A stretch of 64,000 nucleotides of DNA from a virus. Of the stretch, positions 1-64,000 are shown in pieces (within the stretch, counting starts at the first letter, position 1; each line of letters opens with the position of its first letter). Location of the stretch: the IMG/VR virus record IMGVR_UViG_3300028559_002342, positions 1-64,000 of that record. One strand, given 5' to 3'. The position numbers and the translations under genes are program-made. The notes beneath the pieces are model-generated. The model did not search any database. It was given only the letters and a program-made list of their open reading frames with translations, and was not told where the DNA came from.

Positions 1-465
1 AGAGGCCAGGTTGCCCAAACTGTCAATGCTGATGATGAACTTGCCCTTGGCATTGTTCTCAATGACACTGTCCAGGAATGCAGCAATTTGATTTCTGCAT
101 TGATCAATGGTATCCACTGGCACATATTTGGTGTTCTCTGCATCCAGTCCCACACCTTTGGTGCTGTTTTCATCAATGGCTATTTCTGTGTCAAAGATGA
201 CTGGTGTCAATCCTCTTTTTTGAGCACTGGCCAGGATCTTGTTCACAATGAATGTCTTGCCAGTCTGACTGGGACCAGAGAATCCTATGATCCTGCCCTT
301 GGGTACACCACCATTGCGGCAGCTGCCACCCAGAATGGCATTGAGAGCATAACAACCTGTATCAAACCATTCATCCACTTTGCTCAAGGCATTTTCATTT
401 AACATGGAAGCTTCACTGTTGAGCTTGTCCAGTGACGCAAACACTTGTTTAAGATCTTTATTCAT
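1..465 (-). CDS. uvsX: UvsX RecA-like recombinase (partial, C-terminus beyond window)
   Basis: T4 UvsX-type strand-exchange recombinase, which pairs homologous DNA during recombination-dependent replication and repair. The visible 155 residues hold a RecA core: Walker A GPSQTGKT at about residues 65-72 and Walker B FIISIDSLGN near 144-153. The ATG at 463-465 sits exactly 6 nt downstream of a TATACT box, which fixes the start. The gene runs off the left edge, so the C-terminal DNA-binding loops are not seen. It lies upstream of genes 43, 46, 47, 55, uvsW and uvsY on the same strand, the T4 recombination-replication set. Identity is confident from the motifs and the context. Confidence 0.9.
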   Translation of the reverse strand, partial: MNKDLKQVFASLDKLNSEASMLNENALSKVDEWFDTGCYALNAILGGSCRNGGVPKGRIIGFSGPSQTGKTFIVNKILASAQKRGLTPVIFDTEIAIDENSTKGVGLDAENTKYVPVDTIDQCRNQIAAFLDSVIENNAKGKFIISIDSLGNLAS

Positions 466-471
466 AGATCC

Positions 472-499
472 AGTATATATGAAAGAGATTTAAAAACAA
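472..499 (-). promoter_or_regulatory. sigma70-like early promoter for uvsX
   Basis: On the minus strand TTGTTT (494-499), a 16-nt spacer and TATACT (472-477) are followed by 6 nt and then the ATG. The predicted transcription start falls at the start codon, so the message would be leaderless. Confidence 0.55.
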
Positions 500-507
500 G
501 TAAAAAA

Positions 508-873
508 TTACTCGTCAAACAACTTAATTACTTTGTCACCACCTTCAGGGGTGATGATACCGGTGGGCATTGCAAACAGTTTGTGATATTGTTCAATGAG
601 TCTTTCGTCATTATGAATGTCCACACCCATCACAATGCTGGCCAGATTGAACTTCCAGACTGTGCCGTCGTTCTTGTGCTTTTCACCAATGAACTCTCTG
701 AAGAACAGTGGAATAGTCTGCACGTTCAATTGACCCTGTTGGGTGGGTTGCACATGAATAATAGCAGGATTCTTAACTCTTAAGGATGTCTTGTCTGTTT
801 CTATGTGTTCAGCAAGAATTGTTCTGCCAATGTGATCAATAAAGGTTACCAAGTTATTTTTTTGTTCGTTCAT
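508..873 (-). CDS. Conserved-looking hypothetical protein between uvsX and 43
   Basis: A 121-residue protein that I do not recognise. Its N-terminal half is beta-rich in appearance (TFIDHIGRTILAEHI, then a strand containing NPAIIHVQP), which could be a small barrel, but there is no catalytic motif. It has no signal peptide or membrane segment. It sits alone between uvsX and DNA polymerase, 42 bp from uvsX and 33 bp from gene 43, in the same orientation, so a replication or recombination accessory role is plausible from position only. RegA occupies a comparable neighbourhood in T4, but I see no similarity to it. Confidence 0.75.
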   Translation of the reverse strand: MNEQKNNLVTFIDHIGRTILAEHIETDKTSLRVKNPAIIHVQPTQQGQLNVQTIPLFFREFIGEKHKNDGTVWKFNLASIVMGVDIHNDERLIEQYHKLFAMPTGIITPEGGDKVIKLFDE

Positions 874-906
874 AATGGTTATATTTTATGATATTAAAAT
901 TAATAA

Positions 907-3498
907 TCAACTGTCTGCTAGCAGATCAAATAAATCTGTTTGCACTTGTGTGCCAGGTGATTGAAGCTTCCAGCCAACTGCTTGATAGAATCTTTCCATT
1001 ACAGAGAAGATAATCTTTTCAAACATCAATTCATAATCCATTTCAAAGTATTCTCTGAATTCCTTAGGAAAATTATACTTGTATCCCATGGTGGATATGC
1101 CAAAACGATTGGGCTGCTTGGCATAGAAGTATCTCACTTTATCACCAGAAGATATTTTCTCATATTTTTTGCCAGTATTGAAACGATCCAATAAAATATT
1201 GTAAACATATGCAGCTTTGACGTGAATGGGCATATGTTTGGCAGTTTTAAATCCGTCACACTGAGCAGCATATTTTTCGTACCCCTTGATGCCCATCACA
1301 AATGCTATGTCTTCAATGGGTAACTTCTTGAAGATATCATATGTTTCATTGAAGAGCTTGTTGGTCTGCACCAGATCTTTTGTCAAGAGCATTGTCTCAA
1401 TGATTTTTTTGACATATGGTTTGATAGGAGCAGGCATGGTGGTACGCACCACTTCAACTCCTGTATACTTGAACTTGTCACAAGGTATGCCTTCTTCATC
1501 CAGCACATGTAACACATAGCGTTTCTTTTGTAAGAACAAACCTGCGTCTGCTATGGCTTCCCGCTTGAAAATGAGTCTGCAATCTAATGACCCCAGGGCT
1601 TGATGACCCCATTCAATGATATGTTTGTTTAAGTAGTCTTCTATGTCTTGCACTTGCTTGTAGTATTCTGGAGTAATTTTACCTTTGTCAGTTACCATCT
1701 TCAATCCTGTATTCTTTACAATGTGCTTGATGGACACATAGGAGCTGTCTGTGTCATTGTAGATGATGGGTGTATCTGCCTTTATGTCATCATCTGTAAG
1801 ATTTGCTTTGGCTTTGATATATTCTTCCAACAGTCTATTGGATTCCTTGATTACAGCTTGACCGGTGAGTGTGATTGATTCTGCCAGCTCATCATCACCC
1901 AGAGGGCTGTGTTTGTTGCCAAAATATCCATAGATTGTATTGATGAGAATCTTGATTGTGTGTTGCAAGATGTTAAGATTGTCCGTTTGATTTTTTAATT
2001 TTTTATACTCATCAGTTTTTTTGTCAACCTCCACTAATTTTTTTTGCAACAGCTTCAGCTGACGCTTGACTTCCACCCTCTTTTTGTAGTAGTGATCAAC
2101 TGTGAGCGGGATAATGCCTTTTTCTTTCTGTGTGAATAATACTTTAGCTTTGGATATGGCTATTTTCTCCTTTTTAACAAACTCAATAAAGTTTTTATTG
2201 GATAAAGTGAATGTCTGCCCGTTCACATGGCTGATGGTAATGTCTTTATCAGTCTTATCTGTTATGACACCCACCTTGGTTTCAGGTGAAAGATTGAGCG
2301 TGATCATCACATTGGGGTACAGACTGTTGGCGTCAAATGATACTATATTTTCTTGAAATCCTTGACGTGGTTCACCCACATAGGCACCAGCATTTTGCTC
2401 ATTATTATTTGTAACATCTTTCTTGAATGTGGGAATGCGCTGGTTATTAATTCGCGCACGGATTGAACATAACCCAGTAATAACAGAAAGTGAGCCCAGA
2501 GCTCCTTCAAATGTGGTCAGCCCTGCATAGGCTATCATTCTTAACAGCTTAAGATACTGAAGCTTCTCTTCCATGCGAACCAACAGGTTAACGTCCTGAA
2601 TGTTGTAATCCACAAACAACTCCCAATTATCATCAGCCAGGCTTGTTAAATTAGTATCACCATAATCCACCTTGCTTTCACCCAGTTCAGTGTTGCCAAT
2701 GTTATCCAACTTGTAAGATTCGCGCAACACAGGGCAAAATCTCTTGTAAATATCCAAATAGTCAACACATGATACCCCTTCAATGTGCCAGCGTGTTTGC
2801 TCTCTACCGAATTTGCCAGTGAACACAATGGGCCTGATGTACCCCACAGGGGAAAGTTTTTTTGATTCATCTTCTCCTAAGATGCGTGTCATTCTATTGA
2901 CAATGTAAGGCACATCAAAAAATTCGCTGTTCCATCCTGAAAGAATGTCAGGATAGTCAGACATGAAATAACTTAAAAACTTTGATAGGAGATCCTTTTC
3001 TGTCTTGCAATATATGTAAGTTAATCCTTCTTTCTTTTTACTATACGCCTTCAACCCCCATGTAATAAACTGTTTGCGCAATGTGTCATAAACAGTTATA
3101 ATGTTAATGGGATGGGTAGGATTGTCTGGAACGGGGAACACATCTGGACTGTATGTCTCAATATCAATGAACAACACTCTGATTGGTTGATTGGAAAATT
3201 CTTCTTTTTCATTTTCTTGCCAAAAGCTATCAATTAGATATTGTTGCTGAATATTAAGGTTTTCAAATACTCTGGTAATTTTATTTTCTCGTAAATAATG
3301 AGCTCTTTCAGCTTGATTGCGAAACTTCTTTCTTTTTAATTTTGTATTAAAGATGCTGGTAGCATCAGAATGATTATTAGTTTCAAGAAAAATATAGGGC
3401 TCAAAAGTAGTGTCAATGGCAATCCTCTTACCATCTTTGTCCCATGTGAAGAGCCGCATCAATTGGCTTTTGGGCACGTAAGCTACATTTCTATACAC
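907..3498 (-). CDS. 43: DNA polymerase, family B (T4 gp43-like)
   Basis: Replicative DNA polymerase with 3'-5' proofreading. At 863 residues it is close to the T4 enzyme (about 900). Exonuclease motifs are visible: Exo I FIDIETYSPD (D112, E114), Exo II NSEFFDVPYI (N190, D195) and Exo III YNIQDVNLL (D302). Polymerase motif A is FDANSLYPNV (D389), motif B includes NTIYGYFGN and motif C is YNDTDSSYV. All metal-binding carboxylates are present, so it should be active. The start is a GTG, supported by a TATAAT box exactly 6 nt upstream. Neighbours are T4-type recombination genes. The polymerase would have to copy a template that may carry 7-deazaguanine bases. Confidence 0.97.
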   Translation of the reverse strand: MYRNVAYVPKSQLMRLFTWDKDGKRIAIDTTFEPYIFLETNNHSDATSIFNTKLKRKKFRNQAERAHYLRENKITRVFENLNIQQQYLIDSFWQENEKEEFSNQPIRVLFIDIETYSPDVFPVPDNPTHPINIITVYDTLRKQFITWGLKAYSKKKEGLTYIYCKTEKDLLSKFLSYFMSDYPDILSGWNSEFFDVPYIVNRMTRILGEDESKKLSPVGYIRPIVFTGKFGREQTRWHIEGVSCVDYLDIYKRFCPVLRESYKLDNIGNTELGESKVDYGDTNLTSLADDNWELFVDYNIQDVNLLVRMEEKLQYLKLLRMIAYAGLTTFEGALGSLSVITGLCSIRARINNQRIPTFKKDVTNNNEQNAGAYVGEPRQGFQENIVSFDANSLYPNVMITLNLSPETKVGVITDKTDKDITISHVNGQTFTLSNKNFIEFVKKEKIAISKAKVLFTQKEKGIIPLTVDHYYKKRVEVKRQLKLLQKKLVEVDKKTDEYKKLKNQTDNLNILQHTIKILINTIYGYFGNKHSPLGDDELAESITLTGQAVIKESNRLLEEYIKAKANLTDDDIKADTPIIYNDTDSSYVSIKHIVKNTGLKMVTDKGKITPEYYKQVQDIEDYLNKHIIEWGHQALGSLDCRLIFKREAIADAGLFLQKKRYVLHVLDEEGIPCDKFKYTGVEVVRTTMPAPIKPYVKKIIETMLLTKDLVQTNKLFNETYDIFKKLPIEDIAFVMGIKGYEKYAAQCDGFKTAKHMPIHVKAAYVYNILLDRFNTGKKYEKISSGDKVRYFYAKQPNRFGISTMGYKYNFPKEFREYFEMDYELMFEKIIFSVMERFYQAVGWKLQSPGTQVQTDLFDLLADS

Positions 3499-3504
3499 AA
3501 ACCT

Positions 3505-3532
3505 ATTATAACTGCTATTTTAAAGAAGCCAA
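3505..3532 (-). promoter_or_regulatory. sigma70-like promoter for gene 43
   Basis: Minus-strand TTGGCT (3527-3532), a 16-nt spacer and TATAAT (3505-3510) stand exactly 6 nt before the GTG start. The -35 is imperfect. The bases overlapping the -10 also read TAGGTTTG, which fits the Bacteroidota TAnnTTTG box, possibly by chance. Confidence 0.5.
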
Positions 3533-3540
3533 AAGATACT

Positions 3541-4773
3541 TCATGATGCCACGATGTTATTAATTTTGTTCAATATTTTGCGGTCCTTGTGACCATAGGG
3601 CAGGGTGTACAGCTCTTGATAAGCATTGATATTGTCATCGTTCTCCAGCCAACGCCCTTCAGCCACCTTTCTGAATCTGGCGCACATGTTCATGTATTTG
3701 CCTTTTTTTGCCAATGTCTCATCTATGCAATTGATCATTTCATCCCCTGTGTTGAACTTGATGGGTGCGTCCTTGTAGGTGATCATGTCTTGACATGCAA
3801 TGGGCAGTCCTAAACAACATGCTTCAACATACTTGAGATCACTCTTGGCTCTGTTGAAGGTATTGTCTTGCAAGGGTGCAACTAACATGTTGACATTAAG
3901 ATTGTAGAGTTTTTCTGGATAGCTGTACAAATGCTGCCATGGATGGAATTCTAGCTCACCGTTTTTTACAAATTGCTGCAACTTGAGAGGAAATGCACCT
4001 AAAAATATCCATCTGTACTTGTGGCGTGTCTTAATGATGGCTTCAATGACATGATCAAAATCATCTCTCTGGTTAACACGGTTTTCCACATCAAAGTGAG
4101 CTCCAGAACCTGCATAAAGAATTCTTGGACGTGAAACATTTTTGTCGTAATTTTCTGAGATGCGTTTTTCATTGTAATAATGGCCAAACCAAAACTTGGG
4201 TGGAAAATTAGGTATGACAGTTATGTTCTTATTGTTCTGCTTGCCCTGATAATACTCTTTCATGAAATCACATGTGACTGTAATTTCATCACATAATTCC
4301 ATGATACTCTGCGCAGTTTTTCGAATCTCGGGATCAGCAAAAGCTGGTTTAAACTTATTGTATTCAGGAATATCCTCAATGAAGACCAAGTCGTCAATCT
4401 CATAGATGAGTCTGAAATTGAGTTTTTGACTCAGTTCTTTTAAAAATTGCACAAATTTAAGCTGGTGTGGTGTGGCCTGTCTTTGAATGCGAATGGACTT
4501 CACACCACGGTAATAGTTGGGATCAAAACACATGACAGTGCTGCCATGCACAATGAGCTTTTGGTGTGCATTCAGAAAGTGTTCTGGCCAGATCATGCGC
4601 CAAAATCCGCAACCACTGTAATCAGCGTAATAATTCAAACAGCGCTGCAAATCCAGTTCTGGTGGCCTTGGGACTAGACCACTGGTCGATGCATTGCGCT
4701 CTTGCATGGGGAAAGGTGACACAAAAGGTGAAGCAAAAGGTGAGGCAAAGGGAGCAGAATTGGGTAAGAACAT
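3541..4773 (-). CDS. Glycosyltransferase, GT4-like GT-B fold, in the replication cluster
   Basis: A 410-residue protein resembling GT-B glycosyltransferases. Features include YEIDDLVF near residue 122, a central VIPNFPP segment, an RILYAGSGAHFD segment that usually opens the nucleotide-sugar domain, and the late donor-binding region with DLKYVEACCLGLPIAC, like the E-x7-E loop of GT4 enzymes. The N-terminus has an unusual repeat, roughly (A/S)PFAS, at residues 7-21. It lies between gene 43 and gene 46, only 7 bp from 46, so it is probably transcribed with replication genes rather than with the glycan operon at 27-35 kb. The acceptor is unknown. A DNA base is possible, as with T4 beta-GT, and so is a cell-surface glycan. 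Confidence 0.8.
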   Translation of the reverse strand: MFLPNSAPFASPFASPFVSPFPMQERNASTSGLVPRPPELDLQRCLNYYADYSGCGFWRMIWPEHFLNAHQKLIVHGSTVMCFDPNYYRGVKSIRIQRQATPHQLKFVQFLKELSQKLNFRLIYEIDDLVFIEDIPEYNKFKPAFADPEIRKTAQSIMELCDEITVTCDFMKEYYQGKQNNKNITVIPNFPPKFWFGHYYNEKRISENYDKNVSRPRILYAGSGAHFDVENRVNQRDDFDHVIEAIIKTRHKYRWIFLGAFPLKLQQFVKNGELEFHPWQHLYSYPEKLYNLNVNMLVAPLQDNTFNRAKSDLKYVEACCLGLPIACQDMITYKDAPIKFNTGDEMINCIDETLAKKGKYMNMCARFRKVAEGRWLENDDNINAYQELYTLPYGHKDRKILNKINNIVAS

Positions 4774-4780
4774 ACTTTAT

Positions 4781-6592
4781 TTAACTTGCATACTCCTTGT
4801 AATCAACTCTTCTTGTTATGCCATTTGTCTTCTCAAGGAAGATAATATCACCAGTAGCAGCTTTGATGCTTTCTTTTCTGTGACTAATAACCATGATGCA
4901 TTCATTATACTTCTCAACACGTTCCTTGAGAATGTTGATAACAAGTTCCACCCCTCTTTCATCTAAACTGGAGTCAAATAGCTCATCATAAATGCTGAAG
5001 TTGAAAGACACATCACCTTGAAGTCGTCTGATGTCCATGAAAGTGAACAAGCATGCCAGATCAATATTCTTTCTTTCAGCTCCACTAAAGTTAAAATATG
5101 AACATTGTTTGCCTTTGTTATCCACTATTTCTTCTTCAAAATATTCGTTAAAAGCGCATGTGCAGTTGGCATCCATTTTCTTTAAATAATACGCTAACTT
5201 GGTATTGAACAGCTGCAATATTTTCTTCACAATGTATGATTTGACGCCTTCTTCTGAAACTACAAATTTAACTATATCAAGAACATTGAGTGAATCATTG
5301 GTTGTCTCTATGCTGCGCTTCACATCTACTAATCTGACATTCTGTTCAGCTATCAAGCTATCAAAAGCGCTAGAATCTTTTTCTATATCTTTTAGATCTT
5401 GCTCAAGTTCGATCTGCCATTTGTTAAGTTGATCCAGTCTTTCTTCCAGATTCTTCTTTTCTGTTAGCTTTGATTTGTATGTGAATGCTTCATTGCGCAA
5501 ATTTTGTATTTTAGTATCCAACTTGTTGCGAGCAGCAACAAATTGTTTCTCTTCTTCCTTGAGCTTGGTAATCCTGTCTTCATGTGCCTCAATCTCTGCA
5601 TTGAGCTTTTTCTTTTCACTTTTAATATGATTTCTGTCTGTATCCTCTATTGTGCGCAGACATGTGGGGCAAGCATCCTTGTCTGTGCCAACAGAATTTA
5701 TCTTCTTGTTAATCTGTGCTATTAATGTGGTGCTCTCAGATATAGTGTGGCGAATGTCTTGTATCTTTTTATCTATTTTATTGTAGTTTGCATCTTGTGT
5801 ATCAATTTCTTCTTTAATTTTTTTAACATCAGGTAATACAAATTTTTCAAGATCCTTAGTACTGTCTTTGATTTCCTTTGCATTGTTGGTTTGTCTGGTT
5901 TCGTATTTTTCTTTTTTTCTCTGTCTTTCAAGAGCAGAGTTTTCTTTTTGTTTTTGATAAGTTAAAATGGTTTTTTGTATTTCATCATGTTTGGCTGTTT
6001 CAATATCAAACGTTTTCTTACTATCAGCCACATCCACTTTTAAAAGATTGAGCATGTCACCGAAAACTCCCAGATTGAAAATATCTTCAATAAACTTGCG
6101 CTTCTCCTGTTTCTTTTTGGCCATGAACGGAATAGTATTGTTTATGGTCATGATGACACAATTTTGAAATATTTCAGGTGTACAATTGAACCGATTGGTA
6201 ATAAACATGTTTGTATTGGAAATGCTGTCACGTGTCTTGTCTTCACCATTTACAAATATGAAGCACTTGGAAGGTTCTAGAGTTCTAATGATTTGTATCT
6301 CATCTGTCTGATCTAAGCTCTTGATGGTTACATCTAGACATACTTCACAATTCTTACGATTAACATTATTGATGATATTTTCTTTTTTAAGGTCTCTCAG
6401 CGTCTCACCAAACACAGCAAAATAAACTGCATCAGCAATAGTAGACTTGCCCACACCATTGCGTCTGTCTTCTTTATCTTTGTTGATGCCTGTGATGATG
6501 TGCAGACCTCTTTTGAAGTCCACAGTTACAGGGTGGTTGCCAACTGAAAGAAAGTTTTTAATGCTAATCTTATTAAAGATGATGTTTTTCAT
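4781..6592 (-). CDS. 46: Recombination endonuclease ATPase subunit (T4 gp46, Rad50/SbcC-like)
   Basis: SMC-like ATPase of the gp46-gp47 (Rad50-Mre11) complex, which resects DNA ends and helps degrade host DNA. The N-terminus has the Walker A region NGVGKSTIAD (about residues 46-55). Two long coiled-coil arms flank a zinc hook CPTC near residue 310. The C-terminus carries the signature NFSGAERKNID and Walker B FSIYDELFD. At 603 residues it is close to T4 gp46 (560). Its start overlaps the 3' end of gene 47 by 4 bp, so the two subunits are translationally coupled. All expected motifs are intact. Confidence 0.96.
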   Translation of the reverse strand: MKNIIFNKISIKNFLSVGNHPVTVDFKRGLHIITGINKDKEDRRNGVGKSTIADAVYFAVFGETLRDLKKENIINNVNRKNCEVCLDVTIKSLDQTDEIQIIRTLEPSKCFIFVNGEDKTRDSISNTNMFITNRFNCTPEIFQNCVIMTINNTIPFMAKKKQEKRKFIEDIFNLGVFGDMLNLLKVDVADSKKTFDIETAKHDEIQKTILTYQKQKENSALERQRKKEKYETRQTNNAKEIKDSTKDLEKFVLPDVKKIKEEIDTQDANYNKIDKKIQDIRHTISESTTLIAQINKKINSVGTDKDACPTCLRTIEDTDRNHIKSEKKKLNAEIEAHEDRITKLKEEEKQFVAARNKLDTKIQNLRNEAFTYKSKLTEKKNLEERLDQLNKWQIELEQDLKDIEKDSSAFDSLIAEQNVRLVDVKRSIETTNDSLNVLDIVKFVVSEEGVKSYIVKKILQLFNTKLAYYLKKMDANCTCAFNEYFEEEIVDNKGKQCSYFNFSGAERKNIDLACLFTFMDIRRLQGDVSFNFSIYDELFDSSLDERGVELVINILKERVEKYNECIMVISHRKESIKAATGDIIFLEKTNGITRRVDYKEYAS

Positions 6593-7662
6593 GTGCTTTG
6601 TGTTCTTTTGTACAGGTCAATGCAATACCGAGAGATGTCAGCTTTTTTATCCACATCTAGCAGTGTAACGAACTCTTCTATTGCTTTGATAGTATCCACC
6701 CCAGAGAGATCATAGGATTGGTCTTCGTTCACAGTGATAGTGTCATTATACACGGTGTAATCAACTGACAGATTGAATGGCTTGTAGGTTGAAATCTTTT
6801 GTATTAGAATATCAATGTTATCACTTGTTACCTTTTTATCGATGACCAGTTTAACAATATTGTTATTAACTGTGTCTTTTACTTCAGTAGCACTCAAGGA
6901 TTTTAAATTGGCTATGTCAGTAAGGGAGAGCTTGATATGTTTTGGTGAAAGAAGATTTTCATAAAATTTGTAGCTCAGATCTTCAAAGTCGAGAATAAAA
7001 TACCCTTTGGTTGAACCTGTGTCACCAAAATCCATTTCAAAGGGATTACCAACATACACTATTGTCTTGTTGTTGTATTTTCTTTCGTCTCTGAGGTGAA
7101 AATGACCTGTCATGATGAGATTGGCTTTGGCAAGCAAGTCTTTTGTCTTTATGCCATGATCACATGCCTTGTGACTGTTCATTTTAAATGTTTCAATTTC
7201 CAGATGACCAAACAACACATCACTCTCTGGTACTGCTTTGATGTCTGCACCCCATGGTAAAAACGTGCATTCTTTGCCCAGTATTGTGTGTGTTTCAATC
7301 TCACTTATGACAGTAATATTCTTCCATCCATTTAAAATGGAAAGAGAATTGATATCAGCTCTGTCTTTGTAGAACGCATCATGATTACCTACCAGAATTA
7401 CTATATTAAAATCAGACCATAGATTTAAAATTTGATTGACCACATGTATGGTATTGACTGCAATTTCATCTCTGTAGTGATACAGATCACCCAGAATAAA
7501 GATGTCCTTGATATTTTTTTTAGTCAACTCATCTTTCAGCCATGAAGCCCATTGAAGAGCTGTTTCATGCCAAAAGATACTGTTTTGATGCACGCCAATG
7601 TGCAAATCGGCAATGCAGCAAACTTTGGAATTGCTGATTGTTAGTTCTTTTTTAGTCTTCAC
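6589..7662 (-). CDS. 47: Recombination endonuclease nuclease subunit (T4 gp47, Mre11/SbcD-like)
   Basis: Metallophosphoesterase-fold nuclease partner of gp46. The two-metal motifs are all present: ADLHIG near residue 18, GDLYHYRD near 58, VGNHDAF near 92 and the late GHFHLRD near 196. The length of 357 residues matches T4 gp47 (339). It overlaps gene 46 downstream and gene 55 upstream by 4 bp each (ATGA-type junctions), giving a tightly coupled 55-47-46 unit. It is expected to be catalytically active, with end-processing controlled by gp46 ATP hydrolysis. Confidence 0.96.
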   Translation of the reverse strand: MKTKKELTISNSKVCCIADLHIGVHQNSIFWHETALQWASWLKDELTKKNIKDIFILGDLYHYRDEIAVNTIHVVNQILNLWSDFNIVILVGNHDAFYKDRADINSLSILNGWKNITVISEIETHTILGKECTFLPWGADIKAVPESDVLFGHLEIETFKMNSHKACDHGIKTKDLLAKANLIMTGHFHLRDERKYNNKTIVYVGNPFEMDFGDTGSTKGYFILDFEDLSYKFYENLLSPKHIKLSLTDIANLKSLSATEVKDTVNNNIVKLVIDKKVTSDNIDILIQKISTYKPFNLSVDYTVYNDTITVNEDQSYDLSGVDTIKAIEEFVTLLDVDKKADISRYCIDLYKRTQST

Positions 7663-8252
7663 TCAGAACTGTTGTAATTGCCGTCTGCCGGTTCAATGTA
7701 TATGTTATACGTATTGCCGTTGTCATCTGGGTTGAGCATTAGCTCAGTGTACACCTTGTCACGATATTCATTGAGCACTGCATGATGTTTATTCTCTTTC
7801 TTGATCCTGTTGATAAAGGCATGAAATGCAATGGTCGTGAAATATGAGAAAGGACTGAACCCTGTGTCAAGCCTGAATTTTTGATTTCTTAGAGCAGAGA
7901 ACATCTTCACAATGGCATCTCCTATCATGTCATCTTTGTAGGAATAATTAATAAAATTAGGTGCATAAGATAACCCGTTGGCAATCTTTGTCAAGCTTTC
8001 ACCTAGCTTCTCTGTAATGTTTCCAGATTTATAATACTGTCTTATTTCATCCTCAAACTCTTTGCCATTTACATAATGCACCTTATCTTTGGCTTTAACC
8101 TTTTTGCGCACAGTTGGTGCAGATTCTGCAGTTGCGACCTTGTTAGGATCTAGGACATTTTCAGTAGAATTACCATCTGATTCTGCCGGTTGCTTCTGTT
8201 TTTTACGTTTCATTGACTTCTTTGATGGAGTATTTAATTTGTTCTTTTTCAT
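7659..8252 (-). CDS. 55: Late-transcription sigma factor (T4 gp55-like)
   Basis: T4 gp55-family sigma factor, which directs host RNA polymerase to phage late promoters of the TATAAATA type. The central and C-terminal region has sigma region-2 character (DDMIGDAIVKMFSALRNQ, then FSPFSYFTTIAFHAFINRI). The N-terminal 60 residues are Lys-rich and look disordered. It has 197 residues, against 185 in T4. The start could be the ATG at 8252 or a second in-frame ATG at 8213, which would cut the overlap with uvsW from 50 to 11 bp. Its presence matches the many ATAAATA boxes seen before structural genes in this window. Confidence 0.9.
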   Translation of the reverse strand: MKKNKLNTPSKKSMKRKKQKQPAESDGNSTENVLDPNKVATAESAPTVRKKVKAKDKVHYVNGKEFEDEIRQYYKSGNITEKLGESLTKIANGLSYAPNFINYSYKDDMIGDAIVKMFSALRNQKFRLDTGFSPFSYFTTIAFHAFINRIKKENKHHAVLNEYRDKVYTELMLNPDDNGNTYNIYIEPADGNYNSSE

Positions 8253-9672
8253 AAAGGGCTATGCGCTTCTCCAAGTGAGCAGTGCTATATTTAAATTCAT
8301 CGGCGATGTCGAATATTATAAGCTTATCTTTGTCCTTATGCAACCGAAGACCTCTTCCTATGGATTGGACTATTTTGATTTTTGCTTTGCCGCCACAACA
8401 GAAAATAATGTAATGCAAGTTTTTAATATTGATGCCAGTGGAGAATATCTTGGAAATGGCAACAACTACAATATCAGATCTGTCCTCCATGAGCGATCTA
8501 ATCTTCTCTCTTTCAGTTATTTCCACTTCTCCTCGAATAAAGTATACTTGTTTATTGGGGCATAATTCTTTAATAGAATGATACAGGGTGTCACCATGTT
8601 CAATAAAATCTACCAATATGAGAACATTATTTGTAAGTTTGCAGGAAAGCTTGCCAATGACTGTGTTTCTAAAAATGTTGCGCATTAAAAACTTTTGTTC
8701 TTCACGATACAAGTTAGCGGAAGAAATGACAGCATCCTTGAATGGATCTTCTCTGTACAACAGTTTAATAATTTGCACAGCCACATTGCTAACATAATTT
8801 TCTAAACGAAGCTCATAGCTATGCTTTTCATATATGATGGGTCCAATCTTGCCTATGATATTCCACTGGTCAATTAAATTCTCTGGCATTGTGCCAGTAA
8901 ATCCAAAGCGTACACAAGTTTTTATTCTTTTTATGATCTTGTTGACTTCATTTCCTTTTCGTATTTTATGCACTTCATCAACAAGCAAACAGTCAATGTC
9001 CTCTATCCAGGACAGATCTGTGTTTTTGCTTTGTAATATGCCCAGATTAGCTATTATGACATTTGTTGTGTTCACTATGTCACTGTCTATGGGGTTACTG
9101 CCTGTCCACTTGCACACAGAAAACGGCACATTATATGAAGCAAAGTCCTTGCATGTTTGTTCCACCAATCCCAAGTCAGGCACAATGTAGAGACATTTAA
9201 ACTTTGATCCATGCAAAAGAAATATCTTGGTAAGCAAGGAAGCAGCTGTCAATGTTTTACCACCAGCAGTGGCCAGTACAATTGTGCCTCTGCCAATTGA
9301 GAAAGCTTTCTTTACTATCTCTTCCTGATAATCTCTTAGATGCAGGGCAAGAGGTGTTATATCATTTGTATAATGCGGGCTTGATGTCCATTTATGAGCA
9401 GGTTTAATTTGCTCAAACAAACTATTGTCTGTGTTCACATCACCCACATATTGATTGTTGGTGAGATACTTTCTTATTTCAAAATATAACCCAGGTTCAA
9501 ATCTGCCTGTGGGTGTGATGGCATAAGTTCGTTGGGGTAAAAATCTGCCATAACGCTTGCGAATAAAAAAAGCAGCTTCATTTTTTACAGAAAATGCTTC
9601 TCTAATATCTTCAAACTTATCACCAGAAAGAATACCTGTGTTCTTCTTGGGATCATATGCAAAATTTATCAT
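8203..9672 (-). CDS. uvsW: ATP-dependent helicase UvsW
   Basis: Superfamily 2 DNA/RNA helicase. In T4 it unwinds R-loops and recombination intermediates and switches replication to the recombination-dependent mode. An N-terminal wedge-like domain of about 110 residues precedes motif I ATAGGKTLTAA, motif II LLVDEVHK (DEVH variant), motif III FTGTMP, and a C-terminal helicase domain ending with motif VI QSIGRGLRLH. The length of 489 residues equals the T4 enzyme within a few per cent. It overlaps uvsY by 4 bp and gene 55 by about 50 bp. Confidence 0.95.
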   Translation of the reverse strand: MINFAYDPKKNTGILSGDKFEDIREAFSVKNEAAFFIRKRYGRFLPQRTYAITPTGRFEPGLYFEIRKYLTNNQYVGDVNTDNSLFEQIKPAHKWTSSPHYTNDITPLALHLRDYQEEIVKKAFSIGRGTIVLATAGGKTLTAASLLTKIFLLHGSKFKCLYIVPDLGLVEQTCKDFASYNVPFSVCKWTGSNPIDSDIVNTTNVIIANLGILQSKNTDLSWIEDIDCLLVDEVHKIRKGNEVNKIIKRIKTCVRFGFTGTMPENLIDQWNIIGKIGPIIYEKHSYELRLENYVSNVAVQIIKLLYREDPFKDAVISSANLYREEQKFLMRNIFRNTVIGKLSCKLTNNVLILVDFIEHGDTLYHSIKELCPNKQVYFIRGEVEITEREKIRSLMEDRSDIVVVAISKIFSTGINIKNLHYIIFCCGGKAKIKIVQSIGRGLRLHKDKDKLIIFDIADEFKYSTAHLEKRIALYEKEQIKYSIKEVNET

Positions 9673-10061
9673 GTCGTTTCAAGCTTAATAATCTCAACAA
9701 GATTCTTGATATCATAAGATGCAGAGCTCAAAGTCCTTTCAGATTTTTCAAGCAACTCAACTATTAATTCCAATTCTTTTATTCTGCAATCGATTTCTAT
9801 CACTTCACTGTGTTTCTCTGCTGTGCGCTCAATCACTGGCAAGGCCAATTTTACAGGGCTTTGTTCTTGTATTTTAACAACCAATTCCTTCTTTAGAAGT
9901 TCGCGTTTCTTGCGTAACCCGTTGATATCCATCTTGTGTCTGATTAATCGACCTGTCCATTTGTGCTTGATGCCAGGCAACTTGAGCTGATATTCCTTTA
10001 GAATTAATTCGTCAATCTTCAAATCATCTTGTAACTCATTTATGTAATCTTCTAGTAGCAT
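9669..10061 (-). CDS. uvsY: Recombination mediator UvsY
   Basis: Small helical protein (130 residues from the chosen start) matching the T4 UvsY type, which loads UvsX onto gp32-coated single-stranded DNA. It opens with LLEDYINELQDDLKID and a basic central helix, as in UvsY of T4-like phages. I chose the ATG at 10061. An in-frame ATG at 10097 would add 12 residues and run into the divergent gene at 10088. It overlaps uvsW by 4 bp. Identification rests on the N-terminal pattern, size and neighbourhood, since UvsY has no catalytic motif. Confidence 0.8.
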   Translation of the reverse strand: MLLEDYINELQDDLKIDELILKEYQLKLPGIKHKWTGRLIRHKMDINGLRKKRELLKKELVVKIQEQSPVKLALPVIERTAEKHSEVIEIDCRIKELELIVELLEKSERTLSSASYDIKNLVEIIKLETT

Positions 10062-10087
10062 TAACTTAAATAATAGTATAGAGTTAT

Positions 10088-10354
10088 ATGAAATCAATTA
10101 ATATATTTGAAGAAGCGTTTTTACAAGCGTTGAATGAAACCAATGTTGCTGGTGGCATAGGCAGCTTGTTTGGTGGGGGCATTCTGGATATAGGTGACAC
10201 AGCAGGAAAAGTGCCAGGATCACCCAATGATATCTATGCCCCAAATGATGCACGCATTCCAAAAATTTTGGGCATGGGGAAAAAGAAGAAAAAAGAAAAG
10301 ATGGGCATCATGCGCAGACCTCTCCCCGGGCTGGGCAAAGAAGTTGTAAATTAA
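10088..10354 (+). CDS. Small putative head-internal protein with capsid-targeting-like N-terminus
   Basis: An 88-residue protein of unknown function. The first 17 residues (MKSINIFEEAFLQALNE) form an amphipathic helix-like peptide ending in L-N-E before T, similar to T4 capsid-targeting peptides cut by gp21. The rest is Gly/Pro-rich with a Lys-rich stretch (GKKKKKEKMG) that could contact DNA. It is divergent from uvsY, with 26 bp between the two starts. No enzyme motif is visible. Packaging in the head is inference from the N-terminus alone. Confidence 0.7.
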   Translation: MKSINIFEEAFLQALNETNVAGGIGSLFGGGILDIGDTAGKVPGSPNDIYAPNDARIPKILGMGKKKKKEKMGIMRRPLPGLGKEVVN

Positions 10355-10374
10355 TATATTGCGCTAATTATAGT

Positions 10375-10788
10375 ATGGATTTAGGTCACTGGATTTTAAC
10401 TGAAGGTGTTTCTGTTGACATGGACACTTTTGGATTCATCTACGAAATAACAAATACAGTTAACGGGAAAAAATACATAGGAAAAAAACAATGCAAATCC
10501 AAGTTAAAAAGGAAGCCTTTGAAGGGAAAGAAGAACAAGAGAATAGAGATAAAGGAATCAGATTGGAAGGCATATACCAGCTCTTCTAATGACCTTAATG
10601 CAGATATTATAAAATATGGCAAAGACAAGTTCATATTCAAAATTTTAAGAAAATGCAATTCAAAATGGGAATTGGCTTATTTTGAGATCAAGCAACAACT
10701 TGATAGAGATGTGATTTTGAGAGATGATTACTATAATGGAATCATAAATGTCAGAATTGGAAGACCACCAAAGAATTTTCTTGAATAA
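10375..10788 (+). CDS. GIY-YIG domain protein with capsid-targeting-like N-terminus
   Basis: A 137-residue protein with a GIY-YIG nuclease N-terminal region: GFIYEITNTVNGKKYIGKKQ at about residues 19-38 gives the G(F)IY...YIG pair, followed by a Lys-rich stretch. No separate DNA-binding domain is seen, so a freestanding homing endonuclease of the usual length is unlikely. The first ten residues, MDLGHWILTE, precede a Gly and look like a gp21-type cleavage site (I-L-T-E / G). If so, it would be packaged in the head and injected. It stands 20 bp after the previous small gene on the same strand. Nuclease activity is inferred. Confidence 0.75.
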   Translation: MDLGHWILTEGVSVDMDTFGFIYEITNTVNGKKYIGKKQCKSKLKRKPLKGKKNKRIEIKESDWKAYTSSSNDLNADIIKYGKDKFIFKILRKCNSKWELAYFEIKQQLDRDVILRDDYYNGIINVRIGRPPKNFLE

Positions 10789-10813
10789 TTTCTAGTTTCA
10801 TGCATAATAGAGT

Positions 10814-11374
10814 ATGCTAAAAAAGCTTGATTTTAAGCAATATAATTTTCAACTCATCAATTTTAACTTTATAATGCGCAAGGTGGAGGTTGATATCATA
10901 AACGATTTGCACAAATATCACCTCCTGAAGGAAAGAATAACCACAAACGCCAAGCAGTTTTTTTACCATCATATTATTTTTGGCATTTGTGAGTATCTTC
11001 TGGCTAATAAAACAAATGAAAAGAGCATTATATATTTTAACAACACTCAATTGGAACCATTGATGCTTTTGAAGTATTTCAAAGAAGAGGACTTGAAAAG
11101 ATTGTTGGATCAAATACTATGCAAAGTGAAGAAATTGCTTCCCATTAAGGTTTACCGTTCCAATATATCGTTTGAATTCTTGGATCACTTGCTGGTTGAG
11201 AATGAAGGCAGAGGCATAGAAGTGATTAGCGGCATAAGATCTTACTTGGACAGTGTTAATATTGAACGCTTTACATTTGCTAAAGTCAAGACTTTTACAA
11301 AGAAAAATAATCTCATATTTCTTAATAAAGAATACTTTGATCTGCTCAAGACTAAACAACTTCTCTTCAGGTAA
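10814..11374 (+). CDS. Hypothetical protein
   Basis: A 186-residue protein, Lys/Leu/Phe-rich, that I do not recognise. It has no membrane segment, signal peptide or catalytic motif. Predicted helices are scattered throughout (LKRLLDQILCKVKKLL near residues 95-110). The start could be the ATG at 10814 or the in-frame ATG at 10874 (MRKVEVDIIND). It sits between the GIY-YIG gene and an appendage gene in a plus-strand late block. Confidence 0.65.
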   Translation: MLKKLDFKQYNFQLINFNFIMRKVEVDIINDLHKYHLLKERITTNAKQFFYHHIIFGICEYLLANKTNEKSIIYFNNTQLEPLMLLKYFKEEDLKRLLDQILCKVKKLLPIKVYRSNISFEFLDHLLVENEGRGIEVISGIRSYLDSVNIERFTFAKVKTFTKKNNLIFLNKEYFDLLKTKQLLFR

Positions 11375-11378
11375 ATCA

Positions 11379-11385
11379 ATAAATA
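11379..11385 (+). promoter_or_regulatory. Late promoter box ATAAATA
   Basis: ATAAATA ends 5 nt before the ATG at 11391. With T4 late-promoter geometry the transcript would begin at the A of ATG. Confidence 0.65.
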
Positions 11386-11390
11386 ATTAA

Positions 11391-12302
11391 ATGGCAGATA
11401 TAGCTATTTCACAGTTGACCTATGGGCTACCATCTTCAACTGCATCTATACCATTTTCACAAGACGGTAATACTTTAAGAGTAGCTCCCTCCGGTCTTCT
11501 TGTAAATGCAGGTAAAGTTGGTATTAATACAGGCACAACACCGCTAACAGCTGAATTAACTTTGGCAAGACCTGTGCAAACACAGGGTAGAGAATCAATA
11601 GAATTAAATGTAAGTTCAGGGATTGCAGGCGGGTATTTTGATGGTCTTAAATTTACACAAACGGCAGGTACTTACAATACCTTGGCAAGTATACGTTGCA
11701 ACGTATTTAATAGTGGGCAAACAGCATTAGAATTTTCTACTAGAGATAATACTGGAACTACGCTCAATGCAAGCCCATTGCTTACTTTAGACCGTAATAA
11801 CGGTAATGTTTTAAATCACGGATTAATTTTAAGCGGCAGCCCTCAATATAATGATGGTTTGCATAATTTGCCAGATGCCGGTATGGTCTCACAAAATGTT
11901 GCAAGAGGTTTTTATCATTCTAGGGAAAACTCGGGAACTAATGCAATATATGCTCATATTTTACTACCTTCAGATTTTAACAATACAAATTCTCAAATGT
12001 TTTTGCTAGAAGTAAAAGGATATAATTTTACTAACTCTTATCTATTAAATTTAATGATAGGTGGATATGTGACTCTCGCTAGTAATGGCGGGCCTATTAG
12101 AAATGTTACTAGTTGGTCTGCGCAAGGAGATTTTGCACCGACTGCATATTACAGTAATACATATAACAGAGGTATTGCAAGGTTTTATCTATCTAGACCA
12201 TACTACACTTCTTTTGTAGTTAATTCAATATGCGTAGGAAATGGTAGAATAATAAAACCGGGTGAGCTTCAAATCATTTACAGCACTAACGCTACAATCT
12301 AA
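11391..12302 (+). CDS. Tail or appendage protein with MADxxI N-terminal module
   Basis: A 303-residue beta-rich virion appendage protein. The first 45 residues (MADIAISQLTYGLP, then IPFSQDGNTLRVAPSGL) match the N-termini of the proteins at 17477 and 20293, so this looks like a common anchoring module with exchangeable distal parts. The middle has LTLDRNNGNVLNHG-type segments as in tail-fibre shafts. The C-terminal 150 residues are Asn/Ser/Tyr-rich and may bind a receptor glycan. Its codon choice is more A/T-biased than that of neighbours such as 12314, hinting at separate acquisition. Preceded by an ATAAATA late box. Confidence 0.75.
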   Translation: MADIAISQLTYGLPSSTASIPFSQDGNTLRVAPSGLLVNAGKVGINTGTTPLTAELTLARPVQTQGRESIELNVSSGIAGGYFDGLKFTQTAGTYNTLASIRCNVFNSGQTALEFSTRDNTGTTLNASPLLTLDRNNGNVLNHGLILSGSPQYNDGLHNLPDAGMVSQNVARGFYHSRENSGTNAIYAHILLPSDFNNTNSQMFLLEVKGYNFTNSYLLNLMIGGYVTLASNGGPIRNVTSWSAQGDFAPTAYYSNTYNRGIARFYLSRPYYTSFVVNSICVGNGRIIKPGELQIIYSTNATI

Positions 12303-12308
12303 TAAATA
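12302..12308 (+). promoter_or_regulatory. Late promoter box ATAAATA
   Basis: The box ends exactly 5 nt before the ATG at 12314 and overlaps the stop of the preceding appendage gene. It predicts a leaderless late transcript. Confidence 0.65.
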
Positions 12309-12313
12309 ACTAT

Positions 12314-12766
12314 ATGAGCTTTAATGATACACTGTCCAAATTTTTAAGATTGTATAATGAACAAGGTGAAGAACAGCCTCTGGATGCTGCAGCTCCTGCA
12401 CCTCAGCAAGCTCCACCACCTGCGCCACCACAAGCTCAAGGTGAACCAGGTGCCCTGCCACCTGAAGGTTATGTGGACATGGTTAGAATGTTGGCCAAGG
12501 CATTGGTAATGAATGTGCCAGCCGGCACCATTGATGCATTGTTTACTAAGCCCATCAATCAAGAGTCAGCTGCTGAAACAAGAGAAGCATTGCAGTTGGC
12601 CATAGCCACAAACGAAAATTATGAAGACAATCCACGCAGAATCACTAATCCTCACATAAAGCAGTTTGTGGACTCCATTAATGAAAATAACTTCATGGCA
12701 AAGTATAAAGAGATTCTTAATATAATGAAGCGTTTCAGCAATGATCCTAATCTTAAAACAAAATGA
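12314..12766 (+). CDS. Putative head-internal protein, Pro/Ala/Gln-rich linker
   Basis: A 150-residue protein of unknown function. Residues 1-16 (MSFNDTLSKFLRLYNE) resemble a capsid-targeting peptide ending in L-Y-N-E. A Pro/Ala/Gln-rich linker of about 40 residues follows (AAAPAPQQAPPPAPP), then a helical domain (YVDMVRMLAKALVM to the end). It has its own ATAAATA late box. It overlaps nothing but ends 1 bp before the next gene's start, so it heads a late operon with the nuclease-like, ligase-like and nucleotidyltransferase genes. Packaging is an inference. Confidence 0.75.
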   Translation: MSFNDTLSKFLRLYNEQGEEQPLDAAAPAPQQAPPPAPPQAQGEPGALPPEGYVDMVRMLAKALVMNVPAGTIDALFTKPINQESAAETREALQLAIATNENYEDNPRRITNPHIKQFVDSINENNFMAKYKEILNIMKRFSNDPNLKTK

Positions 12767-12767
12767 T

Positions 12768-13931
12768 ATGCGCAAGCTCAAGGTCAAAAAACCATACAAG
12801 TCTCTGGATGACATTTATCTAAGAGAATCTTTTGCAAAATCAGTACCGCTTTTGCCGTATCAAATAACTGAAAGAGTAACTATCTCTGTAGTTACAGATA
12901 GCGGTGAACAAGAAAATTTTACTGTATCTGATTCATGGTATAACAAAGCTATTAAAGATAAGCTTAAGATGGGCAGTCAAAATTTAGATACGTTTTATGA
13001 GCTTATTCATTATAGGTGTGTCGATTCAGGCATTCTACCACCCGGTCATGATGATATTAATGCACGAGAAGTAAAAGTATTCTATGATTATATTCTTTCT
13101 TTAACCGGTCCAGAGAATATTAATTCCTTTTTTGAAAAGTTTGTTGATAATGGTTTTAAAATAGCAGCGTTATTTTTAGATGCTATTAATAAAAACGAAA
13201 AGTTTAATGTTTTTGATGTCTTATCTAATTTTTATGGTGTTAAGTTTGCATATTCGGATGAAGTATTTAAAGTAAGGCCATTTTCCGCAGCACAAAAAAC
13301 AAGAGGTGCACCCGGGCCCGGTGAAGCATTTATTGCATTCTTTTTCTATAGTAAAAAACCTGTTGTGGGTGATTTGAGTATTCCCTCAGGCGGTAAAACA
13401 GTAGAAATAGAAATTAAAAAACAAGGAGGAAGAATAGGTAAAGGATTAAATGTGGAGGCAGGTAAGCTGGGTAGAAAGCTGTATCCTGATTTAGCTAATC
13501 TGGACATGAATGTATTAAAGCAATTTGTTGAGTATTTTGATTTACAGAGTGTAGGAGATATTCTTCTTGGGAAGGGTCAGGGTAAATTCACAGGCATCTC
13601 AGGTGTAAATCATTATGCACAAGAGCAATTAGATGCTCAGTTTTTAAAGAATAACTTAGATTATTTTATAAAATATTTTGCAAAACTTGATAATTTACAA
13701 CAATATATTGGCACAATACAAATGAAGGATTATTTTTCAAAAATTAAGGAATTTGATAGTATATTAATTTTTACAGAAAGCGGAGTATCTATTGGAATAA
13801 AGAGAGATTATATAATTAGCACACCTATTTTACAGCTTGCGCCAGCATTGCAACAAAAACAGGTGTTTTTAAAACGCAAAACAGCTGCAGGATTTTTATT
13901 TGATTCAGACGGATTTAAGATAACAATATGA
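12768..13931 (+). CDS. Putative PD-(D/E)XK nuclease-like protein
   Basis: A 387-residue protein from the ATG at 12768, chosen because an upstream in-frame ATG at 12741 lies inside the preceding gene. The central part, GEAFIAFFF followed by GDLSIP and VEIEIKKQGGRIG (about residues 190-235), has the D-x(n)-E-x-K spacing and GGR of restriction-like nucleases. The N-terminus contains DDIYLRE/S, a possible gp21-type cut site at residue 20. Codon use is noticeably more A/T-rich than in 12314 and 13928, suggesting recent transfer. It overlaps the ligase-like gene by 4 bp. Nuclease activity is inferred from one motif. Confidence 0.6.
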   Translation: MRKLKVKKPYKSLDDIYLRESFAKSVPLLPYQITERVTISVVTDSGEQENFTVSDSWYNKAIKDKLKMGSQNLDTFYELIHYRCVDSGILPPGHDDINAREVKVFYDYILSLTGPENINSFFEKFVDNGFKIAALFLDAINKNEKFNVFDVLSNFYGVKFAYSDEVFKVRPFSAAQKTRGAPGPGEAFIAFFFYSKKPVVGDLSIPSGGKTVEIEIKKQGGRIGKGLNVEAGKLGRKLYPDLANLDMNVLKQFVEYFDLQSVGDILLGKGQGKFTGISGVNHYAQEQLDAQFLKNNLDYFIKYFAKLDNLQQYIGTIQMKDYFSKIKEFDSILIFTESGVSIGIKRDYIISTPILQLAPALQQKQVFLKRKTAAGFLFDSDGFKITI

Positions 13932-15121
13932 TACCGTTTAAACAATTTCTATTGGAAGGTGGTGCAGCAGGTCACATGGCACATCCTTTTGATTTGCCTA
14001 ATGTGAATTCAGGTAAAGATCTCATCAACACCTTCAATAAAATTGTCAAAAGTTTGCAGAAAAAGCCTTCAGTAGTAAAAATTGATGGTGCCAATGCTGC
14101 CATAAAATTGATTGCAAATGCAGAAGGTAAGAAAGAGTTTGCCATGGACAGAGGATCCAATAAACCAGAAGATGTTGAAGGTGTTACAGTGGCAAGATTG
14201 GGCACACGCTTTCCAGAGGGTCATGGAATGAGAGACATAGGTTCAACTGTGTTGGGCATTTTTAACTCAGCCATCCCTGCCATAGAAGCAGATTTGAAGA
14301 AGCTCAAGATGTGGGATAACAATAAAATCCTCTTCAACATGGAGTATGTGCAAGGGGCAACAAATGTCATAGGTTATGCAAACAACTTTCTGGCCATTCA
14401 TGGTTTGAATGAAATTGTGCAGGTGAGAAGTCCAGTTCGCGGCAGTGTGAGCAGAGCATCGCGAGAGATACCTTATGATAAAAAGACATTGCAAAATTTA
14501 ATTGCCAAAGTGGATCCCATAGCCAAGAAGAAAGGATTTGATGTGGCACATGAATTTGTTGTGAAGCTGGGCAAACCAGATTTGAATAAACCTCTGAATG
14601 AGCCTTTTTCTGTTAGCTACGATTCCAAGAACATAGTAACAAAGCCTTTGAGAGAGTGGCTGGGTGCAGTTAAGAATCCCAAAGCTGAGAAGATTAAGCT
14701 TGCATCAGGAAAAACTATCAGTGCCATGAGCATGGAAAACTATAAAAACGTCACTGGCAGTGTTCCCATGCATGTATACATTGGTGCAAACAAGAAGGAC
14801 ATTGACAAGGCAATTTCAGGTGCTGTCATGTATCATGCCACACTTGTGTTGGGACAGGCCATCAAAGATGCTGCTTCATCTGATTTGGGTACTCTTTCCA
14901 CACAAGAAGGCATTGTGATAAGAGATGCAGCAATATCTTCCAATCCAGTCAAGGTCACTGGTAATTTTATCTTGGGCAAAGAACAGGGTAAGTTTGCACA
15001 AGCAAAAAAAGCAGAAAATGAAGAGCAACAAAGACAATTGTCCAATAATAACTACATGATGAACCCAGAGTATGGCAAAGAAGGTGCTCGTTTGACGCAC
15101 ACACCAGGAATGGCTTTATGA
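13928..15121 (+). CDS. Nucleic-acid ligase-like nucleotidyltransferase (DUF6267-type), CTS-like N-terminus
   Basis: A 397-residue protein with the landmarks of covalent nucleotidyltransferases (RNA/DNA ligase or capping fold). KIDGANAAIK at about residues 51-60 gives the K-x-D-G lysine motif, NMEYVQG (near 138-144) fits the motif III region, and EGIVIRD (near 329-335) fits motif IV. It is probably an RNA or DNA ligase relative. In marine T4-like phages such proteins are usually labelled DUF6267, from memory. Residues 1-10 (MIPFKQFLLE) before GG look like a gp21 cleavage site, so the protein may be packaged. It overlaps both neighbours by 4 bp, coupling it to the nucleotidyltransferase at 15118. 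Confidence 0.75.
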   Translation: MIPFKQFLLEGGAAGHMAHPFDLPNVNSGKDLINTFNKIVKSLQKKPSVVKIDGANAAIKLIANAEGKKEFAMDRGSNKPEDVEGVTVARLGTRFPEGHGMRDIGSTVLGIFNSAIPAIEADLKKLKMWDNNKILFNMEYVQGATNVIGYANNFLAIHGLNEIVQVRSPVRGSVSRASREIPYDKKTLQNLIAKVDPIAKKKGFDVAHEFVVKLGKPDLNKPLNEPFSVSYDSKNIVTKPLREWLGAVKNPKAEKIKLASGKTISAMSMENYKNVTGSVPMHVYIGANKKDIDKAISGAVMYHATLVLGQAIKDAASSDLGTLSTQEGIVIRDAAISSNPVKVTGNFILGKEQGKFAQAKKAENEEQQRQLSNNNYMMNPEYGKEGARLTHTPGMAL

Positions 15122-15768
15122 AATTTGATCAACTGGTAAATGAAATACTAACCCATCAGAAAAATAATTTAATAGTTATTTTTCCAGGACGCTTTCAACC
15201 ATTCCACATGGGCCATAAAAAGCTTTATGACATGGCCAAGAGTCAGTTTCCAGGAGCAGATTTTTTTATTGCTACAACAGATGAAGTGGCCAAAAACGAA
15301 GATGCTTCCAGATATCCTTTCAACTTCAATGAAAAGAAAGAAATAATAAAAGCCGCAGGCATACCTGACAATGTGGTAAAACAGGTGAAGCAGCCTTACA
15401 AACCTTTGGAGATTCTGAAAAACTATGATCCTAATGTTACCAAGGTGATCTATCTTGTGGGCAAAAAGGACATGCAATCAGATGCAAGATTCACTTTTGG
15501 CATGACAAAAAAAGGCACTCCCAGTTACTTTCAGCCATTCAAAGATCTTCAATCCATGCAACCATTCAAAGAACAAGGTGGCCATGGGTACATTTATGCA
15601 CCAAGTACCATACAGTTCAACATAGGTGATAAGAGCATCACCAGTGCCACTGAATTAAGAGACATATACAAGGCTTCTAATGAAGCTACAAGAAAGCAAA
15701 TAATTGCAGCTGTTCTGGGCAAATTTAATGCCACAGTTTTCAAGTTGTTCAATACTAAGTTAAGCTAA
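15118..15768 (+). CDS. NMNAT-like cytidylyltransferase-fold nucleotidyltransferase
   Basis: A 216-residue HIGH-superfamily nucleotidyltransferase. It has FPGRFQPFHMGHKKL near residues 22-36 (the GRFxPxHxGH signature) and the late SITSATELRDIY near 180-191, equivalent to the ISxTxxR motif. NMN, nicotinate-nucleotide or phosphopantetheine adenylyltransferases share this layout, so the substrate is not certain. Residues 1-9 (MKFDQLVNE) resemble a capsid-targeting peptide. The ATG overlaps the stop of the ligase-like gene (ATGA), implying a functional pair. Convergent with, and overlapping by 9 bp, the gene at 15760. Confidence 0.8.
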   Translation: MKFDQLVNEILTHQKNNLIVIFPGRFQPFHMGHKKLYDMAKSQFPGADFFIATTDEVAKNEDASRYPFNFNEKKEIIKAAGIPDNVVKQVKQPYKPLEILKNYDPNVTKVIYLVGKKDMQSDARFTFGMTKKGTPSYFQPFKDLQSMQPFKEQGGHGYIYAPSTIQFNIGDKSITSATELRDIYKASNEATRKQIIAAVLGKFNATVFKLFNTKLS

Positions 15769-16371
15769 CTTCTTCTTTTTTTCAAGAATTAAAATAGTCT
15801 CAAGCAACACTTTTTCCACCGTCTCTGTACTCTCTTTCTTGAGAGCGTTGTTTAAATTTCTCACCAACTCATCACCACCTTTGGCTATGGCACTGTACAG
15901 GTCTTCTTCATTACTTTCATCAAAATTGTCTGCACCACACATGCCATGTTGAGGGTTTTTAGCTGCTTCATAATCTTCATAACCAAGCACAGAATCCAAC
16001 TGATCATGAGCATTGGTAATTTTGCTCAGAACCCAAGCTTCAATGTTATTCTTGCCTTGCAGGATGCCATGCAGCATTGCAGAAATTTTATGTATTCTGA
16101 AAATTAATTGTCTGGACATCTCGCCATTGCTGCTTGATGTGGAGGGGTCATATCCTTCACAATCTTCACTCTTATTATTGGCATGTTCTTCCTGTTCATC
16201 ATCTCCACAATTTCTCTTGGGAGGCATGGAAGCTTTAACAATTCTAACAGGTGTGGCACTTGCACCTGCACCTGCACCTGCATCAACAGCTCTTGGTCCT
16301 AAGCCAAGATTCTCTTTAACGATCTTCTGATCATATATCTCGTTGAGCAAATGAAAGTCATTGTAAAACAT
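15760..16371 (-). CDS. Late virion-type protein with Ala/Gly linker
   Basis: A 203-residue protein. The N-terminal MFYNDFHLLNE resembles a capsid-targeting peptide. A linker with AGAGAGAS and a patch CGDDEQEEH follow, then a helical C-terminal domain (SAMLHGILQGKNNIEAWV, then HDQLDSVLGYEDYEA). The helical pattern recalls a conserved structural family of marine T4-like phages, seen from memory only. The final residues are Lys-rich. An ATAAATA box precedes it by 8 nt on the minus strand. Function unknown; packaging in the head is likely but not proven. Confidence 0.75.
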   Translation of the reverse strand: MFYNDFHLLNEIYDQKIVKENLGLGPRAVDAGAGAGASATPVRIVKASMPPKRNCGDDEQEEHANNKSEDCEGYDPSTSSSNGEMSRQLIFRIHKISAMLHGILQGKNNIEAWVLSKITNAHDQLDSVLGYEDYEAAKNPQHGMCGADNFDESNEEDLYSAIAKGGDELVRNLNNALKKESTETVEKVLLETILILEKKKKLA

Positions 16372-16379
16372 GCCATTGA

Positions 16380-16386
16380 TATTTAT
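16380..16386 (-). promoter_or_regulatory. Late promoter box ATAAATA (minus)
   Basis: Minus-strand ATAAATA precedes the ATG at 16371 with 8 nt between, giving a predicted leader of about 3 nt. Confidence 0.55.
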
Positions 16387-16790
16387 TCTAATTTTAAGAA
16401 ATTATTGTTGTTTAGTGAATAATAAATTTTCTTGAAGTTCAACTGCTTTATTAGCGAAGTGCATCCATCACAAGGTTTTGACAAGTCAATTTTATTGTTT
16501 CTGTTGATTCTGGTGTTAACCATTGTGAATTTGGAGCAATCCTCATCACCCAATCTTATGATGGCGGAAAGCTCAGAATGCACACCAATGGAAGTTGATA
16601 TGTCTTCACCGTTTCTGTTGAAAAAGCCTATTTTTAAATTTTTGGGATGAGTTTTGGTTGGATTGTTAATTCCAATGGATAACAACCTGTTTTTATGGAA
16701 AATAAAGGAAAAGTGTTTGCAACGGTAATCACCATGTTTATCCAATAAAGCATAGGAAATTTCGCAGCATTTCTTGAGTATGTTTTCCAT
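16383..16790 (-). CDS. Cytidine/dCMP deaminase-like zinc protein
   Basis: A 135-residue protein with the deaminase zinc signature: GVHSELSAII near residue 70 (H-x-E) and KPCDGCTSLI near 106-115 (P-C-x-x-C). Family members deaminate dCMP, cytidine or related substrates. The size fits a minimal domain. A dCMP deaminase would feed dUMP to thymidylate synthesis, as in T4, but the flanking loops are not standard and an unrelated nucleobase or polynucleotide substrate is possible. It ends 11 bp upstream of the 16371 gene on the same strand. Confidence 0.7.
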   Translation of the reverse strand: MENILKKCCEISYALLDKHGDYRCKHFSFIFHKNRLLSIGINNPTKTHPKNLKIGFFNRNGEDISTSIGVHSELSAIIRLGDEDCSKFTMVNTRINRNNKIDLSKPCDGCTSLIKQLNFKKIYYSLNNNNFLKLE

Positions 16791-16824
16791 GTTGTTATAC
16801 TACATAAAAAGATGTTATATTTCC

Positions 16825-16831
16825 ATAAATA
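16825..16831 (+). promoter_or_regulatory. Late promoter box ATAAATA
   Basis: The box ends exactly 5 nt before the ATG at 16837, which supports that start over an in-frame ATG 63 nt upstream. Confidence 0.65.
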
Positions 16832-16836
16832 TTTAC

Positions 16837-17484
16837 ATGGAATCGTTCAAGAAGTTCTATGACAAGCCTGTATTTGGCGTGAATGAATTCATTGATGTGG
16901 ATGGACTGGGTCGCATCAAAGCCAAGATAGATTCAGGCAATGAAGCATACAATGTGCTGCATGGTGTGGACATTTCTGAAGATGGTGAACACATCTCTTT
17001 TACAACTGTTGATAACAAGAAAATGAAAGCGCCTCGTGCCGGTGACATCAAGATTCACATTGGCAGTGGTGTCAAAGAAGACAGACCCATTGTGAAACTC
17101 AACATCAAGATCAATGGCAAGCAATACAAGGATGTGCCTTTCAGCATAGCAGATCGTTCTGAGAATGAAGATCCTATTCTGGTGGGTGAACCTTTTCTCA
17201 AGAAACTGAATGCAGTCATTGATGTGAACAAACAAGTGAATGAATCAGTGCGTTACAATGTGATTGCCATCAATAGGAAAGACCCTCTTTCCAAAGAGTG
17301 GATGCGTCCTAGTTTTTCTGAGAATGCCATTCGTCACATTGCCAACAAGCAGAAGACTTTGATTGTGAACCATCATGGAGGAGCCAAATTCAAGGGCAAA
17401 GATGTTCTTAAAATATACAACCCACAGACAAAAGAACCTTTCATAGTTTTTCGCAAGAAAAAGAAAGTAGATACAGATGGCTGA
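16837..17484 (+). CDS. Retropepsin-like aspartic protease (RimK-associated / Zn_protease type)
   Basis: A 215-residue protein related to the retropepsin-like family annotated as ATP-dependent zinc protease (PF05618). It has IKAKIDSGNEAYNVLHG near residues 25-41, where D-S-G takes the place of the D-T-G catalytic triad, and ILVGEPFLKKLNAVIDVN near 128-145, the conserved second half. Such domains often occur next to RimK-like ligases; none is seen here. The Lys-rich C-terminus overlaps the next appendage gene by 8 bp, suggesting coupled late expression and possibly a role in virion protein maturation. The start is fixed by the late box. Confidence 0.7.
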   Translation: MESFKKFYDKPVFGVNEFIDVDGLGRIKAKIDSGNEAYNVLHGVDISEDGEHISFTTVDNKKMKAPRAGDIKIHIGSGVKEDRPIVKLNIKINGKQYKDVPFSIADRSENEDPILVGEPFLKKLNAVIDVNKQVNESVRYNVIAINRKDPLSKEWMRPSFSENAIRHIANKQKTLIVNHHGGAKFKGKDVLKIYNPQTKEPFIVFRKKKKVDTDG

Positions 17485-18691
17485 TGTGACCATCTCTGAA
17501 TTGACTCCAGGTGCACCTGCTGACAATAACATCATACCCTACAGCACAGGTACTGATACACTGGGTGTGCCTGTGTCTGCCATGTTTCAAAACACATCAG
17601 TTATTAAGACTAACACCCTAGGGGGTCTGAATGGTCTGCAACTGTACACCAACAAGCTGACAAGAAAAAGTTTTTGGTTCATTGAGAAAACAATGGCCAC
17701 AACGGGACCTGGAGCAGGTCCCAATGCAGGTGATTGGACCAGTCTGGGCTACATCACACCCCCAGAATTTGGAACTGGATGGGGGAGAGAAATTAAAATA
17801 TTTGCCACCCATCACATCCCAGATTCTGTTAATTCTGTTACCTATCAGTTACATGATAGTTATAGAACTCGCTCGTTAACATATGCAGATTGGGTGAAGG
17901 TGCCCTCTGTGAGCAATTACAACTATTCCGCAAAACAGGATTTCAGTCTGGAAGCAAGAAGAACCAGAACAACAAATAGTTATTCTAATTTAGAATTGAG
18001 ATACAGGGCCATAGACCCTTCAGCTGCAGCTAGCACCTATGGTGGGAATGTGGCTTTTGCCATAGAAATTCTTGGAGGAGGTGAATTTTTCGAGACCACA
18101 GGTGGTGGCAATGATTTGACAGTGCCAGCAGGTTACCTGGGCAACACTTTTTATCAATTTCCCTTGAGAACATATGCTGATGACACGCATACATCATTTG
18201 AACCATCTACCAGGGGGTTGTTCATGGTGCAACCAGGCCGAGTGGGCATCAACACCATTGCCCCTGCAGCAACATTGGATGTGAATGGTGTCATAACAAC
18301 CAACACAGCACTGTTGTTTGACCGTACAGAAAAAACAGCCAATATAATGTCTGCAGGTGGCCCAGCTGGCGCATCAGGCATTGCAAATTTTAATGTGCTG
18401 GTCCAGCCCGGTGTTTGGACAACGATTGCAACAACATCATGGGGTGGGCAGGTGCAGGCAGCATTTGTTACAGAACCTAACACCACATACAATTTGCAAG
18501 GATTTCATATTGTGCCATGCTCTTATGGTGCAAGCAACAATGCACGCCTACCATCTTATACTGATAGCTTTGTGAATGCAGGTGGGTGGACACAATACAA
18601 CATTCAATGGAGATCCACTGGGTACAATTTGCAGGTCTATCACACTGGACCTGTGCCAATTAGATTCTGGGGAACGTTTAGCGGGGTATAG
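17477..18691 (+). CDS. Tail or appendage protein with MADxxI N-terminal module
   Basis: A 404-residue virion appendage protein. The N-terminus (MADVTISELTPGAP, then IIPYSTGTDTLGVPVSAMF) is the module shared with 11391 and 20293. The central part is beta-rich and contains a typical fibre segment, GRVGINTIAPAATLDVNGV, near residues 253-271. The C-terminal region is Trp/Tyr/Ser-rich (WTQYNIQWRSTGYNL), suited to glycan binding. It begins inside the protease-like gene, so it is translationally coupled to it. It is convergent with folE. It probably forms part of a tail fibre or head decoration. Confidence 0.75.
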   Translation: MADVTISELTPGAPADNNIIPYSTGTDTLGVPVSAMFQNTSVIKTNTLGGLNGLQLYTNKLTRKSFWFIEKTMATTGPGAGPNAGDWTSLGYITPPEFGTGWGREIKIFATHHIPDSVNSVTYQLHDSYRTRSLTYADWVKVPSVSNYNYSAKQDFSLEARRTRTTNSYSNLELRYRAIDPSAAASTYGGNVAFAIEILGGGEFFETTGGGNDLTVPAGYLGNTFYQFPLRTYADDTHTSFEPSTRGLFMVQPGRVGINTIAPAATLDVNGVITTNTALLFDRTEKTANIMSAGGPAGASGIANFNVLVQPGVWTTIATTSWGGQVQAAFVTEPNTTYNLQGFHIVPCSYGASNNARLPSYTDSFVNAGGWTQYNIQWRSTGYNLQVYHTGPVPIRFWGTFSGV

Positions 18692-18710
18692 AAAACTAAG
18701 ATTAGTTTTT
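18692..18710. terminator. Possible bidirectional terminator
   Basis: AAAACT, a 6-nt loop, AGTTTT and a T-run lie at the junction of two converging genes (an appendage gene and folE). The stem is short and A/T-only, so it is weak. Confidence 0.35.
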
Positions 18711-19349
18711 AATCTGCGCAAACTCCACAAACTTGTAAAACTCAGCTCGGGAATTGTCATTGTTATCCAAGAACGCACCAGACATTCTGGCTGTGCGCAT
18801 GGTGGAATCATGTCGGATGCCACGGTTGGAACAACATGTGTGATTGGCTTCAATCATGACTGCCACACCATTGTTCTTCTCACATACCAAATCAATGTGT
18901 GCATGAATTTGCATGGTGAGATTTTCTTGCACTTGTGGTCGACGGGCAAACCAATCCACCACACGATTGAGCTTGCTCAATCCAATGACTTTGCCTTCTT
19001 TGGAAGGAATATACGCCACATGGGCCACACCAGTGAAAGGTGCATGATGATGTGAACACAGTGAGGTCAATTTGATGTTGTTCTGACACACCATGCCATC
19101 ATATTGGTCAATGTTATCAAAGGCTGTGATCTTGGGTGGCTTGCTGTAGCAGCCCCATGCAAAGTCTTCTACAAAGGCCTTGGCCACGCGATGTGGGGTG
19201 TTGTCACTGTTGGGATCATTTCTCCAATCATACCCTAGTGCATCCATGTACATTTCATAAGCCTTGGATGCTCTTTGAATGATTTGATCTCTTTCTTCTT
19301 GTGTGTGAGGGTGATTGTGATTGGCAAAAGCAAGCTTTACATTGGACAT
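18702..19349 (-). CDS. folE: GTP cyclohydrolase I, FolE
   Basis: FolE converts GTP to 7,8-dihydroneopterin triphosphate, the first step of the 7-deazaguanine (queuosine/preQ0) and folate pathways. The 215 residues include the zinc-site region LCSHHHAPFTGVAHVAY near 105-121, IGLSKLNRVVDWFARR, and the second Cys region TCCSNRGIRHDS near 167-178. All expected catalytic segments are seen. Together with queD, queE, queF and dpdA in this window it supports phage-encoded synthesis of a modified guanine. A sigma70-like promoter sits 7 nt upstream, so it is probably expressed early. Confidence 0.93.
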   Translation of the reverse strand: MSNVKLAFANHNHPHTQEERDQIIQRASKAYEMYMDALGYDWRNDPNSDNTPHRVAKAFVEDFAWGCYSKPPKITAFDNIDQYDGMVCQNNIKLTSLCSHHHAPFTGVAHVAYIPSKEGKVIGLSKLNRVVDWFARRPQVQENLTMQIHAHIDLVCEKNNGVAVMIEANHTCCSNRGIRHDSTMRTARMSGAFLDNNDNSRAEFYKFVEFAQIKN

Positions 19350-19356
19350 ATGTGGT

Positions 19357-19384
19357 ATTATATGATATATTCAAATGAGATCAA
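19357..19384 (-). promoter_or_regulatory. sigma70-like promoter for folE
   Basis: Minus-strand TTGATC (19379-19384), a 16-nt spacer and TATAAT (19357-19362) stand 7 nt before the ATG. This is a near-consensus promoter giving a leaderless or 1-nt leader mRNA. Confidence 0.65.
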
Positions 19385-19387
19385 CGG

Positions 19388-20236
19388 TCAGTACATACAA
19401 TTTTTACGTTTAAAGACGTGCACATTATGAAAGTTTTGCCTCAACAAACATATGTAGAAAGACATGTTGCCCGGATACCCCACAAAAGTGTTGCTCTTGG
19501 AAGCAACATTCAGCAATGCCAGTATGCGTGCCATGTGCACCGGGTATGAGTGCCCAAATAAATTTTCATATTCATTTTCAGATAAATTGTTCACATAATG
19601 ATGCCCTCCTGTTCTGTCTGGATCCCTGGGCAGCACATCCAGCATGTTCATTTGTTTGCCTTTTAACATGTTGTACACATGGTTGTCATCTGTGTGCACA
19701 AAAACATTGTCAAGAGTTTTGAAACATTGCAATGCATCATCCAGTTCAGGGTAATCATGCACAGGAATATCTTGTGTTTTATCTGTTAATCTCCACAATA
19801 AAAAATTAAAGTTATCTCTGTCCATGTGGTAGTCATTATATATTTTTTCTGTCTCAACAGCTATTAAGTTGCTACAGTTCAAATAAACATCTCTAATAAC
19901 ATTGGTTGTCTCCATGTCTATGTCTTCTTTGCAATTGCCCCAGCCCACCCAACTGGGTGTGGCTCTGGAAAGCATGTTTTTGACGTTATCTGTGCTGTAA
20001 TTTTTCCATTTTTCTAATTTATCAATATAAAACAGATTGTCATAAATGTTGCAATCTTTGTATTTTGCAAATCTTGTAACTATTCTTTCTGGAACAAAGT
20101 TCTTTTCTGCTTTAAGATGGGCAATTAGATGTATTAATATGCCCAAATTGGAGCAAAGACCAGCTCCTCTGTTAAAATGCAACGTTTTACTGTGTGTATC
20201 AAATTGATGGTTTCCCCAGTATTCTATATCAAACAT
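19388..20236 (-). CDS. Putative GT-B glycosyltransferase, fucosyltransferase-like
   Basis: A 282-residue protein. Early on it has RGAGLCSNLGILIHLIAH, an N-terminal loop typical of GT-B enzymes. The late part, VFVHTDDNHVYNMLKG, then HMARILALLNVASKSNTFVGYPGNM, resembles the donor-site end of O-fucosyltransferase-like or GT23-like proteins. The donor and acceptor are unknown. It is isolated from the main glycan operon, between folE and an appendage gene, and has a late-type box upstream. It may glycosylate a virion appendage or a host surface glycan. Confidence 0.55.
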   Translation of the reverse strand: MFDIEYWGNHQFDTHSKTLHFNRGAGLCSNLGILIHLIAHLKAEKNFVPERIVTRFAKYKDCNIYDNLFYIDKLEKWKNYSTDNVKNMLSRATPSWVGWGNCKEDIDMETTNVIRDVYLNCSNLIAVETEKIYNDYHMDRDNFNFLLWRLTDKTQDIPVHDYPELDDALQCFKTLDNVFVHTDDNHVYNMLKGKQMNMLDVLPRDPDRTGGHHYVNNLSENEYENLFGHSYPVHMARILALLNVASKSNTFVGYPGNMSFYICLLRQNFHNVHVFKRKNCMY

Positions 20237-20243
20237 TAATAAA

Positions 20244-20250
20244 TATTTAC
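20244..20250 (-). promoter_or_regulatory. Late promoter box GTAAATA (minus)
   Basis: Minus-strand GTAAATA lies 7 nt before the ATG at 20236, giving a predicted 2-nt leader. Confidence 0.5.
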
Positions 20251-20292
20251 ATGATTCATATGATCATTCAACCACTTTTAAGTGCATAATTT

Positions 20293-21114
20293 ATGGCAGA
20301 CGTAACAATTAATAATTTAACTTATAGCTTACCTTCTAGTAGCGCTTTTATTCCTTTTACAGATAACGGTGTAACGTTTAAAGTTTCACCTTCCGGGTTA
20401 TATGCTAAGCCTGGTAATACCTTATTAGTAGGCGGTGAATCATTAGCAGATCTACTTCCTACAACAAATACAAGTTTATTAGCCTTATCTACCGATAGCG
20501 GAATCATAAGAGGTGGGTGGCTTTTGTGTATTACAGAAAGAAATACTTCGTGGGGTGATTCTGCTGCAAGAATAGGGGTTTTAAGAAGTGGTGCAGGAAA
20601 CGGATGGTGGTTATCACATAATTTAGATGGATCAGGAGCTATTCATCAAAGTACACAAGGCGATCGTTTGTTAATTACTTCAGAAGGTTATGTAAAAACA
20701 CCTTATCAACCAGGATTTAAAGCCACAATTACAACACAATCACAATCCACCGGTCAGACGGTATTATGGGATACTGTAGAATACGCCATACCTGCAGGGT
20801 CATTTAATACTAGCACCGGTGAATGGACGGTACCTCAAACAGGTAGATACCTAATAATAGTTAATTTACTTTCACAAAGAAATACAACTGGTGGTGATTG
20901 GTATGTTGATCTCTACGTAAATAGCGGGCAACCATATGGTGGAAGAATGTATACTAGTAAAGCTGGTAATTCTAGTGTACATGCACAGCTAAATGCCAGT
21001 GGTATCTTTTATTTAAATACAGGTGATAAAATAAAAACTGTTCTGACTAGTCAAGTGGGTAACGTTGCCCCTACAATTTTTCACAATCTATTTTGTGCGG
21101 AGTTATTAGGATAA
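20293..21114 (+). CDS. Appendage protein: MADxxI module plus C1q-like C-terminal domain
   Basis: A 273-residue virion protein. The N-terminal module (MADVTINNLTYSLP, then IPFTDNGVTFKVSPSGL) is shared with 11391 and 17477. The C-terminal 130 residues resemble a C1q/TNF-like jelly roll: a segment with WDTVEYAIPAGSFNTSTGEW, then VPQTGRYLIIVNLL, NTGDKIKTVL and a final hydrophobic strand. Such domains form trimers and bind ligands. Codon use is strongly A/T-biased relative to its neighbours, as in 11391, suggesting exchange between phages. No clear late box is seen at the expected distance. Confidence 0.75.
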   Translation: MADVTINNLTYSLPSSSAFIPFTDNGVTFKVSPSGLYAKPGNTLLVGGESLADLLPTTNTSLLALSTDSGIIRGGWLLCITERNTSWGDSAARIGVLRSGAGNGWWLSHNLDGSGAIHQSTQGDRLLITSEGYVKTPYQPGFKATITTQSQSTGQTVLWDTVEYAIPAGSFNTSTGEWTVPQTGRYLIIVNLLSQRNTTGGDWYVDLYVNSGQPYGGRMYTSKAGNSSVHAQLNASGIFYLNTGDKIKTVLTSQVGNVAPTIFHNLFCAELLG

Positions 21115-21117
21115 ATA
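21111..21117 (+). promoter_or_regulatory. Late promoter box ATAAATA
   Basis: The box ends exactly 5 nt before the ATG at 21123 and supports this internal start. Confidence 0.65.
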
Positions 21118-21122
21118 ATTGT

Positions 21123-21557
21123 ATGCATTACAACAAAATAATACAAGAGAGCTTGAAGAACACAGCTTTGAAGCGCATTCGCATCAAAGTGGATCCAGCA
21201 CTAGTGAATGCCAGCGCTGACTTGGCTGGCTTGGATGGTTATGAAGGTTATGTGCTGGAAGAATGCATGGGCAGATTGAAGATACTTGTGCTTTCACCCA
21301 ACATGCCCATTTGTGATTTGCCTGAAGAAGCAATTGAGATGTTGGCCACCCAACATGATGCAGATGTGTTTGAAGAATACAAGGCTTTTGTTATTGTCAA
21401 ATTAATCAAAGATGGTAAAACCGTGAATGATCCTTTGCTTGAGCAGATTAAATGCAGTTCTGATATAAATAGTATAGAACAGTTAATAGGTCAATTTGGT
21501 TATTCTGGTGATCGATTGGCTGCACTGTACAGAGATTTTATTACCAATGAAAATTAA
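21123..21557 (+). CDS. Putative head-internal protein with CTS-like N-terminus
   Basis: A 144-residue protein of unknown function. The ATG at 21123 is chosen because of the ATAAATA box; an upstream in-frame ATG at 21093 lies inside the preceding gene. The opening MHYNKIIQE followed by S resembles a gp21-cleaved targeting peptide. The body has a beta-rich segment (GYVLEECMGRLKILVLSP, residues 40-57) and a helical C-terminus. The 3' end overlaps the next gene by 11 bp. Confidence 0.7.
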   Translation: MHYNKIIQESLKNTALKRIRIKVDPALVNASADLAGLDGYEGYVLEECMGRLKILVLSPNMPICDLPEEAIEMLATQHDADVFEEYKAFVIVKLIKDGKTVNDPLLEQIKCSSDINSIEQLIGQFGYSGDRLAALYRDFITNEN

Positions 21558-22206
21558 TCAATTTGATGAATTAGTAGAGCGAATATTAAGTGAAGCTGAA
21601 GGCAGCTTTCTGAGCAGGTTGGGAAGTGCTGCCGCCAACGTGGGCAGAGGTGTAGCTCAAGTGTATAATGCTCCAGCCAATTTTGCCAAAGGTGCAGCTG
21701 CAGTTAGAAGTGCTGTGCAAGGTGGTGTCATACCTTTGAAAGACAAGCCAAAACCTGATGCATCAGGTCAGGGCCAAACGCCAGCATCAAAAGAATTGCC
21801 CAAACCAGGGGATCCAGTGAGAGTGCAATTGAGAGGCTTGGGTGCAGCTCCAACTGGTGTTGCTGGCAGGCTTGAAAATCCAAAAGATTATGATGGTGGC
21901 AAGTTGTATGATGTGAAATTGACAGGCAACCCTCAAGTGGATAAACTAAGAATTCTGGACAAACCAGATCCCAAGGGCACCATGATGAGACAGGTATTTT
22001 ATTTTGATAAAACTGGCATGGAAGTCAATCCTGGCTATCTGAAGCAAAAGAAACTGAACACCTCTGGTTACTTTGGCATGAATCCCAACGTTGACAAATC
22101 CAAGATCCCTGGAGGACGGGAATGGATATTTTCAGACAATGAAGTGCCCTTCTTGCCACAAGATCAACAGGCACCGGGCACACCTGGCAAGCCACCGGTC
22201 AGATAA
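21547..22206 (+). CDS. Putative head-internal protein, strong gp21-type site
   Basis: A 219-residue protein of unknown function. Residues 1-16 (MKINQFDELVERILSE) end in I-L-S-E before A-E-G, the best match in the window to the gp21 consensus. An Ala/Gly-rich region follows, then a Pro/Lys-rich linker, and a beta-rich C-terminal domain with GDPVRVQLRGLG near residue 90, which could be a small barrel. The start is inside the previous gene, which suggests translational coupling. The C-terminus is Pro/Gly-rich. Confidence 0.7.
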   Translation: MKINQFDELVERILSEAEGSFLSRLGSAAANVGRGVAQVYNAPANFAKGAAAVRSAVQGGVIPLKDKPKPDASGQGQTPASKELPKPGDPVRVQLRGLGAAPTGVAGRLENPKDYDGGKLYDVKLTGNPQVDKLRILDKPDPKGTMMRQVFYFDKTGMEVNPGYLKQKKLNTSGYFGMNPNVDKSKIPGGREWIFSDNEVPFLPQDQQAPGTPGKPPVR

Positions 22207-22246
22207 TAAATATGCATGTGTTTGATGCATTGCAAAAAGGAATCTG

Positions 22247-22420
22247 ATGCGCCCCAAGTTAATCAACGGCAGATACGTCATAACAAAGTGTGGTTTCTAC
22301 TTGTTGGATACACAGGGCAAAGTTATTTTTAATGAAGAGGGTAATCCTCTGCTTTTCTCTGAGAAGAATGAGGCAGAAAAATATTTAAAAGACAATCAGA
22401 TTGATGGCACAGTCAAGTGA
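22247..22420 (+). CDS. Small hypothetical protein, 57 aa
   Basis: A short ORF beginning MRPKLINGRYVITKCGFYLL and ending IDGTVK. It is beta-rich at the start and ends with a charged helix. No motif is recognised. Its stop overlaps the GTG start of the following glycosyltransferase-like gene (GTGA), typical of genuine coupled genes in this genome. Confidence 0.6.
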   Translation: MRPKLINGRYVITKCGFYLLDTQGKVIFNEEGNPLLFSEKNEAEKYLKDNQIDGTVK

Positions 22421-23109
22421 AACATCTGTACATTCATCAACATCAAGCACTTGGTGATCATGTGATATGCAATGGTCTCTGCAGAGAGATTATAAAGAAT
22501 AAGAAACAACAAGGATACACCCATTTTGTTTTATGGACATATGATTGGCTCATGCCCACAGTAAGCTTCATGTTTAGAGATCTGGAAAATGTGGAAATAA
22601 AAGATAATACCCATGATAGAGAATATTGTGACCGTTTTTATGCACAACAAGGAGTCACCTCAAATGACACTGTTGGTATCAATTTGGGTAATTTTAGTAA
22701 TTCTGTTAATTGGGACCAAAGATTTTATTTGGGCCAGAACATACCTTTTGAAACCAGATGGTCCTCTTTCTATGCTCAAAGAGATGCAAATAGAGAGAAA
22801 GATCTGTACAATCAAATTAACCCTCATGATGAACCTTATGTAGTTGTACACAACAGATTTAATTTGGTAAATTATGCAAAAATAAGATCAGATTTGAAGC
22901 GCATTGAAATAAGCCCAGGCATTACTAATAATGCATTTGACTATCTAACCCTCCTGGAGAAAGCCGCAGAAATTCATGTGTGTGATTCATCATTCAAACA
23001 CATAGTTGAATCTTTTGATATGTTCAAGCAGAATCTATTTTACCATAACAATCCTCCCAGAAATGCCAATCATTATCATACCTCCAGGAAAGAATGGATA
23101 ATGGCATGA
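22417..23109 (+). CDS. Putative glycosyltransferase, GT9/heptosyltransferase-like
   Basis: A 230-residue protein with GT-B features: the N-terminal HQALGDHVICNGLCREII (residues 9-26, the GD...G..R loop of heptosyltransferase-like proteins), a short HNRFNLVNYAK segment, and a final part EIHVCDSSFKHIVES that matches the donor-end motif. Half the usual GT9 length (about 350) is present, so it may be a minimal or divergent enzyme. The start is a GTG that overlaps the previous stop. Function in surface or virion glycosylation is inferred. Confidence 0.5.
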   Translation: MKHLYIHQHQALGDHVICNGLCREIIKNKKQQGYTHFVLWTYDWLMPTVSFMFRDLENVEIKDNTHDREYCDRFYAQQGVTSNDTVGINLGNFSNSVNWDQRFYLGQNIPFETRWSSFYAQRDANREKDLYNQINPHDEPYVVVHNRFNLVNYAKIRSDLKRIEISPGITNNAFDYLTLLEKAAEIHVCDSSFKHIVESFDMFKQNLFYHNNPPRNANHYHTSRKEWIMA

Positions 23110-23118
23110 CATTCACAG

Positions 23119-23146
23119 TTGATTTTTTTAATGCAATGCATAAAAT
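23119..23146 (+). promoter_or_regulatory. sigma70-like promoter for queD
   Basis: TTGATT (23119-23124), a 16-nt spacer and TAAAAT (23141-23146). The ATG follows at 23168, so the predicted leader is about 15 nt. Confidence 0.5.
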
Positions 23147-23167
23147 ATTAAGGATAGTTGATAAAAA

Positions 23168-23845
23168 ATGAAATATAGTAGTGCTAAGATCATTGAGTTG
23201 GGTAGTTGCGCATTTAGACAATGGAGGGCTGATAGTCATTGCAGATATATTCATGGATACAGATTGGTGGCTAAATTTTGGTTCAATTGCAATAATTTAG
23301 ATGCAAACAATTGGGTAGTAGATTTTGGTGGATTGAAAGAGTTGAAAGAAATATTAGAGAAGCAATTTGATCATACATTGTGTGTTGCAAGTGATGACCC
23401 TTTGTTAGAAGGCTTGCAATCATTGCATACAGCAGGTGGTTGTGATTTGAGAGTAATGCCAGATGGTGTGGGCATTGAGAAGACTGCAGAATGGTGTTTG
23501 AAGGCAGCAGATGCATTCATAAGACAACAGACAGGCAACCGTTGCTGGGTGGAGAAGGTGGAAGTGTGGGAACATGAGAAGAATTCAGCATTGATTACAA
23601 ATGAAATGGTGCAACCCATTGCTAGTGCTTATTCAATTGCAGAGCAAACTGTGCCCATAAGGCATGTTGAAAATTTCCTGGAAGAAGTGCACAAGGAAAC
23701 AGGTGTGAACGTTGCAGCTGTTCTGAAGCAAGCACCCATGGGTAGCAAACAACCACAACCTGCTGCTTTGAAGCCAGCAAATGTGGGCAGAAATGTGACC
23801 ACTGGTTATGGTAATTTGTTTGGTGGCACTTCATGGGGAAATTGA
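23168..23845 (+). CDS. queD: QueD-like 6-carboxytetrahydropterin synthase
   Basis: PTPS-family enzyme that would convert dihydroneopterin triphosphate to 6-carboxytetrahydropterin in preQ0 synthesis. Residues 13-29 include FRQWRADSHCRYIHGYR, where the usual HGH zinc motif reads HGY and the first His of FxAAH is missing, so the zinc site is altered. WVVDFGGLKELKEIL and QFDHTL are well conserved, as is the later VEKVEVWEHEKNSA. The C-terminal 60 residues form a Pro/Gly-rich tail not found in short QueD enzymes (about 120 aa). It is 225 residues long. A TGA is followed directly by an in-frame ORF. Confidence 0.85.
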   Translation: MKYSSAKIIELGSCAFRQWRADSHCRYIHGYRLVAKFWFNCNNLDANNWVVDFGGLKELKEILEKQFDHTLCVASDDPLLEGLQSLHTAGGCDLRVMPDGVGIEKTAEWCLKAADAFIRQQTGNRCWVEKVEVWEHEKNSALITNEMVQPIASAYSIAEQTVPIRHVENFLEEVHKETGVNVAAVLKQAPMGSKQPQPAALKPANVGRNVTTGYGNLFGGTSWGN

Positions 23846-24022
23846 TTGGACGCTGAGACAAAACAACAGTTGTATGGTGGTGAGATATCAGATCACCTTT
23901 GCAAACCAAAAGAACCAAATGCAAAGAATGACAATAAAAAAATTGAAGACCTGTATTCTAAGATAAAATCAAAATCACTTAAATTTGATGCTCGCGATTA
24001 CTTTGACAATAAACTTAAGTAA
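23846..24022 (+). CDS. Short ORF in frame with queD after one TGA
   Basis: A 58-codon ORF begins with TTG right after the queD TGA and stays in frame. It reads LDAETKQQLYGGEIS and ends LKFDARDYFDNKLK, with a composition typical of coding DNA. It is either a separate gene with a TTG start, a product of TGA readthrough that extends QueD, or a fragment. The last 48 bp overlap the 3' end of phoH on the other strand. No motif is recognised. Confidence 0.45.
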   Translation: MDAETKQQLYGGEISDHLCKPKEPNAKNDNKKIEDLYSKIKSKSLKFDARDYFDNKLK

Positions 24023-24721
24023 TTTGCTTCTGGTGATGTCATCTTCAGTGAAATGAAATGCATGAATGCCGTTTTCATGACTTTGATCTGTATCAAAAGC
24101 TTTCATAATGTTTGCAAACCCTGACTTTTGAATGTCAGATTGCAAAGAATCTCCAATAACAAACAATTTACAGTTTTTACCAAATCGTGTGAGAATAGTG
24201 ACTAATTCACTGTGCTCTAGGTTTTGAGCTTCATCCACTATCACCACATTGTTCATGAACGTGGCACCTCGCAAGAAATTAACTGGTATGCTCTTCAAGT
24301 AATCACTTTCAAACAACATCTCGGTTATTTGCTTACCAACAAGTTCGTCACACTTCTCCACAAGAGGAATGCTCCAAGGTTTGAATTTTTCATCCACTTC
24401 ACCAGGCAAGCTGCCTAGCTTTCTTGTGGCAGATTCTACTATGCTTCTTATGTACACAATTTCATCTATCTTTTTGTCCCTGAGCATGGACAAAGCAACA
24501 TACACAGCCAGGTATGTTTTTGAGGAACCTGCTGGACCATCACAGAACAGGATCTGCGAGGTGTCTTCCATGGCCTTTTCAACGAAAGATTTGTGATGAT
24601 CATTTAAATGAAATTTTTGATCAATTCTAAAGTTTAAAAAAATATCATTTCTAATGATACCATTCTCGTCTTTGGCTTGTGATTTGGCAGCTTTTTTAAG
24701 CTGTCTGTCTTTTTTTGACAT
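23975..24721 (-). CDS. phoH: PhoH-like P-loop ATPase
   Basis: PhoH-family ATPase, common in marine phages and host phosphate regulons, with a suspected RNA-helicase or RNase-linked role. The 248 residues have Walker A GPAGSSKTYLAVY near 61-73, a mid region ATRKLGSLPGEVDEK, and Walker B NVVIVDEAQN near 152-161 followed by LTRFGKNCKLFVIGD. The N-terminal Lys-rich stretch is variable. A late-type ATAAATA box lies 7 nt before the start. The 3' end overlaps the small ORF downstream of queD. Confidence 0.93.
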   Translation of the reverse strand: MSKKDRQLKKAAKSQAKDENGIIRNDIFLNFRIDQKFHLNDHHKSFVEKAMEDTSQILFCDGPAGSSKTYLAVYVALSMLRDKKIDEIVYIRSIVESATRKLGSLPGEVDEKFKPWSIPLVEKCDELVGKQITEMLFESDYLKSIPVNFLRGATFMNNVVIVDEAQNLEHSELVTILTRFGKNCKLFVIGDSLQSDIQKSGFANIMKAFDTDQSHENGIHAFHFTEDDITRSKLLKFIVKVIASIKFK

Positions 24722-24728
24722 CTGTTAT

Positions 24729-24735
24729 TATTTAT
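24729..24735 (-). promoter_or_regulatory. Late promoter box ATAAATA (minus) for phoH
   Basis: Minus-strand ATAAATA followed by 7 nt and the ATG at 24721, giving a predicted 2-nt leader. Confidence 0.55.
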
Positions 24736-24833
24736 TCCGGATGTCATTGTTTTAATTGATAATATATTATATAGCATGCAGTCTGCATAAAAAACAAGTT
24801 GAAACAAGCAGAGATTAATATAATATCAATACA

Positions 24834-25571
24834 TTGAGCGATAAGACTATATTTCTAAGTGATGACAAAATATTCTATACTTTAGAAGGTGAAGGTGAGT
24901 ATGTTGGGTGTCCTTCTGTGTTCATGCGCCTTTCCATGTGCAACTTGACATGCAAAGGGTTTGCATCTGCTGACTCTCCCAACGGTTGTGATAGTTTTAT
25001 TAGCTGGTCAGTTAAAAACAGAATGACGTTTGATGAAATTTTTGAATACATGTCCAGCAACAGGTACAACTGTTATCTCAAAGATGGTGCCATATGGAAG
25101 ATCACTGGTGGTGAACCTTTGATTCAACAGAATGCTTTACTTGAGCTTGTTGATCAATATATTTTCAGGTTTGGTTATGTGCCCAAGATTGATTTTGAAA
25201 CCAACGCGACCATTATGCCAGATCAGCAATGGCTTGATTGGAAGGCAACATTTACAACATCACCAAAATTGAGCAACAATGGTGATCCAGTTGAGAAGAG
25301 ATACAAGCCGGTGGTGTTAAAATGGCACGCAAAGAATCGATCAGGGTTCAAGTTTGTTGTGAATAGTGAGACGGAAGTGAGAGAAATATTGGAAAAATAT
25401 GTTTATGAATGTGGGGTACCTATGGATCGTATTTGGCTCATGCCTTGTTGTGGCAGCAGGGATGAACATACCGAAAATTGTCCTATTGTGGCAGAGTTTT
25501 GCAAAAAATATAACTTTAAATTTAGTCCAAGATTGCAGCTGGTGATCTGGAACAAAGCCTTGAAGGTTTGA
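24834..25571 (+). CDS. queE: QueE-like 7-carboxy-7-deazaguanine synthase (radical SAM)
   Basis: Radical SAM enzyme that forms CDG from carboxytetrahydropterin. The 245 residues open with FYTLEGEGEYVGCPSVFMR; the cluster region reads MCNLTCKGFASADSPNGCD, so the three cysteines are C-x3-C-x11-C instead of the usual C-x3-C-x2-C. A longer spacing is known in some QueE clades, from memory. ITGGEPL near residue 98 is the conserved SAM-binding GGEP motif, and FETNAT follows. The start is TTG. It lies between phoH and a kinase, with a weak TTGAAA / TATAAT pair upstream (14-nt spacer). Confidence 0.88.
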   Translation: MSDKTIFLSDDKIFYTLEGEGEYVGCPSVFMRLSMCNLTCKGFASADSPNGCDSFISWSVKNRMTFDEIFEYMSSNRYNCYLKDGAIWKITGGEPLIQQNALLELVDQYIFRFGYVPKIDFETNATIMPDQQWLDWKATFTTSPKLSNNGDPVEKRYKPVVLKWHAKNRSGFKFVVNSETEVREILEKYVYECGVPMDRIWLMPCCGSRDEHTENCPIVAEFCKKYNFKFSPRLQLVIWNKALKV

Positions 25572-25595
25572 AAAATTACTAGTGTAGATTAAATT
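25568..25595 (+). promoter_or_regulatory. sigma70-like promoter for the kinase gene
   Basis: TTGAAA (25568-25573), a 16-nt spacer and TAAATT (25590-25595) stand 5 nt before the ATG at 25601. The -35 overlaps the queE stop region. Confidence 0.45.
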
Positions 25596-25600
25596 ATTTT

Positions 25601-26341
25601 ATGAGAATTGCTATTTCAGGCAGCGCGTGTCAGGGTAAATCAACATTGGTAGACGATTTTATTAAAAATTGGCCTGCCTATAAGCGGTCAAATGAGTCAT
25701 ATCGTGCTCTTATCAAAGAACAACACATTAATATTAACAAAAAAGTAGACAAAGACGGGCAGTGGAAAATTTTAAATTGCTTGATAGATGACTTGCAACA
25801 AACAAGCAAAAGTGATAATATTATTCTTGACAGGTGTCCGCTAGACAATATTGTGTATTCTCTTTGGGCTGAAGAGAAGCAGACTTCAGATATTGACAGA
25901 GATTTTATTAAAAAATGCATTCCCTTGGTGCAGGAAAGCATGAAAGCAGTGGACATAATCTTCTTCCTGCCAATTACAAAAGTTGCACCCATAATAGTGG
26001 AAGAAAAGTCCAACAGAGAGATTGATAAGCATTTTATTGAAGAAATTGATCATATTTTTAAAGCCATATCGCATGCTCTTGCAGCAAAAGGTGCATGCCC
26101 ATTCATGGCTTCTGATGACAGGCCACCTGTCATTGAAGTCTTTGGTTCACCTGAAGAGCGCATTGAAATTATAAAATTGTATCTGGATCAAAATGGTGAA
26201 TTGATACATGAATCCTCCAGTATACTAGATTCGGAAAACCTTAGCAACATGGAAACCATATTGAGAGCACAGAACAAAGCTTTAAAAGAAGAGAAATACG
26301 AGCAGAAAATAAAAAATAAGATAATAACTGGCAATAAATAA
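25601..26341 (+). CDS. P-loop kinase of the NadR-like AAA family
   Basis: A 246-residue P-loop protein: Walker A GSACQGKSTLVD near residues 7-18, and ILDRCPLDNIVYSLW near 78-92, the DR-x-x-x-D region of NadR ribosylnicotinamide kinases and related nucleoside kinases. The substrate is unknown; nicotinamide riboside or a deoxynucleotide are the main options. The C-terminal 50 residues form a charged helix. It is 30 bp after queE and 7 bp before a small late gene. A second, shorter protein of the same type lies at 47557. Confidence 0.7.
   Translation: MRIAISGSACQGKSTLVDDFIKNWPAYKRSNESYRALIKEQHININKKVDKDGQWKILNCLIDDLQQTSKSDNIILDRCPLDNIVYSLWAEEKQTSDIDRDFIKKCIPLVQESMKAVDIIFFLPITKVAPIIVEEKSNREIDKHFIEEIDHIFKAISHALAAKGACPFMASDDRPPVIEVFGSPEERIEIIKLYLDQNGELIHESSSILDSENLSNMETILRAQNKALKEEKYEQKIKNKIITGNK
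26334..26340 (+). promoter_or_regulatory. Late promoter box ATAAATA
   Basis: The box overlaps the stop codon of the kinase gene and stands 7 nt before the ATG at 26348, giving a predicted 2-nt leader. Confidence 0.55.
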
Positions 26342-26347
26342 TTACAT

Positions 26348-26560
26348 ATGTCTAAATTCAACAATAAGTTTGAAGAACTCTTGGAAAACTTCAATTGCAT
26401 TAGAACTGTGAGACGCGAGTTTTACCCTAAAAACTTCAGGTTATCAGAAGATTTTGTTAAATCGTTTAAAAGTGAATACGTGAGACTTGTGAAAGAGGGC
26501 AATCATCCTCGCAAAGTGCTTGCAAGAATCAACAAAGCACTCCTGTTTCACGCAAAATAA
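26348..26560 (+). CDS. Small hypothetical basic protein
   Basis: A 70-residue basic protein (Lys/Arg/Asn-rich) of unknown function. It reads FEELLENFNCIRTVRREF and ends INKALLFHAK. It is likely helical, with no membrane segment. It has its own late box, and its stop is adjacent to that of the convergent gene at 26561. Confidence 0.65.
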   Translation: MSKFNNKFEELLENFNCIRTVRREFYPKNFRLSEDFVKSFKSEYVRLVKEGNHPRKVLARINKALLFHAK

Positions 26561-27271
26561 TTAGTAAGTTACTAACAATCTCCAGAAAATAGTGGGAAAC
26601 CCTTGTATAGGCTGTGTTAGAGGAGTTGTCAAACCAAGATGTATTTCAAAAGACAGATCACTGGTATTCAGAGGTCTGTTTATATTGAAAACATATGGCA
26701 CAACAGCAGCAGATTGATTTAGCATCAATGTAACATTGTAAGGCTTGATGTTGCCTATGACCAGAGGATATGCATTGAAAAATTGTGAGATGGTTATTGT
26801 TGCGAATTCTGTGCTGGCACCAAATGTTACACTGCCTGTTTGATCAGCTATTCTCTTGTATATTGTATTTTGATAGGCAGATAAAGCAGGTAGCTTATTG
26901 AGTACTATGTCGCTGTAATCTGGAGATGTACCTGACAGATATGAGGCATTAGTTACTAAGCCATTGTCCACAGTAAAATAATTGCAATACTGTGGACCCA
27001 CACTATCCCCTGCAGCTCTGTTAGTTCTAAATGCATCTGCTACAATTTGCACACCAGAAATGGAATTAAAATTGCAAGTATTACCAGACAGTGTGCCAGG
27101 CAATATGGCATCACCATTTGCCTCTGTCTTTAACACATTAAAATTTTGAAAGGTGATTGTTTGTGTGCCGCTATCTGTTTGCAATATGAGCAGATCTGTA
27201 TCCAATGCTTCTTGAGATTGAGGTAATCCATTTATATTAACGAAATTACTGTTTGAATTATTGATAGCCAT
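26561..27271 (-). CDS. Virion appendage or fibre-like protein
   Basis: A 236-residue beta-rich protein, Asn/Ser/Thr-rich. The N-terminus (VNINGLPQSQEALDTDLLIL, then TDSGTQTITFQNFNVLKT) resembles a fibre attachment domain, though it is not the MADxxI module. GTLSGNTCNFNSISG near residue 80 recalls fibre shafts. The C-terminus is hydrophobic. An exact TATAAATA lies 6 nt upstream of the ATG, so it is late. It is divergent from the glycan operon; the 32 bp between contain both start regions. Confidence 0.65.
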   Translation of the reverse strand: MAINNSNSNFVNINGLPQSQEALDTDLLILQTDSGTQTITFQNFNVLKTEANGDAILPGTLSGNTCNFNSISGVQIVADAFRTNRAAGDSVGPQYCNYFTVDNGLVTNASYLSGTSPDYSDIVLNKLPALSAYQNTIYKRIADQTGSVTFGASTEFATITISQFFNAYPLVIGNIKPYNVTLMLNQSAAVVPYVFNINRPLNTSDLSFEIHLGLTTPLTQPIQGFPTIFWRLLVTY

Positions 27272-27277
27272 TGTTAA

Positions 27278-27285
27278 TATTTATA
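27278..27285 (-). promoter_or_regulatory. Exact late promoter TATAAATA (minus)
   Basis: Full TATAAATA on the minus strand, 6 nt before the ATG at 27271, with a predicted 1-nt leader. On the plus strand a weaker TACAAATA-like element (27292-27299) precedes the divergent gene at 27304. Confidence 0.7.
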
Positions 27286-27303
27286 TTATAATACAAATAA
27301 TAT

Positions 27304-28161
27304 ATGGATAAAATTGGTGTAGGCATAATTACGTGCAATCGTCTAAACTTTCTGGAAAGCTGCATCAACTCATTGCCTGATGCAGTAGGCAATGATATCC
27401 CGCTAGTTATTGTAAATGATGGAGATATCGATGTTCCGAAAAAAATAATCTCTAAAAAAAATGTGCATATCATCAAGCACAGTAAAAATAGCGGTGTGGG
27501 TGTATCTAAAAATGATGCTTTAAAACAACTTATGCAACTACATGTAGACCATCTCTTCTTGCTTGAAGATGATATTATTATACTAGATAAGGACATCTTT
27601 AACAAGTATGTTGATGCATCAAAACGAACAGGCATTATGCACTTTAATTATGGCCCAGGCAGCCCCTTCAATCGCAAGCAAGATAATGATGAAACATTTG
27701 ATCTACATAACAGACATCTGGCCAAGCAAAATACTGAACCTCATCCTCGCATAATTGTTGATTACGGCAATGACCTAAAGATTGCTTTGTACATGCACAC
27801 TGTTGCCATGTTCAGTTACTTTAATAGAAGAGCCATCGATATGGCAGGGTACATTGATGAAGAGTTTTTTAATGCCTGGGAGCATGTGGATCATACCTAC
27901 AGAATCATAAAAGCAGGCATGCACCCACCTTTCTGGTGGTTTGCTGATCTTGAGAATAGTCATCATCTTCTCACTGAAGCTCCTGGTGCCATAGACAACA
28001 GTTCCATTGCTAATAAAACTGATCAATGGCAGAAAAACGTCATGACAGGCAGAGAGATTTATTACCGCAAGCATGGCCATTATCCAAATCAACCACCTTA
28101 TTATGGTGAAGCAGACGCCATACAAGCATTAAAAGAAATACACAAAAAATATGTTAAATAG
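27304..28161 (+). CDS. Glycosyltransferase family 2 (GT-A)
   Basis: A 285-residue GT-A enzyme that opens the glycan operon. The first residues, KIGVGIITCNRLNFLESCI, are the family 2 nucleotide-binding strand. The DXD-like motif is LLEDDIII near residue 90. A C-terminal acceptor segment AWEHVDHTYRIIKAGMHPP near 196-214 is typical. The sugar is unknown. The stop overlaps the start of 28151 by 11 bp. Genes from here to 34784 all point the same way with 1-11 bp overlaps, so they form one unit. Confidence 0.85.
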   Translation: MDKIGVGIITCNRLNFLESCINSLPDAVGNDIPLVIVNDGDIDVPKKIISKKNVHIIKHSKNSGVGVSKNDALKQLMQLHVDHLFLLEDDIIILDKDIFNKYVDASKRTGIMHFNYGPGSPFNRKQDNDETFDLHNRHLAKQNTEPHPRIIVDYGNDLKIALYMHTVAMFSYFNRRAIDMAGYIDEEFFNAWEHVDHTYRIIKAGMHPPFWWFADLENSHHLLTEAPGAIDNSSIANKTDQWQKNVMTGREIYYRKHGHYPNQPPYYGEADAIQALKEIHKKYVK

Positions 28162-29503
28162 TTTTTTTGATTGTGTGTATGTGATTAATCTCAAGAGACG
28201 GCTTGATCGACTGGACCACATAACCAATGAATTTAAAAAAATTTATACTACGTTTAAGCTTGTTGAAGCTGTTGATGGTAATAATGTAGAATGCAATTTA
28301 AAAGTGGGCAATGGATGGAATTACAAGGGTGTAACAGGTTGTGCCTATAGTCATAGAAAAGTCTACACTGACGCTCTGGCTAATAATTACAAACAAATCT
28401 TAGTAGTAGAAGATGATAATATTTTTGCAGATAATTTTAATGCATTGTTTGAGTCTTTCATCAAGCAGGTGCCTGATAATTGGGACATGCTCTACTTTGG
28501 TGGTAACCATCAAGCAAAAACAAAAGCTGTTAATATAAACGTAGAAAGATTAATGCACACGTACACCACAAATTGCTATGCCATTCGCTGCAACATAATA
28601 CCAGATCTGTTGAACCATCTACCAGAAGATACCCAAAAACTTGCAACACCAATAGATGTGTTACTAACCACCATTCAAAAGAAAGGCGCCTGTTATTCAC
28701 ATAAACCTCACATATGCTGGCAGCTAGGAGACTTTTCAGATATAGAAAATAAGCAGCAGGAAATTTCTTATTTAAAATCACATTCGATCAAGGCATCTTT
28801 AATTATCTCTTCTTTTAATCAAGCCAAGAGACTAAAGTTTAGCTTGCAGAGTGCCATCTTACAGACATATGAAAATTATGAAGTTATTTTAGCGGATGAT
28901 AATTCAACAGATAGTTCTGTTAATATGGTAAAAGAGCTGTTTCCAGGTGTAAGAATATCTTTAAATACCAAATCAAAATCTAACAAATACACATTAGCGG
29001 ATAACTGGAACACTGCCGCACAGCTTGCTTGTGGTGAGCGCTTAATATTCACCAATGGTGATAATTTATTTTGCTCTGGCTTTGTTGCTGCTCATATGGA
29101 TGTGCATATGCAGAATGATATTATATTTGGTCCAAACGAACGCTCCACGGATGAAATTGAACCTCTGCTGGACTCATGCGCCAATCATCATGAAATATTA
29201 CGATCCATAAAAACTATCGAGAGAGACTTGAGACATGATGATAGTGCTTATACATACAATCAGATCTACAACACCTGGTATCCTTGGGGCAACAATTTCT
29301 CTATTCCTACAAAAATCTTTAAAGATGTGGGTGGTTTTCCGCCTAGAGATTATTATGGTGGCGAGGAAAAAGAGCTGTTAGATAACGTAATAACTAAATT
29401 TAATACACCCATAAAATCAAACAAACACACCTACACACTGCATCTGTGGCATCCACAATTTAATAACGCAAAAAGTAAAGAGAGAGCAGGGTATAAATTA
29501 TGA
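28151..29503 (+). CDS. Two-domain glycosyltransferase: GT25-like plus GT2
   Basis: A 450-residue fusion. Residues 1-205 resemble GT25 LPS galactosyltransferases: CVYVINLKRRLDRLDHI, GVTGCAYSHRKVY near 57-69 and ILVVEDDNIF near 82-91. From about 212 a second GT-A domain begins, ASLIISSFNQAKRLKFSLQS, with VILADDNSTDSS (family 2), and the WYPWGNNFSIP acceptor region. Two active sites could add consecutive sugars. It overlaps 29500 by 4 bp (ATGA). Confidence 0.85.
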   Translation: MLNSFFDCVYVINLKRRLDRLDHITNEFKKIYTTFKLVEAVDGNNVECNLKVGNGWNYKGVTGCAYSHRKVYTDALANNYKQILVVEDDNIFADNFNALFESFIKQVPDNWDMLYFGGNHQAKTKAVNINVERLMHTYTTNCYAIRCNIIPDLLNHLPEDTQKLATPIDVLLTTIQKKGACYSHKPHICWQLGDFSDIENKQQEISYLKSHSIKASLIISSFNQAKRLKFSLQSAILQTYENYEVILADDNSTDSSVNMVKELFPGVRISLNTKSKSNKYTLADNWNTAAQLACGERLIFTNGDNLFCSGFVAAHMDVHMQNDIIFGPNERSTDEIEPLLDSCANHHEILRSIKTIERDLRHDDSAYTYNQIYNTWYPWGNNFSIPTKIFKDVGGFPPRDYYGGEEKELLDNVITKFNTPIKSNKHTYTLHLWHPQFNNAKSKERAGYKL

Positions 29504-30267
29504 TTTGTTATCCATTATTGGGTAAAAATGGGGAGTTTGGCAACCAGCTTTTTCAAATTGCTGCTACTGTGTCACATGCCATAGATTGTAATGATGAAGC
29601 CATTTTTCCGCAATATAATTACAATTATTTGTTTAAAAATAAAATCCATACAACTGCTAACGAGCCAATTATTGAAAATAATTATACAGAAGAACATTTT
29701 TACTACAGCCCTATTCCTAAGCTACCCAATTTATCGATTAACGGATATTTTCAAACAGAAAAATATTTTATTAATAACAAAAAGCAAATTTTAGATTTAT
29801 TCGAATTTGCAGATAGTTTCACAGAAACAGTAATCAATAAATATTCTAATTACCTTAAAAATAACCCTGTGGGCGTCCAATTAAGAACATACTCTCGTGG
29901 CTCTATAGATCCAAGAAATATACATTCTGATGTGTTTGAAAATGAAGGTTATCTGCAAAAAGCGTTCAATTACTTTGGAAAGGATAGGCTCTACGTTCTA
30001 GTAACAGATAACTTTGCATATGCACAGGCCAGACTACCCAAACGAGACAATATTATCCTATTGAACACATCAGATCTTTGTGAAGATTTTTGCCTGCTAA
30101 CACTGTGCACAGATTTAATATGCTCGGCTTCATCATTTGGCTGGTGGGCGTCATATTTAAACAAAAATAACAACAAGAAAATCATTATGCCTAAACGCTG
30201 GTTTAACGTTGCTGATGATTGGTATGATATAAGAGACATTTATCCTGCAGGAGTTATTAAATTTTGA
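29500..30267 (+). CDS. Fucosyltransferase family GT11 (alpha-1,2-FucT-like)
   Basis: A 255-residue GT11-like enzyme, expected to transfer fucose from GDP-fucose in alpha-1,2 linkage. The N-terminus LLGKNGEFGNQLFQIAATV matches the family's GGLGNQLFQ motif. GVQLRTYSRG stands where HxRRxD is usual, so the first His/Arg pair is not standard. YVLVTDNFAYAQARL fits motif II. The C-terminal DFCLLTLCTDLICSASSFGW then WASYL is the strong motif III. It overlaps the GT6 gene by 4 bp. Confidence 0.75.
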   Translation: MICYPLLGKNGEFGNQLFQIAATVSHAIDCNDEAIFPQYNYNYLFKNKIHTTANEPIIENNYTEEHFYYSPIPKLPNLSINGYFQTEKYFINNKKQILDLFEFADSFTETVINKYSNYLKNNPVGVQLRTYSRGSIDPRNIHSDVFENEGYLQKAFNYFGKDRLYVLVTDNFAYAQARLPKRDNIILLNTSDLCEDFCLLTLCTDLICSASSFGWWASYLNKNNNKKIIMPKRWFNVADDWYDIRDIYPAGVIKF

Positions 30268-30935
30268 ATATTCTTTTTAATATAATTGCTACTGGTGAAT
30301 ACTACGACATGTATGCTACACCTCTGATACAAACATTAAAAGATAAGACATTTCTGTCTTCAAAAAAAGACTTTCTAGTATTTTCTGATAACAAGAAGCT
30401 TCACGGTGCAGACAACTACATAGCGCATTTTCCATGGCCTATCAATACATTAATGAGGTTTTATTACATGTGCAGGTTTGTTGAGTTTTATAAAAAATAT
30501 GATTATATATATTATATAGATAGTGACATGCTGGTAAACAACATCATTAATGATGATCTATTACCAGATGATTCCGGCTTAGTGGGTGTGGAGCATCCAT
30601 TGCAAAAAAGAAAAATCTTAGGAGAAAGACCTTCATTTGAAACAAATAAGCACAGTTTAGCATATTTTGAAGAACAAAAAAATGAAGTTTATTTTCAAGG
30701 TTGTTTGTTTGGTGGGGTCGCAGTGGAGTTTGTCCACTTAATAAACACATTAAATGAAAGAACAAACAAGGATATTGGTAACAACATTATAGCTCGGTGG
30801 CATGATGAGTCATACCTGAACTGGTATTTTAATACTGTTAGGCAGCCCAAAGCATTAACGTCTGACTATTGCTACCCAGAAGCGTTTCCTAATCTGGGCT
30901 TGATCCCCAAAATTGTACATATACATAAAAAATAA
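30264..30935 (+). CDS. GT6-family glycosyltransferase (ABO-like alpha-1,3-transferase)
   Basis: A 223-residue GT6 enzyme. Vertebrate relatives add alpha-1,3 Gal or GalNAc (blood groups A and B). The sequence follows the family closely: IIATGEYYDMYATPLIQ at the N-terminus, HFPWPINTLMRF near residue 50, the metal site YYIDSDM near 76-82 (DxD present, not the NxN of many bacterial members), GCLFGG near 150, ARWHDESYLNWYF near 175, and a final DYCYPE. The start is TTG, overlapping the GT11 stop (TTGA). A GT6 is known in one cyanophage, from memory. Confidence 0.85.
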   Translation: MNILFNIIATGEYYDMYATPLIQTLKDKTFLSSKKDFLVFSDNKKLHGADNYIAHFPWPINTLMRFYYMCRFVEFYKKYDYIYYIDSDMLVNNIINDDLLPDDSGLVGVEHPLQKRKILGERPSFETNKHSLAYFEEQKNEVYFQGCLFGGVAVEFVHLINTLNERTNKDIGNNIIARWHDESYLNWYFNTVRQPKALTSDYCYPEAFPNLGLIPKIVHIHKK

Positions 30936-31156
30936 TGAATAATAATTTAGGAGCTTTTTACCAGTTGTTTGATAAGATTAATGCTGCAGATTTCGTATTA
31001 ACTAATTTCAAAAGATTTGCAGGTGGGCCTATAACAATTGTTTCAGATGGTGGTAAGGACTCAATTAACCCACAATTTACAGAGGTTAATAGAAACCCGG
31101 ATTGGAATAATAAAAGATATTCAATAGTCCACAATTATAAGGAGCTTTATAAATGA
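30935..31156 (+). pseudogene. Short glycosyltransferase-like fragment
   Basis: A 73-residue ORF (FVLTNFKRFAGGPITIVSDG, residues 20-39) that looks like the first strand and loop of a GT-A transferase, cut before the DxD motif. No catalytic half is seen. It could be a truncated remnant left by recombination in the operon, or a tiny protein. It overlaps the previous stop (TAATG) and the next start (ATGA), so it is still kept within the coupled reading pattern. Confidence 0.5.
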
Positions 31157-32097
31157 AAATAGCAATAGTTGGTCCAGGTATACTTGAAATACCTCCAAAA
31201 GGATGGGGTGCAGTAGAGATTCTCATTTGGGATTATAAGCAATCTTTAGAAAAAAAAGGACACAATGTCCTAATAGTTAATACACAAACAAAACAGGATA
31301 TTATTAATCAGGTGGATCAATTTGAGCCCGATTTTATACACATTCAATATGACGATTATTGGGAGCTCGAAAATTCATTTAAGTGCAAAAATATTGCCAT
31401 TACATCGCATTTTGGCTATCTGGAGCAAGAGGAAAAGCATAGTGACTACAGTAAAATATTTAATGGGTTCTTGCGTCTTAAGATTGCAAAGATCTTCTGC
31501 CTGTCTCCTGGCATTGCCAATGTATATAGAAAATGTGGGGTACCTGAGAGTAGAATATACATTACACCCAACGGCGTAAGGGATGACCTTTTTTCGTTTG
31601 AAGAATATCCCGAAAAACCTTATCTCTCGGTGTATCTTGCAAAAATTGACTATAGAAAGAGACAACATTTATTCCATAATATTCCAAATTTATATTTTGC
31701 TGGACAGATTGCAGATTCAAGATTTAAGAACAATGACAACTATTTAGGTGAAGTTAGCAAGCAATTTATATATAAAAATTTGACTAAGTTTGGTAATCTG
31801 GTTCTACTCAGTGATGGTGAAGCACATCCGCTGGTGTGCCTTGAAGCTCTAGTCACCGGATTAGGGGTAGTAATATCAGAATATGCTCATGCTAATCTTG
31901 ACGCTACAAAACCTTACATAACAGTTATTCCTGAAGCTAAGATTGGCGATACAAACTATGTGCATCAAAAAATTGAAGAAAACAGACTAGCTGCTGTTTC
32001 CATGAGAAAAGAAATACGTCAATATGCTATTGATAACTTTTCCTATCTGAACAGCAATTTAATTAATAATTATTTAAAATTTGCAAATGACAAATGA
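31153..32097 (+). CDS. Glycosyltransferase family 4 (GT-B)
   Basis: A 314-residue GT-B enzyme. The start has IVGPGILEIPPKGWGAVEIL (glycine loop near residues 4-23). The middle has CLSPGIANVYRKCGVPESRI and ITPNGV, the classic hinge of GT4. The C-terminus has the donor-site segment EAHPLVCLEALVTGLGVVIS near 221-240 (E-x7-E). The length is somewhat short for GT4 but complete. The donor sugar is unknown. It overlaps neighbours at both ends by 4 bp. Confidence 0.85.
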   Translation: MKIAIVGPGILEIPPKGWGAVEILIWDYKQSLEKKGHNVLIVNTQTKQDIINQVDQFEPDFIHIQYDDYWELENSFKCKNIAITSHFGYLEQEEKHSDYSKIFNGFLRLKIAKIFCLSPGIANVYRKCGVPESRIYITPNGVRDDLFSFEEYPEKPYLSVYLAKIDYRKRQHLFHNIPNLYFAGQIADSRFKNNDNYLGEVSKQFIYKNLTKFGNLVLLSDGEAHPLVCLEALVTGLGVVISEYAHANLDATKPYITVIPEAKIGDTNYVHQKIEENRLAAVSMRKEIRQYAIDNFSYLNSNLINNYLKFANDK

Positions 32098-32897
32098 TGG
32101 AAATACGTGGCAGTTCTGGTTGTAAGTTACACATAGAAGATAATACTATTTTAAAATATACAGAATGCAAAGACTATAGATCAAGACTATCAAAACAAAA
32201 AGATAAACAACTTTTTTTTAATAATAATATCACGTGTAAGAACATTGTTGCACCGAAAATCCTAGCAAGCAACAATTATTCCTTCACAATGGAGTATTTT
32301 AATTATTATAAAAACTTTATAGACTTTTTAAGCACATGTTCGAAGCTTGATATTCATAATCTTATTGCTAATATTCAGAATTTTATTAATATTCTCTTAC
32401 AAGATTCAAAGACAATACACATTGATTATGATGTTTTAACTAACAAATTTAATTCAATTGACAAAAAACAATATAGTAATCTTATTAATGCTCATTACAA
32501 GAAGTTTGATAAATGTGACTTAGTACTGCCTGTGGGCTTTTGTCATGGTGACCTCACCTTTTCCAACATGCTTTTTTATAATGAAAAGATAGTTATTTTT
32601 GATTTTTTAGATTCTTTTATTGAAACTCCACTACAAGATATGGTAAAGCTAAGACAAGATACAAAATACTTTTGGTCACTACTAAAGTGCAACAAAATTT
32701 ATGATAGAGTAAGAATTGAAATAATTTTGAATAATATTGACGAGCAACTAGACATGCATTTCATGAAATTTGATTTCTATAAAAAATATTATAAAATATT
32801 TCAGTTCATCAATCTAGTTCGAATTATACCTTATGCAAAATCCCTTAATGAAGAACAGCTACTAATAGACTCAATAAAGACCTTAGTTAATGAATAG
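32094..32897 (+). CDS. Aminoglycoside/choline-kinase-like phosphotransferase
   Basis: A 267-residue protein of the APH/choline-kinase fold. The catalytic loop FCHGDLTFSNMLF near 150-162 (HGDxxxxN) and the metal-binding IFDFLDSF near 170-177 are present. The N-lobe has EYFNYYKNFIDFL-like segments. In Lic1-type loci such kinases pair with a nucleotidyltransferase, as here, where the next gene is one. The substrate could be a sugar or an alcohol such as choline. It overlaps the next gene by 8 bp. Confidence 0.75.
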   Translation: MMEIRGSSGCKLHIEDNTILKYTECKDYRSRLSKQKDKQLFFNNNITCKNIVAPKILASNNYSFTMEYFNYYKNFIDFLSTCSKLDIHNLIANIQNFINILLQDSKTIHIDYDVLTNKFNSIDKKQYSNLINAHYKKFDKCDLVLPVGFCHGDLTFSNMLFYNEKIVIFDFLDSFIETPLQDMVKLRQDTKYFWSLLKCNKIYDRVRIEIILNNIDEQLDMHFMKFDFYKKYYKIFQFINLVRIIPYAKSLNEEQLLIDSIKTLVNE

Positions 32898-33942
32898 TAA
32901 TTTAATTCTGCCTGTTGCCGGCAAGTCATCCCGATTTCCAAACATGAGGCCAAAGTGGATGCTCACACATCCCAATGGCAATTTTATGCTCATAGAAGCT
33001 CTCAAGGGGTTAAATCTTAAGAAATTTAATAAAATTTATGTTATTATTCTTAAGAAGCATTTAGATGAATATAACTTTGAAAGTGGCTTGCGGCAGCAAT
33101 TCAAAGGCATTGGCATTAGCAATATTAACCTTGTGGCTCTTGCAAATGAAACAGAATCACAAGCTCAAACAGTGTATGAGGGAATTTTAAAAGGTAAGAT
33201 ATCTGGCAGCATATGCATCAAGGATTGTGATAATTATTTTTCTTTTGACCATAATTTAGAGAATTTTATATCTGTGGAGCATCTCTCAAGTTTTAATGAA
33301 ATTAACCCATCCAATAAAAGCTATGTGCAGACAAATGAGCTGGGACATGTTGTGAATATTGCTGAAAAACAAATAATAAGCAATATATTTTGCACCGGTT
33401 GTTATGGGTTTAGTTCATCTGAAGATTTTAAAAAATACTTCTTACTTTTAAAAGATAAAAAAGATTTGTACATATCTCACATTGTTTACAAAATGATTCT
33501 TGATGGTATTATTTTCAGGGCGTTCAAGTGCAGTAATTATTTGGACTGGGGTACCAAGACAGAATGGGACAAATACAGATCACAATATAAAACATTTTTT
33601 ATAGATTTAGATGGAGTTTTGGTTGAAAATGGATCGGAGCATTTTGATCCTAAATGGGGCCAAACCAATGTCATTAAAAATAATGCAGAGCTTATTCGCA
33701 ATCTCTATTCGTCTGGTAAAGTGCAGATTATTATAACCACTTCCAGAAAATCATATTTTAAGAAGCAAATTATTAAAGAATTAAAACAAAAAAATATTCC
33801 CTACCATCAACTTGTATTAGATCTATTACATGCTAAACGTATCCTAATCAACGACTTTTCTTGTACAAATAAGTATCCAACTAGCATTTCAATTAATATT
33901 CCTAGAAATAGTGATACATTAGATAACTTTATAACCTCATGA
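32890..33942 (+). CDS. Sugar nucleotidyltransferase fused to a HAD phosphatase
   Basis: A 350-residue fusion. Residues 1-225 are an NTP-transferase domain: LILPVAGKSSRFPNMRPKWM (residues 5-24) carries the G-x-S-x-R nucleotide loop and the Lys. From about 235 a HAD domain starts, FFIDLDGVLVENG (DxD motif I), with ITTSRKSYF as motif II and LINDF as motif IV. The fusion would make an NDP-sugar or NDP-alcohol and remove a phosphate from an intermediate. It follows the kinase at 32094, so the two may form a short activation route for one glycan building block. Confidence 0.8.
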   Translation: MNSNLILPVAGKSSRFPNMRPKWMLTHPNGNFMLIEALKGLNLKKFNKIYVIILKKHLDEYNFESGLRQQFKGIGISNINLVALANETESQAQTVYEGILKGKISGSICIKDCDNYFSFDHNLENFISVEHLSSFNEINPSNKSYVQTNELGHVVNIAEKQIISNIFCTGCYGFSSSEDFKKYFLLLKDKKDLYISHIVYKMILDGIIFRAFKCSNYLDWGTKTEWDKYRSQYKTFFIDLDGVLVENGSEHFDPKWGQTNVIKNNAELIRNLYSSGKVQIIITTSRKSYFKKQIIKELKQKNIPYHQLVLDLLHAKRILINDFSCTNKYPTSISINIPRNSDTLDNFITS

Positions 33943-34784
33943 AAATATTATTCTCTCTCACGGTGCACGATTTTTTTCCGTTCTTAAAAGAACAAATAGA
34001 CAACATTTTAAAATTTAATAATGACTGCATAGTTTTAATACATGTAAATAAAGAAAGAGAAATTACTAGTGAAGAGCAGTGCATATTTGACGAAATACTT
34101 AAAGATGAAAGAATCATTTTTAACATTAACAGAGTTGTCTCTTATAATTACAAGGTACATCTCCCTCAAATAGCAAACGTATTATTTGCAAAGGCAATAC
34201 AGTATGACTATTTAGTTATGCTGGCATCTAATGAAATGTTTTTTAGAAGAGGATGTGTAGATTATATAAAAAAATATGATGCAGGTTGTGGTATTAATAT
34301 TGCAACCGAAATGCATGATGGCATGGATTGTGCGATTGCACTAAAACAATTTTTAAATGGTCATAATGTCTACAACGGGCAACATGAAGGTACTTTCTAT
34401 AAAAAGCATATAATAGAGCAAGTAGTAGATAGAATATTAGCATTTAAAGCTAAGGAAGAATTACATTCATTAAAGGGTACAGTCGAGGAATGGGTATTTC
34501 AAACTGCTTTACACAATTTATTTAAAGATATTAAGATAGGATATCCTATCACTATTCTTAGAGATAGGGCTCCAGGCTTACTAGAAGCAGATGTTGAAAG
34601 AGGAATAAGCAAGGTAGAGCAGTTTATAGCAGAATTAAGATCTAATGGAGAAGTGAATAGTACTTATGTACTACAAACTCCTATTAAGAGTATATTCTCC
34701 ATAAAACGAGTTTCTAGAAATTACGGAAAAGATTATCATGATGCTATTAATAAGTTCTTGAAAAATTTAAATCCTAATATATAA
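33939..34784 (+). CDS. GT14-like putative glycosyltransferase
   Basis: A 281-residue protein resembling the core-2/I-branching GT14 fold. It has FSLTVHDFFPFLKEQIDNIL at the start, NINRVVSYNYKVHLPQIAN near residues 63-81, and YLVMLASNEMFFRRGCVDYI near 91-110, equivalent to the LSGxDxPL region. The acceptor end is not clear, and some conserved residues differ, so assignment is tentative. It ends the glycan operon, 7 bp before the DUF366 gene, which has its own promoter. Confidence 0.55.
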   Translation: MKILFSLTVHDFFPFLKEQIDNILKFNNDCIVLIHVNKEREITSEEQCIFDEILKDERIIFNINRVVSYNYKVHLPQIANVLFAKAIQYDYLVMLASNEMFFRRGCVDYIKKYDAGCGINIATEMHDGMDCAIALKQFLNGHNVYNGQHEGTFYKKHIIEQVVDRILAFKAKEELHSLKGTVEEWVFQTALHNLFKDIKIGYPITILRDRAPGLLEADVERGISKVEQFIAELRSNGEVNSTYVLQTPIKSIFSIKRVSRNYGKDYHDAINKFLKNLNPNI

Positions 34785-34785
34785 T
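34758..34785 (+). promoter_or_regulatory. sigma70-like promoter for the DUF366 gene
   Basis: TTGAAA (34758-34763), a 16-nt spacer and TATAAT (34780-34785) stand exactly 6 nt before the ATG at 34792. This is one of the best promoters in the window. It lies at the end of the glycan operon and could uncouple DUF366 and genes 62 and 31 from it. Confidence 0.65.
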
Positions 34786-34791
34786 CAATTT

Positions 34792-35379
34792 ATGATTATT
34801 TCTGACATTAAAACATACGACGGGACATTATTACACTCTAGATTTGCATATAAATTTTTTAGAGAAAAGACATTGCCCATTGGCAACATCATTGCTTTTA
34901 GAGCTCCAATGAAAGTGGAGGTGGAGGGAATGATAGACCGTGAAGATGTTTTAAACAACGACTACATATACAGTGATGATGCAATTAATTTTCTCTGGGA
35001 GATACCTTATCTGGATGCATTTGGTGCAGTAGCTTACCAGCGTCTCCTCAATACGCAAATTGCAAATATTTTAAGTGTAAAATATCTGAACGCACCCATT
35101 GAAGTAAATGGTGATGACCTCATTGTGCACAAGGAACATATGCAAGGTGGTGTGACACAGGCCAAAGGCAAATGCAGTGTCAGTATCACATACACCAAGA
35201 ATGGTGTTGCTTTGGGTCATACCGGAATCAATATCAATGCAGGAAAGAAAGCTCCAGCATTTGCCTTCTCAACTAATCTAACTGATGACCAAGCAAAAAT
35301 GTTTATGCAAGAGGTAATCAATTTGTTCTATGCAATGAATGATGATATCTTTATTGCCACCTCTAAAGTTATCAGTTAA
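34792..35379 (+). CDS. DUF366 family protein (candidate DpdL)
   Basis: A 195-residue DUF366 (PF04017) protein. The family pattern is visible along its length: TYDGTLLHSRFAYKFFREK, GNIIAFRAPMKVEVEGMIDR (a GDsIV-FRGP-VDxEDV-like segment), DDAINFLWEIPYLD, YQRLLNTQI, VNGDDLIV and KCSVSITYT. From memory, DUF366 in some phages was proposed to be DpdL, a 7-carboxy-7-deazaguanine decarboxylase giving 7-deazaguanine. With folE, queD, queE and dpdA here, that role is attractive. The function is not proven, and QueF with a formyltransferase would give another product. It overlaps gene 62 by 1 bp. Confidence 0.8.
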   Translation: MIISDIKTYDGTLLHSRFAYKFFREKTLPIGNIIAFRAPMKVEVEGMIDREDVLNNDYIYSDDAINFLWEIPYLDAFGAVAYQRLLNTQIANILSVKYLNAPIEVNGDDLIVHKEHMQGGVTQAKGKCSVSITYTKNGVALGHTGININAGKKAPAFAFSTNLTDDQAKMFMQEVINLFYAMNDDIFIATSKVIS

Positions 35380-35753
35380 TGACAATATTTGATTTTATCT
35401 CAAACATACTCTTTACCAAGAAACATAATAATATTGATTTGGATGATGAGACAGAGTTTACTCCATTCATTGTCAACAGATGGTTGAGCATGTATTCACC
35501 ACAAGTAGCAAGTGTCTGCAATGATATAAACAAATATTATAGCATTTTTGACAACAAGCAGGATTTGTATAAGCTTTTTTTTGGCATAGTTCCAAAGGTG
35601 CCTTCCAAGAAAATAACTTATTTCAAGAGAATAAAAGAAACAAAGGATCAATCCAATACTGATACCTTGAAGCTCATGGCAAAAACACGCGAACTTTCGT
35701 TAAGAGAGATCAAAGAGTACGTTGAATTATGCAATGATGTAACTAAATCATAA
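35379..35753 (+). CDS. 62: Clamp-loader small subunit (T4 gp62-like)
   Basis: A 124-residue protein fitting the short form of gp62 seen in marine T4-like phages. EFTPFIVNRWLSMYSPQVAS near residues 27-46 is the best block, followed by DNKQDLYKLFFGIVPK and KITYFKR. It joins gp44 to load the sliding clamp gp45; neither gp44 nor gp45 is in this window. T4 gp62 is longer (187), so this is a minimal version. It overlaps DUF366 by 1 bp and precedes the cochaperonin-like gene by 1 bp. Confidence 0.7.
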   Translation: MTIFDFISNILFTKKHNNIDLDDETEFTPFIVNRWLSMYSPQVASVCNDINKYYSIFDNKQDLYKLFFGIVPKVPSKKITYFKRIKETKDQSNTDTLKLMAKTRELSLREIKEYVELCNDVTKS

Positions 35754-35754
35754 T

Positions 35755-36216
35755 ATGCCTGCAGACATTGAATCATTGCCTGTACAGAAAAGTGTCATTG
35801 ACTTTTCAGAACTACCCAAAAATTCATTTAATTCAGTATTCTATGGTTATAACCTCAAAGCTGTTCTTGATGATGTTTTGCTAGTAAAACATGTCGATGA
35901 GACTGAAGATGGTACATCTATCATGAGAAACGGTATTGTTGTTCCAGTTAATGCTGATACCAAGGCTTGGCGCATTGGTGAAGTGATACTTGTGGGTCCC
36001 AACGCTAAATATGTAAAACTGGGTGATCATGTCTGTTTTCCAAACAACCTAGGTGTGCCTGTAGCCAATCTTGACATTGATGGCTATGGAACACTCAAGA
36101 AAGGTCTATTCTTAAATGAGCAACGTATTTTCGGCATCTGTTCAATAAGAAATGATAATGAAAGTGTCGCTTCCCACATTAAAAAATCTTCTGTTAAGCA
36201 ACGTAGCAGAGATTAA
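35755..36216 (+). CDS. 31: GroES/gp31-like cochaperonin
   Basis: A 153-residue protein with a GroES-like barrel. DDVLLVKHVDETEDGTSIMR near residues 39-58, GIVVPVNADTKAWRIGEVIL near 61-80, VKLGDHVCFPNN, and a C-terminal strand match the co-chaperonin outline, including the mobile-loop position. In T4, gp31 replaces GroES so that GroEL can fold the major capsid protein gp23. It may do that here. The C-terminal 20 residues are a charged extension. It overlaps the next gene by 65 bp if that gene starts at 36152. Confidence 0.7.
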   Translation: MPADIESLPVQKSVIDFSELPKNSFNSVFYGYNLKAVLDDVLLVKHVDETEDGTSIMRNGIVVPVNADTKAWRIGEVILVGPNAKYVKLGDHVCFPNNLGVPVANLDIDGYGTLKKGLFLNEQRIFGICSIRNDNESVASHIKKSSVKQRSRD

Positions 36217-36535
36217 ATTTCTCCGCCGCCGCCCCAAGCCTGGGTTTCCACAGAGCAGGCGAATGTTGTGTACCAACTCCCTGTCGTTGCTCAGCAGTCC
36301 CGAAGGACGCATTGCTTTGAATTACCGTCGTGCGATTAATTACCCAAAATATAACCCAGAGACCAAGACGCTGTTAATTACTTGGGATATTTTTATGCAA
36401 GATTACAGGTGTGTCAACATGTCAGCTTGCGATTTAATAAATGTGATCCCGGCAAATAAAAGCTTTTGGCAATATTTTAATGAGCAACTTGGAGTGATGT
36501 CCACAGATCAAAAAGTAAGGTTCATGAACACATGA
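36152..36535 (+). CDS. WYL_2/DUF2693-like small protein
   Basis: A 127-residue protein with an SH3/Sm-like pattern: IKFLRRRPKPGFPQSRRMLC near residues 21-40 and LNYRRAINYPKYNPETKTLL, then ITWDIFMQDYRCVNMS. This recalls the DUF2693 (WYL_2) family found in T4-like phages, where a CTL or CTN motif follows a basic strand. Function is unknown. The start could be the ATG at 36152 or 36158, both inside the cochaperonin gene. It overlaps the next gene by 4 bp. Confidence 0.6.
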   Translation: MIMKVSLPTLKNLLLSNVAEIKFLRRRPKPGFPQSRRMLCTNSLSLLSSPEGRIALNYRRAINYPKYNPETKTLLITWDIFMQDYRCVNMSACDLINVIPANKSFWQYFNEQLGVMSTDQKVRFMNT

Positions 36536-36879
36536 CATCAATAGAAGAGATAGAGAGGAATATTTCTAAATTTTTGCAAAAAAATATAGTGTTTACTATT
36601 GAGCATAAGACTCTCAAGAAAGGCAGATTGCTTTTGTTTTGTGTTAAGGATTTCTTTTGCGCATTCACATTGTTGTGCGAAGAAAAAAATAATAAAAAGA
36701 TTGTGTATGAAATACCCTACCCCTTTGATGTTGCGGTAATGCCAAATAAATTAATCTTTGACTACACCTTAAAGCGGTTCTGCAAGAATAATACAGAACT
36801 GGAAGAGGCAGTTAAGTTGATATTGCCAGAAAAGCCATCCAAAATTTTCAATAAAAAGATTACCATAACATCGCTTTAA
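36532..36879 (+). CDS. Hypothetical protein
   Basis: A 115-residue protein of unknown function. It is Lys/Phe-rich, with a beta-rich centre (GRLLLFCVKDFFCAFTLLCE, residues 27-46, two Cys) and a charged C-terminal helix. There is no signal peptide or clear zinc motif. It overlaps the previous gene by 4 bp (ATGA) and lies 28 bp before the helicase. Confidence 0.65.
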   Translation: MTSIEEIERNISKFLQKNIVFTIEHKTLKKGRLLLFCVKDFFCAFTLLCEEKNNKKIVYEIPYPFDVAVMPNKLIFDYTLKRFCKNNTELEEAVKLILPEKPSKIFNKKITITSL

Positions 36880-36907
36880 TACTGGAGAGGTTAGTATATA
36901 ATGAGTT

Positions 36908-38539
36908 GTGTTCAGTAGATACGTTCAGCACTTTCCTAAAGAATATAATCCCAGTGATCACCAAGTAAAACTCATCAAAGGGGTGGAGAAGGCGTTCAAT
37001 AGTGGCAAGAAGTTCGTTATATGTTGTGCGCCAACAGGCACAGGAAAGAGTTTCTTGGCCAAAACGCTTTCAGGGCTAAGCTCCAATCCAACTGAAAAGT
37101 TTGTCAATTTTGTAAAAAGCTATGCAGCCTACAGGCAGGATTTCACTGGCAACTATATCAATGAAGTTGACTGTATCTCTCAGCCACCGTTTGGTACTTT
37201 TGCTCTCACAATAACCAAATCTTTGCAAGATCAATATTTGAAACTGTTTCCAGATACTGATGTCCTCAAAGGTAAAACCAATTATCTTTGTGATATAGAC
37301 AATAATTATGATGTTGAAACAGCTCCTTGTGTGCTGGTTCCAAAGATCAAAGAAGATTGTTGGGAACAAAATCGTTGCCCCTATTATAACAAACGCAATG
37401 ATGCAGTTTTATCTAAGTTTGCTGTTTTAAACTACAAGATGTTTCTCTCGCTACCAAATCATATCAAAAGAAAAAATTTTATTATTTGTGATGAAGCCTC
37501 AGAGCTTGAAGATGAGCTTGTAAAACAATTTTCTGCAGAAATAAACTATGATAGACTTCGTGCATATGGTCTTGAGGTGCCAACTCTTTTAACTGAGAAT
37601 CGTGAAAAAACGCGCTCATGGCTTTGTGATCTTGTATTTTCAATAAGCGAGCAGATCAATCAACTTATCAACAAGGCAAATAAAAAGCAGAGAACATTTT
37701 CCCAGCCAGAAAAGATAAGAGTGCAATATCTTAAGAATATTCACAGTGCTCTTACAACTGTTGATACATTGTGGTGTGAGTGTGAATATGTCATTGATCG
37801 AGATTCTAAGAAAGTATTATTCACCCCACTCAAAGTCTGCAAGCTTACCAAATATATTTTCGATTGTGCAGATAATGTCTTATTAATGTCGGCAACCATC
37901 ATTGATCATAAAAACTTTGCAAAAACATTAGGCATTACAGATTATGAGTATGTGGAAGTGGAGAGCGGATTTGATCCACAAAAATCACCAATTTATGTGT
38001 CATCACAAAACAAGTTAAATTATAAAAACTTACATCACATGCTTCCTGGCATATGTGATCAAATCAGTGCCATTGTTGAACATCATAAAACTGAAAAGGG
38101 TATCATCCATACCCATTCCATGGAAATAACCAAAATGATCAATCAAAGATTGTCTGCAAATAAGCGGTTTTTATTCAGAGATGAATTGGCTAATAATGGG
38201 AGCATTTTAAAAGAGCATTATGAGACAGATTTACCTACTGTACTTGTGTCGCCATCACTGGCTTTTGGTGTGGATCTGAAAGATCATCTGGCGCGCTTTC
38301 AAATCATAGTGAAGCTGCCTTTTCCACCACTATCATCAAAATATGTTAAACAATTGTTTGATGTAGATAAGAATTGGTATGAAAACAAGATGTTAAATGC
38401 TTTGGTACAGGCATGCGGCAGAGCCACTAGAAGCAAGGATGATTTTTCCACAACCTACATATTGGATGGAAATGCTGTTAATGTGTTGAAGCGAGCAAAA
38501 ACAAAGCTACCTAAGTCCTTTATTGATCGTATTAATTAA
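36908..38539 (+). CDS. XPD/DinG-like Fe-S helicase
   Basis: A 543-residue superfamily 2 helicase. Motif I is CCAPTGTGKSFLAK near residues 37-50 and motif II is FIICDEASEL near 192-201. A four-Cys cluster lies between them: YLC near 124, APC near 138, EDC and NRC with PYYN near 148-156, as in the Fe-S domain of XPD/DinG. The C-terminal part has LMSATI, SPSLAFGVDLKDHLA and QACGRATRS (motif VI). It probably unwinds 5'-3'. The start is a GTG. It is clustered with replication accessory genes. Confidence 0.85.
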   Translation: MFSRYVQHFPKEYNPSDHQVKLIKGVEKAFNSGKKFVICCAPTGTGKSFLAKTLSGLSSNPTEKFVNFVKSYAAYRQDFTGNYINEVDCISQPPFGTFALTITKSLQDQYLKLFPDTDVLKGKTNYLCDIDNNYDVETAPCVLVPKIKEDCWEQNRCPYYNKRNDAVLSKFAVLNYKMFLSLPNHIKRKNFIICDEASELEDELVKQFSAEINYDRLRAYGLEVPTLLTENREKTRSWLCDLVFSISEQINQLINKANKKQRTFSQPEKIRVQYLKNIHSALTTVDTLWCECEYVIDRDSKKVLFTPLKVCKLTKYIFDCADNVLLMSATIIDHKNFAKTLGITDYEYVEVESGFDPQKSPIYVSSQNKLNYKNLHHMLPGICDQISAIVEHHKTEKGIIHTHSMEITKMINQRLSANKRFLFRDELANNGSILKEHYETDLPTVLVSPSLAFGVDLKDHLARFQIIVKLPFPPLSSKYVKQLFDVDKNWYENKMLNALVQACGRATRSKDDFSTTYILDGNAVNVLKRAKTKLPKSFIDRIN

Positions 38540-38545
38540 TAAATA
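38539..38545 (+). promoter_or_regulatory. Late promoter box ATAAATA
   Basis: The box overlaps the helicase stop and ends exactly 5 nt before the GTG start of gene 15. Confidence 0.65.
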
Positions 38546-38550
38546 ATATC

Positions 38551-39360
38551 GTGAAGAACGAAACGTTTCATTTTGAAATCAAAGATCTACTGACTCAGTT
38601 TGTAGCTGCTTTTGATGACATCATCATCAAGCGCTTTGATAGAAACAGAACACCTCAACAAAGAGTGCAAGTCAGATATGTATATGCACCCAAAGAGCGT
38701 GTAATATATGATTTAGTAAACAAGGCTCAAAATCTAACTGTGCCAGTCATATCCATCAACATCAACAGTATCAGCAGAGATGAAGCACGAGTGTTCAACA
38801 AGCTGGCCGGGTTTTACACATCTCGTGGGGTCAGTGAAACAGATACCAGACTAATATCTCAATTTTATCGAACACCTGTGCCAGTGAACATACAGATCAA
38901 CATGTCCATTTTAACAAAATTTCAATCTGATTTGGACCAGATCATATCCAATTTCATACCTTACAGCAACCCCTACATTATTCTGTCATGGAAAGTGCCA
39001 ACAGATTTAATAGGTGGCACTGTGCCTCAAGAGATACGAAGTGAAGTGTTGTGGGATGGAGGGCTTACATTAAACTACCCAACAGATTTAGCAGCAAATG
39101 AAAAATATAAGATTTCAGGTGATACAGCGTTTACCATCAAAGGATGGCTATTTCCATATGCATCCAATCCATCCTCCAACATTTACAACATCAACACGAA
39201 TTTCTATGTATCCAGAATCATCACTGATTTTGAGGCACTATCGAGCAATAGCTACACATACCCATTGAGCTCCAATCTAGTTAATGAAAGAGAGAGTTTC
39301 ACTGTGATGAGCGCACCGGACTTGACAAATGTGGAATACGTTAACATAGAATACTTGTAA
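38551..39360 (+). CDS. 15: Tail sheath stabiliser / completion protein (T4 gp15-like)
   Basis: A 269-residue protein matching T4 gp15 (272 residues), the hexameric ring that caps the tail and joins it to the head. FDDIIIKRFDRNRTPQQRVQ near residues 18-37, YVYAPKERVIYDL, and PVPVNIQINMSILTKFQSDL, then NFIPYSNPYIILSWK near 132-146, line up with the T4 protein (IQIKRQ, ITYASKEHFM, FTRYEDDMFQIVEQILPYF). The C-terminal region is Ser/Tyr/Asn-rich. The start is GTG, fixed by the late box. It precedes the portal gene. Confidence 0.8.
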   Translation: MKNETFHFEIKDLLTQFVAAFDDIIIKRFDRNRTPQQRVQVRYVYAPKERVIYDLVNKAQNLTVPVISININSISRDEARVFNKLAGFYTSRGVSETDTRLISQFYRTPVPVNIQINMSILTKFQSDLDQIISNFIPYSNPYIILSWKVPTDLIGGTVPQEIRSEVLWDGGLTLNYPTDLAANEKYKISGDTAFTIKGWLFPYASNPSSNIYNINTNFYVSRIITDFEALSSNSYTYPLSSNLVNERESFTVMSAPDLTNVEYVNIEYL

Positions 39361-39388
39361 ATAATAGTTTAAGTCTTATTCTTTAATA

Positions 39389-39395
39389 ATAAATA
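39389..39395 (+). promoter_or_regulatory. Late promoter box ATAAATA for gene 20
   Basis: The box lies in an A/T-rich 44-bp gap, 9 nt before the ATG at 39405, with a predicted 4-nt leader. Confidence 0.55.
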
Positions 39396-39404
39396 ATATA
39401 TTAT

Positions 39405-41195
39405 ATGGCAGATTCAAATAGGGAGAGTACTTTCGGCAGAGACATAATGAAGTTTATTTCATCCAAGCTTCCCTATCAATCTGTAAGTGTGCATGATAAA
39501 ATCAAAGCTCTTAATCCAAAGTATGATGAATTCTATGACAAGGGCACAAAGCGAGAAGAAGCATTATCAAGACAATCAGTTTCCTCATCAATAACTTTCA
39601 CAGATGATCTTTATGCAAATGTAGTTCAGAATAAAGATTATCATAATTTCATGTATGCCAACCTGCAACCTGACAAAGGTCGCAGATTAGTAGATTACAG
39701 AGTGATGGCTGCATTCTCTGAGGTAGCTGACGCATTAGATGAAATATGTGATGAGTTCATCAATGTTGATGACAATGGTGACATTGTCAAATTAACATAT
39801 AAAACAACCAAATTATCAGATGAACAAAAAGAAAAAATAAGAGTCGAATTTCAAAAATACATAGGGTTTTTTGATTTGGAAAATAAAGGGTGGGAATATC
39901 TCAGACAATTGCTGGTTGATGCTGAAGTTTATTTTGAGCACATAGTTCATAAGAAATTTCCACAAGAAGGCATCTTGGGTGTAATTACTGTGCCATCAGA
40001 TCTAATAGATCCCATTTTTGAAAATGTACAGAATCAAATAGTGCGCGGCTTTTTGCTTAGAAAAAATATCTACGACACCAAGAATCCAGGCAAAGTGGCC
40101 AAGGTTGAACTGGTGCCCATGGACATCAATCAAGTGAGCTATATCAATTCAGGAATTTGGAATGAAACAAAAACAGTGCGTCTACCTTTCATTGAGAATT
40201 CACGTCGTGCTTACAGACAACTTTCTCTTATTGAGGATTCCATAGTAATTTATCGCCTGGTCCGAGCACCAGAGCGCCTAGTCTTCAATGTGGATGTGGG
40301 TAATATGCCTCCACCCAAAGCAGAAGCTTACTTGCGCAAATTAATGCAGAACTATTGGTCTCGCAGAACATATGATGCAGATCAGGGTGCTTCTGTGCAA
40401 AAATTCAACCCCCAATCCATGCTTGACAGCTTCTGGTTTGCCAAGAGAGCAGGCAGCACAGGCACTGAAGTGCAGCAATTGCCTGGTGGTGCCAACCTGG
40501 GTGAATTGACCGATTTAATGTATTTTGTGCAAAAGCTTTACAAGTCTCTCAAAGTGCCAGTCACAAGAATAAATGTTGAGGATGTGTTCAAGGATGGCAC
40601 AGATATTCTTCGTGAAGAGTTAAAATTTGCCAGATTCATCATAAGACTGCAGCAAAGATTTGCTGCTGGATTGAAACCAGGTTTCATAACACATCTGAAG
40701 TTAAAAAATATCTGGGATGAACTCAAGCTTAAAGAAGCAGACTTTGAGCTTGTGTTCAATGTGCCAACCAATTTCTATGAGCTCCGTGAAAATCAAAAAT
40801 TCCAACTCAAAGCGGAGAATTTCAACAGCATCACACAAGGTGATCTGGTGTCCAAGACATTTGCTCAAAAGAAATATTTGGGTTGGTCAGATTCAGACAT
40901 GATGGCCAATAGAGAGTTTCTTAGAAAAGATAGAGAGATGCTTTGGGAGCTGGATCAAATTACCAACGGTGGACCCAATTGGAAAGATCTGGGTGCTGTG
41001 CAACCTGGTCAAGGTGGCGGTGCTGGTGAGGCTCCTGGTGGTGGAGGCGGTGGTGCTGGCTCAGCTCTGCCACCGCAATTTGGACCAGCACCTGCTGCAG
41101 CAGGTGCACCTGGCGCTGAAGGTGGTGCAGCTACTGTTGCTGATGGAGGCGCAGCTGCAGCAGGTACAGCAACTCCTGGTGCACCGACAGCTTAA
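39405..41195 (+). CDS. 20: Portal protein (T4 gp20-like) with Gly/Ala/Pro-rich tail
   Basis: The dodecameric portal through which DNA enters and leaves the head. The 596-residue protein matches the T4 type (524): FSEVADALDEICDEFINVDD near residues 106-125, PSDLIDPIFENVQNQIVRGF, a clip segment KNYWSRRTYD-like region near 320, and GSTGTEVQQLPGGANLGELT near 349-368, one of the best-conserved gp20 blocks. The last 65 residues are Gly/Ala/Pro-rich (GAPGAEGGAATVADGG), an extension not present in T4 gp20. It may be an exposed flexible tail or a core contact. Confidence 0.95.
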   Translation: MADSNRESTFGRDIMKFISSKLPYQSVSVHDKIKALNPKYDEFYDKGTKREEALSRQSVSSSITFTDDLYANVVQNKDYHNFMYANLQPDKGRRLVDYRVMAAFSEVADALDEICDEFINVDDNGDIVKLTYKTTKLSDEQKEKIRVEFQKYIGFFDLENKGWEYLRQLLVDAEVYFEHIVHKKFPQEGILGVITVPSDLIDPIFENVQNQIVRGFLLRKNIYDTKNPGKVAKVELVPMDINQVSYINSGIWNETKTVRLPFIENSRRAYRQLSLIEDSIVIYRLVRAPERLVFNVDVGNMPPPKAEAYLRKLMQNYWSRRTYDADQGASVQKFNPQSMLDSFWFAKRAGSTGTEVQQLPGGANLGELTDLMYFVQKLYKSLKVPVTRINVEDVFKDGTDILREELKFARFIIRLQQRFAAGLKPGFITHLKLKNIWDELKLKEADFELVFNVPTNFYELRENQKFQLKAENFNSITQGDLVSKTFAQKKYLGWSDSDMMANREFLRKDREMLWELDQITNGGPNWKDLGAVQPGQGGGAGEAPGGGGGGAGSALPPQFGPAPAAAGAPGAEGGAATVADGGAAAAGTATPGAPTA

Positions 41196-41212
41196 ATTTA
41201 AGCTACTTACCC

Positions 41213-41219
41213 ATAAATA
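41213..41219 (+). promoter_or_regulatory. Late promoter box ATAAATA
   Basis: The box ends 6 nt before the ATG at 41226, with a predicted 1-nt leader. Confidence 0.6.
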
Positions 41220-41225
41220 ATACAT

Positions 41226-42302
41226 ATGGAATGTACAGAGATAACACCGATCACGGCTTTTCAAAGTACCAATCTATCAAGCAGAATAGACACCTTCACT
41301 AGATTGGGCGATAGAATAGTGAGATCCATGGGTGCGCCTCTCATAAATCTCGAAATACATCATGATCAACTGTTTGAAAACATCTCCATTGCTTGTGAGA
41401 TGTTCACTAAATTTGCTGGATACACAGAAGAAATATTAATATTTGATTCCAATTTGTACATAGATAATGTAGGCATTAGATTGGATGAGCTTTTCACCAT
41501 CACACCGTATTTTAATAAATTAGTTAAACCACCTTCTGTAGCTTATGTGGCCAACACGACTATGCCTGCCAGTACATTTTCAATTTCCAATACACTTTCT
41601 GCTGAATACAAGGATGGTATTTTTCAGAATCAAATTTTAACACAAACAAAATATCTGAGTGTAATTAATTTTGAAGGCACTCTGGCACAAAACTTCACTC
41701 CCACCGGTGCCGGTGAACAAAAGTATGTCAATAGTTTTGACTATGATATCATGGAATACAGAAAAGTCATGGACATAATAGATTTTGAAGAAGGTAGCAG
41801 CACTGGTGTCAACACACTCTTCACAATTGAACAAACCCTTGCACAACAAACATATTTTAGCTATGCAATGGGTAATTATGGGTTTGATTTAATCAGTTGG
41901 TATGTGCTTAAGAATTGGCTTAAAGACAGAGAAAAGCTTCTGGCGACCAGAAGATATCTTCAATTCGATGAGCGTACACAATACCTCACAATGTTCCCGC
42001 CTCCGCGCACCCCGGGTTCAGGCTCCAGATTTTTTGGTGTGGTGAATTGTTATGTGGAACGCAGACTCAAGGATATCATCAAAGAGCCTTGGGTTTATCA
42101 ATATGCATTGGCTTTGTCCAAGATCTCTGTTGGCAATGTGAGAGGAAAATACACTGGCACCACCATGTTTGGTGGCGGTCAAATTAATTACAATGATTTG
42201 CTAAGCCAAGGTTTGCGAGAAAAGGAAGAATTAGAAAAGAGGCTTTATGAAGGAACCCCTGGGTTTGGTGATGCAGCACCACCCTCCTTCTTTGTTGGCT
42301 AA
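41226..42302 (+). CDS. 13: Neck protein (T4 gp13-like head completion)
   Basis: A 358-residue protein resembling gp13, part of the neck ring under the portal. The best match is IVRSMGAPLINLEIHHDQLF near residues 32-51, followed by NISIACEMFTKFAGYTEEIL, which lines up with [20 protein letters not shown] of T4 gp13 (309 residues). The middle has a helical QTYFSYAMGNYGFDLISWYV segment. A C-terminal GGQINYNDLLSQGLREKEEL is typical of the end of this protein. It overlaps gene 4 by 1 bp. Confidence 0.75.
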   Translation: MECTEITPITAFQSTNLSSRIDTFTRLGDRIVRSMGAPLINLEIHHDQLFENISIACEMFTKFAGYTEEILIFDSNLYIDNVGIRLDELFTITPYFNKLVKPPSVAYVANTTMPASTFSISNTLSAEYKDGIFQNQILTQTKYLSVINFEGTLAQNFTPTGAGEQKYVNSFDYDIMEYRKVMDIIDFEEGSSTGVNTLFTIEQTLAQQTYFSYAMGNYGFDLISWYVLKNWLKDREKLLATRRYLQFDERTQYLTMFPPPRTPGSGSRFFGVVNCYVERRLKDIIKEPWVYQYALALSKISVGNVRGKYTGTTMFGGGQINYNDLLSQGLREKEELEKRLYEGTPGFGDAAPPSFFVG

Positions 42303-42760
42303 TGATACCTCTTAACAACACAAACAAATACAGACAAGGTATTTTTAGGCCTAAGCATCTTAAAAAATACATTGGCAGGTCTCACCCCATATATCGCTCC
42401 GGGTGGGAGCTTAAATTCTTCAGATGGTGTGATGAGAATACCAACATCTTGGAATGGGCTTCTGAAGCAATAATCATTCCATACATTAACCCTGTGGATG
42501 GCAAGGCTCATAGATATTATACAGATGGTGTAATAGTCATCAAGGAAGGTGATACAATTAAGAAATACATAATAGAGATCAAGCCCAGCTCGCAATTGGT
42601 GGCGCCGGCACGGGGAAAGAAGCGGCAATCCACGTTATTATATGAAAGCGCCAGATACATCCAGAACCAAGCCAAGTGGAAAGCCGCACGCAAATGGTGT
42701 GAAGCAAGAAACTATTCATTCCTCATATTGACAGAGAAAGAGTTAGGATTAAGTAGATAA
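42302..42760 (+). CDS. 4: Head completion nuclease-like protein (T4 gp4-like)
   Basis: A 152-residue protein matching T4 gp4 (150), which completes filled heads and resembles TnsA/PD-(D/E)XK nucleases. GRSHPIYRSGWELKFFRWCD near residues 25-44 (E-L-K), IPYINPVDGKAHRYYTDGVI near 59-78 and YIIEIKPSSQLVAPARGKK near 88-106 keep the D-x(n)-E-x-K spacing. It should be able to bind or trim DNA ends. It is coupled to gp13 by a 1-bp overlap. Confidence 0.85.
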   Translation: MIPLNNTNKYRQGIFRPKHLKKYIGRSHPIYRSGWELKFFRWCDENTNILEWASEAIIIPYINPVDGKAHRYYTDGVIVIKEGDTIKKYIIEIKPSSQLVAPARGKKRQSTLLYESARYIQNQAKWKAARKWCEARNYSFLILTEKELGLSR

Positions 42761-42782
42761 TAAAATTATATGCTTAAATTAG

Positions 42783-42789
42783 ATAAATA
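42783..42789 (+). promoter_or_regulatory. Late promoter box ATAAATA for gene 21
   Basis: The box ends exactly 5 nt before the ATG at 42795, so the predicted transcript begins at the start codon. Confidence 0.65.
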
Positions 42790-42794
42790 ATTGT

Positions 42795-43466
42795 ATGTCC
42801 CTACGCCTATTAGTAGAAGCACCTGCTCCTGATGAGCAATTTGAATACATTCTAGAGGAAAAGAATCCTAAAGAACCGGCACGCTTGCACATTCAGGGAC
42901 CTTACATGATATGCAATGAGGTGAATCGCAATCAAAGAATTTATGAAAAATCCGACATGGAGAGAGAAGTTAACAGATACATCAAGGAGATGGTCAATAC
43001 AAATCGCGCCATGGGTGAACTTAACCATCCTGCTTCTGCAGAAGTGAATCTGGAGAGAGCTTGTCACGTGGTGACAAACCTCCGGTTGGAAGGCAATGTT
43101 GTCATAGGCAAATCACAAGTGCTTAGCACACCCATGGGTCAGATTGTGCGCTCTCTAATCAATGATGGTGTAAAAGTTGGCATGTCAAGCCGCGCTCTGG
43201 GCAAGCTCAATGAAGAATCAGGTGGCGTGAATCGTGTCACTGACATGCGCTTGGTGGCTGTTGACTGTGTTGCAGATCCCTCGTGCCCCAAAGCATTTGT
43301 GAATGGAATCCTGGAAAGCAAACAATTTGTTGTGGCTGCAAATGGTGAACTGGAAGAAATATATAATAAATTTGAAAACAGTTTGCGGAATTTGCCAAGA
43401 AAAGACATGCAGGTGTATCTGAAGGAACAGCTGATCACCTTCTTTAAATTCCTAAAGACTGCATAA
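42795..43466 (+). CDS. 21: Prohead core protease (T4 gp21-like)
   Basis: Serine protease that matures the prohead by cutting core proteins, capsid protein and internal proteins after hydrophobic-x-Glu. At 223 residues it is close to T4 gp21 (212). MGELNHPASAEVNL near residues 72-85 carries the catalytic His and VGMSSRALGK near 126-135 the catalytic Ser. Its own N-terminus, MSLRLLVE before APAP, looks like an auto-cleavage site. Its expected substrates in this phage may include the 13 proteins with CTS-like starts described here. Confidence 0.93.
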   Translation: MSLRLLVEAPAPDEQFEYILEEKNPKEPARLHIQGPYMICNEVNRNQRIYEKSDMEREVNRYIKEMVNTNRAMGELNHPASAEVNLERACHVVTNLRLEGNVVIGKSQVLSTPMGQIVRSLINDGVKVGMSSRALGKLNEESGGVNRVTDMRLVAVDCVADPSCPKAFVNGILESKQFVVAANGELEEIYNKFENSLRNLPRKDMQVYLKEQLITFFKFLKTA

Positions 43467-43493
43467 AATAATGGAAAATTCCATTGTTTAACA

Positions 43494-43500
43494 ATAAATA
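43494..43500 (+). promoter_or_regulatory. Late promoter box ATAAATA
   Basis: The box ends exactly 5 nt before the ATG at 43506. Confidence 0.65.
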
Positions 43501-43505
43501 ATAAT

Positions 43506-43697
43506 ATGGCTAAAAAGAATATGAAGAGCAAAAAGAAGGTTGCCTATAAGAAGGTGGATGAGAGTGCGGAAATAATTAACTTTCTTAAGTCTATTTCTCA
43601 AAAAAATTATTCTGAGGCTAATAAATATTTACAGAACGTCATTGACTCCAAGATCAAATCTAAGATCGGTGTCGCTCTAAAAGAAAAACTTTTTTAA
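43506..43697 (+). CDS. Small prohead core protein (gp67/68 position)
   Basis: A 63-residue very basic protein (MAKKNMKSKKKVAYKKVDES) with an amphipathic C-terminal half. It stands between the protease 21 and scaffold 22, where T4-like phages have small prohead core proteins, so a core role is probable. No similarity to T4 gp67 or gp68 is clear from sequence. It is preceded by an exact late box and followed 3 bp later by gene 22. Confidence 0.65.
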   Translation: MAKKNMKSKKKVAYKKVDESAEIINFLKSISQKNYSEANKYLQNVIDSKIKSKIGVALKEKLF

Positions 43698-43700
43698 TTT

Positions 43701-44585
43701 ATGGAAAACAACATCACAAAAGTATTGAGAGAAGCCACTAAGGATATCCTCACAGAGGATGTGCTCAAGGAAATAGAAGCAGCTTTTGATAGCACTGTCA
43801 ATGAAAGAGTGCAGATTCATGTTGAAAAGGCTCTGTCTGAACAAGATGCTGATTATTCTAAAAAGCTAGAGACATTAGTGGAAGCCATTGACACTGACCA
43901 TACTAACAAATTAAAGAAAGTTGTTGAAGCTGTTGATTCTGATCGTGCCAACAAACTCAAGGCAGTGATTAAGAAGTATGAAACAGCTCTTAACAAAGAA
44001 GCAGTAAATTTCAAAGAAACCATTGTGGAGCAAGTTAGCAAATATCTAGACATCTACCTTGAAGAAAAACTTCCTTTAACTGATGTTAAAGAAGCTGTGA
44101 AGAACAAGAAGGCCTTGGCTGTTCTTGAAAGTCTTCGCTCAACACTTTCCGTGGATATGGCATTGTCGAAAGATACTATTCGTGATGCCATAGTAGATGG
44201 AAAGAAAAGAATAGATGAAGCTGCTGGCCAGCTTGAAGCTGCGAACAAATCTGTCGCAAAATTATCTGAGGAAAATAAAAAAATGTCTGCCTCTTTGTTA
44301 TTAGAGACTAAGATCAGAAGTCTTAGCGATGATAAAAAGGTGTACATGAAGAAATTACTTGGATCTAAATCTGCAGAGTTTATCAAAGAAAATTTTGATT
44401 ACACTCTGAAGTTGTTTGAAAAGACAGAAGATGAGCGGCTGACAAATCTAAAGAATGAAGCTACCGCTGAGACCATGGCCACCACAGTGGATCGTCCAGT
44501 TATTGAAGAGAGCTTGAATTCTGTTGAGCAAACTGAGAATGAGCCTTCATTTGGCTTGTATCTCAATGAACTCAAAAAGTACTAA
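43701..44585 (+). CDS. 22: Prohead scaffold protein (T4 gp22-like)
   Basis: Major core scaffold, removed by gp21 during head maturation. The 294 residues are acidic and mostly helical or coiled-coil, with repeats such as KKLETLVEAIDTDHTNKLKK and VVEAVDSDRANKLKAVIKK near residues 53-90. The region KKVYMKKLLGSKSAEFIKEN near 213-232 and the C-terminal NEPSFGLYLNELKKY are typical of the family in T4-like marine phages. Several L/I-x-E sites are available for cleavage. It lies directly upstream of the capsid gene. Confidence 0.85.
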   Translation: MENNITKVLREATKDILTEDVLKEIEAAFDSTVNERVQIHVEKALSEQDADYSKKLETLVEAIDTDHTNKLKKVVEAVDSDRANKLKAVIKKYETALNKEAVNFKETIVEQVSKYLDIYLEEKLPLTDVKEAVKNKKALAVLESLRSTLSVDMALSKDTIRDAIVDGKKRIDEAAGQLEAANKSVAKLSEENKKMSASLLLETKIRSLSDDKKVYMKKLLGSKSAEFIKENFDYTLKLFEKTEDERLTNLKNEATAETMATTVDRPVIEESLNSVEQTENEPSFGLYLNELKKY

Positions 44586-44640
44586 TTTCGTAAGATTTGT
44601 TAAGAGTACATATACTCTGAACAGTAGAAAACGGTCGACA

Positions 44641-44647
44641 TATAAAA
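44641..44647 (+). promoter_or_regulatory. Probable late promoter TATAAAA for gene 23
   Basis: TATAAAA would start transcription near 44653, leaving a 16-nt leader beginning AAGGA. A second box, TATAAATA (44660-44667), is only 1 nt from the ATG, too close to start the gene 23 message. Confidence 0.5.
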
Positions 44648-44668
44648 TTGTTAAGGATTTATAAATAA

Positions 44669-46159
44669 ATGGCTAAACAAATTCGTCCTACACAGGCTTA
44701 CATTGATGAGTCTCGCGCTAAGGTGCTTCTCGAGAAGTGGGGTCCAGTATTGGATTACACCTCCGATAACGTCCGCGCAATTGAAGACGATCATACCCGG
44801 TTAAATACCGCCATTCTTTTGGAAAACCAAGAGAAATGGTGCTTTGAAGCCCACGGCAACAACAGTGCTGGTGGTTCAGGGTCTGTATTTAATCAAGCTG
44901 GAGCTGGTGCACCTAATGTAGGTGGCACTGGTGGTAACTTCGGTAATACCGATAGTTATGCAGCAAATGATACACGTCTCCCTAAGATACTCATTCCAAT
45001 GATCCGCCGTACGTTCCCTGAGTTGATCACCAACGAAATCGTTGGCGTTCAGCCCATGAGCGGTCCAGTAGGTCTCGCTTTTGCCCTCCGTTATAAGTAC
45101 GAAGCTGATGCTCTAGGTTCCCAGATTAATTCTGGGGATGGCGCACCAGGAGTAAGTGGCCCAACCCAAGGTTGGACCAACGCTTCTGATGGTGCTGAAC
45201 TAGGCTATCAATACCTCGACACCAGATTCACTGGCGCATCCACCACAGCCCTCACAGGCTTAGGAACTGGAAGCGACTTTGATATTCTTGGTCAAGATCG
45301 AGGTGTTGCTGCTGCATTAGCTAGTTTCGAGCTTACATCCAAGATTCCACAGATACTCGTCTCTTTCGAGAAGACGGCTGTTGAAGCTGGGACCCGTAGA
45401 CTCGCCGCTCGCTGGTCGGTTGAATTAGAGCAGGATCTTAAGAATATGAATGGCATCGATATCGATACCGAACTCACTAACGCTATGTCGTATGAGTTGC
45501 AGGCCGAAATTGATCGCGAAATGATTATTCGTATGATCCAAACCGCTCTAAACGCCGGTCTTGGAACAGGCTTCTCAGTCTGGTCCCCACTCTCGGCCGA
45601 TGGCCGTTGGTTGGTTGAGCGTAATCGTGACTTCTATCAGAGGTTAATCATCGAAGCTAATCGTATTGCAGTTCGTAATCGTCGTGGTGCTGCCAACTTT
45701 GTTGTTGCTACACCTCGCGTTTGCGCAATCTTGGAAATGCTCCCTGAATTTCAGTGGGTGCCTGTCCAGGGTAATGTCAATACACAGCCCGTCGGTGTTG
45801 CAAAAGTAGGCTCATTGGGTGGCAGGTTTAACGTTTATCGCGATACACGTACAGAAGCGCAAGCTGAAGCAAAGACAGGGAATTTCCCTACCGGTGCAAC
45901 ACGCGACCGGCGCCTTGAGTACGCCCTCCTTGGTTACAAGGGTCCTGAATTTTACGACACTGGTATCATCTATTGTCCGTATATTCCGGTCATGGTTCAG
46001 AGAACTATTGGTCCTAATGATTTCTCCCCTCGTGTTGGTCTATTAACCCGTTATGGCGTTGTAGACAACATCTTTGGAGCAAATCTTTACTACCACGTAA
46101 TTATTCTGAAGAATCTCGGTACTGCGTTTACACCTGGAACTCAAGCGGTTTACTTCTAA
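44669..46159 (+). CDS. 23: Major capsid protein (T4 gp23-like)
   Basis: The HK97-fold shell protein. The 496 residues match T4 gp23 (521): IPMIRRTFPELITNEIVGVQ near residues 110-129, GPVGLAFALRYKY, AARWSVELEQDLKNMNGIDI near 248-267, RGAANFVVATPRVCAILEML and a late GPEFYDTGIIYCPYIPVMV. The N-terminal segment with CFE/AHGNN near 58-66 is a candidate gp21 cleavage point. Codon use is richer in G/C-ending codons than in neighbours, as expected for a very highly expressed gene. It has the only clear SD-like AAGGA in the structural block. Confidence 0.97.
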   Translation: MAKQIRPTQAYIDESRAKVLLEKWGPVLDYTSDNVRAIEDDHTRLNTAILLENQEKWCFEAHGNNSAGGSGSVFNQAGAGAPNVGGTGGNFGNTDSYAANDTRLPKILIPMIRRTFPELITNEIVGVQPMSGPVGLAFALRYKYEADALGSQINSGDGAPGVSGPTQGWTNASDGAELGYQYLDTRFTGASTTALTGLGTGSDFDILGQDRGVAAALASFELTSKIPQILVSFEKTAVEAGTRRLAARWSVELEQDLKNMNGIDIDTELTNAMSYELQAEIDREMIIRMIQTALNAGLGTGFSVWSPLSADGRWLVERNRDFYQRLIIEANRIAVRNRRGAANFVVATPRVCAILEMLPEFQWVPVQGNVNTQPVGVAKVGSLGGRFNVYRDTRTEAQAEAKTGNFPTGATRDRRLEYALLGYKGPEFYDTGIIYCPYIPVMVQRTIGPNDFSPRVGLLTRYGVVDNIFGANLYYHVIILKNLGTAFTPGTQAVYF

Positions 46160-46220
46160 TTGAAGTACATCGGTTAAGAACAAAGAAAACGTTTCACCTG
46201 GTAAGTCCCAGGAAGTTTCA

Positions 46221-46252
46221 AAAAAAGGGCCTCTTGCGAGGCCCTTTTTTTT
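46221..46252 (+). terminator. Strong intrinsic terminator after gene 23
   Basis: A run of A, then GGGCCTC, a TTGC loop, GAGGCCC and eight T. The stem of 7 G/C-rich pairs is the strongest terminator seen in the window and would end the head operon. Because the A-run is also present it may work in both directions. Confidence 0.9.
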
Positions 46253-46283
46253 ATAATATACACTAAAAAACACAATCAAAAGA

Positions 46284-46290
46284 ATAAATA
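46284..46290 (+). promoter_or_regulatory. Late promoter box ATAAATA
   Basis: The box ends exactly 5 nt before the ATG at 46296. Confidence 0.65.
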
Positions 46291-46295
46291 ATTTT

Positions 46296-46655
46296 ATGCC
46301 ATCCACAGTATTTTCTAATCAAGTAGCTAATCCAAATGCAACAGACCCTACGTCTTTAAATCTTTCATTAACATCTAATGGTGTTACCATTGATTCCTTT
46401 GGTAACCAGGTTAATTCTATTCTTTTTAATGATACATCAAAAACTCTAACAGGTATTCTTGTAGGATTAACAGTTAATGGCTGCACTATCAGAGTTGATC
46501 AAGCTTACAATGATGTTCAATTTGCCGTGTTAAGTGCAAATGGTGCTTCTACTTTGTTCACATGTGTAACAAGCACAGCAGCACAAACAGGTACTTTCAA
46601 TGGCTTTGACACAGTGGGTCCAGAGAAGATTCGCATGTGGAATCTTAACGGTTAA
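46296..46655 (+). CDS. Small beta-rich virion-type protein
   Basis: A 119-residue protein, Asn/Ser/Thr-rich and beta-strand-like throughout (LNLSLTSNGVTIDSFGNQVN, residues 21-40), ending GPEKIRMWNLNG. It looks like a decoration or small fibre protein. No known family is recognised. It follows the capsid gene after the terminator and has its own late promoter. The stop is adjacent to the queF stop on the other strand. Confidence 0.65.
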   Translation: MPSTVFSNQVANPNATDPTSLNLSLTSNGVTIDSFGNQVNSILFNDTSKTLTGILVGLTVNGCTIRVDQAYNDVQFAVLSANGASTLFTCVTSTAAQTGTFNGFDTVGPEKIRMWNLNG

Positions 46656-47576
46656 TTACTGACGAACTGTTTTGGTAAAGTACTTGTACTTGTCCCACAT
46701 GGCACTATTTTGTGCCAGCAGCTCCTGACTACTGGCACGGATAGGATTGATGTCAATACCGCCACGACGCACATACATGCATGCCACCATCAACTCTTCT
46801 GGCTTGGTCAAATCATGCAACCGCTTGTATATGGTTTCACATATTTCTTCATGAAAATGGCATTCATCACGGAATGAAACTATGTATTGCAACAAAGAGG
46901 TTTGATTGAGTTCACATGGTCCTTTATAATGAATGTAAACATCACCCCAATCTGGTTGGGATGTGACCCTGCAATTGCTCTTTAACAGGGCTGAATGAAA
47001 TCGTTGCACCTTGTTTGTGTCACTGTGCATCCATCCAAGTAATGCAGGATCTTCTTTATAGCCTCTGGATTTGATGGACGTCACATCAATGTTATTCTCC
47101 AGTGTAGGATATGCAGCACTTGGAAACAAGGGTGGATAGTGCATTGCATCATCAACAGCTTTGGTAAGGCGTACATAGACCTGCACATCAGTTTCTAATA
47201 GAGTGGATAGATCCTTGGCAATCACCTGTTCCAGTTGCTGCAAAGCACTCACTATGTTGCCACTGTATTTCTCCATGTTGAAAGAATTCATGTACAGCTT
47301 GATGGATTTGGACTCCACAATGTATTTGTTGGTTGCAGGATACACAATCTTGGCAATGGCAGCAATGGGCATGCCGTCAGTTGTCAAACAAGACACTTCA
47401 TAAGCATTCCAAATGTCATACCCCACAAAGGGTGGTGCATCATCAGATATGTGCAGATGCTTGCGATTGTTGGCTCTGGGTTCACGCACCAACAGAGAAG
47501 GATCATAGGTGCACTTGTAGCCTGTTATTTTACCCAAATGTTTTGATATGTTACTGTTATCTAATTCCGTATTCAT
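46656..47576 (-). CDS. queF: QueF, NADPH-dependent preQ0 reductase (long form)
   Basis: Reduces preQ0 (nitrile) to preQ1 (aminomethyl) with NADPH. The 306 residues are of the E. coli long type (282): the QueF motif ESKSIKLYMNSFN at 88-100, the catalytic Cys202 in LLKSNCRVTSQPDWG, and VSFRDECHFHEEICE with a late YVRRGGIDINPIR. All essential parts are intact. It is the last gene of the dpdA operon, overlapping the kinase gene by 20 bp. Its presence implies that preQ1-type bases can be made, although no QueC is found in the window. Confidence 0.95.
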   Translation of the reverse strand: MNTELDNSNISKHLGKITGYKCTYDPSLLVREPRANNRKHLHISDDAPPFVGYDIWNAYEVSCLTTDGMPIAAIAKIVYPATNKYIVESKSIKLYMNSFNMEKYSGNIVSALQQLEQVIAKDLSTLLETDVQVYVRLTKAVDDAMHYPPLFPSAAYPTLENNIDVTSIKSRGYKEDPALLGWMHSDTNKVQRFHSALLKSNCRVTSQPDWGDVYIHYKGPCELNQTSLLQYIVSFRDECHFHEEICETIYKRLHDLTKPEELMVACMYVRRGGIDINPIRASSQELLAQNSAMWDKYKYFTKTVRQ

Positions 47577-48135
47577 TAAGTTTTATTTTAATTGCTTGCA
47601 TGCGTTCTTCCACTGTTCCTTTTAAAATAGTTATTTTTCCTTTTAACCGCTCATCCTTAAGCCAGCAATTTTCATATGAATCAATAATTGCATCCCTGAA
47701 TTCTTTATTTGTACTTCTCTCACCATCATCCTCCAGAGGCACATCATGAGGACTTGGATAAAAGATATGATCATATCTGTGAATATGATTCACATAGTAC
47801 ATGAGACCCAGACTATTTGATACAGGAAAATCTTTTGGCTTATTATAAGCAAAGTAACTCGTATAGATCATGCCATCCATCAGGCAGCGATCATGCAGTG
47901 TACCCTCGAACTTGCTCAACTTGTAATTGAACATCAAATTCTCAAATTCTTTATTCAATATTAGAGTTTGAGTCACATCATTTGCTCCTGACTCATTCAT
48001 ATCAACCCCATACTCGCGGCTAATCAATCTTGTGACTTCATCCACATACCATAACTTGGAACCATAGAACAGTTTGCACTCCTTGAGCAGAGTAGTCTTG
48101 CCTGAACACTGAGGACCTGTGAAAGTGAATATCAT
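47557..48135 (-). CDS. NadR-like P-loop kinase
   Basis: A 192-residue P-loop protein: Walker A GPQCSGKTTLLKE near residues 7-19, LHDRCLMDGMIYTSYF near 80-95, and the family signature HDVPLEDDGERSTNKEFRDA near 129-148 (D-x-P-x-x-x-D-G-x-R). This is typical of the NadR C-terminal (AAA_28) ribosylnicotinamide-kinase domain, and of deoxynucleotide kinases annotated in T4-like phages. The substrate is not certain. It is within the 7-deazaguanine operon, overlapping queF and the small gene at 48132. Confidence 0.75.
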   Translation of the reverse strand: MIFTFTGPQCSGKTTLLKECKLFYGSKLWYVDEVTRLISREYGVDMNESGANDVTQTLILNKEFENLMFNYKLSKFEGTLHDRCLMDGMIYTSYFAYNKPKDFPVSNSLGLMYYVNHIHRYDHIFYPSPHDVPLEDDGERSTNKEFRDAIIDSYENCWLKDERLKGKITILKGTVEERMQAIKIKLNEYGIR

Positions 48136-48302
48136 TTGCGTCGCAACAAGGAAGTATACTCTATCTCCAGGTCATACACAAGCTTTTTAAACATTTTTAT
48201 TTCTTCCTTAAGAATTTTGTTCTCTTGCATGATCATGTCATAATCTTTCTCTAGCTGTTTCACCTTGCCATTCCATGCCCGCCATGCATTCATTAATGAC
48301 AT
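48132..48302 (-). CDS. Small coiled-coil protein, 56 aa
   Basis: A short ORF that reads MSLMNAWRAWNGKVKQLEKD and continues as a charged helix (IMQENKILKEEIKMFKKL) ending LLRRK. It has a heptad-like pattern and could form a coiled coil. The stop overlaps the ATG of the kinase gene (ATGA), and the start is 4 bp from the stop of the membrane-protein gene at 48307, so it is a plausible gene of the operon. It has no known function. Confidence 0.6.
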   Translation of the reverse strand: MSLMNAWRAWNGKVKQLEKDYDMIMQENKILKEEIKMFKKLVYDLEIEYTSLLRRK

Positions 48303-48306
48303 ACAG

Positions 48307-48504
48307 TTATTTCATAATGCCAAACACTTTAAGTGCAATGAGCATGGATAACCAGAAGCCGGTGAATGATGACAAGGTGCGCAACAGTTCCATCTTATGA
48401 TTATGAAAATCGAGCAACACTTCAAAATCGCTTCTTAATTTGTTCTGTTTCATTAATTTACGCAATTGTTTTTTTGGAAGCTTGTTAATGTTAATAAGAT
48501 TCAT
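48307..48504 (-). CDS. Small single-pass membrane protein
   Basis: A 65-residue protein with a basic N-terminal half (LPKKQLRKLMKQNKLRSDF) and a hydrophobic C-terminal helix of about 18 residues (TGFWLSMLIALKVFGIMK). It looks like a tail-anchored inner-membrane protein. Its start follows the Nmad1-like gene stop with no gap. The function is unknown; membrane tethering of an operon product is one idea. Confidence 0.6.
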   Translation of the reverse strand: MNLININKLPKKQLRKLMKQNKLRSDFEVLLDFHNHKMELLRTLSSFTGFWLSMLIALKVFGIMK

Positions 48505-48852
48505 TCATTTGCCCCATTTGCCATTATACACTATTTCTGCAATAATGCCATACACTGCAGAATCTCTGAATGCATCCATGACTGGCTCATTGGCAGAGTT
48601 CATGTCTTTTTTCTTCAAGACCAAATTGATCAATCGCTGTATCTTGTCATTGAGTCGCACCACAACTGCAGATATGGCAGCAAATATGTCCTCTTGTTTG
48701 ACTAAATCTGAACCCAGAGAAATATTTCCTGGACCGTAATCAAATTGCTTTCTGCAAAACGTTTCATATAGCTCTGCCTGTATCTTGTGAAACTCTTTAC
48801 ACGTTTCCGGGAAATTTTTTTCCACGTACTTGATGGCATCATCCTTATTCAC
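48505..48852 (-). CDS. DUF1599 / Nmad1 nucleotide-modification-associated protein
   Basis: A 115-residue helical protein of the DUF1599 (Nucleotide modification associated domain 1) type. FCRKQFDYGPGNISLGSDLV near residues 32-51 and RLNDKIQRLINLVLK near 71-85 match the family, then DAFRDSAVYGIIAEIVYNGK at the end. The fold is MazG-like from memory, and predicted roles involve modified nucleotides. The position between GMP reductase and a small membrane protein, in the dpdA operon, supports a link to base modification. It overlaps guaC by 4 bp. Confidence 0.75.
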   Translation of the reverse strand: MNKDDAIKYVEKNFPETCKEFHKIQAELYETFCRKQFDYGPGNISLGSDLVKQEDIFAAISAVVVRLNDKIQRLINLVLKKKDMNSANEPVMDAFRDSAVYGIIAEIVYNGKWGK

Positions 48853-49820
48853 AATCGTACTCCATGAGATACTTTATTTAAATTTAAAGCACCCAGATTG
48901 CAACCACCTGCATAACTAATAGCGCTCTGCAAGTCTTGCCTTATCTCTTCCATTTTTTCAAGATATGTGAAGGCATCCGTGTCCATGAGCTTCATTGTAC
49001 CTTCAATATTCTTTTTTTCAATCTTATTGTGTGCACTGGCTGATCCAAAGTACTGTTTGTAGCGTCTGCCATTTGCATCCTTTACAAGCGGTGCCGGGCT
49101 GTCTGAACATGCAGCAAATATGGAACCGCACATCACCATGCTGGCACCTGCCACAAGAGCTTTGGCAATATCACCATTGCAGCGCACACCGCCATCTGCA
49201 ATGATGGGTATGTCTCTATCCCTGGCGCACTCTATGATGCAACTAAACATGGGGTATGTAAACCCTGTCTTATCTTTGGTTGTGCAGGCATACCCACCAC
49301 CAACGCCCACCTTCACTGCATCTGCACCTGCACTGTGCAAGTATTCAACACCTGTGAAAGTAGCAACATTACCAGCAATAATTTTTGTATCTGGTAGGCT
49401 CTGCTTGATGTGTTTGATCTGATCAGCAACCTTGGAGTGATGACCATGAGCCACATCTATGGTGATAAAATCAACACGAAGATGCCGATTAGCCAATTCA
49501 GTAATGATGGTAGCATCCTTGGATTGTGTGCCAACACTAATAGAGATGGTCTTGAGATCACCCATCCAGGCTCTGTTGTTGGCATCTTCAACAAACTTAA
49601 CGATATCAACATTAAACCGATGCATGATGTAAAAATAATTGTCCTGATCCAGCATTTTGCAAATATCAAAATCAATGCAGCACTTCATGTTGGCTGGTAC
49701 CACAGGTAGCTTGAACCGCTTGCCACAAAGCATCACATCTGTATCAATTTCAGCTCTGGATTGAATGGAATTAAAATTCGGTTTGAGAAAAATATTCCCA
49801 TAGTGTAGAGATATGTCCAT
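48849..49820 (-). CDS. guaC: GMP reductase (GuaC)
   Basis: NADPH-dependent enzyme converting GMP to IMP. The 323 residues match short bacterial GMP reductases: GKRFKLPVVPANMKCCIDFD near residues 33-52, YFYIMHRF, ITIDVAHGHH, IIAGNVATF, and the catalytic loop VKVGVGGGYACTTK with Cys near residue 175, then FGSASAHNKIEKKNIEG near 256-272. The ATG at 49820 is chosen because it directly follows the formyltransferase stop; a longer frame to 49904 would overlap that gene. In this operon it may help handle guanine nucleotides from base exchange. Confidence 0.9.
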   Translation of the reverse strand: MDISLHYGNIFLKPNFNSIQSRAEIDTDVMLCGKRFKLPVVPANMKCCIDFDICKMLDQDNYFYIMHRFNVDIVKFVEDANNRAWMGDLKTISISVGTQSKDATIITELANRHLRVDFITIDVAHGHHSKVADQIKHIKQSLPDTKIIAGNVATFTGVEYLHSAGADAVKVGVGGGYACTTKDKTGFTYPMFSCIIECARDRDIPIIADGGVRCNGDIAKALVAGASMVMCGSIFAACSDSPAPLVKDANGRRYKQYFGSASAHNKIEKKNIEGTMKLMDTDAFTYLEKMEEIRQDLQSAISYAGGCNLGALNLNKVSHGVRL

Positions 49821-49821
49821 G

Positions 49822-50394
49822 TTACTGTTCAAGAATTCTAAACGCAGTAAAGAAACTCTTCCAAAGATCCAGTGCAGTGACACGCAGGGCACCATACACC
49901 TCACTTAACGTCTTATTTTTTATATCTATGCCTTGACTCATTAGTATTTCTCCTTCATCCACCCCTGGTGTGACTCTGTGAATAACACAACCAGCCACAT
50001 CATATCCCTCTGTAAAAGCTCTCTGTTGTGGATTGAACCCCTTCAATGAGGGAAATTTATCAATGAGCCCTGGATGTAAATTATAGATTTCATATTTTTC
50101 ACATATTTGTTTAGGAATAATTCTCAGATAGCCATGCAGTGTTACAATCGGATTATTATACCTGGATAAAACATTCTCATAATTTACCACACTTGGTTTG
50201 GGTGGCAAATGCTGCCAGCAATGCATCATGTTGAGCTTGGTTGCCCTGAAAGTGGTCAACTCAACAAGCTTCTGATTAACGCCATCATTGTCGTGTTTGT
50301 TGTGCACAACACAATCAGGATAGACACCAAGTGCATTACTGAGATCATATATCTCAGTGCCCGTTTGCGAGAAAAATGTTACCCAAGGTCTCAT
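49822..50394 (-). CDS. dpdN: PurN-like formyltransferase (candidate DpdN)
   Basis: A 190-residue formyltransferase-fold protein. The catalytic triad is visible at positions like those of PurN: N105 and H107 in YNLHPGLIDKFPSLKG, and D146 in TPGVDEGEIL, with H139 in GCVIHRV. LHGYLRIIP near residue 86 is also typical. A PurN role is possible, but the ATGA overlap with dpdA makes it a good candidate for DpdN, a dPreQ1 formyltransferase predicted from work on phage 7-deazaguanines (from memory). The formyl donor would be N10-formyl-THF. Function is inferred from fold and position. Confidence 0.8.
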   Translation of the reverse strand: MRPWVTFFSQTGTEIYDLSNALGVYPDCVVHNKHDNDGVNQKLVELTTFRATKLNMMHCWQHLPPKPSVVNYENVLSRYNNPIVTLHGYLRIIPKQICEKYEIYNLHPGLIDKFPSLKGFNPQQRAFTEGYDVAGCVIHRVTPGVDEGEILMSQGIDIKNKTLSEVYGALRVTALDLWKSFFTAFRILEQ

Positions 50395-51197
50395 CTGCGA
50401 ATAATCTTCTTAAACATTGTAGTATTATATTTTACAAGATCAAGTTGATCATCAGTGAAGATATGTTCAATCAAGTCGGCTAGCTTTGTTGCAGGCTTGC
50501 TCTGCAAGCCATAATCTGCATCATATTTTAACCCATTGATGGCTGCAACAATGGGGTTGCTGGTATCACAACTTACAATGTTGTAGATATTTTTATCCAC
50601 ATAAAATCTAAATTCTTTAGCTAGAGAGCATCCCAGCAGGTGATGTGGTTTGTTCCATTCCCAAATTCCTGACTCAATTAAATCTGTAATAAATCTTTGT
50701 CTACCAGAACAAAACCGCTCCAGTTCTGTATTGCCCTCTCCAATGGCTTGATAGTAACTAAAGTCAAAGCTTATTGCAATCATGTCAGCTTCATATGACA
50801 TGAAACGATAGCAATTCTTTAATTCCTGCCAACATTTGCCTTGCACTGCACCTATGGATTTTGTTAAAAAAGAGCTTTGCAGGTCTTTGGCTTTGTCTCT
50901 GAACCCCAGGTAGCTGACCATAGTCTCTTGTGAGTTCTCCAGAACATCTGGTATGATGAACATGTTGGGCTGCAGATCTTTAGCAGCTTCATAAAACATC
51001 TGTGGGTCAAAGGACTTGCCAAGTTCAAATATTGAGTTGTCGAGTAGCACTTCTCTGTTGTATACATGTCTGGCAGACTTGAAGTAATTGTAATAATCTG
51101 GATAACGTTCAAATAGATGCACTAATGCATAGTCAAAATCATTGTATGACTTGGATGCAGGTAATATGGATAAGGGAGATTCGTGGGATACTTTCAT
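50391..51197 (-). CDS. dpdA: DpdA-like DNA guanine transglycosylase
   Basis: A 268-residue TGT-like protein of the phage DpdA type, which exchanges guanine in DNA for a 7-deazaguanine. LLDNSIFELG (residues 51-60) stands at the place of the DSGGFQ motif of TGT, IIPDVLENS at 81-89, and HHLLGCS at 185-191. SCDTSNP at 209-215 supplies a candidate nucleophile Asp211. It is shorter than tRNA TGT (about 375), as expected for a phage DpdA subfamily. It heads the operon dpdA, formyltransferase, guaC, Nmad1, two small genes, kinase, queF. Subfamily assignment needs a tree. Confidence 0.85.
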   Translation of the reverse strand: MKVSHESPLSILPASKSYNDFDYALVHLFERYPDYYNYFKSARHVYNREVLLDNSIFELGKSFDPQMFYEAAKDLQPNMFIIPDVLENSQETMVSYLGFRDKAKDLQSSFLTKSIGAVQGKCWQELKNCYRFMSYEADMIAISFDFSYYQAIGEGNTELERFCSGRQRFITDLIESGIWEWNKPHHLLGCSLAKEFRFYVDKNIYNIVSCDTSNPIVAAINGLKYDADYGLQSKPATKLADLIEHIFTDDQLDLVKYNTTMFKKIIRR

Positions 51198-51208
51198 AGC
51201 ATAATTAT

Positions 51209-51237
51209 ATTATACTTGTAAATAATACATATATCAA
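51209..51237 (-). promoter_or_regulatory. sigma70-like promoter for the dpdA operon
   Basis: Minus-strand TTGATA (51232-51237), a 17-nt spacer and TATAAT (51209-51214). A second overlapping TATAAT ends exactly 6 nt before the ATG. The region is shared with the divergent late promoter of the gp5-like gene. Confidence 0.65.
51218..51224 (+). promoter_or_regulatory. Late promoter box GTAAATA for the gp5-like gene
   Basis: GTAAATA followed by 14 nt and the ATG at 51239, so a leader of about 9 nt is predicted. It overlaps the spacer of the divergent dpdA promoter, so early and late transcription could exclude each other. Confidence 0.5.
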
Positions 51238-51238
51238 C

Positions 51239-54031
51239 ATGAGATATCCAAAATATCACGGACATTACCTTGGCATGGTAGTACAGAACAATGATCCGGA
51301 AAAACGTGGTCGTGTCAAAGTTTTTGTCCCACATATAACTCCAACAGTTTATAAGAAATGGGTAGAAAATAATAAAGATAAAAATTTTAAATTTATTGGA
51401 AAAAATTTAACCAATGACATCACAGACATAACAGAGGATCTTAAGAAAATATTACCCTGGGCTGAGATATCATCACCACTTGCAGGCGAAAACAGCAGCG
51501 GCAGATACAATGCCTTTAAGAATGTTGGCACAATAAGTGATTCCAGCAGTCTCAGCGGTGCAATAGATAATCCAAACAATAGCAACATAGATGTAGCAAA
51601 GATAAATTATTTTAGTCCTAACCTGGATAACATTGGTGAAAAACCTGGTAATTTATTTGATATATCTTATTACAAGCTCAAAGATGCTTTTAGTAATCCC
51701 AGCGAAACTAATGCTAATAACGCCAACAAATATAGCTACAATTATACTCCTGAATGCTACAGCAATTGTGCCAAGGGGTCCTTTCCAATTGTAAGTGTTG
51801 GTGCCCACGTGTGGGTCTTTTTTAACAACGGTAATCCTCTCAACCCTGTTGTGTTTGGTGCATCGTTTGGCACAGAAGATTGGAAGAGCATTGCCAGCAT
51901 ACCCACCACCAACGCACTGGAGCTTTCGGCATTGAATGCACCTGGTGTAGATTACCCAGGCACATATGAAAATAAGCCTTTACCCAATGCACAAGAGTAT
52001 GACTACAATGTTGACATCTATAGAAACAAATATGTGATCAATCAAAAAGGTGGCACCATATCTTTCATCAATACAGACAATAGAGAGGTGTTAAAAATGA
52101 CTCATTACTCTGGGTCGTTCAAGGAATTTAATAACTTTGCCAACATTGAATTGGCCACTAATAATGATCAAAAATTAGTTTTGAATGATCAATTTTTAAC
52201 AGTTAAAGGCACCCGCAATGAATTTACACAGTTTGATTATGATTGCATCACACGTGGTGACAACTATAAAAAAATAGGAAATTTAAATAGAGATTTAAAT
52301 TTGCAATGGAGAGAGATAGCAAGAGAAATTGCAAATGTAAAACAATTGTTTGATATACAAAGAGCAGACAAGTACACCTCGCAGAGTGGTATGTTATTAA
52401 CATCACCCTTTCAATCCCGGGGAGGTGGCACACCAGGCAATTGCCCTGTATGCAACCAAGCAGTCAGTCAATACTTCACAGTTAACAATTCATATAATGA
52501 AAACTTTTCAACTGTGTTATTTCCTTCTCTAGCTGATAGCAGTGGTGATTTTATTTTTGGCAAATCAATTACTCCTGATGGCATTGTGAGTAGCATTGAT
52601 TTTCCAGGCAACATGGGCACCCCTCAATATGTTTCTCCCATTGACAATTTGGTTGGATCAGCTGATGGTTCTACAGGCAGCAACAGACCAGGACAAATAT
52701 TTGGTATATCTTGCCCTGCATGTGGTGGCACTGGACAGAGTCCCAGCTCACAAGGTGGCACATGGCCCAGAGACCAAAGAAAAGCAACTTTAAATATTTT
52801 AATTAAGAGCAAGTTGAAGGATCTGCTGGAGATTGAGAAACAGCTTGGTGCTGGTGGCAGCGAGATAGTAGAAATAACAAAACATAAAGTGGAGACCATT
52901 GGCACAGTGATGAATGACTTTGGTTCCATCAGAGTGGACATGAAGGGCAAGATGTATGTTTCAGATGTGCAAGTAGCAAAATATGGCGCATTCTATAACA
53001 GAACACCATCACCGTTGGTTGAGCTGGTGCATGTGGATGACCTGCCAGGAGGCAATTATACTATGAACGTTTGCAACAGATACAATGTGATGGTGGGTGC
53101 CGGTGGGTTGAATCTCAAGTCCTATGGACCTGTTAATATCAGCGGATCCTTAACAAATGTGGCAGGTGCACAGGTGAACATTTCAAGTGAGCTGGAAACA
53201 AACATTGATGGAGGCAAGAGACTCTCCCTGGTAGGTGACATTGTTAGTATCAGACAGCGCAACAAAGAACAGGTAGTAATAGAAGGCTCACTGGGTGTAA
53301 CAAACAATTTAATTGTTGCTGGTGGCCTGCACGTTGAGGGTGAATTCACAGCCAATCATATCACCATGCCCACAGAAGTGCAGGCCACAGAACAAACACA
53401 TTCCTTTGCAGCTGCAGCTACTGATGAGAGTAACATGAACGGTAAGATCATAGGGTTTGGTGTGCCAATGTCAAACTTTGCATCAGTAAAAAACCCCAAG
53501 GACAGATCTTATCAAGAAGGCAGTCCCAACACCACTGGTGCTCCTTATCTAGGCTTTACAGATTATAATGAGAAATGCGGTAGATTGAAGAAAGATGAAG
53601 TTATAGGCTACATAACTGGCACAATAGGCTGGATACCTCATCCAATTACACCAAATGCGTTCATACCAGTAACAGCAGGAACTTTGCCTGGTACCCTGGG
53701 GTTTGTTGAAGTAAGAGCTGCAAACATTGTTACTGCTGCAGGTGGCACCAGTGATGTACCTGTATTTGGTTCAGGCCCAGGAAGCGCTCTCAATGTTAAG
53801 GGATGTGTCAAGGGAGCCGATACCGGCAGTGGTGGTGTTGATGCCATGCAGATGCCCATAGTTGTATATGGCACAGGCAGAGACAGAGACAGCATATATG
53901 TTGAGAAACATTCCCACATGTTCAAGGGATTGCCTTCATCTTTGACTGAAACCAATTCAAAGACAAGAGAAAAAATTTCTGGCAAACTATCACCAGTTAA
54001 TGCCGAACCAGTATCAAACTACAAGAAGTAA
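51239..54031 (+). CDS. 5: Baseplate hub protein (T4 gp5-like, long form)
   Basis: A 930-residue central baseplate hub or spike protein. The N-terminus, RYPKYHGHYLGMVVQNNDPE with KRGRVKVFVPHITP (residues 2-35), is the OB-fold of gp5. Two zinc-type pairs, CPVC near residue 402 and CPACGGTG near 493, lie in an insertion. The C-terminal third has repeated beta strands (NISGSLTNVAGAQVNISSEL), compatible with a spike helix. No T4-lysozyme catalytic motif is visible, so tail lysozyme activity is doubtful. It is divergent from dpdA. The length exceeds T4 gp5 (575) because of the insertion. Confidence 0.8.
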   Translation: MRYPKYHGHYLGMVVQNNDPEKRGRVKVFVPHITPTVYKKWVENNKDKNFKFIGKNLTNDITDITEDLKKILPWAEISSPLAGENSSGRYNAFKNVGTISDSSSLSGAIDNPNNSNIDVAKINYFSPNLDNIGEKPGNLFDISYYKLKDAFSNPSETNANNANKYSYNYTPECYSNCAKGSFPIVSVGAHVWVFFNNGNPLNPVVFGASFGTEDWKSIASIPTTNALELSALNAPGVDYPGTYENKPLPNAQEYDYNVDIYRNKYVINQKGGTISFINTDNREVLKMTHYSGSFKEFNNFANIELATNNDQKLVLNDQFLTVKGTRNEFTQFDYDCITRGDNYKKIGNLNRDLNLQWREIAREIANVKQLFDIQRADKYTSQSGMLLTSPFQSRGGGTPGNCPVCNQAVSQYFTVNNSYNENFSTVLFPSLADSSGDFIFGKSITPDGIVSSIDFPGNMGTPQYVSPIDNLVGSADGSTGSNRPGQIFGISCPACGGTGQSPSSQGGTWPRDQRKATLNILIKSKLKDLLEIEKQLGAGGSEIVEITKHKVETIGTVMNDFGSIRVDMKGKMYVSDVQVAKYGAFYNRTPSPLVELVHVDDLPGGNYTMNVCNRYNVMVGAGGLNLKSYGPVNISGSLTNVAGAQVNISSELETNIDGGKRLSLVGDIVSIRQRNKEQVVIEGSLGVTNNLIVAGGLHVEGEFTANHITMPTEVQATEQTHSFAAAATDESNMNGKIIGFGVPMSNFASVKNPKDRSYQEGSPNTTGAPYLGFTDYNEKCGRLKKDEVIGYITGTIGWIPHPITPNAFIPVTAGTLPGTLGFVEVRAANIVTAAGGTSDVPVFGSGPGSALNVKGCVKGADTGSGGVDAMQMPIVVYGTGRDRDSIYVEKHSHMFKGLPSSLTETNSKTREKISGKLSPVNAEPVSNYKK

Positions 54032-54035
54032 CCGG

Positions 54036-54236
54036 TTAATTTTTATTATCTTTTATCCAGTCGCTTCTGTGATTAGTAACCCAGTCCATCAACGCTCGCT
54101 CAAACCCCACATCAGATCCTTGTTTCTCTGACATGCACCATTTGTTTTTCAATATCTCCTCACGCTCTTCACTGAAGCGTTTGTAAAGAGCGGTACTATC
54201 TACTGTAAGATGTGCCGATGACAATGAAGCCATCAT
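54036..54236 (-). CDS. Small conserved phage protein
   Basis: A 66-residue protein starting at the ATG at 54236, fixed by a late box that ends 5 nt upstream. It contains YKRFSEEREEILKNKWCMSE and GFERALMDWVTNHRSDW, a pattern I know from small proteins of T4-like marine phages but without assigned function. It is charged and helical. It lies between the gp5-like and nrdB genes. Confidence 0.65.
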   Translation of the reverse strand: MMASLSSAHLTVDSTALYKRFSEEREEILKNKWCMSEKQGSDVGFERALMDWVTNHRSDWIKDNKN

Positions 54237-54241
54237 GTGTA

Positions 54242-54248
54242 TATTTAA
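54242..54248 (-). promoter_or_regulatory. Late promoter box TTAAATA (minus)
   Basis: TTAAATA ends exactly 5 nt before the ATG at 54236. This is the variant box also found at 61366-61372 and 62726-62732. Confidence 0.55.
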
Positions 54249-54249
54249 T

Positions 54250-54471
54250 TTATTCTTGAAGTTTCTTCTTGAGACCATCAAAAATAGTTTGATTTGTTTC
54301 AATGGCTTGTGGCTTGAGCACATCCAATATCTTGCACACCACATCTATGTGAAGCATTTTTATGTAATCCATATGCACTGTGCCAAATGTGGATAGAAAC
54401 CTATCTGCAATAAAATATAATATTGCATGCTCATCTTCTGTTAGACTATCTATGGTGCTTTGATATATCAT
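54250..54471 (-). CDS. Small hypothetical protein next to nrdB
   Basis: A 73-residue helical protein (SLTEDEHAILYFIADRFLST, residues 9-28). Unknown function. The ATG overlaps the nrdB stop by 4 bp (ATGA), so it is translated together with the reductase genes. Confidence 0.65.
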   Translation of the reverse strand: MIYQSTIDSLTEDEHAILYFIADRFLSTFGTVHMDYIKMLHIDVVCKILDVLKPQAIETNQTIFDGLKKKLQE

Positions 54472-55532
54472 AGCTCCACATCAGCAAAAACATTTTCAGA
54501 AATACTTGTGTCGCGAGCGCCAATCTTATATGCACCTATTTCTGTTTCTTGTGGAGCCACCTGCACCTTGCTGCTATCCAAATAACTGTTGAGCCAACCA
54601 GAGATAGGATTTTCCTTTTGATTAAAAATCTTCTTATAACCAAGCGACCGCAATCTGGTATCACAAAGCCATTTGGAGTATCCACCAAGAACATCTGCAT
54701 TGAGACCTAGCAAGCTGCCTTTGCTGAACAAGTATTGTGCCCACTCCATTTCACTCTTAGCAGCATTTTCATAAACTTCATAAATTCTGTCTTCACTCTT
54801 TTTTACAACAGATGTGAAACCTTCCTTGTCTTCTTCTTTTAATATCCTTATAAGATTTTGTGTTGTTGCAAAATGCAGTGCTTCATCTCTTTGAATAAAT
54901 TTTATAATCTTGGCATTACCCTCCATCTTGCCTCTGTAACCAAAATAAAATGAACAAGCGAAGCTCACATAAAACACAAGGCCTTCCATGCAATTGATGG
55001 CAAGAATACAATTGAAAATGCTCTCTTTGGAGTTTCTATCTTTACTGGAGTTAAGAATTTTATCAAAATTTTCACGTATGAGTGATGCGCGATTTACAAT
55101 CTCTTTATCTTCCATGATGCTGTCAAAGAAAGCTGATGCATCTGGATGAACATTGTTGAGCAGATAGGAGTAGCTGTAGCTATGAATGCCTTCAAATCTC
55201 TGCCATGTGTTCATGCATATTTCCAATTCAGGGTTTGATACATGATCTTTTAGAGAATGGATTGATCTGGACAGCATGCTGTCTCCCAAAGTTTGAAATT
55301 TTAGATTAGTATCAAAAACAAAACGCTCCTCTTTTGTTAATTCCTTATAATCACCACGATCCTTTTGCAGACTTATTTCATGAGGCCACCAGAAGAACTC
55401 TTCCTGCTTTTTAAACAGTTCAAAGAATACAGGGTACTTGAATTTGTCGTAACGCTGTAAATTGAGATCTTCACCAAAAAACAATGGTTGTTTGGTATAA
55501 TCTACATTCCTTAAATTGAGTACACTCTTCAT
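54468..55532 (-). CDS. nrdB: Ribonucleotide reductase small subunit, NrdB
   Basis: Class I small subunit that carries the di-iron or tyrosyl centre for deoxynucleotide synthesis. The 354 residues have KLTKEERFVFDTNLKFQTLG-like helix near 73-92, EICMNTWQRFEGIHSYSYSY near 104-123 (E-x6-E-x2-H ligands), NCMEGLVFYVSFACSFYFGY near 180-199, and a second ligand set FIQRDEALHFATTQ near 211-224. The C-terminus (ISENVFADVEL) fits the NrdA-binding tail. It is 17 bp after nrdA. Confidence 0.95.
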   Translation of the reverse strand: MKSVLNLRNVDYTKQPLFFGEDLNLQRYDKFKYPVFFELFKKQEEFFWWPHEISLQKDRGDYKELTKEERFVFDTNLKFQTLGDSMLSRSIHSLKDHVSNPELEICMNTWQRFEGIHSYSYSYLLNNVHPDASAFFDSIMEDKEIVNRASLIRENFDKILNSSKDRNSKESIFNCILAINCMEGLVFYVSFACSFYFGYRGKMEGNAKIIKFIQRDEALHFATTQNLIRILKEEDKEGFTSVVKKSEDRIYEVYENAAKSEMEWAQYLFSKGSLLGLNADVLGGYSKWLCDTRLRSLGYKKIFNQKENPISGWLNSYLDSSKVQVAPQETEIGAYKIGARDTSISENVFADVEL

Positions 55533-55549
55533 GACAATCTATTATATAC

Positions 55550-57808
55550 TTATAGTTTGCAAGCTCCACTTGCACAATCTGATTCTTTGTTCATGGACTG
55601 CTCTCTGTCACCATCATCTGTGTTGTTGTAATACAAGGAAATAAGCCCTATGCTGTATGCATACATGATCTCCTTCATGACCTTGCTATCAGGCAACACG
55701 TTATTGGCATAATGCGCATAATTGTAATATATGTTGGTTGAAATTGCCATGTCCAAGTACTTCTGGATGACAGCATTTATGTTGATGATATCTGTGTTAT
55801 TCTCAAAAGAGAAAGCAAGTTGGTAGTAAGATTCAAATTTGCCTATGCCTGGCACCAACACAGGCAGCTTGCCCATCTTAGAGGCTTTGTATGTTATCAA
55901 TGATCTGACTGGTTCAATGCCATTAGTAGAGCACTGAATGACAGAACTAGATTCACAAGGCATAACACATGACAGAGTCGAATGTCTCAATCCATGCTCT
56001 TTGATCTCTTTTCTCAATGCTTCCCAATCCAGGGAAAGCTTTCTTTTAACAATGTCATCAACTTTTTTCTTGTATGTGTCTATGGGCAATATGCCCTGAG
56101 CATATTTTGTATTATTGAACTTCTCGCAACGACCTTTTTCTTTGGAGAGAGTCAAACTGGATTTGAGTAGATAGTATTGAAAATGTTCCATCCATTCATC
56201 AACAAGAGATAAAGCTGACTTGTCAGAATATTTCTTTTCATTTCTGGCTAAAAATGCAGCGAAATTAGTAATGCCTATTCCTAAGCTTCTGCGTTTTTTG
56301 GTAAAATTAGCTGCAGCTTTATTGAAATACGTTTGAACATCAATAATTTCCTCCAAGAATCTAACAACCAAGTCACATGTCTTCTCAAGATCCTTCCAAT
56401 CTTTGATCTCCAGCATGTTGATGGCAGACAAGATGCACATGCCTATTTCAGCTTCAGGATCATTATAATCATTGAGAGGTATGGTGGGGTGAATAACTTC
56501 TGTGCACAAGTTGCTCATGGTCACCTTGTCTGACCATGCACCATGTTCATTTGCTGTATCCACATTAAGAATATAAATTCTACCTGTCTCAACACGTTCT
56601 TTGACTATCAATCCAAACAATTTTCGTGCTGATATTTTTTTCTTTAGCTTTATTTTTTTGCTCTCTTCATGCTCTCTATACACCTTGTCAAACTTGGGTG
56701 TGCCCCAAGCTTCCCATAGTTCAGGCACTTCATGAGGAGAGAACAGAGTGATCTGTTCATCCTTCAATACTCTGTCATAAAACATCTTGGACATGCCCAC
56801 TGTATAATCAAGTTTTCTCACTCTATTATCATCAGTCCCTGCGTTGTTCTTGAGAACAACAATATCCTCTATCTCATAATGCCACCACTGAATGTTAGTA
56901 GTGGCTGAACCACCCCTCAATCCATTCTGCTGCCATGCTTTGACTGAGGCTTCAAAAATCTTTAAAAACGGAATAACACCTGTGTGCACAACTTCACCAT
57001 TGTTGACTGGTGCACCAATGGCTCTTATCTTGGAGACATCAATGCCAATTCCACATCTACTGGCAGTGGCAATGGAGACAGCTGTGCCAGATGCTGTGAT
57101 TGATTCTTTGTTGTCCTCCACACCTATCAAGCAGCAGCTTGCATAACTTTTCGAATTGGTACGCACACCTGCCATGATGGGGGTGGGCAAGTTAATCTTG
57201 TGCCTGGATATGGCATTATAAAATCTTTGCACATATTCCAGTCTTGTTTCTTTGGGGTAATTTATAAAAGCATATGCAGCAATGAGAATATAAGCAAACT
57301 GGGGTGTTTCATAAATTACATCTGTGACCCGGTTCTTAACCAGATACTTGTCACACAGCTGCTTGATACCAGCATATGTAAACAGAAAGTCGCGGTCATG
57401 ATCAATAAATTCGCCAATCTTGTTTATTTCATCTTTTGTGTATCTCTCTAAAATTGCCTTGTCATAAATTTCTTTTCTTAGCCCAGTATAGATCACGTCA
57501 ATTAGTCTTGGTGCATGCTTGCCACCCCACACATCTTTTCGTAACTGATAATTAAGAAGTCGACCAGCCACAAATTGATAATTTGGCTTTTCAAGAGAAA
57601 TTAAGTTTGCAGCTGATTCAATTAATACTTGATGAATGTCACATGTGGAGATGTTTTCAACAATGTTCAGTTTGGCATTGATCTCCACTTCAGATAAACT
57701 AACACCAGATATGCCTTCTGTGGCCCACAGAATGACCTTATTAATTTTTTCAATATTAAATTTTTCTAATACACCATCTCTTTTTTTGACATAGGTTTGT
57801 GAACTCAT
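55550..57808 (-). CDS. nrdA: Ribonucleotide reductase large subunit, NrdA
   Basis: Class I large subunit. The 752 residues have an N-terminal ATP-cone (SQTYVKKRDGVLEKFNIEKI), the catalytic-loop Cys in SYASCCLIGVEDN near 215, the NxCxE loop as MSNLCTEVIHP near 428-438 (N430, C432, E434), PCESSSVIQ near 615 and a C-terminal CASGACKL Cys pair. It supplies dNTPs, including those replaced by modified bases after synthesis. No intron or intein is visible. It is located upstream of nrdB in the same orientation. Confidence 0.96.
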   Translation of the reverse strand: MSSQTYVKKRDGVLEKFNIEKINKVILWATEGISGVSLSEVEINAKLNIVENISTCDIHQVLIESAANLISLEKPNYQFVAGRLLNYQLRKDVWGGKHAPRLIDVIYTGLRKEIYDKAILERYTKDEINKIGEFIDHDRDFLFTYAGIKQLCDKYLVKNRVTDVIYETPQFAYILIAAYAFINYPKETRLEYVQRFYNAISRHKINLPTPIMAGVRTNSKSYASCCLIGVEDNKESITASGTAVSIATASRCGIGIDVSKIRAIGAPVNNGEVVHTGVIPFLKIFEASVKAWQQNGLRGGSATTNIQWWHYEIEDIVVLKNNAGTDDNRVRKLDYTVGMSKMFYDRVLKDEQITLFSPHEVPELWEAWGTPKFDKVYREHEESKKIKLKKKISARKLFGLIVKERVETGRIYILNVDTANEHGAWSDKVTMSNLCTEVIHPTIPLNDYNDPEAEIGMCILSAINMLEIKDWKDLEKTCDLVVRFLEEIIDVQTYFNKAAANFTKKRRSLGIGITNFAAFLARNEKKYSDKSALSLVDEWMEHFQYYLLKSSLTLSKEKGRCEKFNNTKYAQGILPIDTYKKKVDDIVKRKLSLDWEALRKEIKEHGLRHSTLSCVMPCESSSVIQCSTNGIEPVRSLITYKASKMGKLPVLVPGIGKFESYYQLAFSFENNTDIININAVIQKYLDMAISTNIYYNYAHYANNVLPDSKVMKEIMYAYSIGLISLYYNNTDDGDREQSMNKESDCASGACKL

Positions 57809-57851
57809 GAGTATTTTTACTTAGTACAATAACGCAACATACAGAAAGTAT

Positions 57852-58439
57852 TTATTTGTTTTTATCGTTGCTGTAGTTAGTTAGTGCTGATTTAATAAAT
57901 TTTTTTGTTGTTGTATTTTGTATATTTTTATTGCTCAAAACATAAATAGAAAAATATCCATACGATTGAAAGCCACTTTCAGTATTGAGAACCTTTGAAT
58001 AAAGATCATCCATGTTTATTTTTGAATCAGTCAAATTGTTCAAATATTCACCATTGATTGGATAGATGCCCCGGTTTAAAAAAGCATAACAATCATCACA
58101 CTTCAGGTTGTATTTGGTCAGAAGGTTATCATAAAAATTCTTAGTTAACTTGATGCTATGGTCTGTGCCCAGGTCATCCAATTGCTTCAACAGGGGTAAG
58201 TATTTATTTTTAAATGCAATCCTTATGCCTTTAAAAAATTTAGGCTCCAACGGCTCATTGGGAACAAAATGAATGACACTAATTGGATTGAAGTTTTTAT
58301 TTATGACCAGTCTTTTTTGATCATACAGATTTTTAATCTGAAATCCCAGCATGCACAAGGGGTAATCTGTATCAGAGAGATAAGAGAACTCTTCTACATC
58401 GAGCGGTTGCTCACAGAGATTCACATCTAATAATGCCAT
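57852..58439 (-). CDS. Hypothetical protein
   Basis: A 195-residue protein of unknown function. It has Lys/Asn-rich regions (KLTKNFYDNLLTKYNLKCDD near residues 98-117, a lone C-D-D-C) and a variable C-terminus. No motif or membrane segment. It is isolated between nrdA and a membrane protein gene on the same strand, 43 and 39 bp away. Confidence 0.65.
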   Translation of the reverse strand: MALLDVNLCEQPLDVEEFSYLSDTDYPLCMLGFQIKNLYDQKRLVINKNFNPISVIHFVPNEPLEPKFFKGIRIAFKNKYLPLLKQLDDLGTDHSIKLTKNFYDNLLTKYNLKCDDCYAFLNRGIYPINGEYLNNLTDSKINMDDLYSKVLNTESGFQSYGYFSIYVLSNKNIQNTTTKKFIKSALTNYSNDKNK

Positions 58440-58478
58440 AGGCGTATTATATGAACAAATATTTGTAGATCAACACTA

Positions 58479-58889
58479 TTAATGAACTCGCTTCAAAAAA
58501 TCTGTGATTAGAACCACCAAAAACGATGTTATGGAAGCAAGTACTGCTGTGGTCAGAGCAATTCTAAAATTCCACATGTTAGTTGACTCTGATCTTTTGC
58601 GACCAAATTCACTTGTTATTTGCACTGTAATGCTGTTGAATTTTTCTGTTACCACATCTGTAATATTTTTAAACTTGAGCTCTATCTCTCTCTCCAATCC
58701 ATCGATCTTCTCATCCACATGCTGCAAGCATGTTTCCACATGTTCTGAGTGCGCTTTAAGTTTGCCAGTGAGCTCTGATAATTGTGTTGTAATTGCTGGT
58801 TTGCCGTTGCCCTGAAAAACAACCTTGTAAACCTCTTTTACCTCATCCTGAAGCTTTTTTACATTTAATATGGGGCTGTTTTTCTTCAT
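58479..58889 (-). CDS. Coiled-coil membrane protein, holin-like candidate
   Basis: A 136-residue protein. An N-terminal helical region (LQDEVKEVYKVVFQGNGK), a coiled-coil centre (KIDGLEREIELKFKN) and one C-terminal transmembrane segment (ALTTAVLASITSFLVVLITD near residues 111-130) followed by a basic end (FLKRVH). The layout recalls hemolysin XhlA or T4-type holins and tail-associated membrane proteins. It is near a lysozyme and a 3D-domain gene, so a lysis role is plausible, not shown. Confidence 0.55.
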   Translation of the reverse strand: MKKNSPILNVKKLQDEVKEVYKVVFQGNGKPAITTQLSELTGKLKAHSEHVETCLQHVDEKIDGLEREIELKFKNITDVVTEKFNSITVQITSEFGRKRSESTNMWNFRIALTTAVLASITSFLVVLITDFLKRVH

Positions 58890-58890
58890 A

Positions 58891-59124
58891 TTACTTGATT
58901 TGAAATGAGTAAGACAATATGCCTTTGGGCAGGCTGTACACTTTGCCTCTCACATTGCCATTGGCTTCCTTGGTGACAATTGTCATTCTGTCTTGTGTAA
59001 CTATGGGGCCATTGATGATCTCTGCAGTGCCCAGATTGAGACTGTAGGTCTTGATGCCCTTCATGACATCAAATACATTTATTGTATTTTTACCTGCAAG
59101 TACTGCAGAATATAACTTGTTCAC
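58891..59124 (-). CDS. Small beta-rich hypothetical protein
   Basis: A 77-residue protein, beta-strand-rich (TYSLNLGTAEIINGPIVTQD, residues 26-45), ending SLPKGILSYSFQIK. It looks like a small beta-barrel or a propeller blade with no identified family. It is 1 bp upstream of the holin-like gene, so the two are probably co-transcribed. Confidence 0.6.
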   Translation of the reverse strand: MNKLYSAVLAGKNTINVFDVMKGIKTYSLNLGTAEIINGPIVTQDRMTIVTKEANGNVRGKVYSLPKGILSYSFQIK

Positions 59125-59159
59125 AATAAGTACTTATTGTTGTTAAATCACTAATTTTA

Positions 59160-59166
59160 ATAAATA
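59160..59166 (+). promoter_or_regulatory. Late promoter box ATAAATA
   Basis: The box stands 8 nt before the ATG at 59175; predicted leader 3 nt. Confidence 0.6.
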
Positions 59167-59174
59167 TATAAAAT

Positions 59175-60641
59175 ATGGCCGACATAGTATCAAAAATCTT
59201 AGTCCGACAAGGAACAGATGTTCAAAGAAGAACAGCTAATTCTGGTGGTATCATATTCAGTTCTGGTGAGCCTGCATACTGCACAGATACAAGGAGATTG
59301 TTTATTGGTGACGGGACTACTAAAGGCGGCACTGTAGTGGGCAGCAGAAACTTGGGCATAGTCAGTGCATTATTTGGATCATCGACAAACGGGTTCACTA
59401 GTGAAGCTATTGCACTGTTCAATGCACAGGGTGCATCAGTTGGTGACTTTTTGTATGACAAAGCCACAAGAAACATATATTCACTTTCTGCTGTGACAGC
59501 TTTTCCTCCTCTATCCACCAATCTGGCAAAGTATGATTCTGTGGTTGTCATCAACACAGATCAATTCCAATTGATCAACAACTCAGTATTGACAATAAAG
59601 AGTGGTGGTGTAAGAAAGGAACAGCTGTTTTTTGATGTGGTTGATGGTGTATCACTAGAAAAAACAGCATTCAATCAGCCCATCCGCATCAAGACAGGCG
59701 GGGTGCAAAATTATCATTTTTCCAACCCCCCTGCTTTCACTGTGAAGGGTAATAGCCAGAGTACTGATGCAGCATTGAATGACATCTTTGTATATGAGAA
59801 TCATTTGGTAGGTAGGACATCACTATCAACTTTAACATCCATTCCATTCTCCACAGTGGTGGGTGGTGGCTTGAACAGTGACAATGGTGTAGATATTAAT
59901 GGCAATTCTGTTTCTCTGGATTTAACCTATTTTAGAATTACTCCTGACCCGATCAGAAGACTTACTTTTGTTTCTGCTACTTCTGCTCACAGTGATTTCA
60001 GTATAAATGGCACTACAACTACAAAAGCAATTACCATCAATGGCAACACAACCATGAACACTGGTGCTCTTGTGAACAATGGTACAACAAATCTCATTGG
60101 TGCTGCAAATGCAGGAGTGCTTCGAGTCAACACAAATCTGGTTGTGTCAACAATTTTAGCGGACAACATGGTCACCATAAAAGCACCTGCACGCGTGGAG
60201 GGCAACCTTGAGGTGAATAGCACATCCACAAACTCAATCACTGGCAACATTAATGTGACAGGAGGCATAAGTACCACTGCAAACAGCAGTGTCGGTGGCA
60301 CACTCACTGTGACAGGAGATGTTGTAGCATTCTATACTTCCTCAGATCTCAGATTAAAAGAAGATTTGAATGTATTGCAAGACCCTCTGGATAAAATCGG
60401 CAGTCTTGTTGGATACGAATTCACATTCAACTCCAATTCTCCTGCACATTTAAAAGGCAAGAAAAATTATGGGCTCATTGCACAAGATGTGGAGCGAGTG
60501 CTGCCTCTGTCTGTTGAACACAGAGCAGATGGCTATATGGGTGTAAATTATGAATCTGTCATACCATTGCTTGTGGAGTCTATCAAGGCACTGCAAACCA
60601 AAGTGAATAATCTACAGGATGAAATACGAAAAACTAGTTAA
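59175..60641 (+). CDS. Tail fibre with Mtd-like N-terminus and S74 chaperone domain
   Basis: A 488-residue tail fibre. The N-terminus (ILVRQGTDVQRRTANSGGII, then GEPAYCTDTRRLFIGDGT) is like the N-terminal domain of major tropism determinant proteins. The shaft is beta-rich with repeated Asn/Thr/Gly (VNSTSTNSITGNINVTGGIS). The C-terminal 100 residues form an intramolecular chaperone of the Peptidase_S74 type: SSDLRLKEDLN near residue 391, LIAQDVERVLP near 435, MGVNYESVIPLLVESIKAL and a coiled end. The catalytic Ser-Lys pair is in the SDLRLK region, so self-cleavage is expected. It is followed by an overlapping small gene. Confidence 0.9.
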   Translation: MADIVSKILVRQGTDVQRRTANSGGIIFSSGEPAYCTDTRRLFIGDGTTKGGTVVGSRNLGIVSALFGSSTNGFTSEAIALFNAQGASVGDFLYDKATRNIYSLSAVTAFPPLSTNLAKYDSVVVINTDQFQLINNSVLTIKSGGVRKEQLFFDVVDGVSLEKTAFNQPIRIKTGGVQNYHFSNPPAFTVKGNSQSTDAALNDIFVYENHLVGRTSLSTLTSIPFSTVVGGGLNSDNGVDINGNSVSLDLTYFRITPDPIRRLTFVSATSAHSDFSINGTTTTKAITINGNTTMNTGALVNNGTTNLIGAANAGVLRVNTNLVVSTILADNMVTIKAPARVEGNLEVNSTSTNSITGNINVTGGISTTANSSVGGTLTVTGDVVAFYTSSDLRLKEDLNVLQDPLDKIGSLVGYEFTFNSNSPAHLKGKKNYGLIAQDVERVLPLSVEHRADGYMGVNYESVIPLLVESIKALQTKVNNLQDEIRKTS

Positions 60642-60810
60642 GTCTTTACTGGAAGATTTTAATGTATTTCCTGGCACTCAGACAGCTGTAAATTCAGGAC
60701 CAGACATGGGAATGACATCTGGTGATATACAGAACACATTTCCAAGTAAAATGAGCACAGTAAAAATTAAATTACCAAAAAAGAAGATTAAGAAGTCAAA
60801 AAAAGATTAA
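60619..60810 (+). CDS. Small basic CTS-like protein
   Basis: A 63-residue protein that starts within the 3' end of the fibre gene. MKYEKLVKSLLE before DF has the shape of a capsid-targeting peptide. The C-terminus is very basic (KLPKKKIKKSKKD), so it could bind DNA in the head. It overlaps the lysozyme gene tail to tail by 23 bp. Confidence 0.65.
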   Translation: MKYEKLVKSLLEDFNVFPGTQTAVNSGPDMGMTSGDIQNTFPSKMSTVKIKLPKKKIKKSKKD

Positions 60811-61360
60811 TTACACTCTTCACACGCTTGCCCACCTGGGTTGCCCATTTGCTGTTTTGCAATTCTTTTGCTGCAGCTTTATAATCTTTGGCAAGGATAA
60901 AATCTTTTGTTTTAATAAATTTGCTTAATCTGGCATATCCCATGTTGAAAGAAAGATCCAGCACTGCCAGCTTCATGTTCTTGGGCAGCGAATCAAAATT
61001 GGGCAACCATTGCTTTGCATCTTTGTATGCAATGTTAATTGTAATTTTAAATATCTCTCTTATCTGGTCGTCTGTGAGGTCAATGACACCTGCCTTGGCA
61101 TCATTATAATTAACACCCACCTGCTGCAGAATATTCTTTGCATCAGGTCTCATCAAGTTCAATCCAATGCCTATGGTGGGTATGCCCAAACTATCTTTGT
61201 ACACATGTGGCTTATAGCCTTCATGTTCTTTGACAAAATTGAAGATGTCGTCAAAAGTGAGCTTGGTATCTGTTGCCCTTTGCATTATGGCAGGTGGTGG
61301 CAGTGGAGGTGCATCTGCAACTGCTTCCATGAGTTCTTCAACAAGCTTATTAAATTTCAC
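60788..61360 (-). CDS. Phage lysozyme (GH24, T4 lysozyme-like) with CTS-like N-terminus
   Basis: A 190-residue muramidase that would cut peptidoglycan. The catalytic Glu is in FNFVKEHEGYKPHVYKDSLG near residues 40-59 and GIPTIGIGLNL follows, the typical T4-lysozyme signature. LAVLDLSFNMG near 131 is the conserved helix. The preceding 35 residues are MKFNKLVEELME before AVADAPPLPPP, a capsid-targeting-like peptide plus a Pro-rich linker. This suggests that the enzyme is packaged or virion-associated instead of, or as well as, acting at lysis. The start is GTG, at exactly the late-promoter distance. Confidence 0.9.
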   Translation of the reverse strand: MKFNKLVEELMEAVADAPPLPPPAIMQRATDTKLTFDDIFNFVKEHEGYKPHVYKDSLGIPTIGIGLNLMRPDAKNILQQVGVNYNDAKAGVIDLTDDQIREIFKITINIAYKDAKQWLPNFDSLPKNMKLAVLDLSFNMGYARLSKFIKTKDFILAKDYKAAAKELQNSKWATQVGKRVKSVINLFLTS

Positions 61361-61365
61361 CTAAT

Positions 61366-61372
61366 TATTTAA
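61366..61372 (-). promoter_or_regulatory. Late promoter box TTAAATA (minus) for the lysozyme
   Basis: TTAAATA ends exactly 5 nt before the GTG start at 61360, so a leaderless GTG message is predicted. Confidence 0.6.
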
Positions 61373-61929
61373 TTTAAAACAGCCACCTTTACAATTTTAG
61401 GATTATTATTTGCAAAGATCAATGCATCTCTTTTGTTGGTAAAAAACACATCAATCACAGGTAGCTTGCCACAGGATGCTGTCCTCTGTTTAACTGCAGT
61501 ACCTGTGTCAACAGCCCTGACCAAGCCTATGTTGGGTATGATCACATCTGACTTGTAAGGTATGATTCTGGGGTCTACGGCTATGGAATCACCTTGTTTG
61601 AGAGTATAACCAGTGGAGCTCCTGAGTCTGCTACTGTCACTGTCAGTGTCTCCACCTTTGGCCCAATACACTGTGAGACGCACAGTCAGTACTCTGTAGT
61701 TGTTTGTTTTAGGAATCAAATTGTCCATGTACTGTATACCATCATTCTTGATGGTAATATTTTTTGCCACTTCTTTCTCTCTGCTAAATGTCAACCCGTT
61801 AAGATCTTTCTTCAGTTCGTTCAATCCAATCCTAGTCTTCTCTTTGAATGATGTGATGCTAATGGGGGTAGCTATGAAAAGCACCATCAACATTAATATT
61901 AGCTTGTTTGTTTTTGTTTTTGTTATCAT
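61369..61929 (-). CDS. 3D-domain cell-wall protein with N-terminal hydrophobic segment
   Basis: A 186-residue protein from the ATG at 61929. TKTNKLILMLMVLFIATPIS at residues 4-23 is a signal peptide or membrane anchor. The C-terminal half is a 3D domain, as in MltA and YabE-type proteins: SIAVDPRIIPYKSDVIIP near residues 115-132, LVRAVDTGTAVK, then PVIDVFF (three aspartates). Such domains occur in lytic transglycosylases. The region contains a late-type box at 61980-61986, giving a leader of about 45 nt. It lies next to the lysozyme gene, so a role in lysis or spanin-like action is likely. Confidence 0.7.
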   Translation of the reverse strand: MITKTKTNKLILMLMVLFIATPISITSFKEKTRIGLNELKKDLNGLTFSREKEVAKNITIKNDGIQYMDNLIPKTNNYRVLTVRLTVYWAKGGDTDSDSSRLRSSTGYTLKQGDSIAVDPRIIPYKSDVIIPNIGLVRAVDTGTAVKQRTASCGKLPVIDVFFTNKRDALIFANNNPKIVKVAVLN

Positions 61930-61978
61930 AAAAAGTGCCAAATATGGCAGAGCATTTAACCGGTAACTTAAATGTTTA

Positions 61979-62437
61979 TTATTTATCCAGTTTAACTGAT
62001 TCCCAGGGAAAGTCAAGCCAGATGTTATCATCAAAACGTTTTATGTAAAAATTTGGAACATAACTTGTGGACTCTTTTATGTACAATGTGGCAAATTTGT
62101 AATGTGTAAATTGTTGCAATTCAAAGAAACTATTTAGCTCCATTATAGTTTTGCCTTTATCGGACAAGTCATCAATTATAATGACTCTTTTGTCACGGTA
62201 TTTTGTGACAAATTTAATGCCCAGTGTTTGATCAAACGCTATCTCTCCTGGCACATTGTCATCTGTGTAGCTTCTTATGCCAAAATTATATATGGGCACA
62301 TTTAATATGTGTGAAATGATCACACTGGGCACCAGTCCACCTCGACCTGCAGAAACAATGACATCACAGGAATCTATTTTATCTGCCAACAATTTGCAAT
62401 CCCGGGTGATGTCTTGCCAGGCCAATGTGGTTCGCAT
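61979..62437 (-). CDS. gpt: Xanthine/guanine phosphoribosyltransferase-like (Gpt)
   Basis: A 152-residue PRTase of the bacterial Gpt type, converting guanine or xanthine to the nucleotide with PRPP. VIVSAGRGGLVPSVIISHIL near residues 27-46, the PRPP loop RVIIIDDLSDKGKT near 88-101, and NIWLDFPWE near the end match the pattern of E. coli Gpt. The ATG at 62437 is chosen over a TTG one codon upstream. Together with guaC and dpdA it suggests recycling of guanine released from DNA. The downstream gene is the 3D-domain protein. Confidence 0.8.
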   Translation of the reverse strand: MRTTLAWQDITRDCKLLADKIDSCDVIVSAGRGGLVPSVIISHILNVPIYNFGIRSYTDDNVPGEIAFDQTLGIKFVTKYRDKRVIIIDDLSDKGKTIMELNSFFELQQFTHYKFATLYIKESTSYVPNFYIKRFDDNIWLDFPWESVKLDK

Positions 62438-62449
62438 CAAACGATTGTA

Positions 62450-62725
62450 TTATAGTTTATCAATAATGCTAGTTACATCTTCAAGTGTTTTCTTCAAAGA
62501 TGGTGCAATAAAAAGATAGTCTTCCTTTAATCCTCTGGCAGCCTTGTTGGCAAGATTGGATAAATCAGTAGAAATCTTCTTCTGCATGGAACTGACTTCT
62601 TCATTCTCACTTCTGGCTTGGGGATATTCCTTGGGTGCATACAAATATGAGTCAGTGTTGCGCTCAGTGTTGTTGATGCCCAGGCTTGCATAGGACTCTA
62701 TTATAGCTTTTGTATCTCTGTTCAC
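62450..62725 (-). CDS. Putative head-internal protein, CTS-like N-terminus
   Basis: A 91-residue protein. MNRDTKAIIE before SYAS is CTS-like with an I-I-E/S site. The rest is helical with Ser/Glu-rich segments (SSMQKKISTDLSNLANKAAR). Unknown function. The start is GTG and lies exactly at the predicted transcription start of the bidirectional promoter shared with the zinc-ribbon gene. Confidence 0.7.
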   Translation of the reverse strand: MNRDTKAIIESYASLGINNTERNTDSYLYAPKEYPQARSENEEVSSMQKKISTDLSNLANKAARGLKEDYLFIAPSLKKTLEDVTSIIDKL

Positions 62726-62737
62726 TTAAATATTTAT
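62726..62737. promoter_or_regulatory. 12-bp bidirectional late promoter
   Basis: TTAAATATTTAT separates two divergent GTG start codons. Read on the plus strand, TTAAATA plus 5 nt reaches the GTG at 62738. Read on the minus strand, CATAAATA plus 5 nt reaches the GTG at 62725. The last base of the minus-strand box is inside the plus-strand start codon. Both messages would be leaderless. Confidence 0.65.
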
Positions 62738-62962
62738 GTGAGTGGCAATGAAAAAAAGCTTAAAGCTGCTCAATTAATAATTAAACACGCTGATCTGTAC
62801 AAAATATGTGAATGTTGTGAGTCCATAATTTTATTTTCAGACATATTCTGTCCACTTTGCGAGGGTTACAGATTCAATGACAGTCTGCAAGACATAGAAA
62901 AGTTGGCTCTTGTGTTGGCAAAAAAAGATAAAACAGACATCCTACCTCGCAACGTTATCTAG
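62738..62962 (+). CDS. Small zinc-ribbon protein
   Basis: A 74-residue protein with two CxxC pairs: ICECCESIILFSDIFCPLCE near residues 23-42, so a zinc ribbon is likely. The start is GTG. It may be a regulator or a nucleic-acid-binding adaptor. Similar small zinc-ribbon proteins occur in T4-like marine phages, from memory. It overlaps the gene at 62942 tail to tail by 21 bp. Confidence 0.75.
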   Translation: MSGNEKKLKAAQLIIKHADLYKICECCESIILFSDIFCPLCEGYRFNDSLQDIEKLALVLAKKDKTDILPRNVI

Positions 62963-63103
62963 AGGCATGCATTGATTCAAATATTTGGAAAGCAGAATAA
63001 CTTTTTTCATTATTTCTTCTTTTCTGTATGGCTTCTTCTCTTTCTTGGCTTGCATGTACAGGTCAAGAATTTGATCGGCAGTAATTTTCTTTCCACTTGT
63101 CAT
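62942..63103 (-). CDS. Small basic hypothetical protein
   Basis: A 53-residue helical and basic protein (TADQILDLYMQAKKEKKPYR, residues 8-27). The ATG at 63103 is set by an ATAAGTA box exactly 5 nt upstream, although a longer frame to 63166 exists. Function unknown. Confidence 0.6.
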   Translation of the reverse strand: MTSGKKITADQILDLYMQAKKEKKPYRKEEIMKKVILLSKYLNQCMPLDNVAR

Positions 63104-63108
63104 GTTAA

Positions 63109-63115
63109 TACTTAT
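63109..63115 (-). promoter_or_regulatory. Late promoter box ATAAGTA (minus)
   Basis: Variant box with exact 5-nt spacing before the ATG at 63103. Confidence 0.5.
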
Positions 63116-63147
63116 TTTATTAGTAGTTGCTTTTCTTGCATGCCTCA

Positions 63148-63154
63148 ATAAAAA
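63148..63154 (+). promoter_or_regulatory. Late promoter box variant ATAAAAA
   Basis: ATAAAAA ends exactly 5 nt before the ATG at 63160 and so supports that start for the H1-like gene. Confidence 0.45.
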
Positions 63155-63159
63155 TATGT

Positions 63160-63352
63160 ATGTCAAACATCAATCCACTCACCCTTCAAGAACATGTTGC
63201 AACCTTTACTGCCGAATACGAGAAGTTTTGGCGGTAATAATGCTGCAGGAACACGCACACGCAAAGCACTTCAGGAAGTGATTAAATTTGCCCGTGAAGC
63301 CCGCAAGAGTGTTCAAGAAGAAAAAAATAATCGCAAAGCTGCTAAGAAATAA
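63160..63352 (+). pseudogene. Histone H1/Hc1-like protein gene with a frameshift
   Basis: Two overlapping frames make one Hc1-like (PF07432) protein. Frame one (63160-63237) reads MSNINPLTLQEHVATFTAEY then EKFWR and stops. Frame two (63224-63352) continues FGGNNAAGTRTRKALQEV, IKFAREARKSVQEE and a Lys-rich end. Family members read KFY-x-K-GN-AAGTR-x-RK, so the break lies at the TTTTGG near 63226-63231. One base too many in the T-run, or another indel, would explain it; programmed frameshifting is another option. If repaired, the product is about 60 residues, basic and DNA-binding. The start is set by the late box. Confidence 0.65.
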
Positions 63353-63357
63353 TTCTC

Positions 63358-63681
63358 TTATTGCTTTAATCCCAGCTGTCGCTTCCGTTCATTTCTGTGA
63401 ACGGAGGTGATAGTTTGGATCACTTCTGATGCACGTGTGAATGAGTCGACTGTCTTGTAGATGGCATCAACAATTTCGTAGGCAGCATGTATGGCCTTGC
63501 GTTCACTGTTGATATCTTCCAAGGAAATCTTCTGTTCTTTCTTTTCCTTGTGTTCTTCATTTTCAGTTGCAGGTGGTCTTGTGGGTGCAGTGTTCAATGG
63601 TTTGGATTGTGTTACAACAGGCACTGCAGGCACACCTGGGCTGGTGTATGCTTCAAATATGAGATGACAATCATTGTTCAC
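63358..63681 (-). CDS. Putative head-internal protein, CTS-like N-terminus
   Basis: A 107-residue protein. MNNDCHLIFE before AYTSP is a CTS-like peptide with an I-F-E/A site. A Pro/Thr/Glu-rich linker follows (APTRPPATENEEHKEKKEQK), then a helical C-terminus (IHAAYEIVDAIYKTVDSFTR). The start is GTG, with a CATAAATA box 6 nt upstream. Function unknown. Confidence 0.7.
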   Translation of the reverse strand: MNNDCHLIFEAYTSPGVPAVPVVTQSKPLNTAPTRPPATENEEHKEKKEQKISLEDINSERKAIHAAYEIVDAIYKTVDSFTRASEVIQTITSVHRNERKRQLGLKQ

Positions 63682-63856
63682 TGTTAGTATTTATGTTATC
63701 TAATGAATAAATACCATATATGGCAGACGTGGCAATATCTGAATTACACACTTGGATGCTGTAGCCTGGTCTTACTTTAACTTCATGTTCTGGTGTTAGG
63801 CTGTTAATTATATCACTTGCGAGATCTGCCAGCATCTGCGCGTTGCTTGCGAGCAT
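63671..63856 (-). CDS. Doubtful small ORF
   Basis: A 61-codon frame (SNAQMLADLASDIINSLTPE, residues 4-23, looks helical and plausible). Its last third is antisense to the MADVAISEL remnant and it overlaps the start of the gene at 63681, so the natural 3' end may have been lost. No box is seen at the usual distance. It could be a genuine short gene cut by recombination, or chance. Confidence 0.35.
   Translation of the reverse strand: MLASNAQMLADLASDIINSLTPEHEVKVRPGYSIQVCNSDIATSAIYGIYSLDNINTNSEQ
63688..63694 (-). promoter_or_regulatory. Late promoter box ATAAATA (minus)
   Basis: Minus-strand CATAAATA with 6 nt to the GTG start at 63681; predicted 1-nt leader. It faces the box at 63707-63713 on the other strand. 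Confidence 0.55.
63707..63713 (+). promoter_or_regulatory. Late promoter box ATAAATA in front of a remnant gene
   Basis: The box lies 6 nt before the ATG of the 14-codon MADVAISEL remnant, so a complete late promoter and start module have survived without the gene body. Confidence 0.5.
63720..63764 (+). pseudogene. Remnant of a MADxxI appendage gene
   Basis: A 14-codon frame reads MADVAISELHTWML and stops. The first nine residues equal the shared N-terminal module of the appendage proteins at 11391, 17477 and 20293. The rest does not continue the module. It looks like the 5' end of a fourth paralogue cut off by recombination near 63747. Confidence 0.65.
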
Positions 63857-63897
63857 TTACAAACTGTAGCGCTCATGCATACCATTGTAGCATGTGG

Positions 63898-64000
63898 TTA
63901 TTTGTTATCAAATGCTTTCTGCACAAACAATGCACTCTGACGCTCCAACACCTTCTGCACATATTGACATTGCGATTGGCCTCCTAATTTATCAATTATG
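63898..64000 (-). CDS. C-terminal end of an unknown protein (partial)
   Basis: The window ends inside a minus-strand gene whose last 33 codons read IIDKLGGQSQCQYVQKVLER and QSALFVQKAFDNK. It is helical and charged. Identity cannot be told from this part. It lies 41 bp upstream of the doubtful small ORF. Confidence 0.55.
   Translation of the reverse strand, partial: IIDKLGGQSQCQYVQKVLERQSALFVQKAFDNK

Follow-up and report, generated by a model that had tools for sequence, protein, structure and literature searches.

A 12-bp near-palindromic core as a probable two-way late promoter of two predicted leaderless genes in a T4-like virus

According to published descriptions, the box of T4 late promoters lies at positions -13 to -6 (PMC1524935; PMC2988020), and in relatives of T4 it varies at -13, with a C at -12 in phage Aeh1 (PMC1524935). 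Late boxes of the form NATAAATA are known from cyanophages (PMC2984593), and late-promoter prediction in pelagimyophages, the group of HTVC008M, was described as unsuccessful (PMC7029224). A distance of 7-25 bp between RNA starts on opposite strands has served to delimit bidirectional promoters (PMC10268837), and at those of E. coli opposing polymerases are described as excluding each other sterically, with basal activity too low for competition (PMC12825309). In the accessible part of the open-access literature, we found no gp55 promoter described as two-way or leaderless.

The window analysed here, a stretch of 64,000 nucleotides, comprised positions 1-64000 of a 66,674-base virus record (IMGVR_UViG_3300028559_002342). 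Its genome was T4-like, with genes for gp23, DNA polymerase, two SbcC/SbcD-like (46/47-type) endonuclease subunits and UvsY, together with portal, prohead protease and tail sheath stabiliser. The capsid protein was 32-33% identical to the 15 matches listed of 2493, and those 15 were all from cyanophages. As in T4-type late transcription, the genome encoded a gp55-like late sigma factor (7659..8252, minus strand; phrog_234), the presumed reader of the boxes, with an E value of 1.1e-28 at 7641-8096(-) in the contig search and of 3.4e-26 with the ORF 7659-8252. The sliding clamp profile PF02916 gave no match on the window fragment and is too narrow, as only T4 of 14 records matched and both Syn9 and HTVC008M were missed.

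Two GTG codons facing away from each other flanked a 12-bp near-palindromic core, TTAAATATTTAT (62726..62737, no strand), the sequence from 62723 to 62740 being CAC TTAAATATTTAT GTG, where CAC (62723-62725) is the minus-strand GTG and 62738-62740 the plus-strand one. The order was TTAAATA, TTTAT, GTG on the plus strand and ATAAATA, TTTAA, GTG on the minus strand. The late box of the minus gene, CATAAATA (62731..62738, minus strand), would span -13 to -6 with +1 at 62725 and differed from TATAAATA by one mismatch, at -13. That of the plus gene, CTTAAATA (62725..62732, plus strand), would span the same positions with +1 at 62738 and was weaker, with two mismatches, at -13 and -12. Both strands therefore carried an 8-bp box of the T4 late type at -13 to -6, the plus box matching less well; its T at -12 occurred in 3 of the 15 window boxes situated 4-6 nt from a start, CTTAAATA included. 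The two 8-mers overlapped by 2 bp, and the outermost base of each was the complement of the first start-codon base of the other gene. In T4 numbering, the predicted +1 fell on the G of each GTG, with 13 bp between the two predicted starts, compared to the common 18, 10 and 23 bp given for bidirectional promoters in PMC12825309. Upstream of the first conserved residues of either gene, the sequence and the alignments contained no other in-frame ATG, GTG or TTG. The initial annotation had described the two divergent GTG codons around TTAAATATTTAT with a late box and 5 nt on each strand, which is exact, and had also proposed overlapping boxes with transcription starts about 13 bp apart and a single element serving two leaderless late genes, both of which agree with the sequence.

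Considering this geometry, the genome-wide box-to-start spacing, the conservation of the core, its recurrence between other gene pairs and the presence of gp55, all read from the sequence, the 12-bp core is probably a late promoter for gp55 that is symmetric in sequence, shared by the two genes and the source of two leaderless mRNAs. We infer the start sites, leaderless translation, mutual exclusion and bias, and, by comparison with T4, activation by the sliding clamp. On the near-palindrome, where a TATAAATA-like box of one strand interlocks with that of the other, the host RNA polymerase with gp55 would read either box, open the AT-rich centre and start RNA about 6 nt further on, at the G of the corresponding GTG. 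Each mRNA would thus begin with its start codon, the first base of the GTG being +1, and would be translated leaderless, ribosomes loading on the 5' start codon. Polymerase would occupy one orientation at a time, so that the two genes would share initiation events; on steric grounds, mutual exclusion of the two directions is likely, and late promoters activated by the clamp may have the strength needed for competition.

The element combines two known kinds, the T4 late promoter and the bidirectional promoter. It resembles T4 late promoters (gp55, gp33, gp45 clamp) by its TATAAATA-like boxes, AT-rich start region, association with structural genes in the genome and encoded gp55, and differs from them by the interlocking, within 14 bp, of a box on each strand. 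With the symmetric -10 bidirectional promoters of Warman, Grainger and colleagues it shares a single symmetric element, close opposite starts and an expected exclusion, and carries the box 5 nt from the predicted start in both orientations; unlike them, it would depend on a phage late sigma rather than sigma-70, recurs as an exact palindrome, and has predicted starts that coincide with the start codons. If this reading is correct, the element is close to the smallest possible two-way promoter, as 18 bp would hold a start codon, a box and a transcription start for each direction.

Single late boxes at comparable distances were located upstream of late, structural genes in the window, as expected for T4-type late promoters. 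ATAAATA was followed by 5 nt and GTG at the tail sheath stabiliser gene (box to start 38539..38553, plus strand; gene 38551-39360), by 5 nt and ATG at the head maturation protease gene (42783..42797, plus strand; gene 42795-43466), and by 6 nt and ATG at the head-tail adaptor gene (41213..41228, plus strand; gene 41226-42302). Among the 29 ATAAATA sites of the window, 9 lay exactly 5 nt upstream of an ORF start (ORFs of at least 60 aa), compared to at most 2 at 5 nt for each of 20 permuted 7-mers; one of these, TAAATAA, which overlaps the extended box, gave 11 at 4-6 nt. The box-to-start spacing in the window is beyond chance.

The spacing was also counted across genomes, for ORFs of at least 80 aa with their first start within 40 nt of ATAAATA. 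It was 5 nt in 8 of 19 cases in the window (6 nt in 3), 8 of 22 in G002, the contig of the related locus L004 (6 nt in 4), 9 of 18 in Pelagibacter phage HTVC008M and 6 of 20 in G014, while G005 had 9 of 30 at 4-5 nt. In the same count, the boxes of T4, Syn9 and P-SSM2 lay mostly 13-39 nt from starts, those closer than 10 nt representing 0/29 in T4, 1/20 in Syn9 (at 4 nt) and 1/30 in P-SSM2 (at 8 nt). A looser NTAAATA search in P-SSM2 with another gene set gave scattered short spacings, one of them at 5 nt, and no peak. These longer spacings rule out a general T4-like or cyanophage feature. A transcriptome of Syn9 was reportedly obtained by Doron et al. in 2016. At 5-6 nt from the start codon, the window boxes would produce leaderless mRNAs, unlike those of T4. 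The short distances in the window, G002 and HTVC008M are possibly a lineage trait, and point to a neglected one, namely that late genes of some aquatic T4-like phages, the cultured HTVC008M included, would be leaderless.

HTVC008M also had TAAATA boxes exactly 5 nt before annotated starts: in two annotated stretches, all 9 boxes at 5 nt corresponded to annotated starts, and the whole genome contained 12 such boxes. It differed from the window in that Shine-Dalgarno cores were common (69/151 genes vs 7 in the control stretch; T4, 93/172 vs 14). No Shine-Dalgarno signal above control was detected in the window (7/69 genes vs 6) or in G002 (5/84 vs 6), which points to a translation mode of the host or phage that would not need one. 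Both this lack of signal and the box geometry are compatible with leaderless genes. In the window, G002, G014 and HTVC008M, other divergent pairs, with gaps of 24-54 bp, also had a box with at most 1 mismatch 3-9 nt from each of their two starts, and no such pair was found in Syn9, T4 or P-SSM2; the 12-bp gap is the interlocked extreme among such pairs. In HTVC008M, divergent genes for the DNA end protector and head completion (18916(-)/18943(+)) each had a box at 5 nt; unlike in the window, they were 26 bp apart and the boxes were separate.

The gene pair was also found on two near-identical contigs (L002, L003) and on three more distant ones (L004, L005, L008). TAAATATTTAT was identical (11/11) in the window, L004, L005 and L008, whereas third codon positions agreed only at 25-40 of 74-91; as judged from the alignments, the core is conserved against a diverged background in the window's clade. 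A search with the plus-protein alignment (at least 599 candidate stretches) retrieved at least 19 relatives, of which three repeated L002, L005 and L008. Fourteen of the other 16 possessed the minus gene head-to-head, two (L265, L276) did not, and gp23 was present on 13 of these 16 contigs. The pair was head-to-head, with a gap of 11-18 bp, in at least 18 loci, tabulated as the window, L004, L005, L008 and the 14 from the search, with the near-identical L002 and L003 left out. The minus 7-mer matched ATAAATA perfectly in 10/18 loci and with one mismatch in 8/18, and in every case lay 5-6 nt from the start. Of the plus 7-mers situated 4-9 nt from the start, the best had one mismatch in five loci (window, L004 and L264 at 5 nt; L005 and L008 at 8 nt, where the plus gene starts 3 nt further down), two in eight and three in five. 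The plus box of L004, L008 and L264 was CTAAATA, with the C at -12 of Aeh1, for whose late promoters the available text of PMC1524935 mentions no two-way leaderless arrangement. A plus box was accepted in 8/18 loci, namely those five and L263, L270 and L272 (TTAAGTA at 5 nt, gap 12); other two-mismatch boxes were not accepted because two mismatches mean little in such AT-rich DNA, which left 10/18 loci without an accepted plus box. The minus box was the better one in 18/18. In L266, L267, L269, L271, L274, L275 and L277, the plus gene had no clear late box and was accompanied by TATACT or TATATT; it is possible that the late promoter was swapped for a host-type one in these seven relatives.

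This asymmetry of the boxes within the family keeps alive a one-way alternative, in which the late box drives the minus gene only, the plus box is an AT-rich by-product, and the plus gene is served by antisense read-through or by a sigma-70 promoter of the host located within the minus gene. It would account for a minus box with 0-1 mismatch at all 18 loci next to a plus box accepted at eight, and for the TATACT/TATATT of the seven relatives, which by eye resembles a sigma-70 -10 element upstream of the plus gene. We nevertheless consider it unlikely, as the core is symmetric and conserved in the window's clade, and as no plus-strand sigma-70-like site was found nearby: 650 bp contained one such site, on the minus strand, with 1.6 expected by chance. 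No sigma-70 promoter was found at the element itself. The perfect double boxes between 13 other gene-pair families, described below, also speak against a one-way use.

The ideal form of the shared two-way promoter, CAT-ATAAATATTTAT-ATG, is a perfect dyad with two perfect TATAAATA boxes, since the A of each ATG provides the T at -13 of the opposite box. The exact 18-mer occurred at 53 places in viral contigs and 42 in cellular genomes. ORFs of at least 60 aa started from both ATGs at 31 of the viral places (from one at 14 and from none at 8), but at 0 of the cellular places (one, 5; none, 37; Fisher p = 5e-11), and the difference held after clustering (13/29 vs 0/39; p = 2e-6). Two composition-matched palindromes were found at 4 and 1 places in viral contigs, with both ORFs of at least 60 aa at 0/5 and of at least 40 aa at 2/5; p against these five places alone was 0.018. 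The 31 two-ORF places represented 13 pair families and 26 gene families, between which blastp at E 1e-4 gave no link. A remoter kinship is possible, as 2OG-Fe(II) oxygenase was matched by the minus-side protein of L091 and, just below the cut-off, by that of L050. Other members of the pair families were RuvC-like, HNH, fatty acid desaturase and radical SAM proteins, and many had no family.

Once the element was masked, 7 of 48 ATAAATA sites lay 5 nt from a start in 15 loci covering the 13 families, compared to 1/367 in cellular loci. gp55 or gp23 (over the cut-off) was encoded on 7 of the 31 contigs, all of them partial or of unknown completeness, and of the other 22 contigs with the exact 18-mer 3 carried gp55 and 2 carried gp23, so that the T4-type affiliation is established for a part only. 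Among the matches listed in a scan for degenerate 18-mers, which is a sample, both ORFs reached 60 aa in 1/77 degenerate or GTG variants and 40 aa in 3/77; the single variant at 60 aa was the same gene pair as in the window, and GTG forms like that of the window are thus rare as two-way elements. None of the seven named phages searched contained the pattern CAYNTAAATATTTANRTG. In six viral loci belonging to one family (L012, L022, L023, L055, L111, L112), the exact 18-mer was flanked by a long ORF in one direction and by a 13-codon ORF (MTEIS...) in the other, which may reflect either one-way use or a tiny leaderless peptide.

The spacer TTTAT was found in none of 36 other 5-nt promoters (window, G002, G005, G014 and HTVC008M; tally of the listing), whereas 6 of the 8 arms had it in the four 12-bp elements listed there. 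It is, by its letters, forced by the opposite box and under a dual constraint; other TTTA-spacers at single promoters (one in the window, two in G002) weaken this argument in the window's lineage. The arrangement of boxes and starts recurs in other gene pairs and viruses and is broader than the initial annotation had assumed; the extreme compaction noted there is indeed unusual, though not unique to this locus. 

The annotation had also called the element a natural toggle, a reading that found no support. Two polymerase orientations would then form a switch with memory, the infected cell committing to one gene. The boxes do overlap, and, according to PMC12825309, a bidirectional promoter of E. 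coli cannot be bound by two opposing polymerases at once. Exclusion without feedback has no memory, however, the same source describes no competition at basal levels, and the minus box was better in all 18 loci, which makes a toggle very improbable; it was rejected as unsupported, the unequal boxes arguing against balance. For the shared two-way promoter, the better minus box and the fewer accepted plus boxes would rather predict a bias toward the minus gene than a balanced switch.

It is also possible, but doubtful, that direction is set by the sliding clamp, which would choose because an exact palindrome gives polymerase no directional cue. In that case, the elements would reflect replication polarity, with one gene or the other fired depending on clamp orientation, and phages would several times have placed different genes to either side of such a promoter. 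As T4 late activation depends on clamp orientation, symmetric sites directly test what sets transcription direction and are a natural test of the polymerase's choice.

The perfect dyad of the exact 18-mer would suit an operator, i.e. a palindrome bound by a DNA-binding regulator and not a promoter, but the same box and spacing upstream of single late genes, and the rarity of the two matched palindromes with none between two ORFs of at least 60 aa, leave this reading hardly credible.

The minus gene (62450..62725, minus strand; GTG start) encoded a 91-aa protein with the N-terminus D-x-x-A-I-x-E-S-Y, an NxTER motif and two predicted C-terminal helices, whose structure model (pLDDT 73.5, pTM 0.45) contained two helices and a poorly predicted N-terminal half. 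The plus gene (62738..62962, plus strand; GTG start) encoded a 74-aa four-cysteine protein (YKxCExCxS...CPxCxxYRF), which, based on the alignments, is probably a zinc-ribbon protein; a fold search with its model (pLDDT 84) gave no significant match, the best (E 0.11) being a weak ribosomal-protein resemblance. Family and structure look-ups of both proteins yielded no convincing family match and no function. In annotated phages, no DNA-level relative was detected for window positions 58000-64000, L048:2000-4000 or L025:3200-4500, nor a relative of the plus protein by tblastn. The conserved head-to-head linkage suggests, without proof, a role shared by both proteins.

The proteins encoded at 62450-62725(-) and 63358-63681(-) both started with M-N-x-D-...-I-x-E-[SA]-Y-x-S, and similar short N-termini were present in relatives. 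Internal proteins of T4 carry a head-targeting peptide, and this common N-terminus could be one by analogy. Between these genes, a 52-aa protein (63194-63352(+)) matched histone H1-like Hc1 (PF07432, E 1e-10). Elsewhere in the window, the proteins encoded at 11391-12302(+), 17477-18691(+) and 20293-21114(+) had a common N-terminus, approximately MAD[IV][AT]I..L..G.P.....IP[FY]S, and by eye are apparently paralogues.
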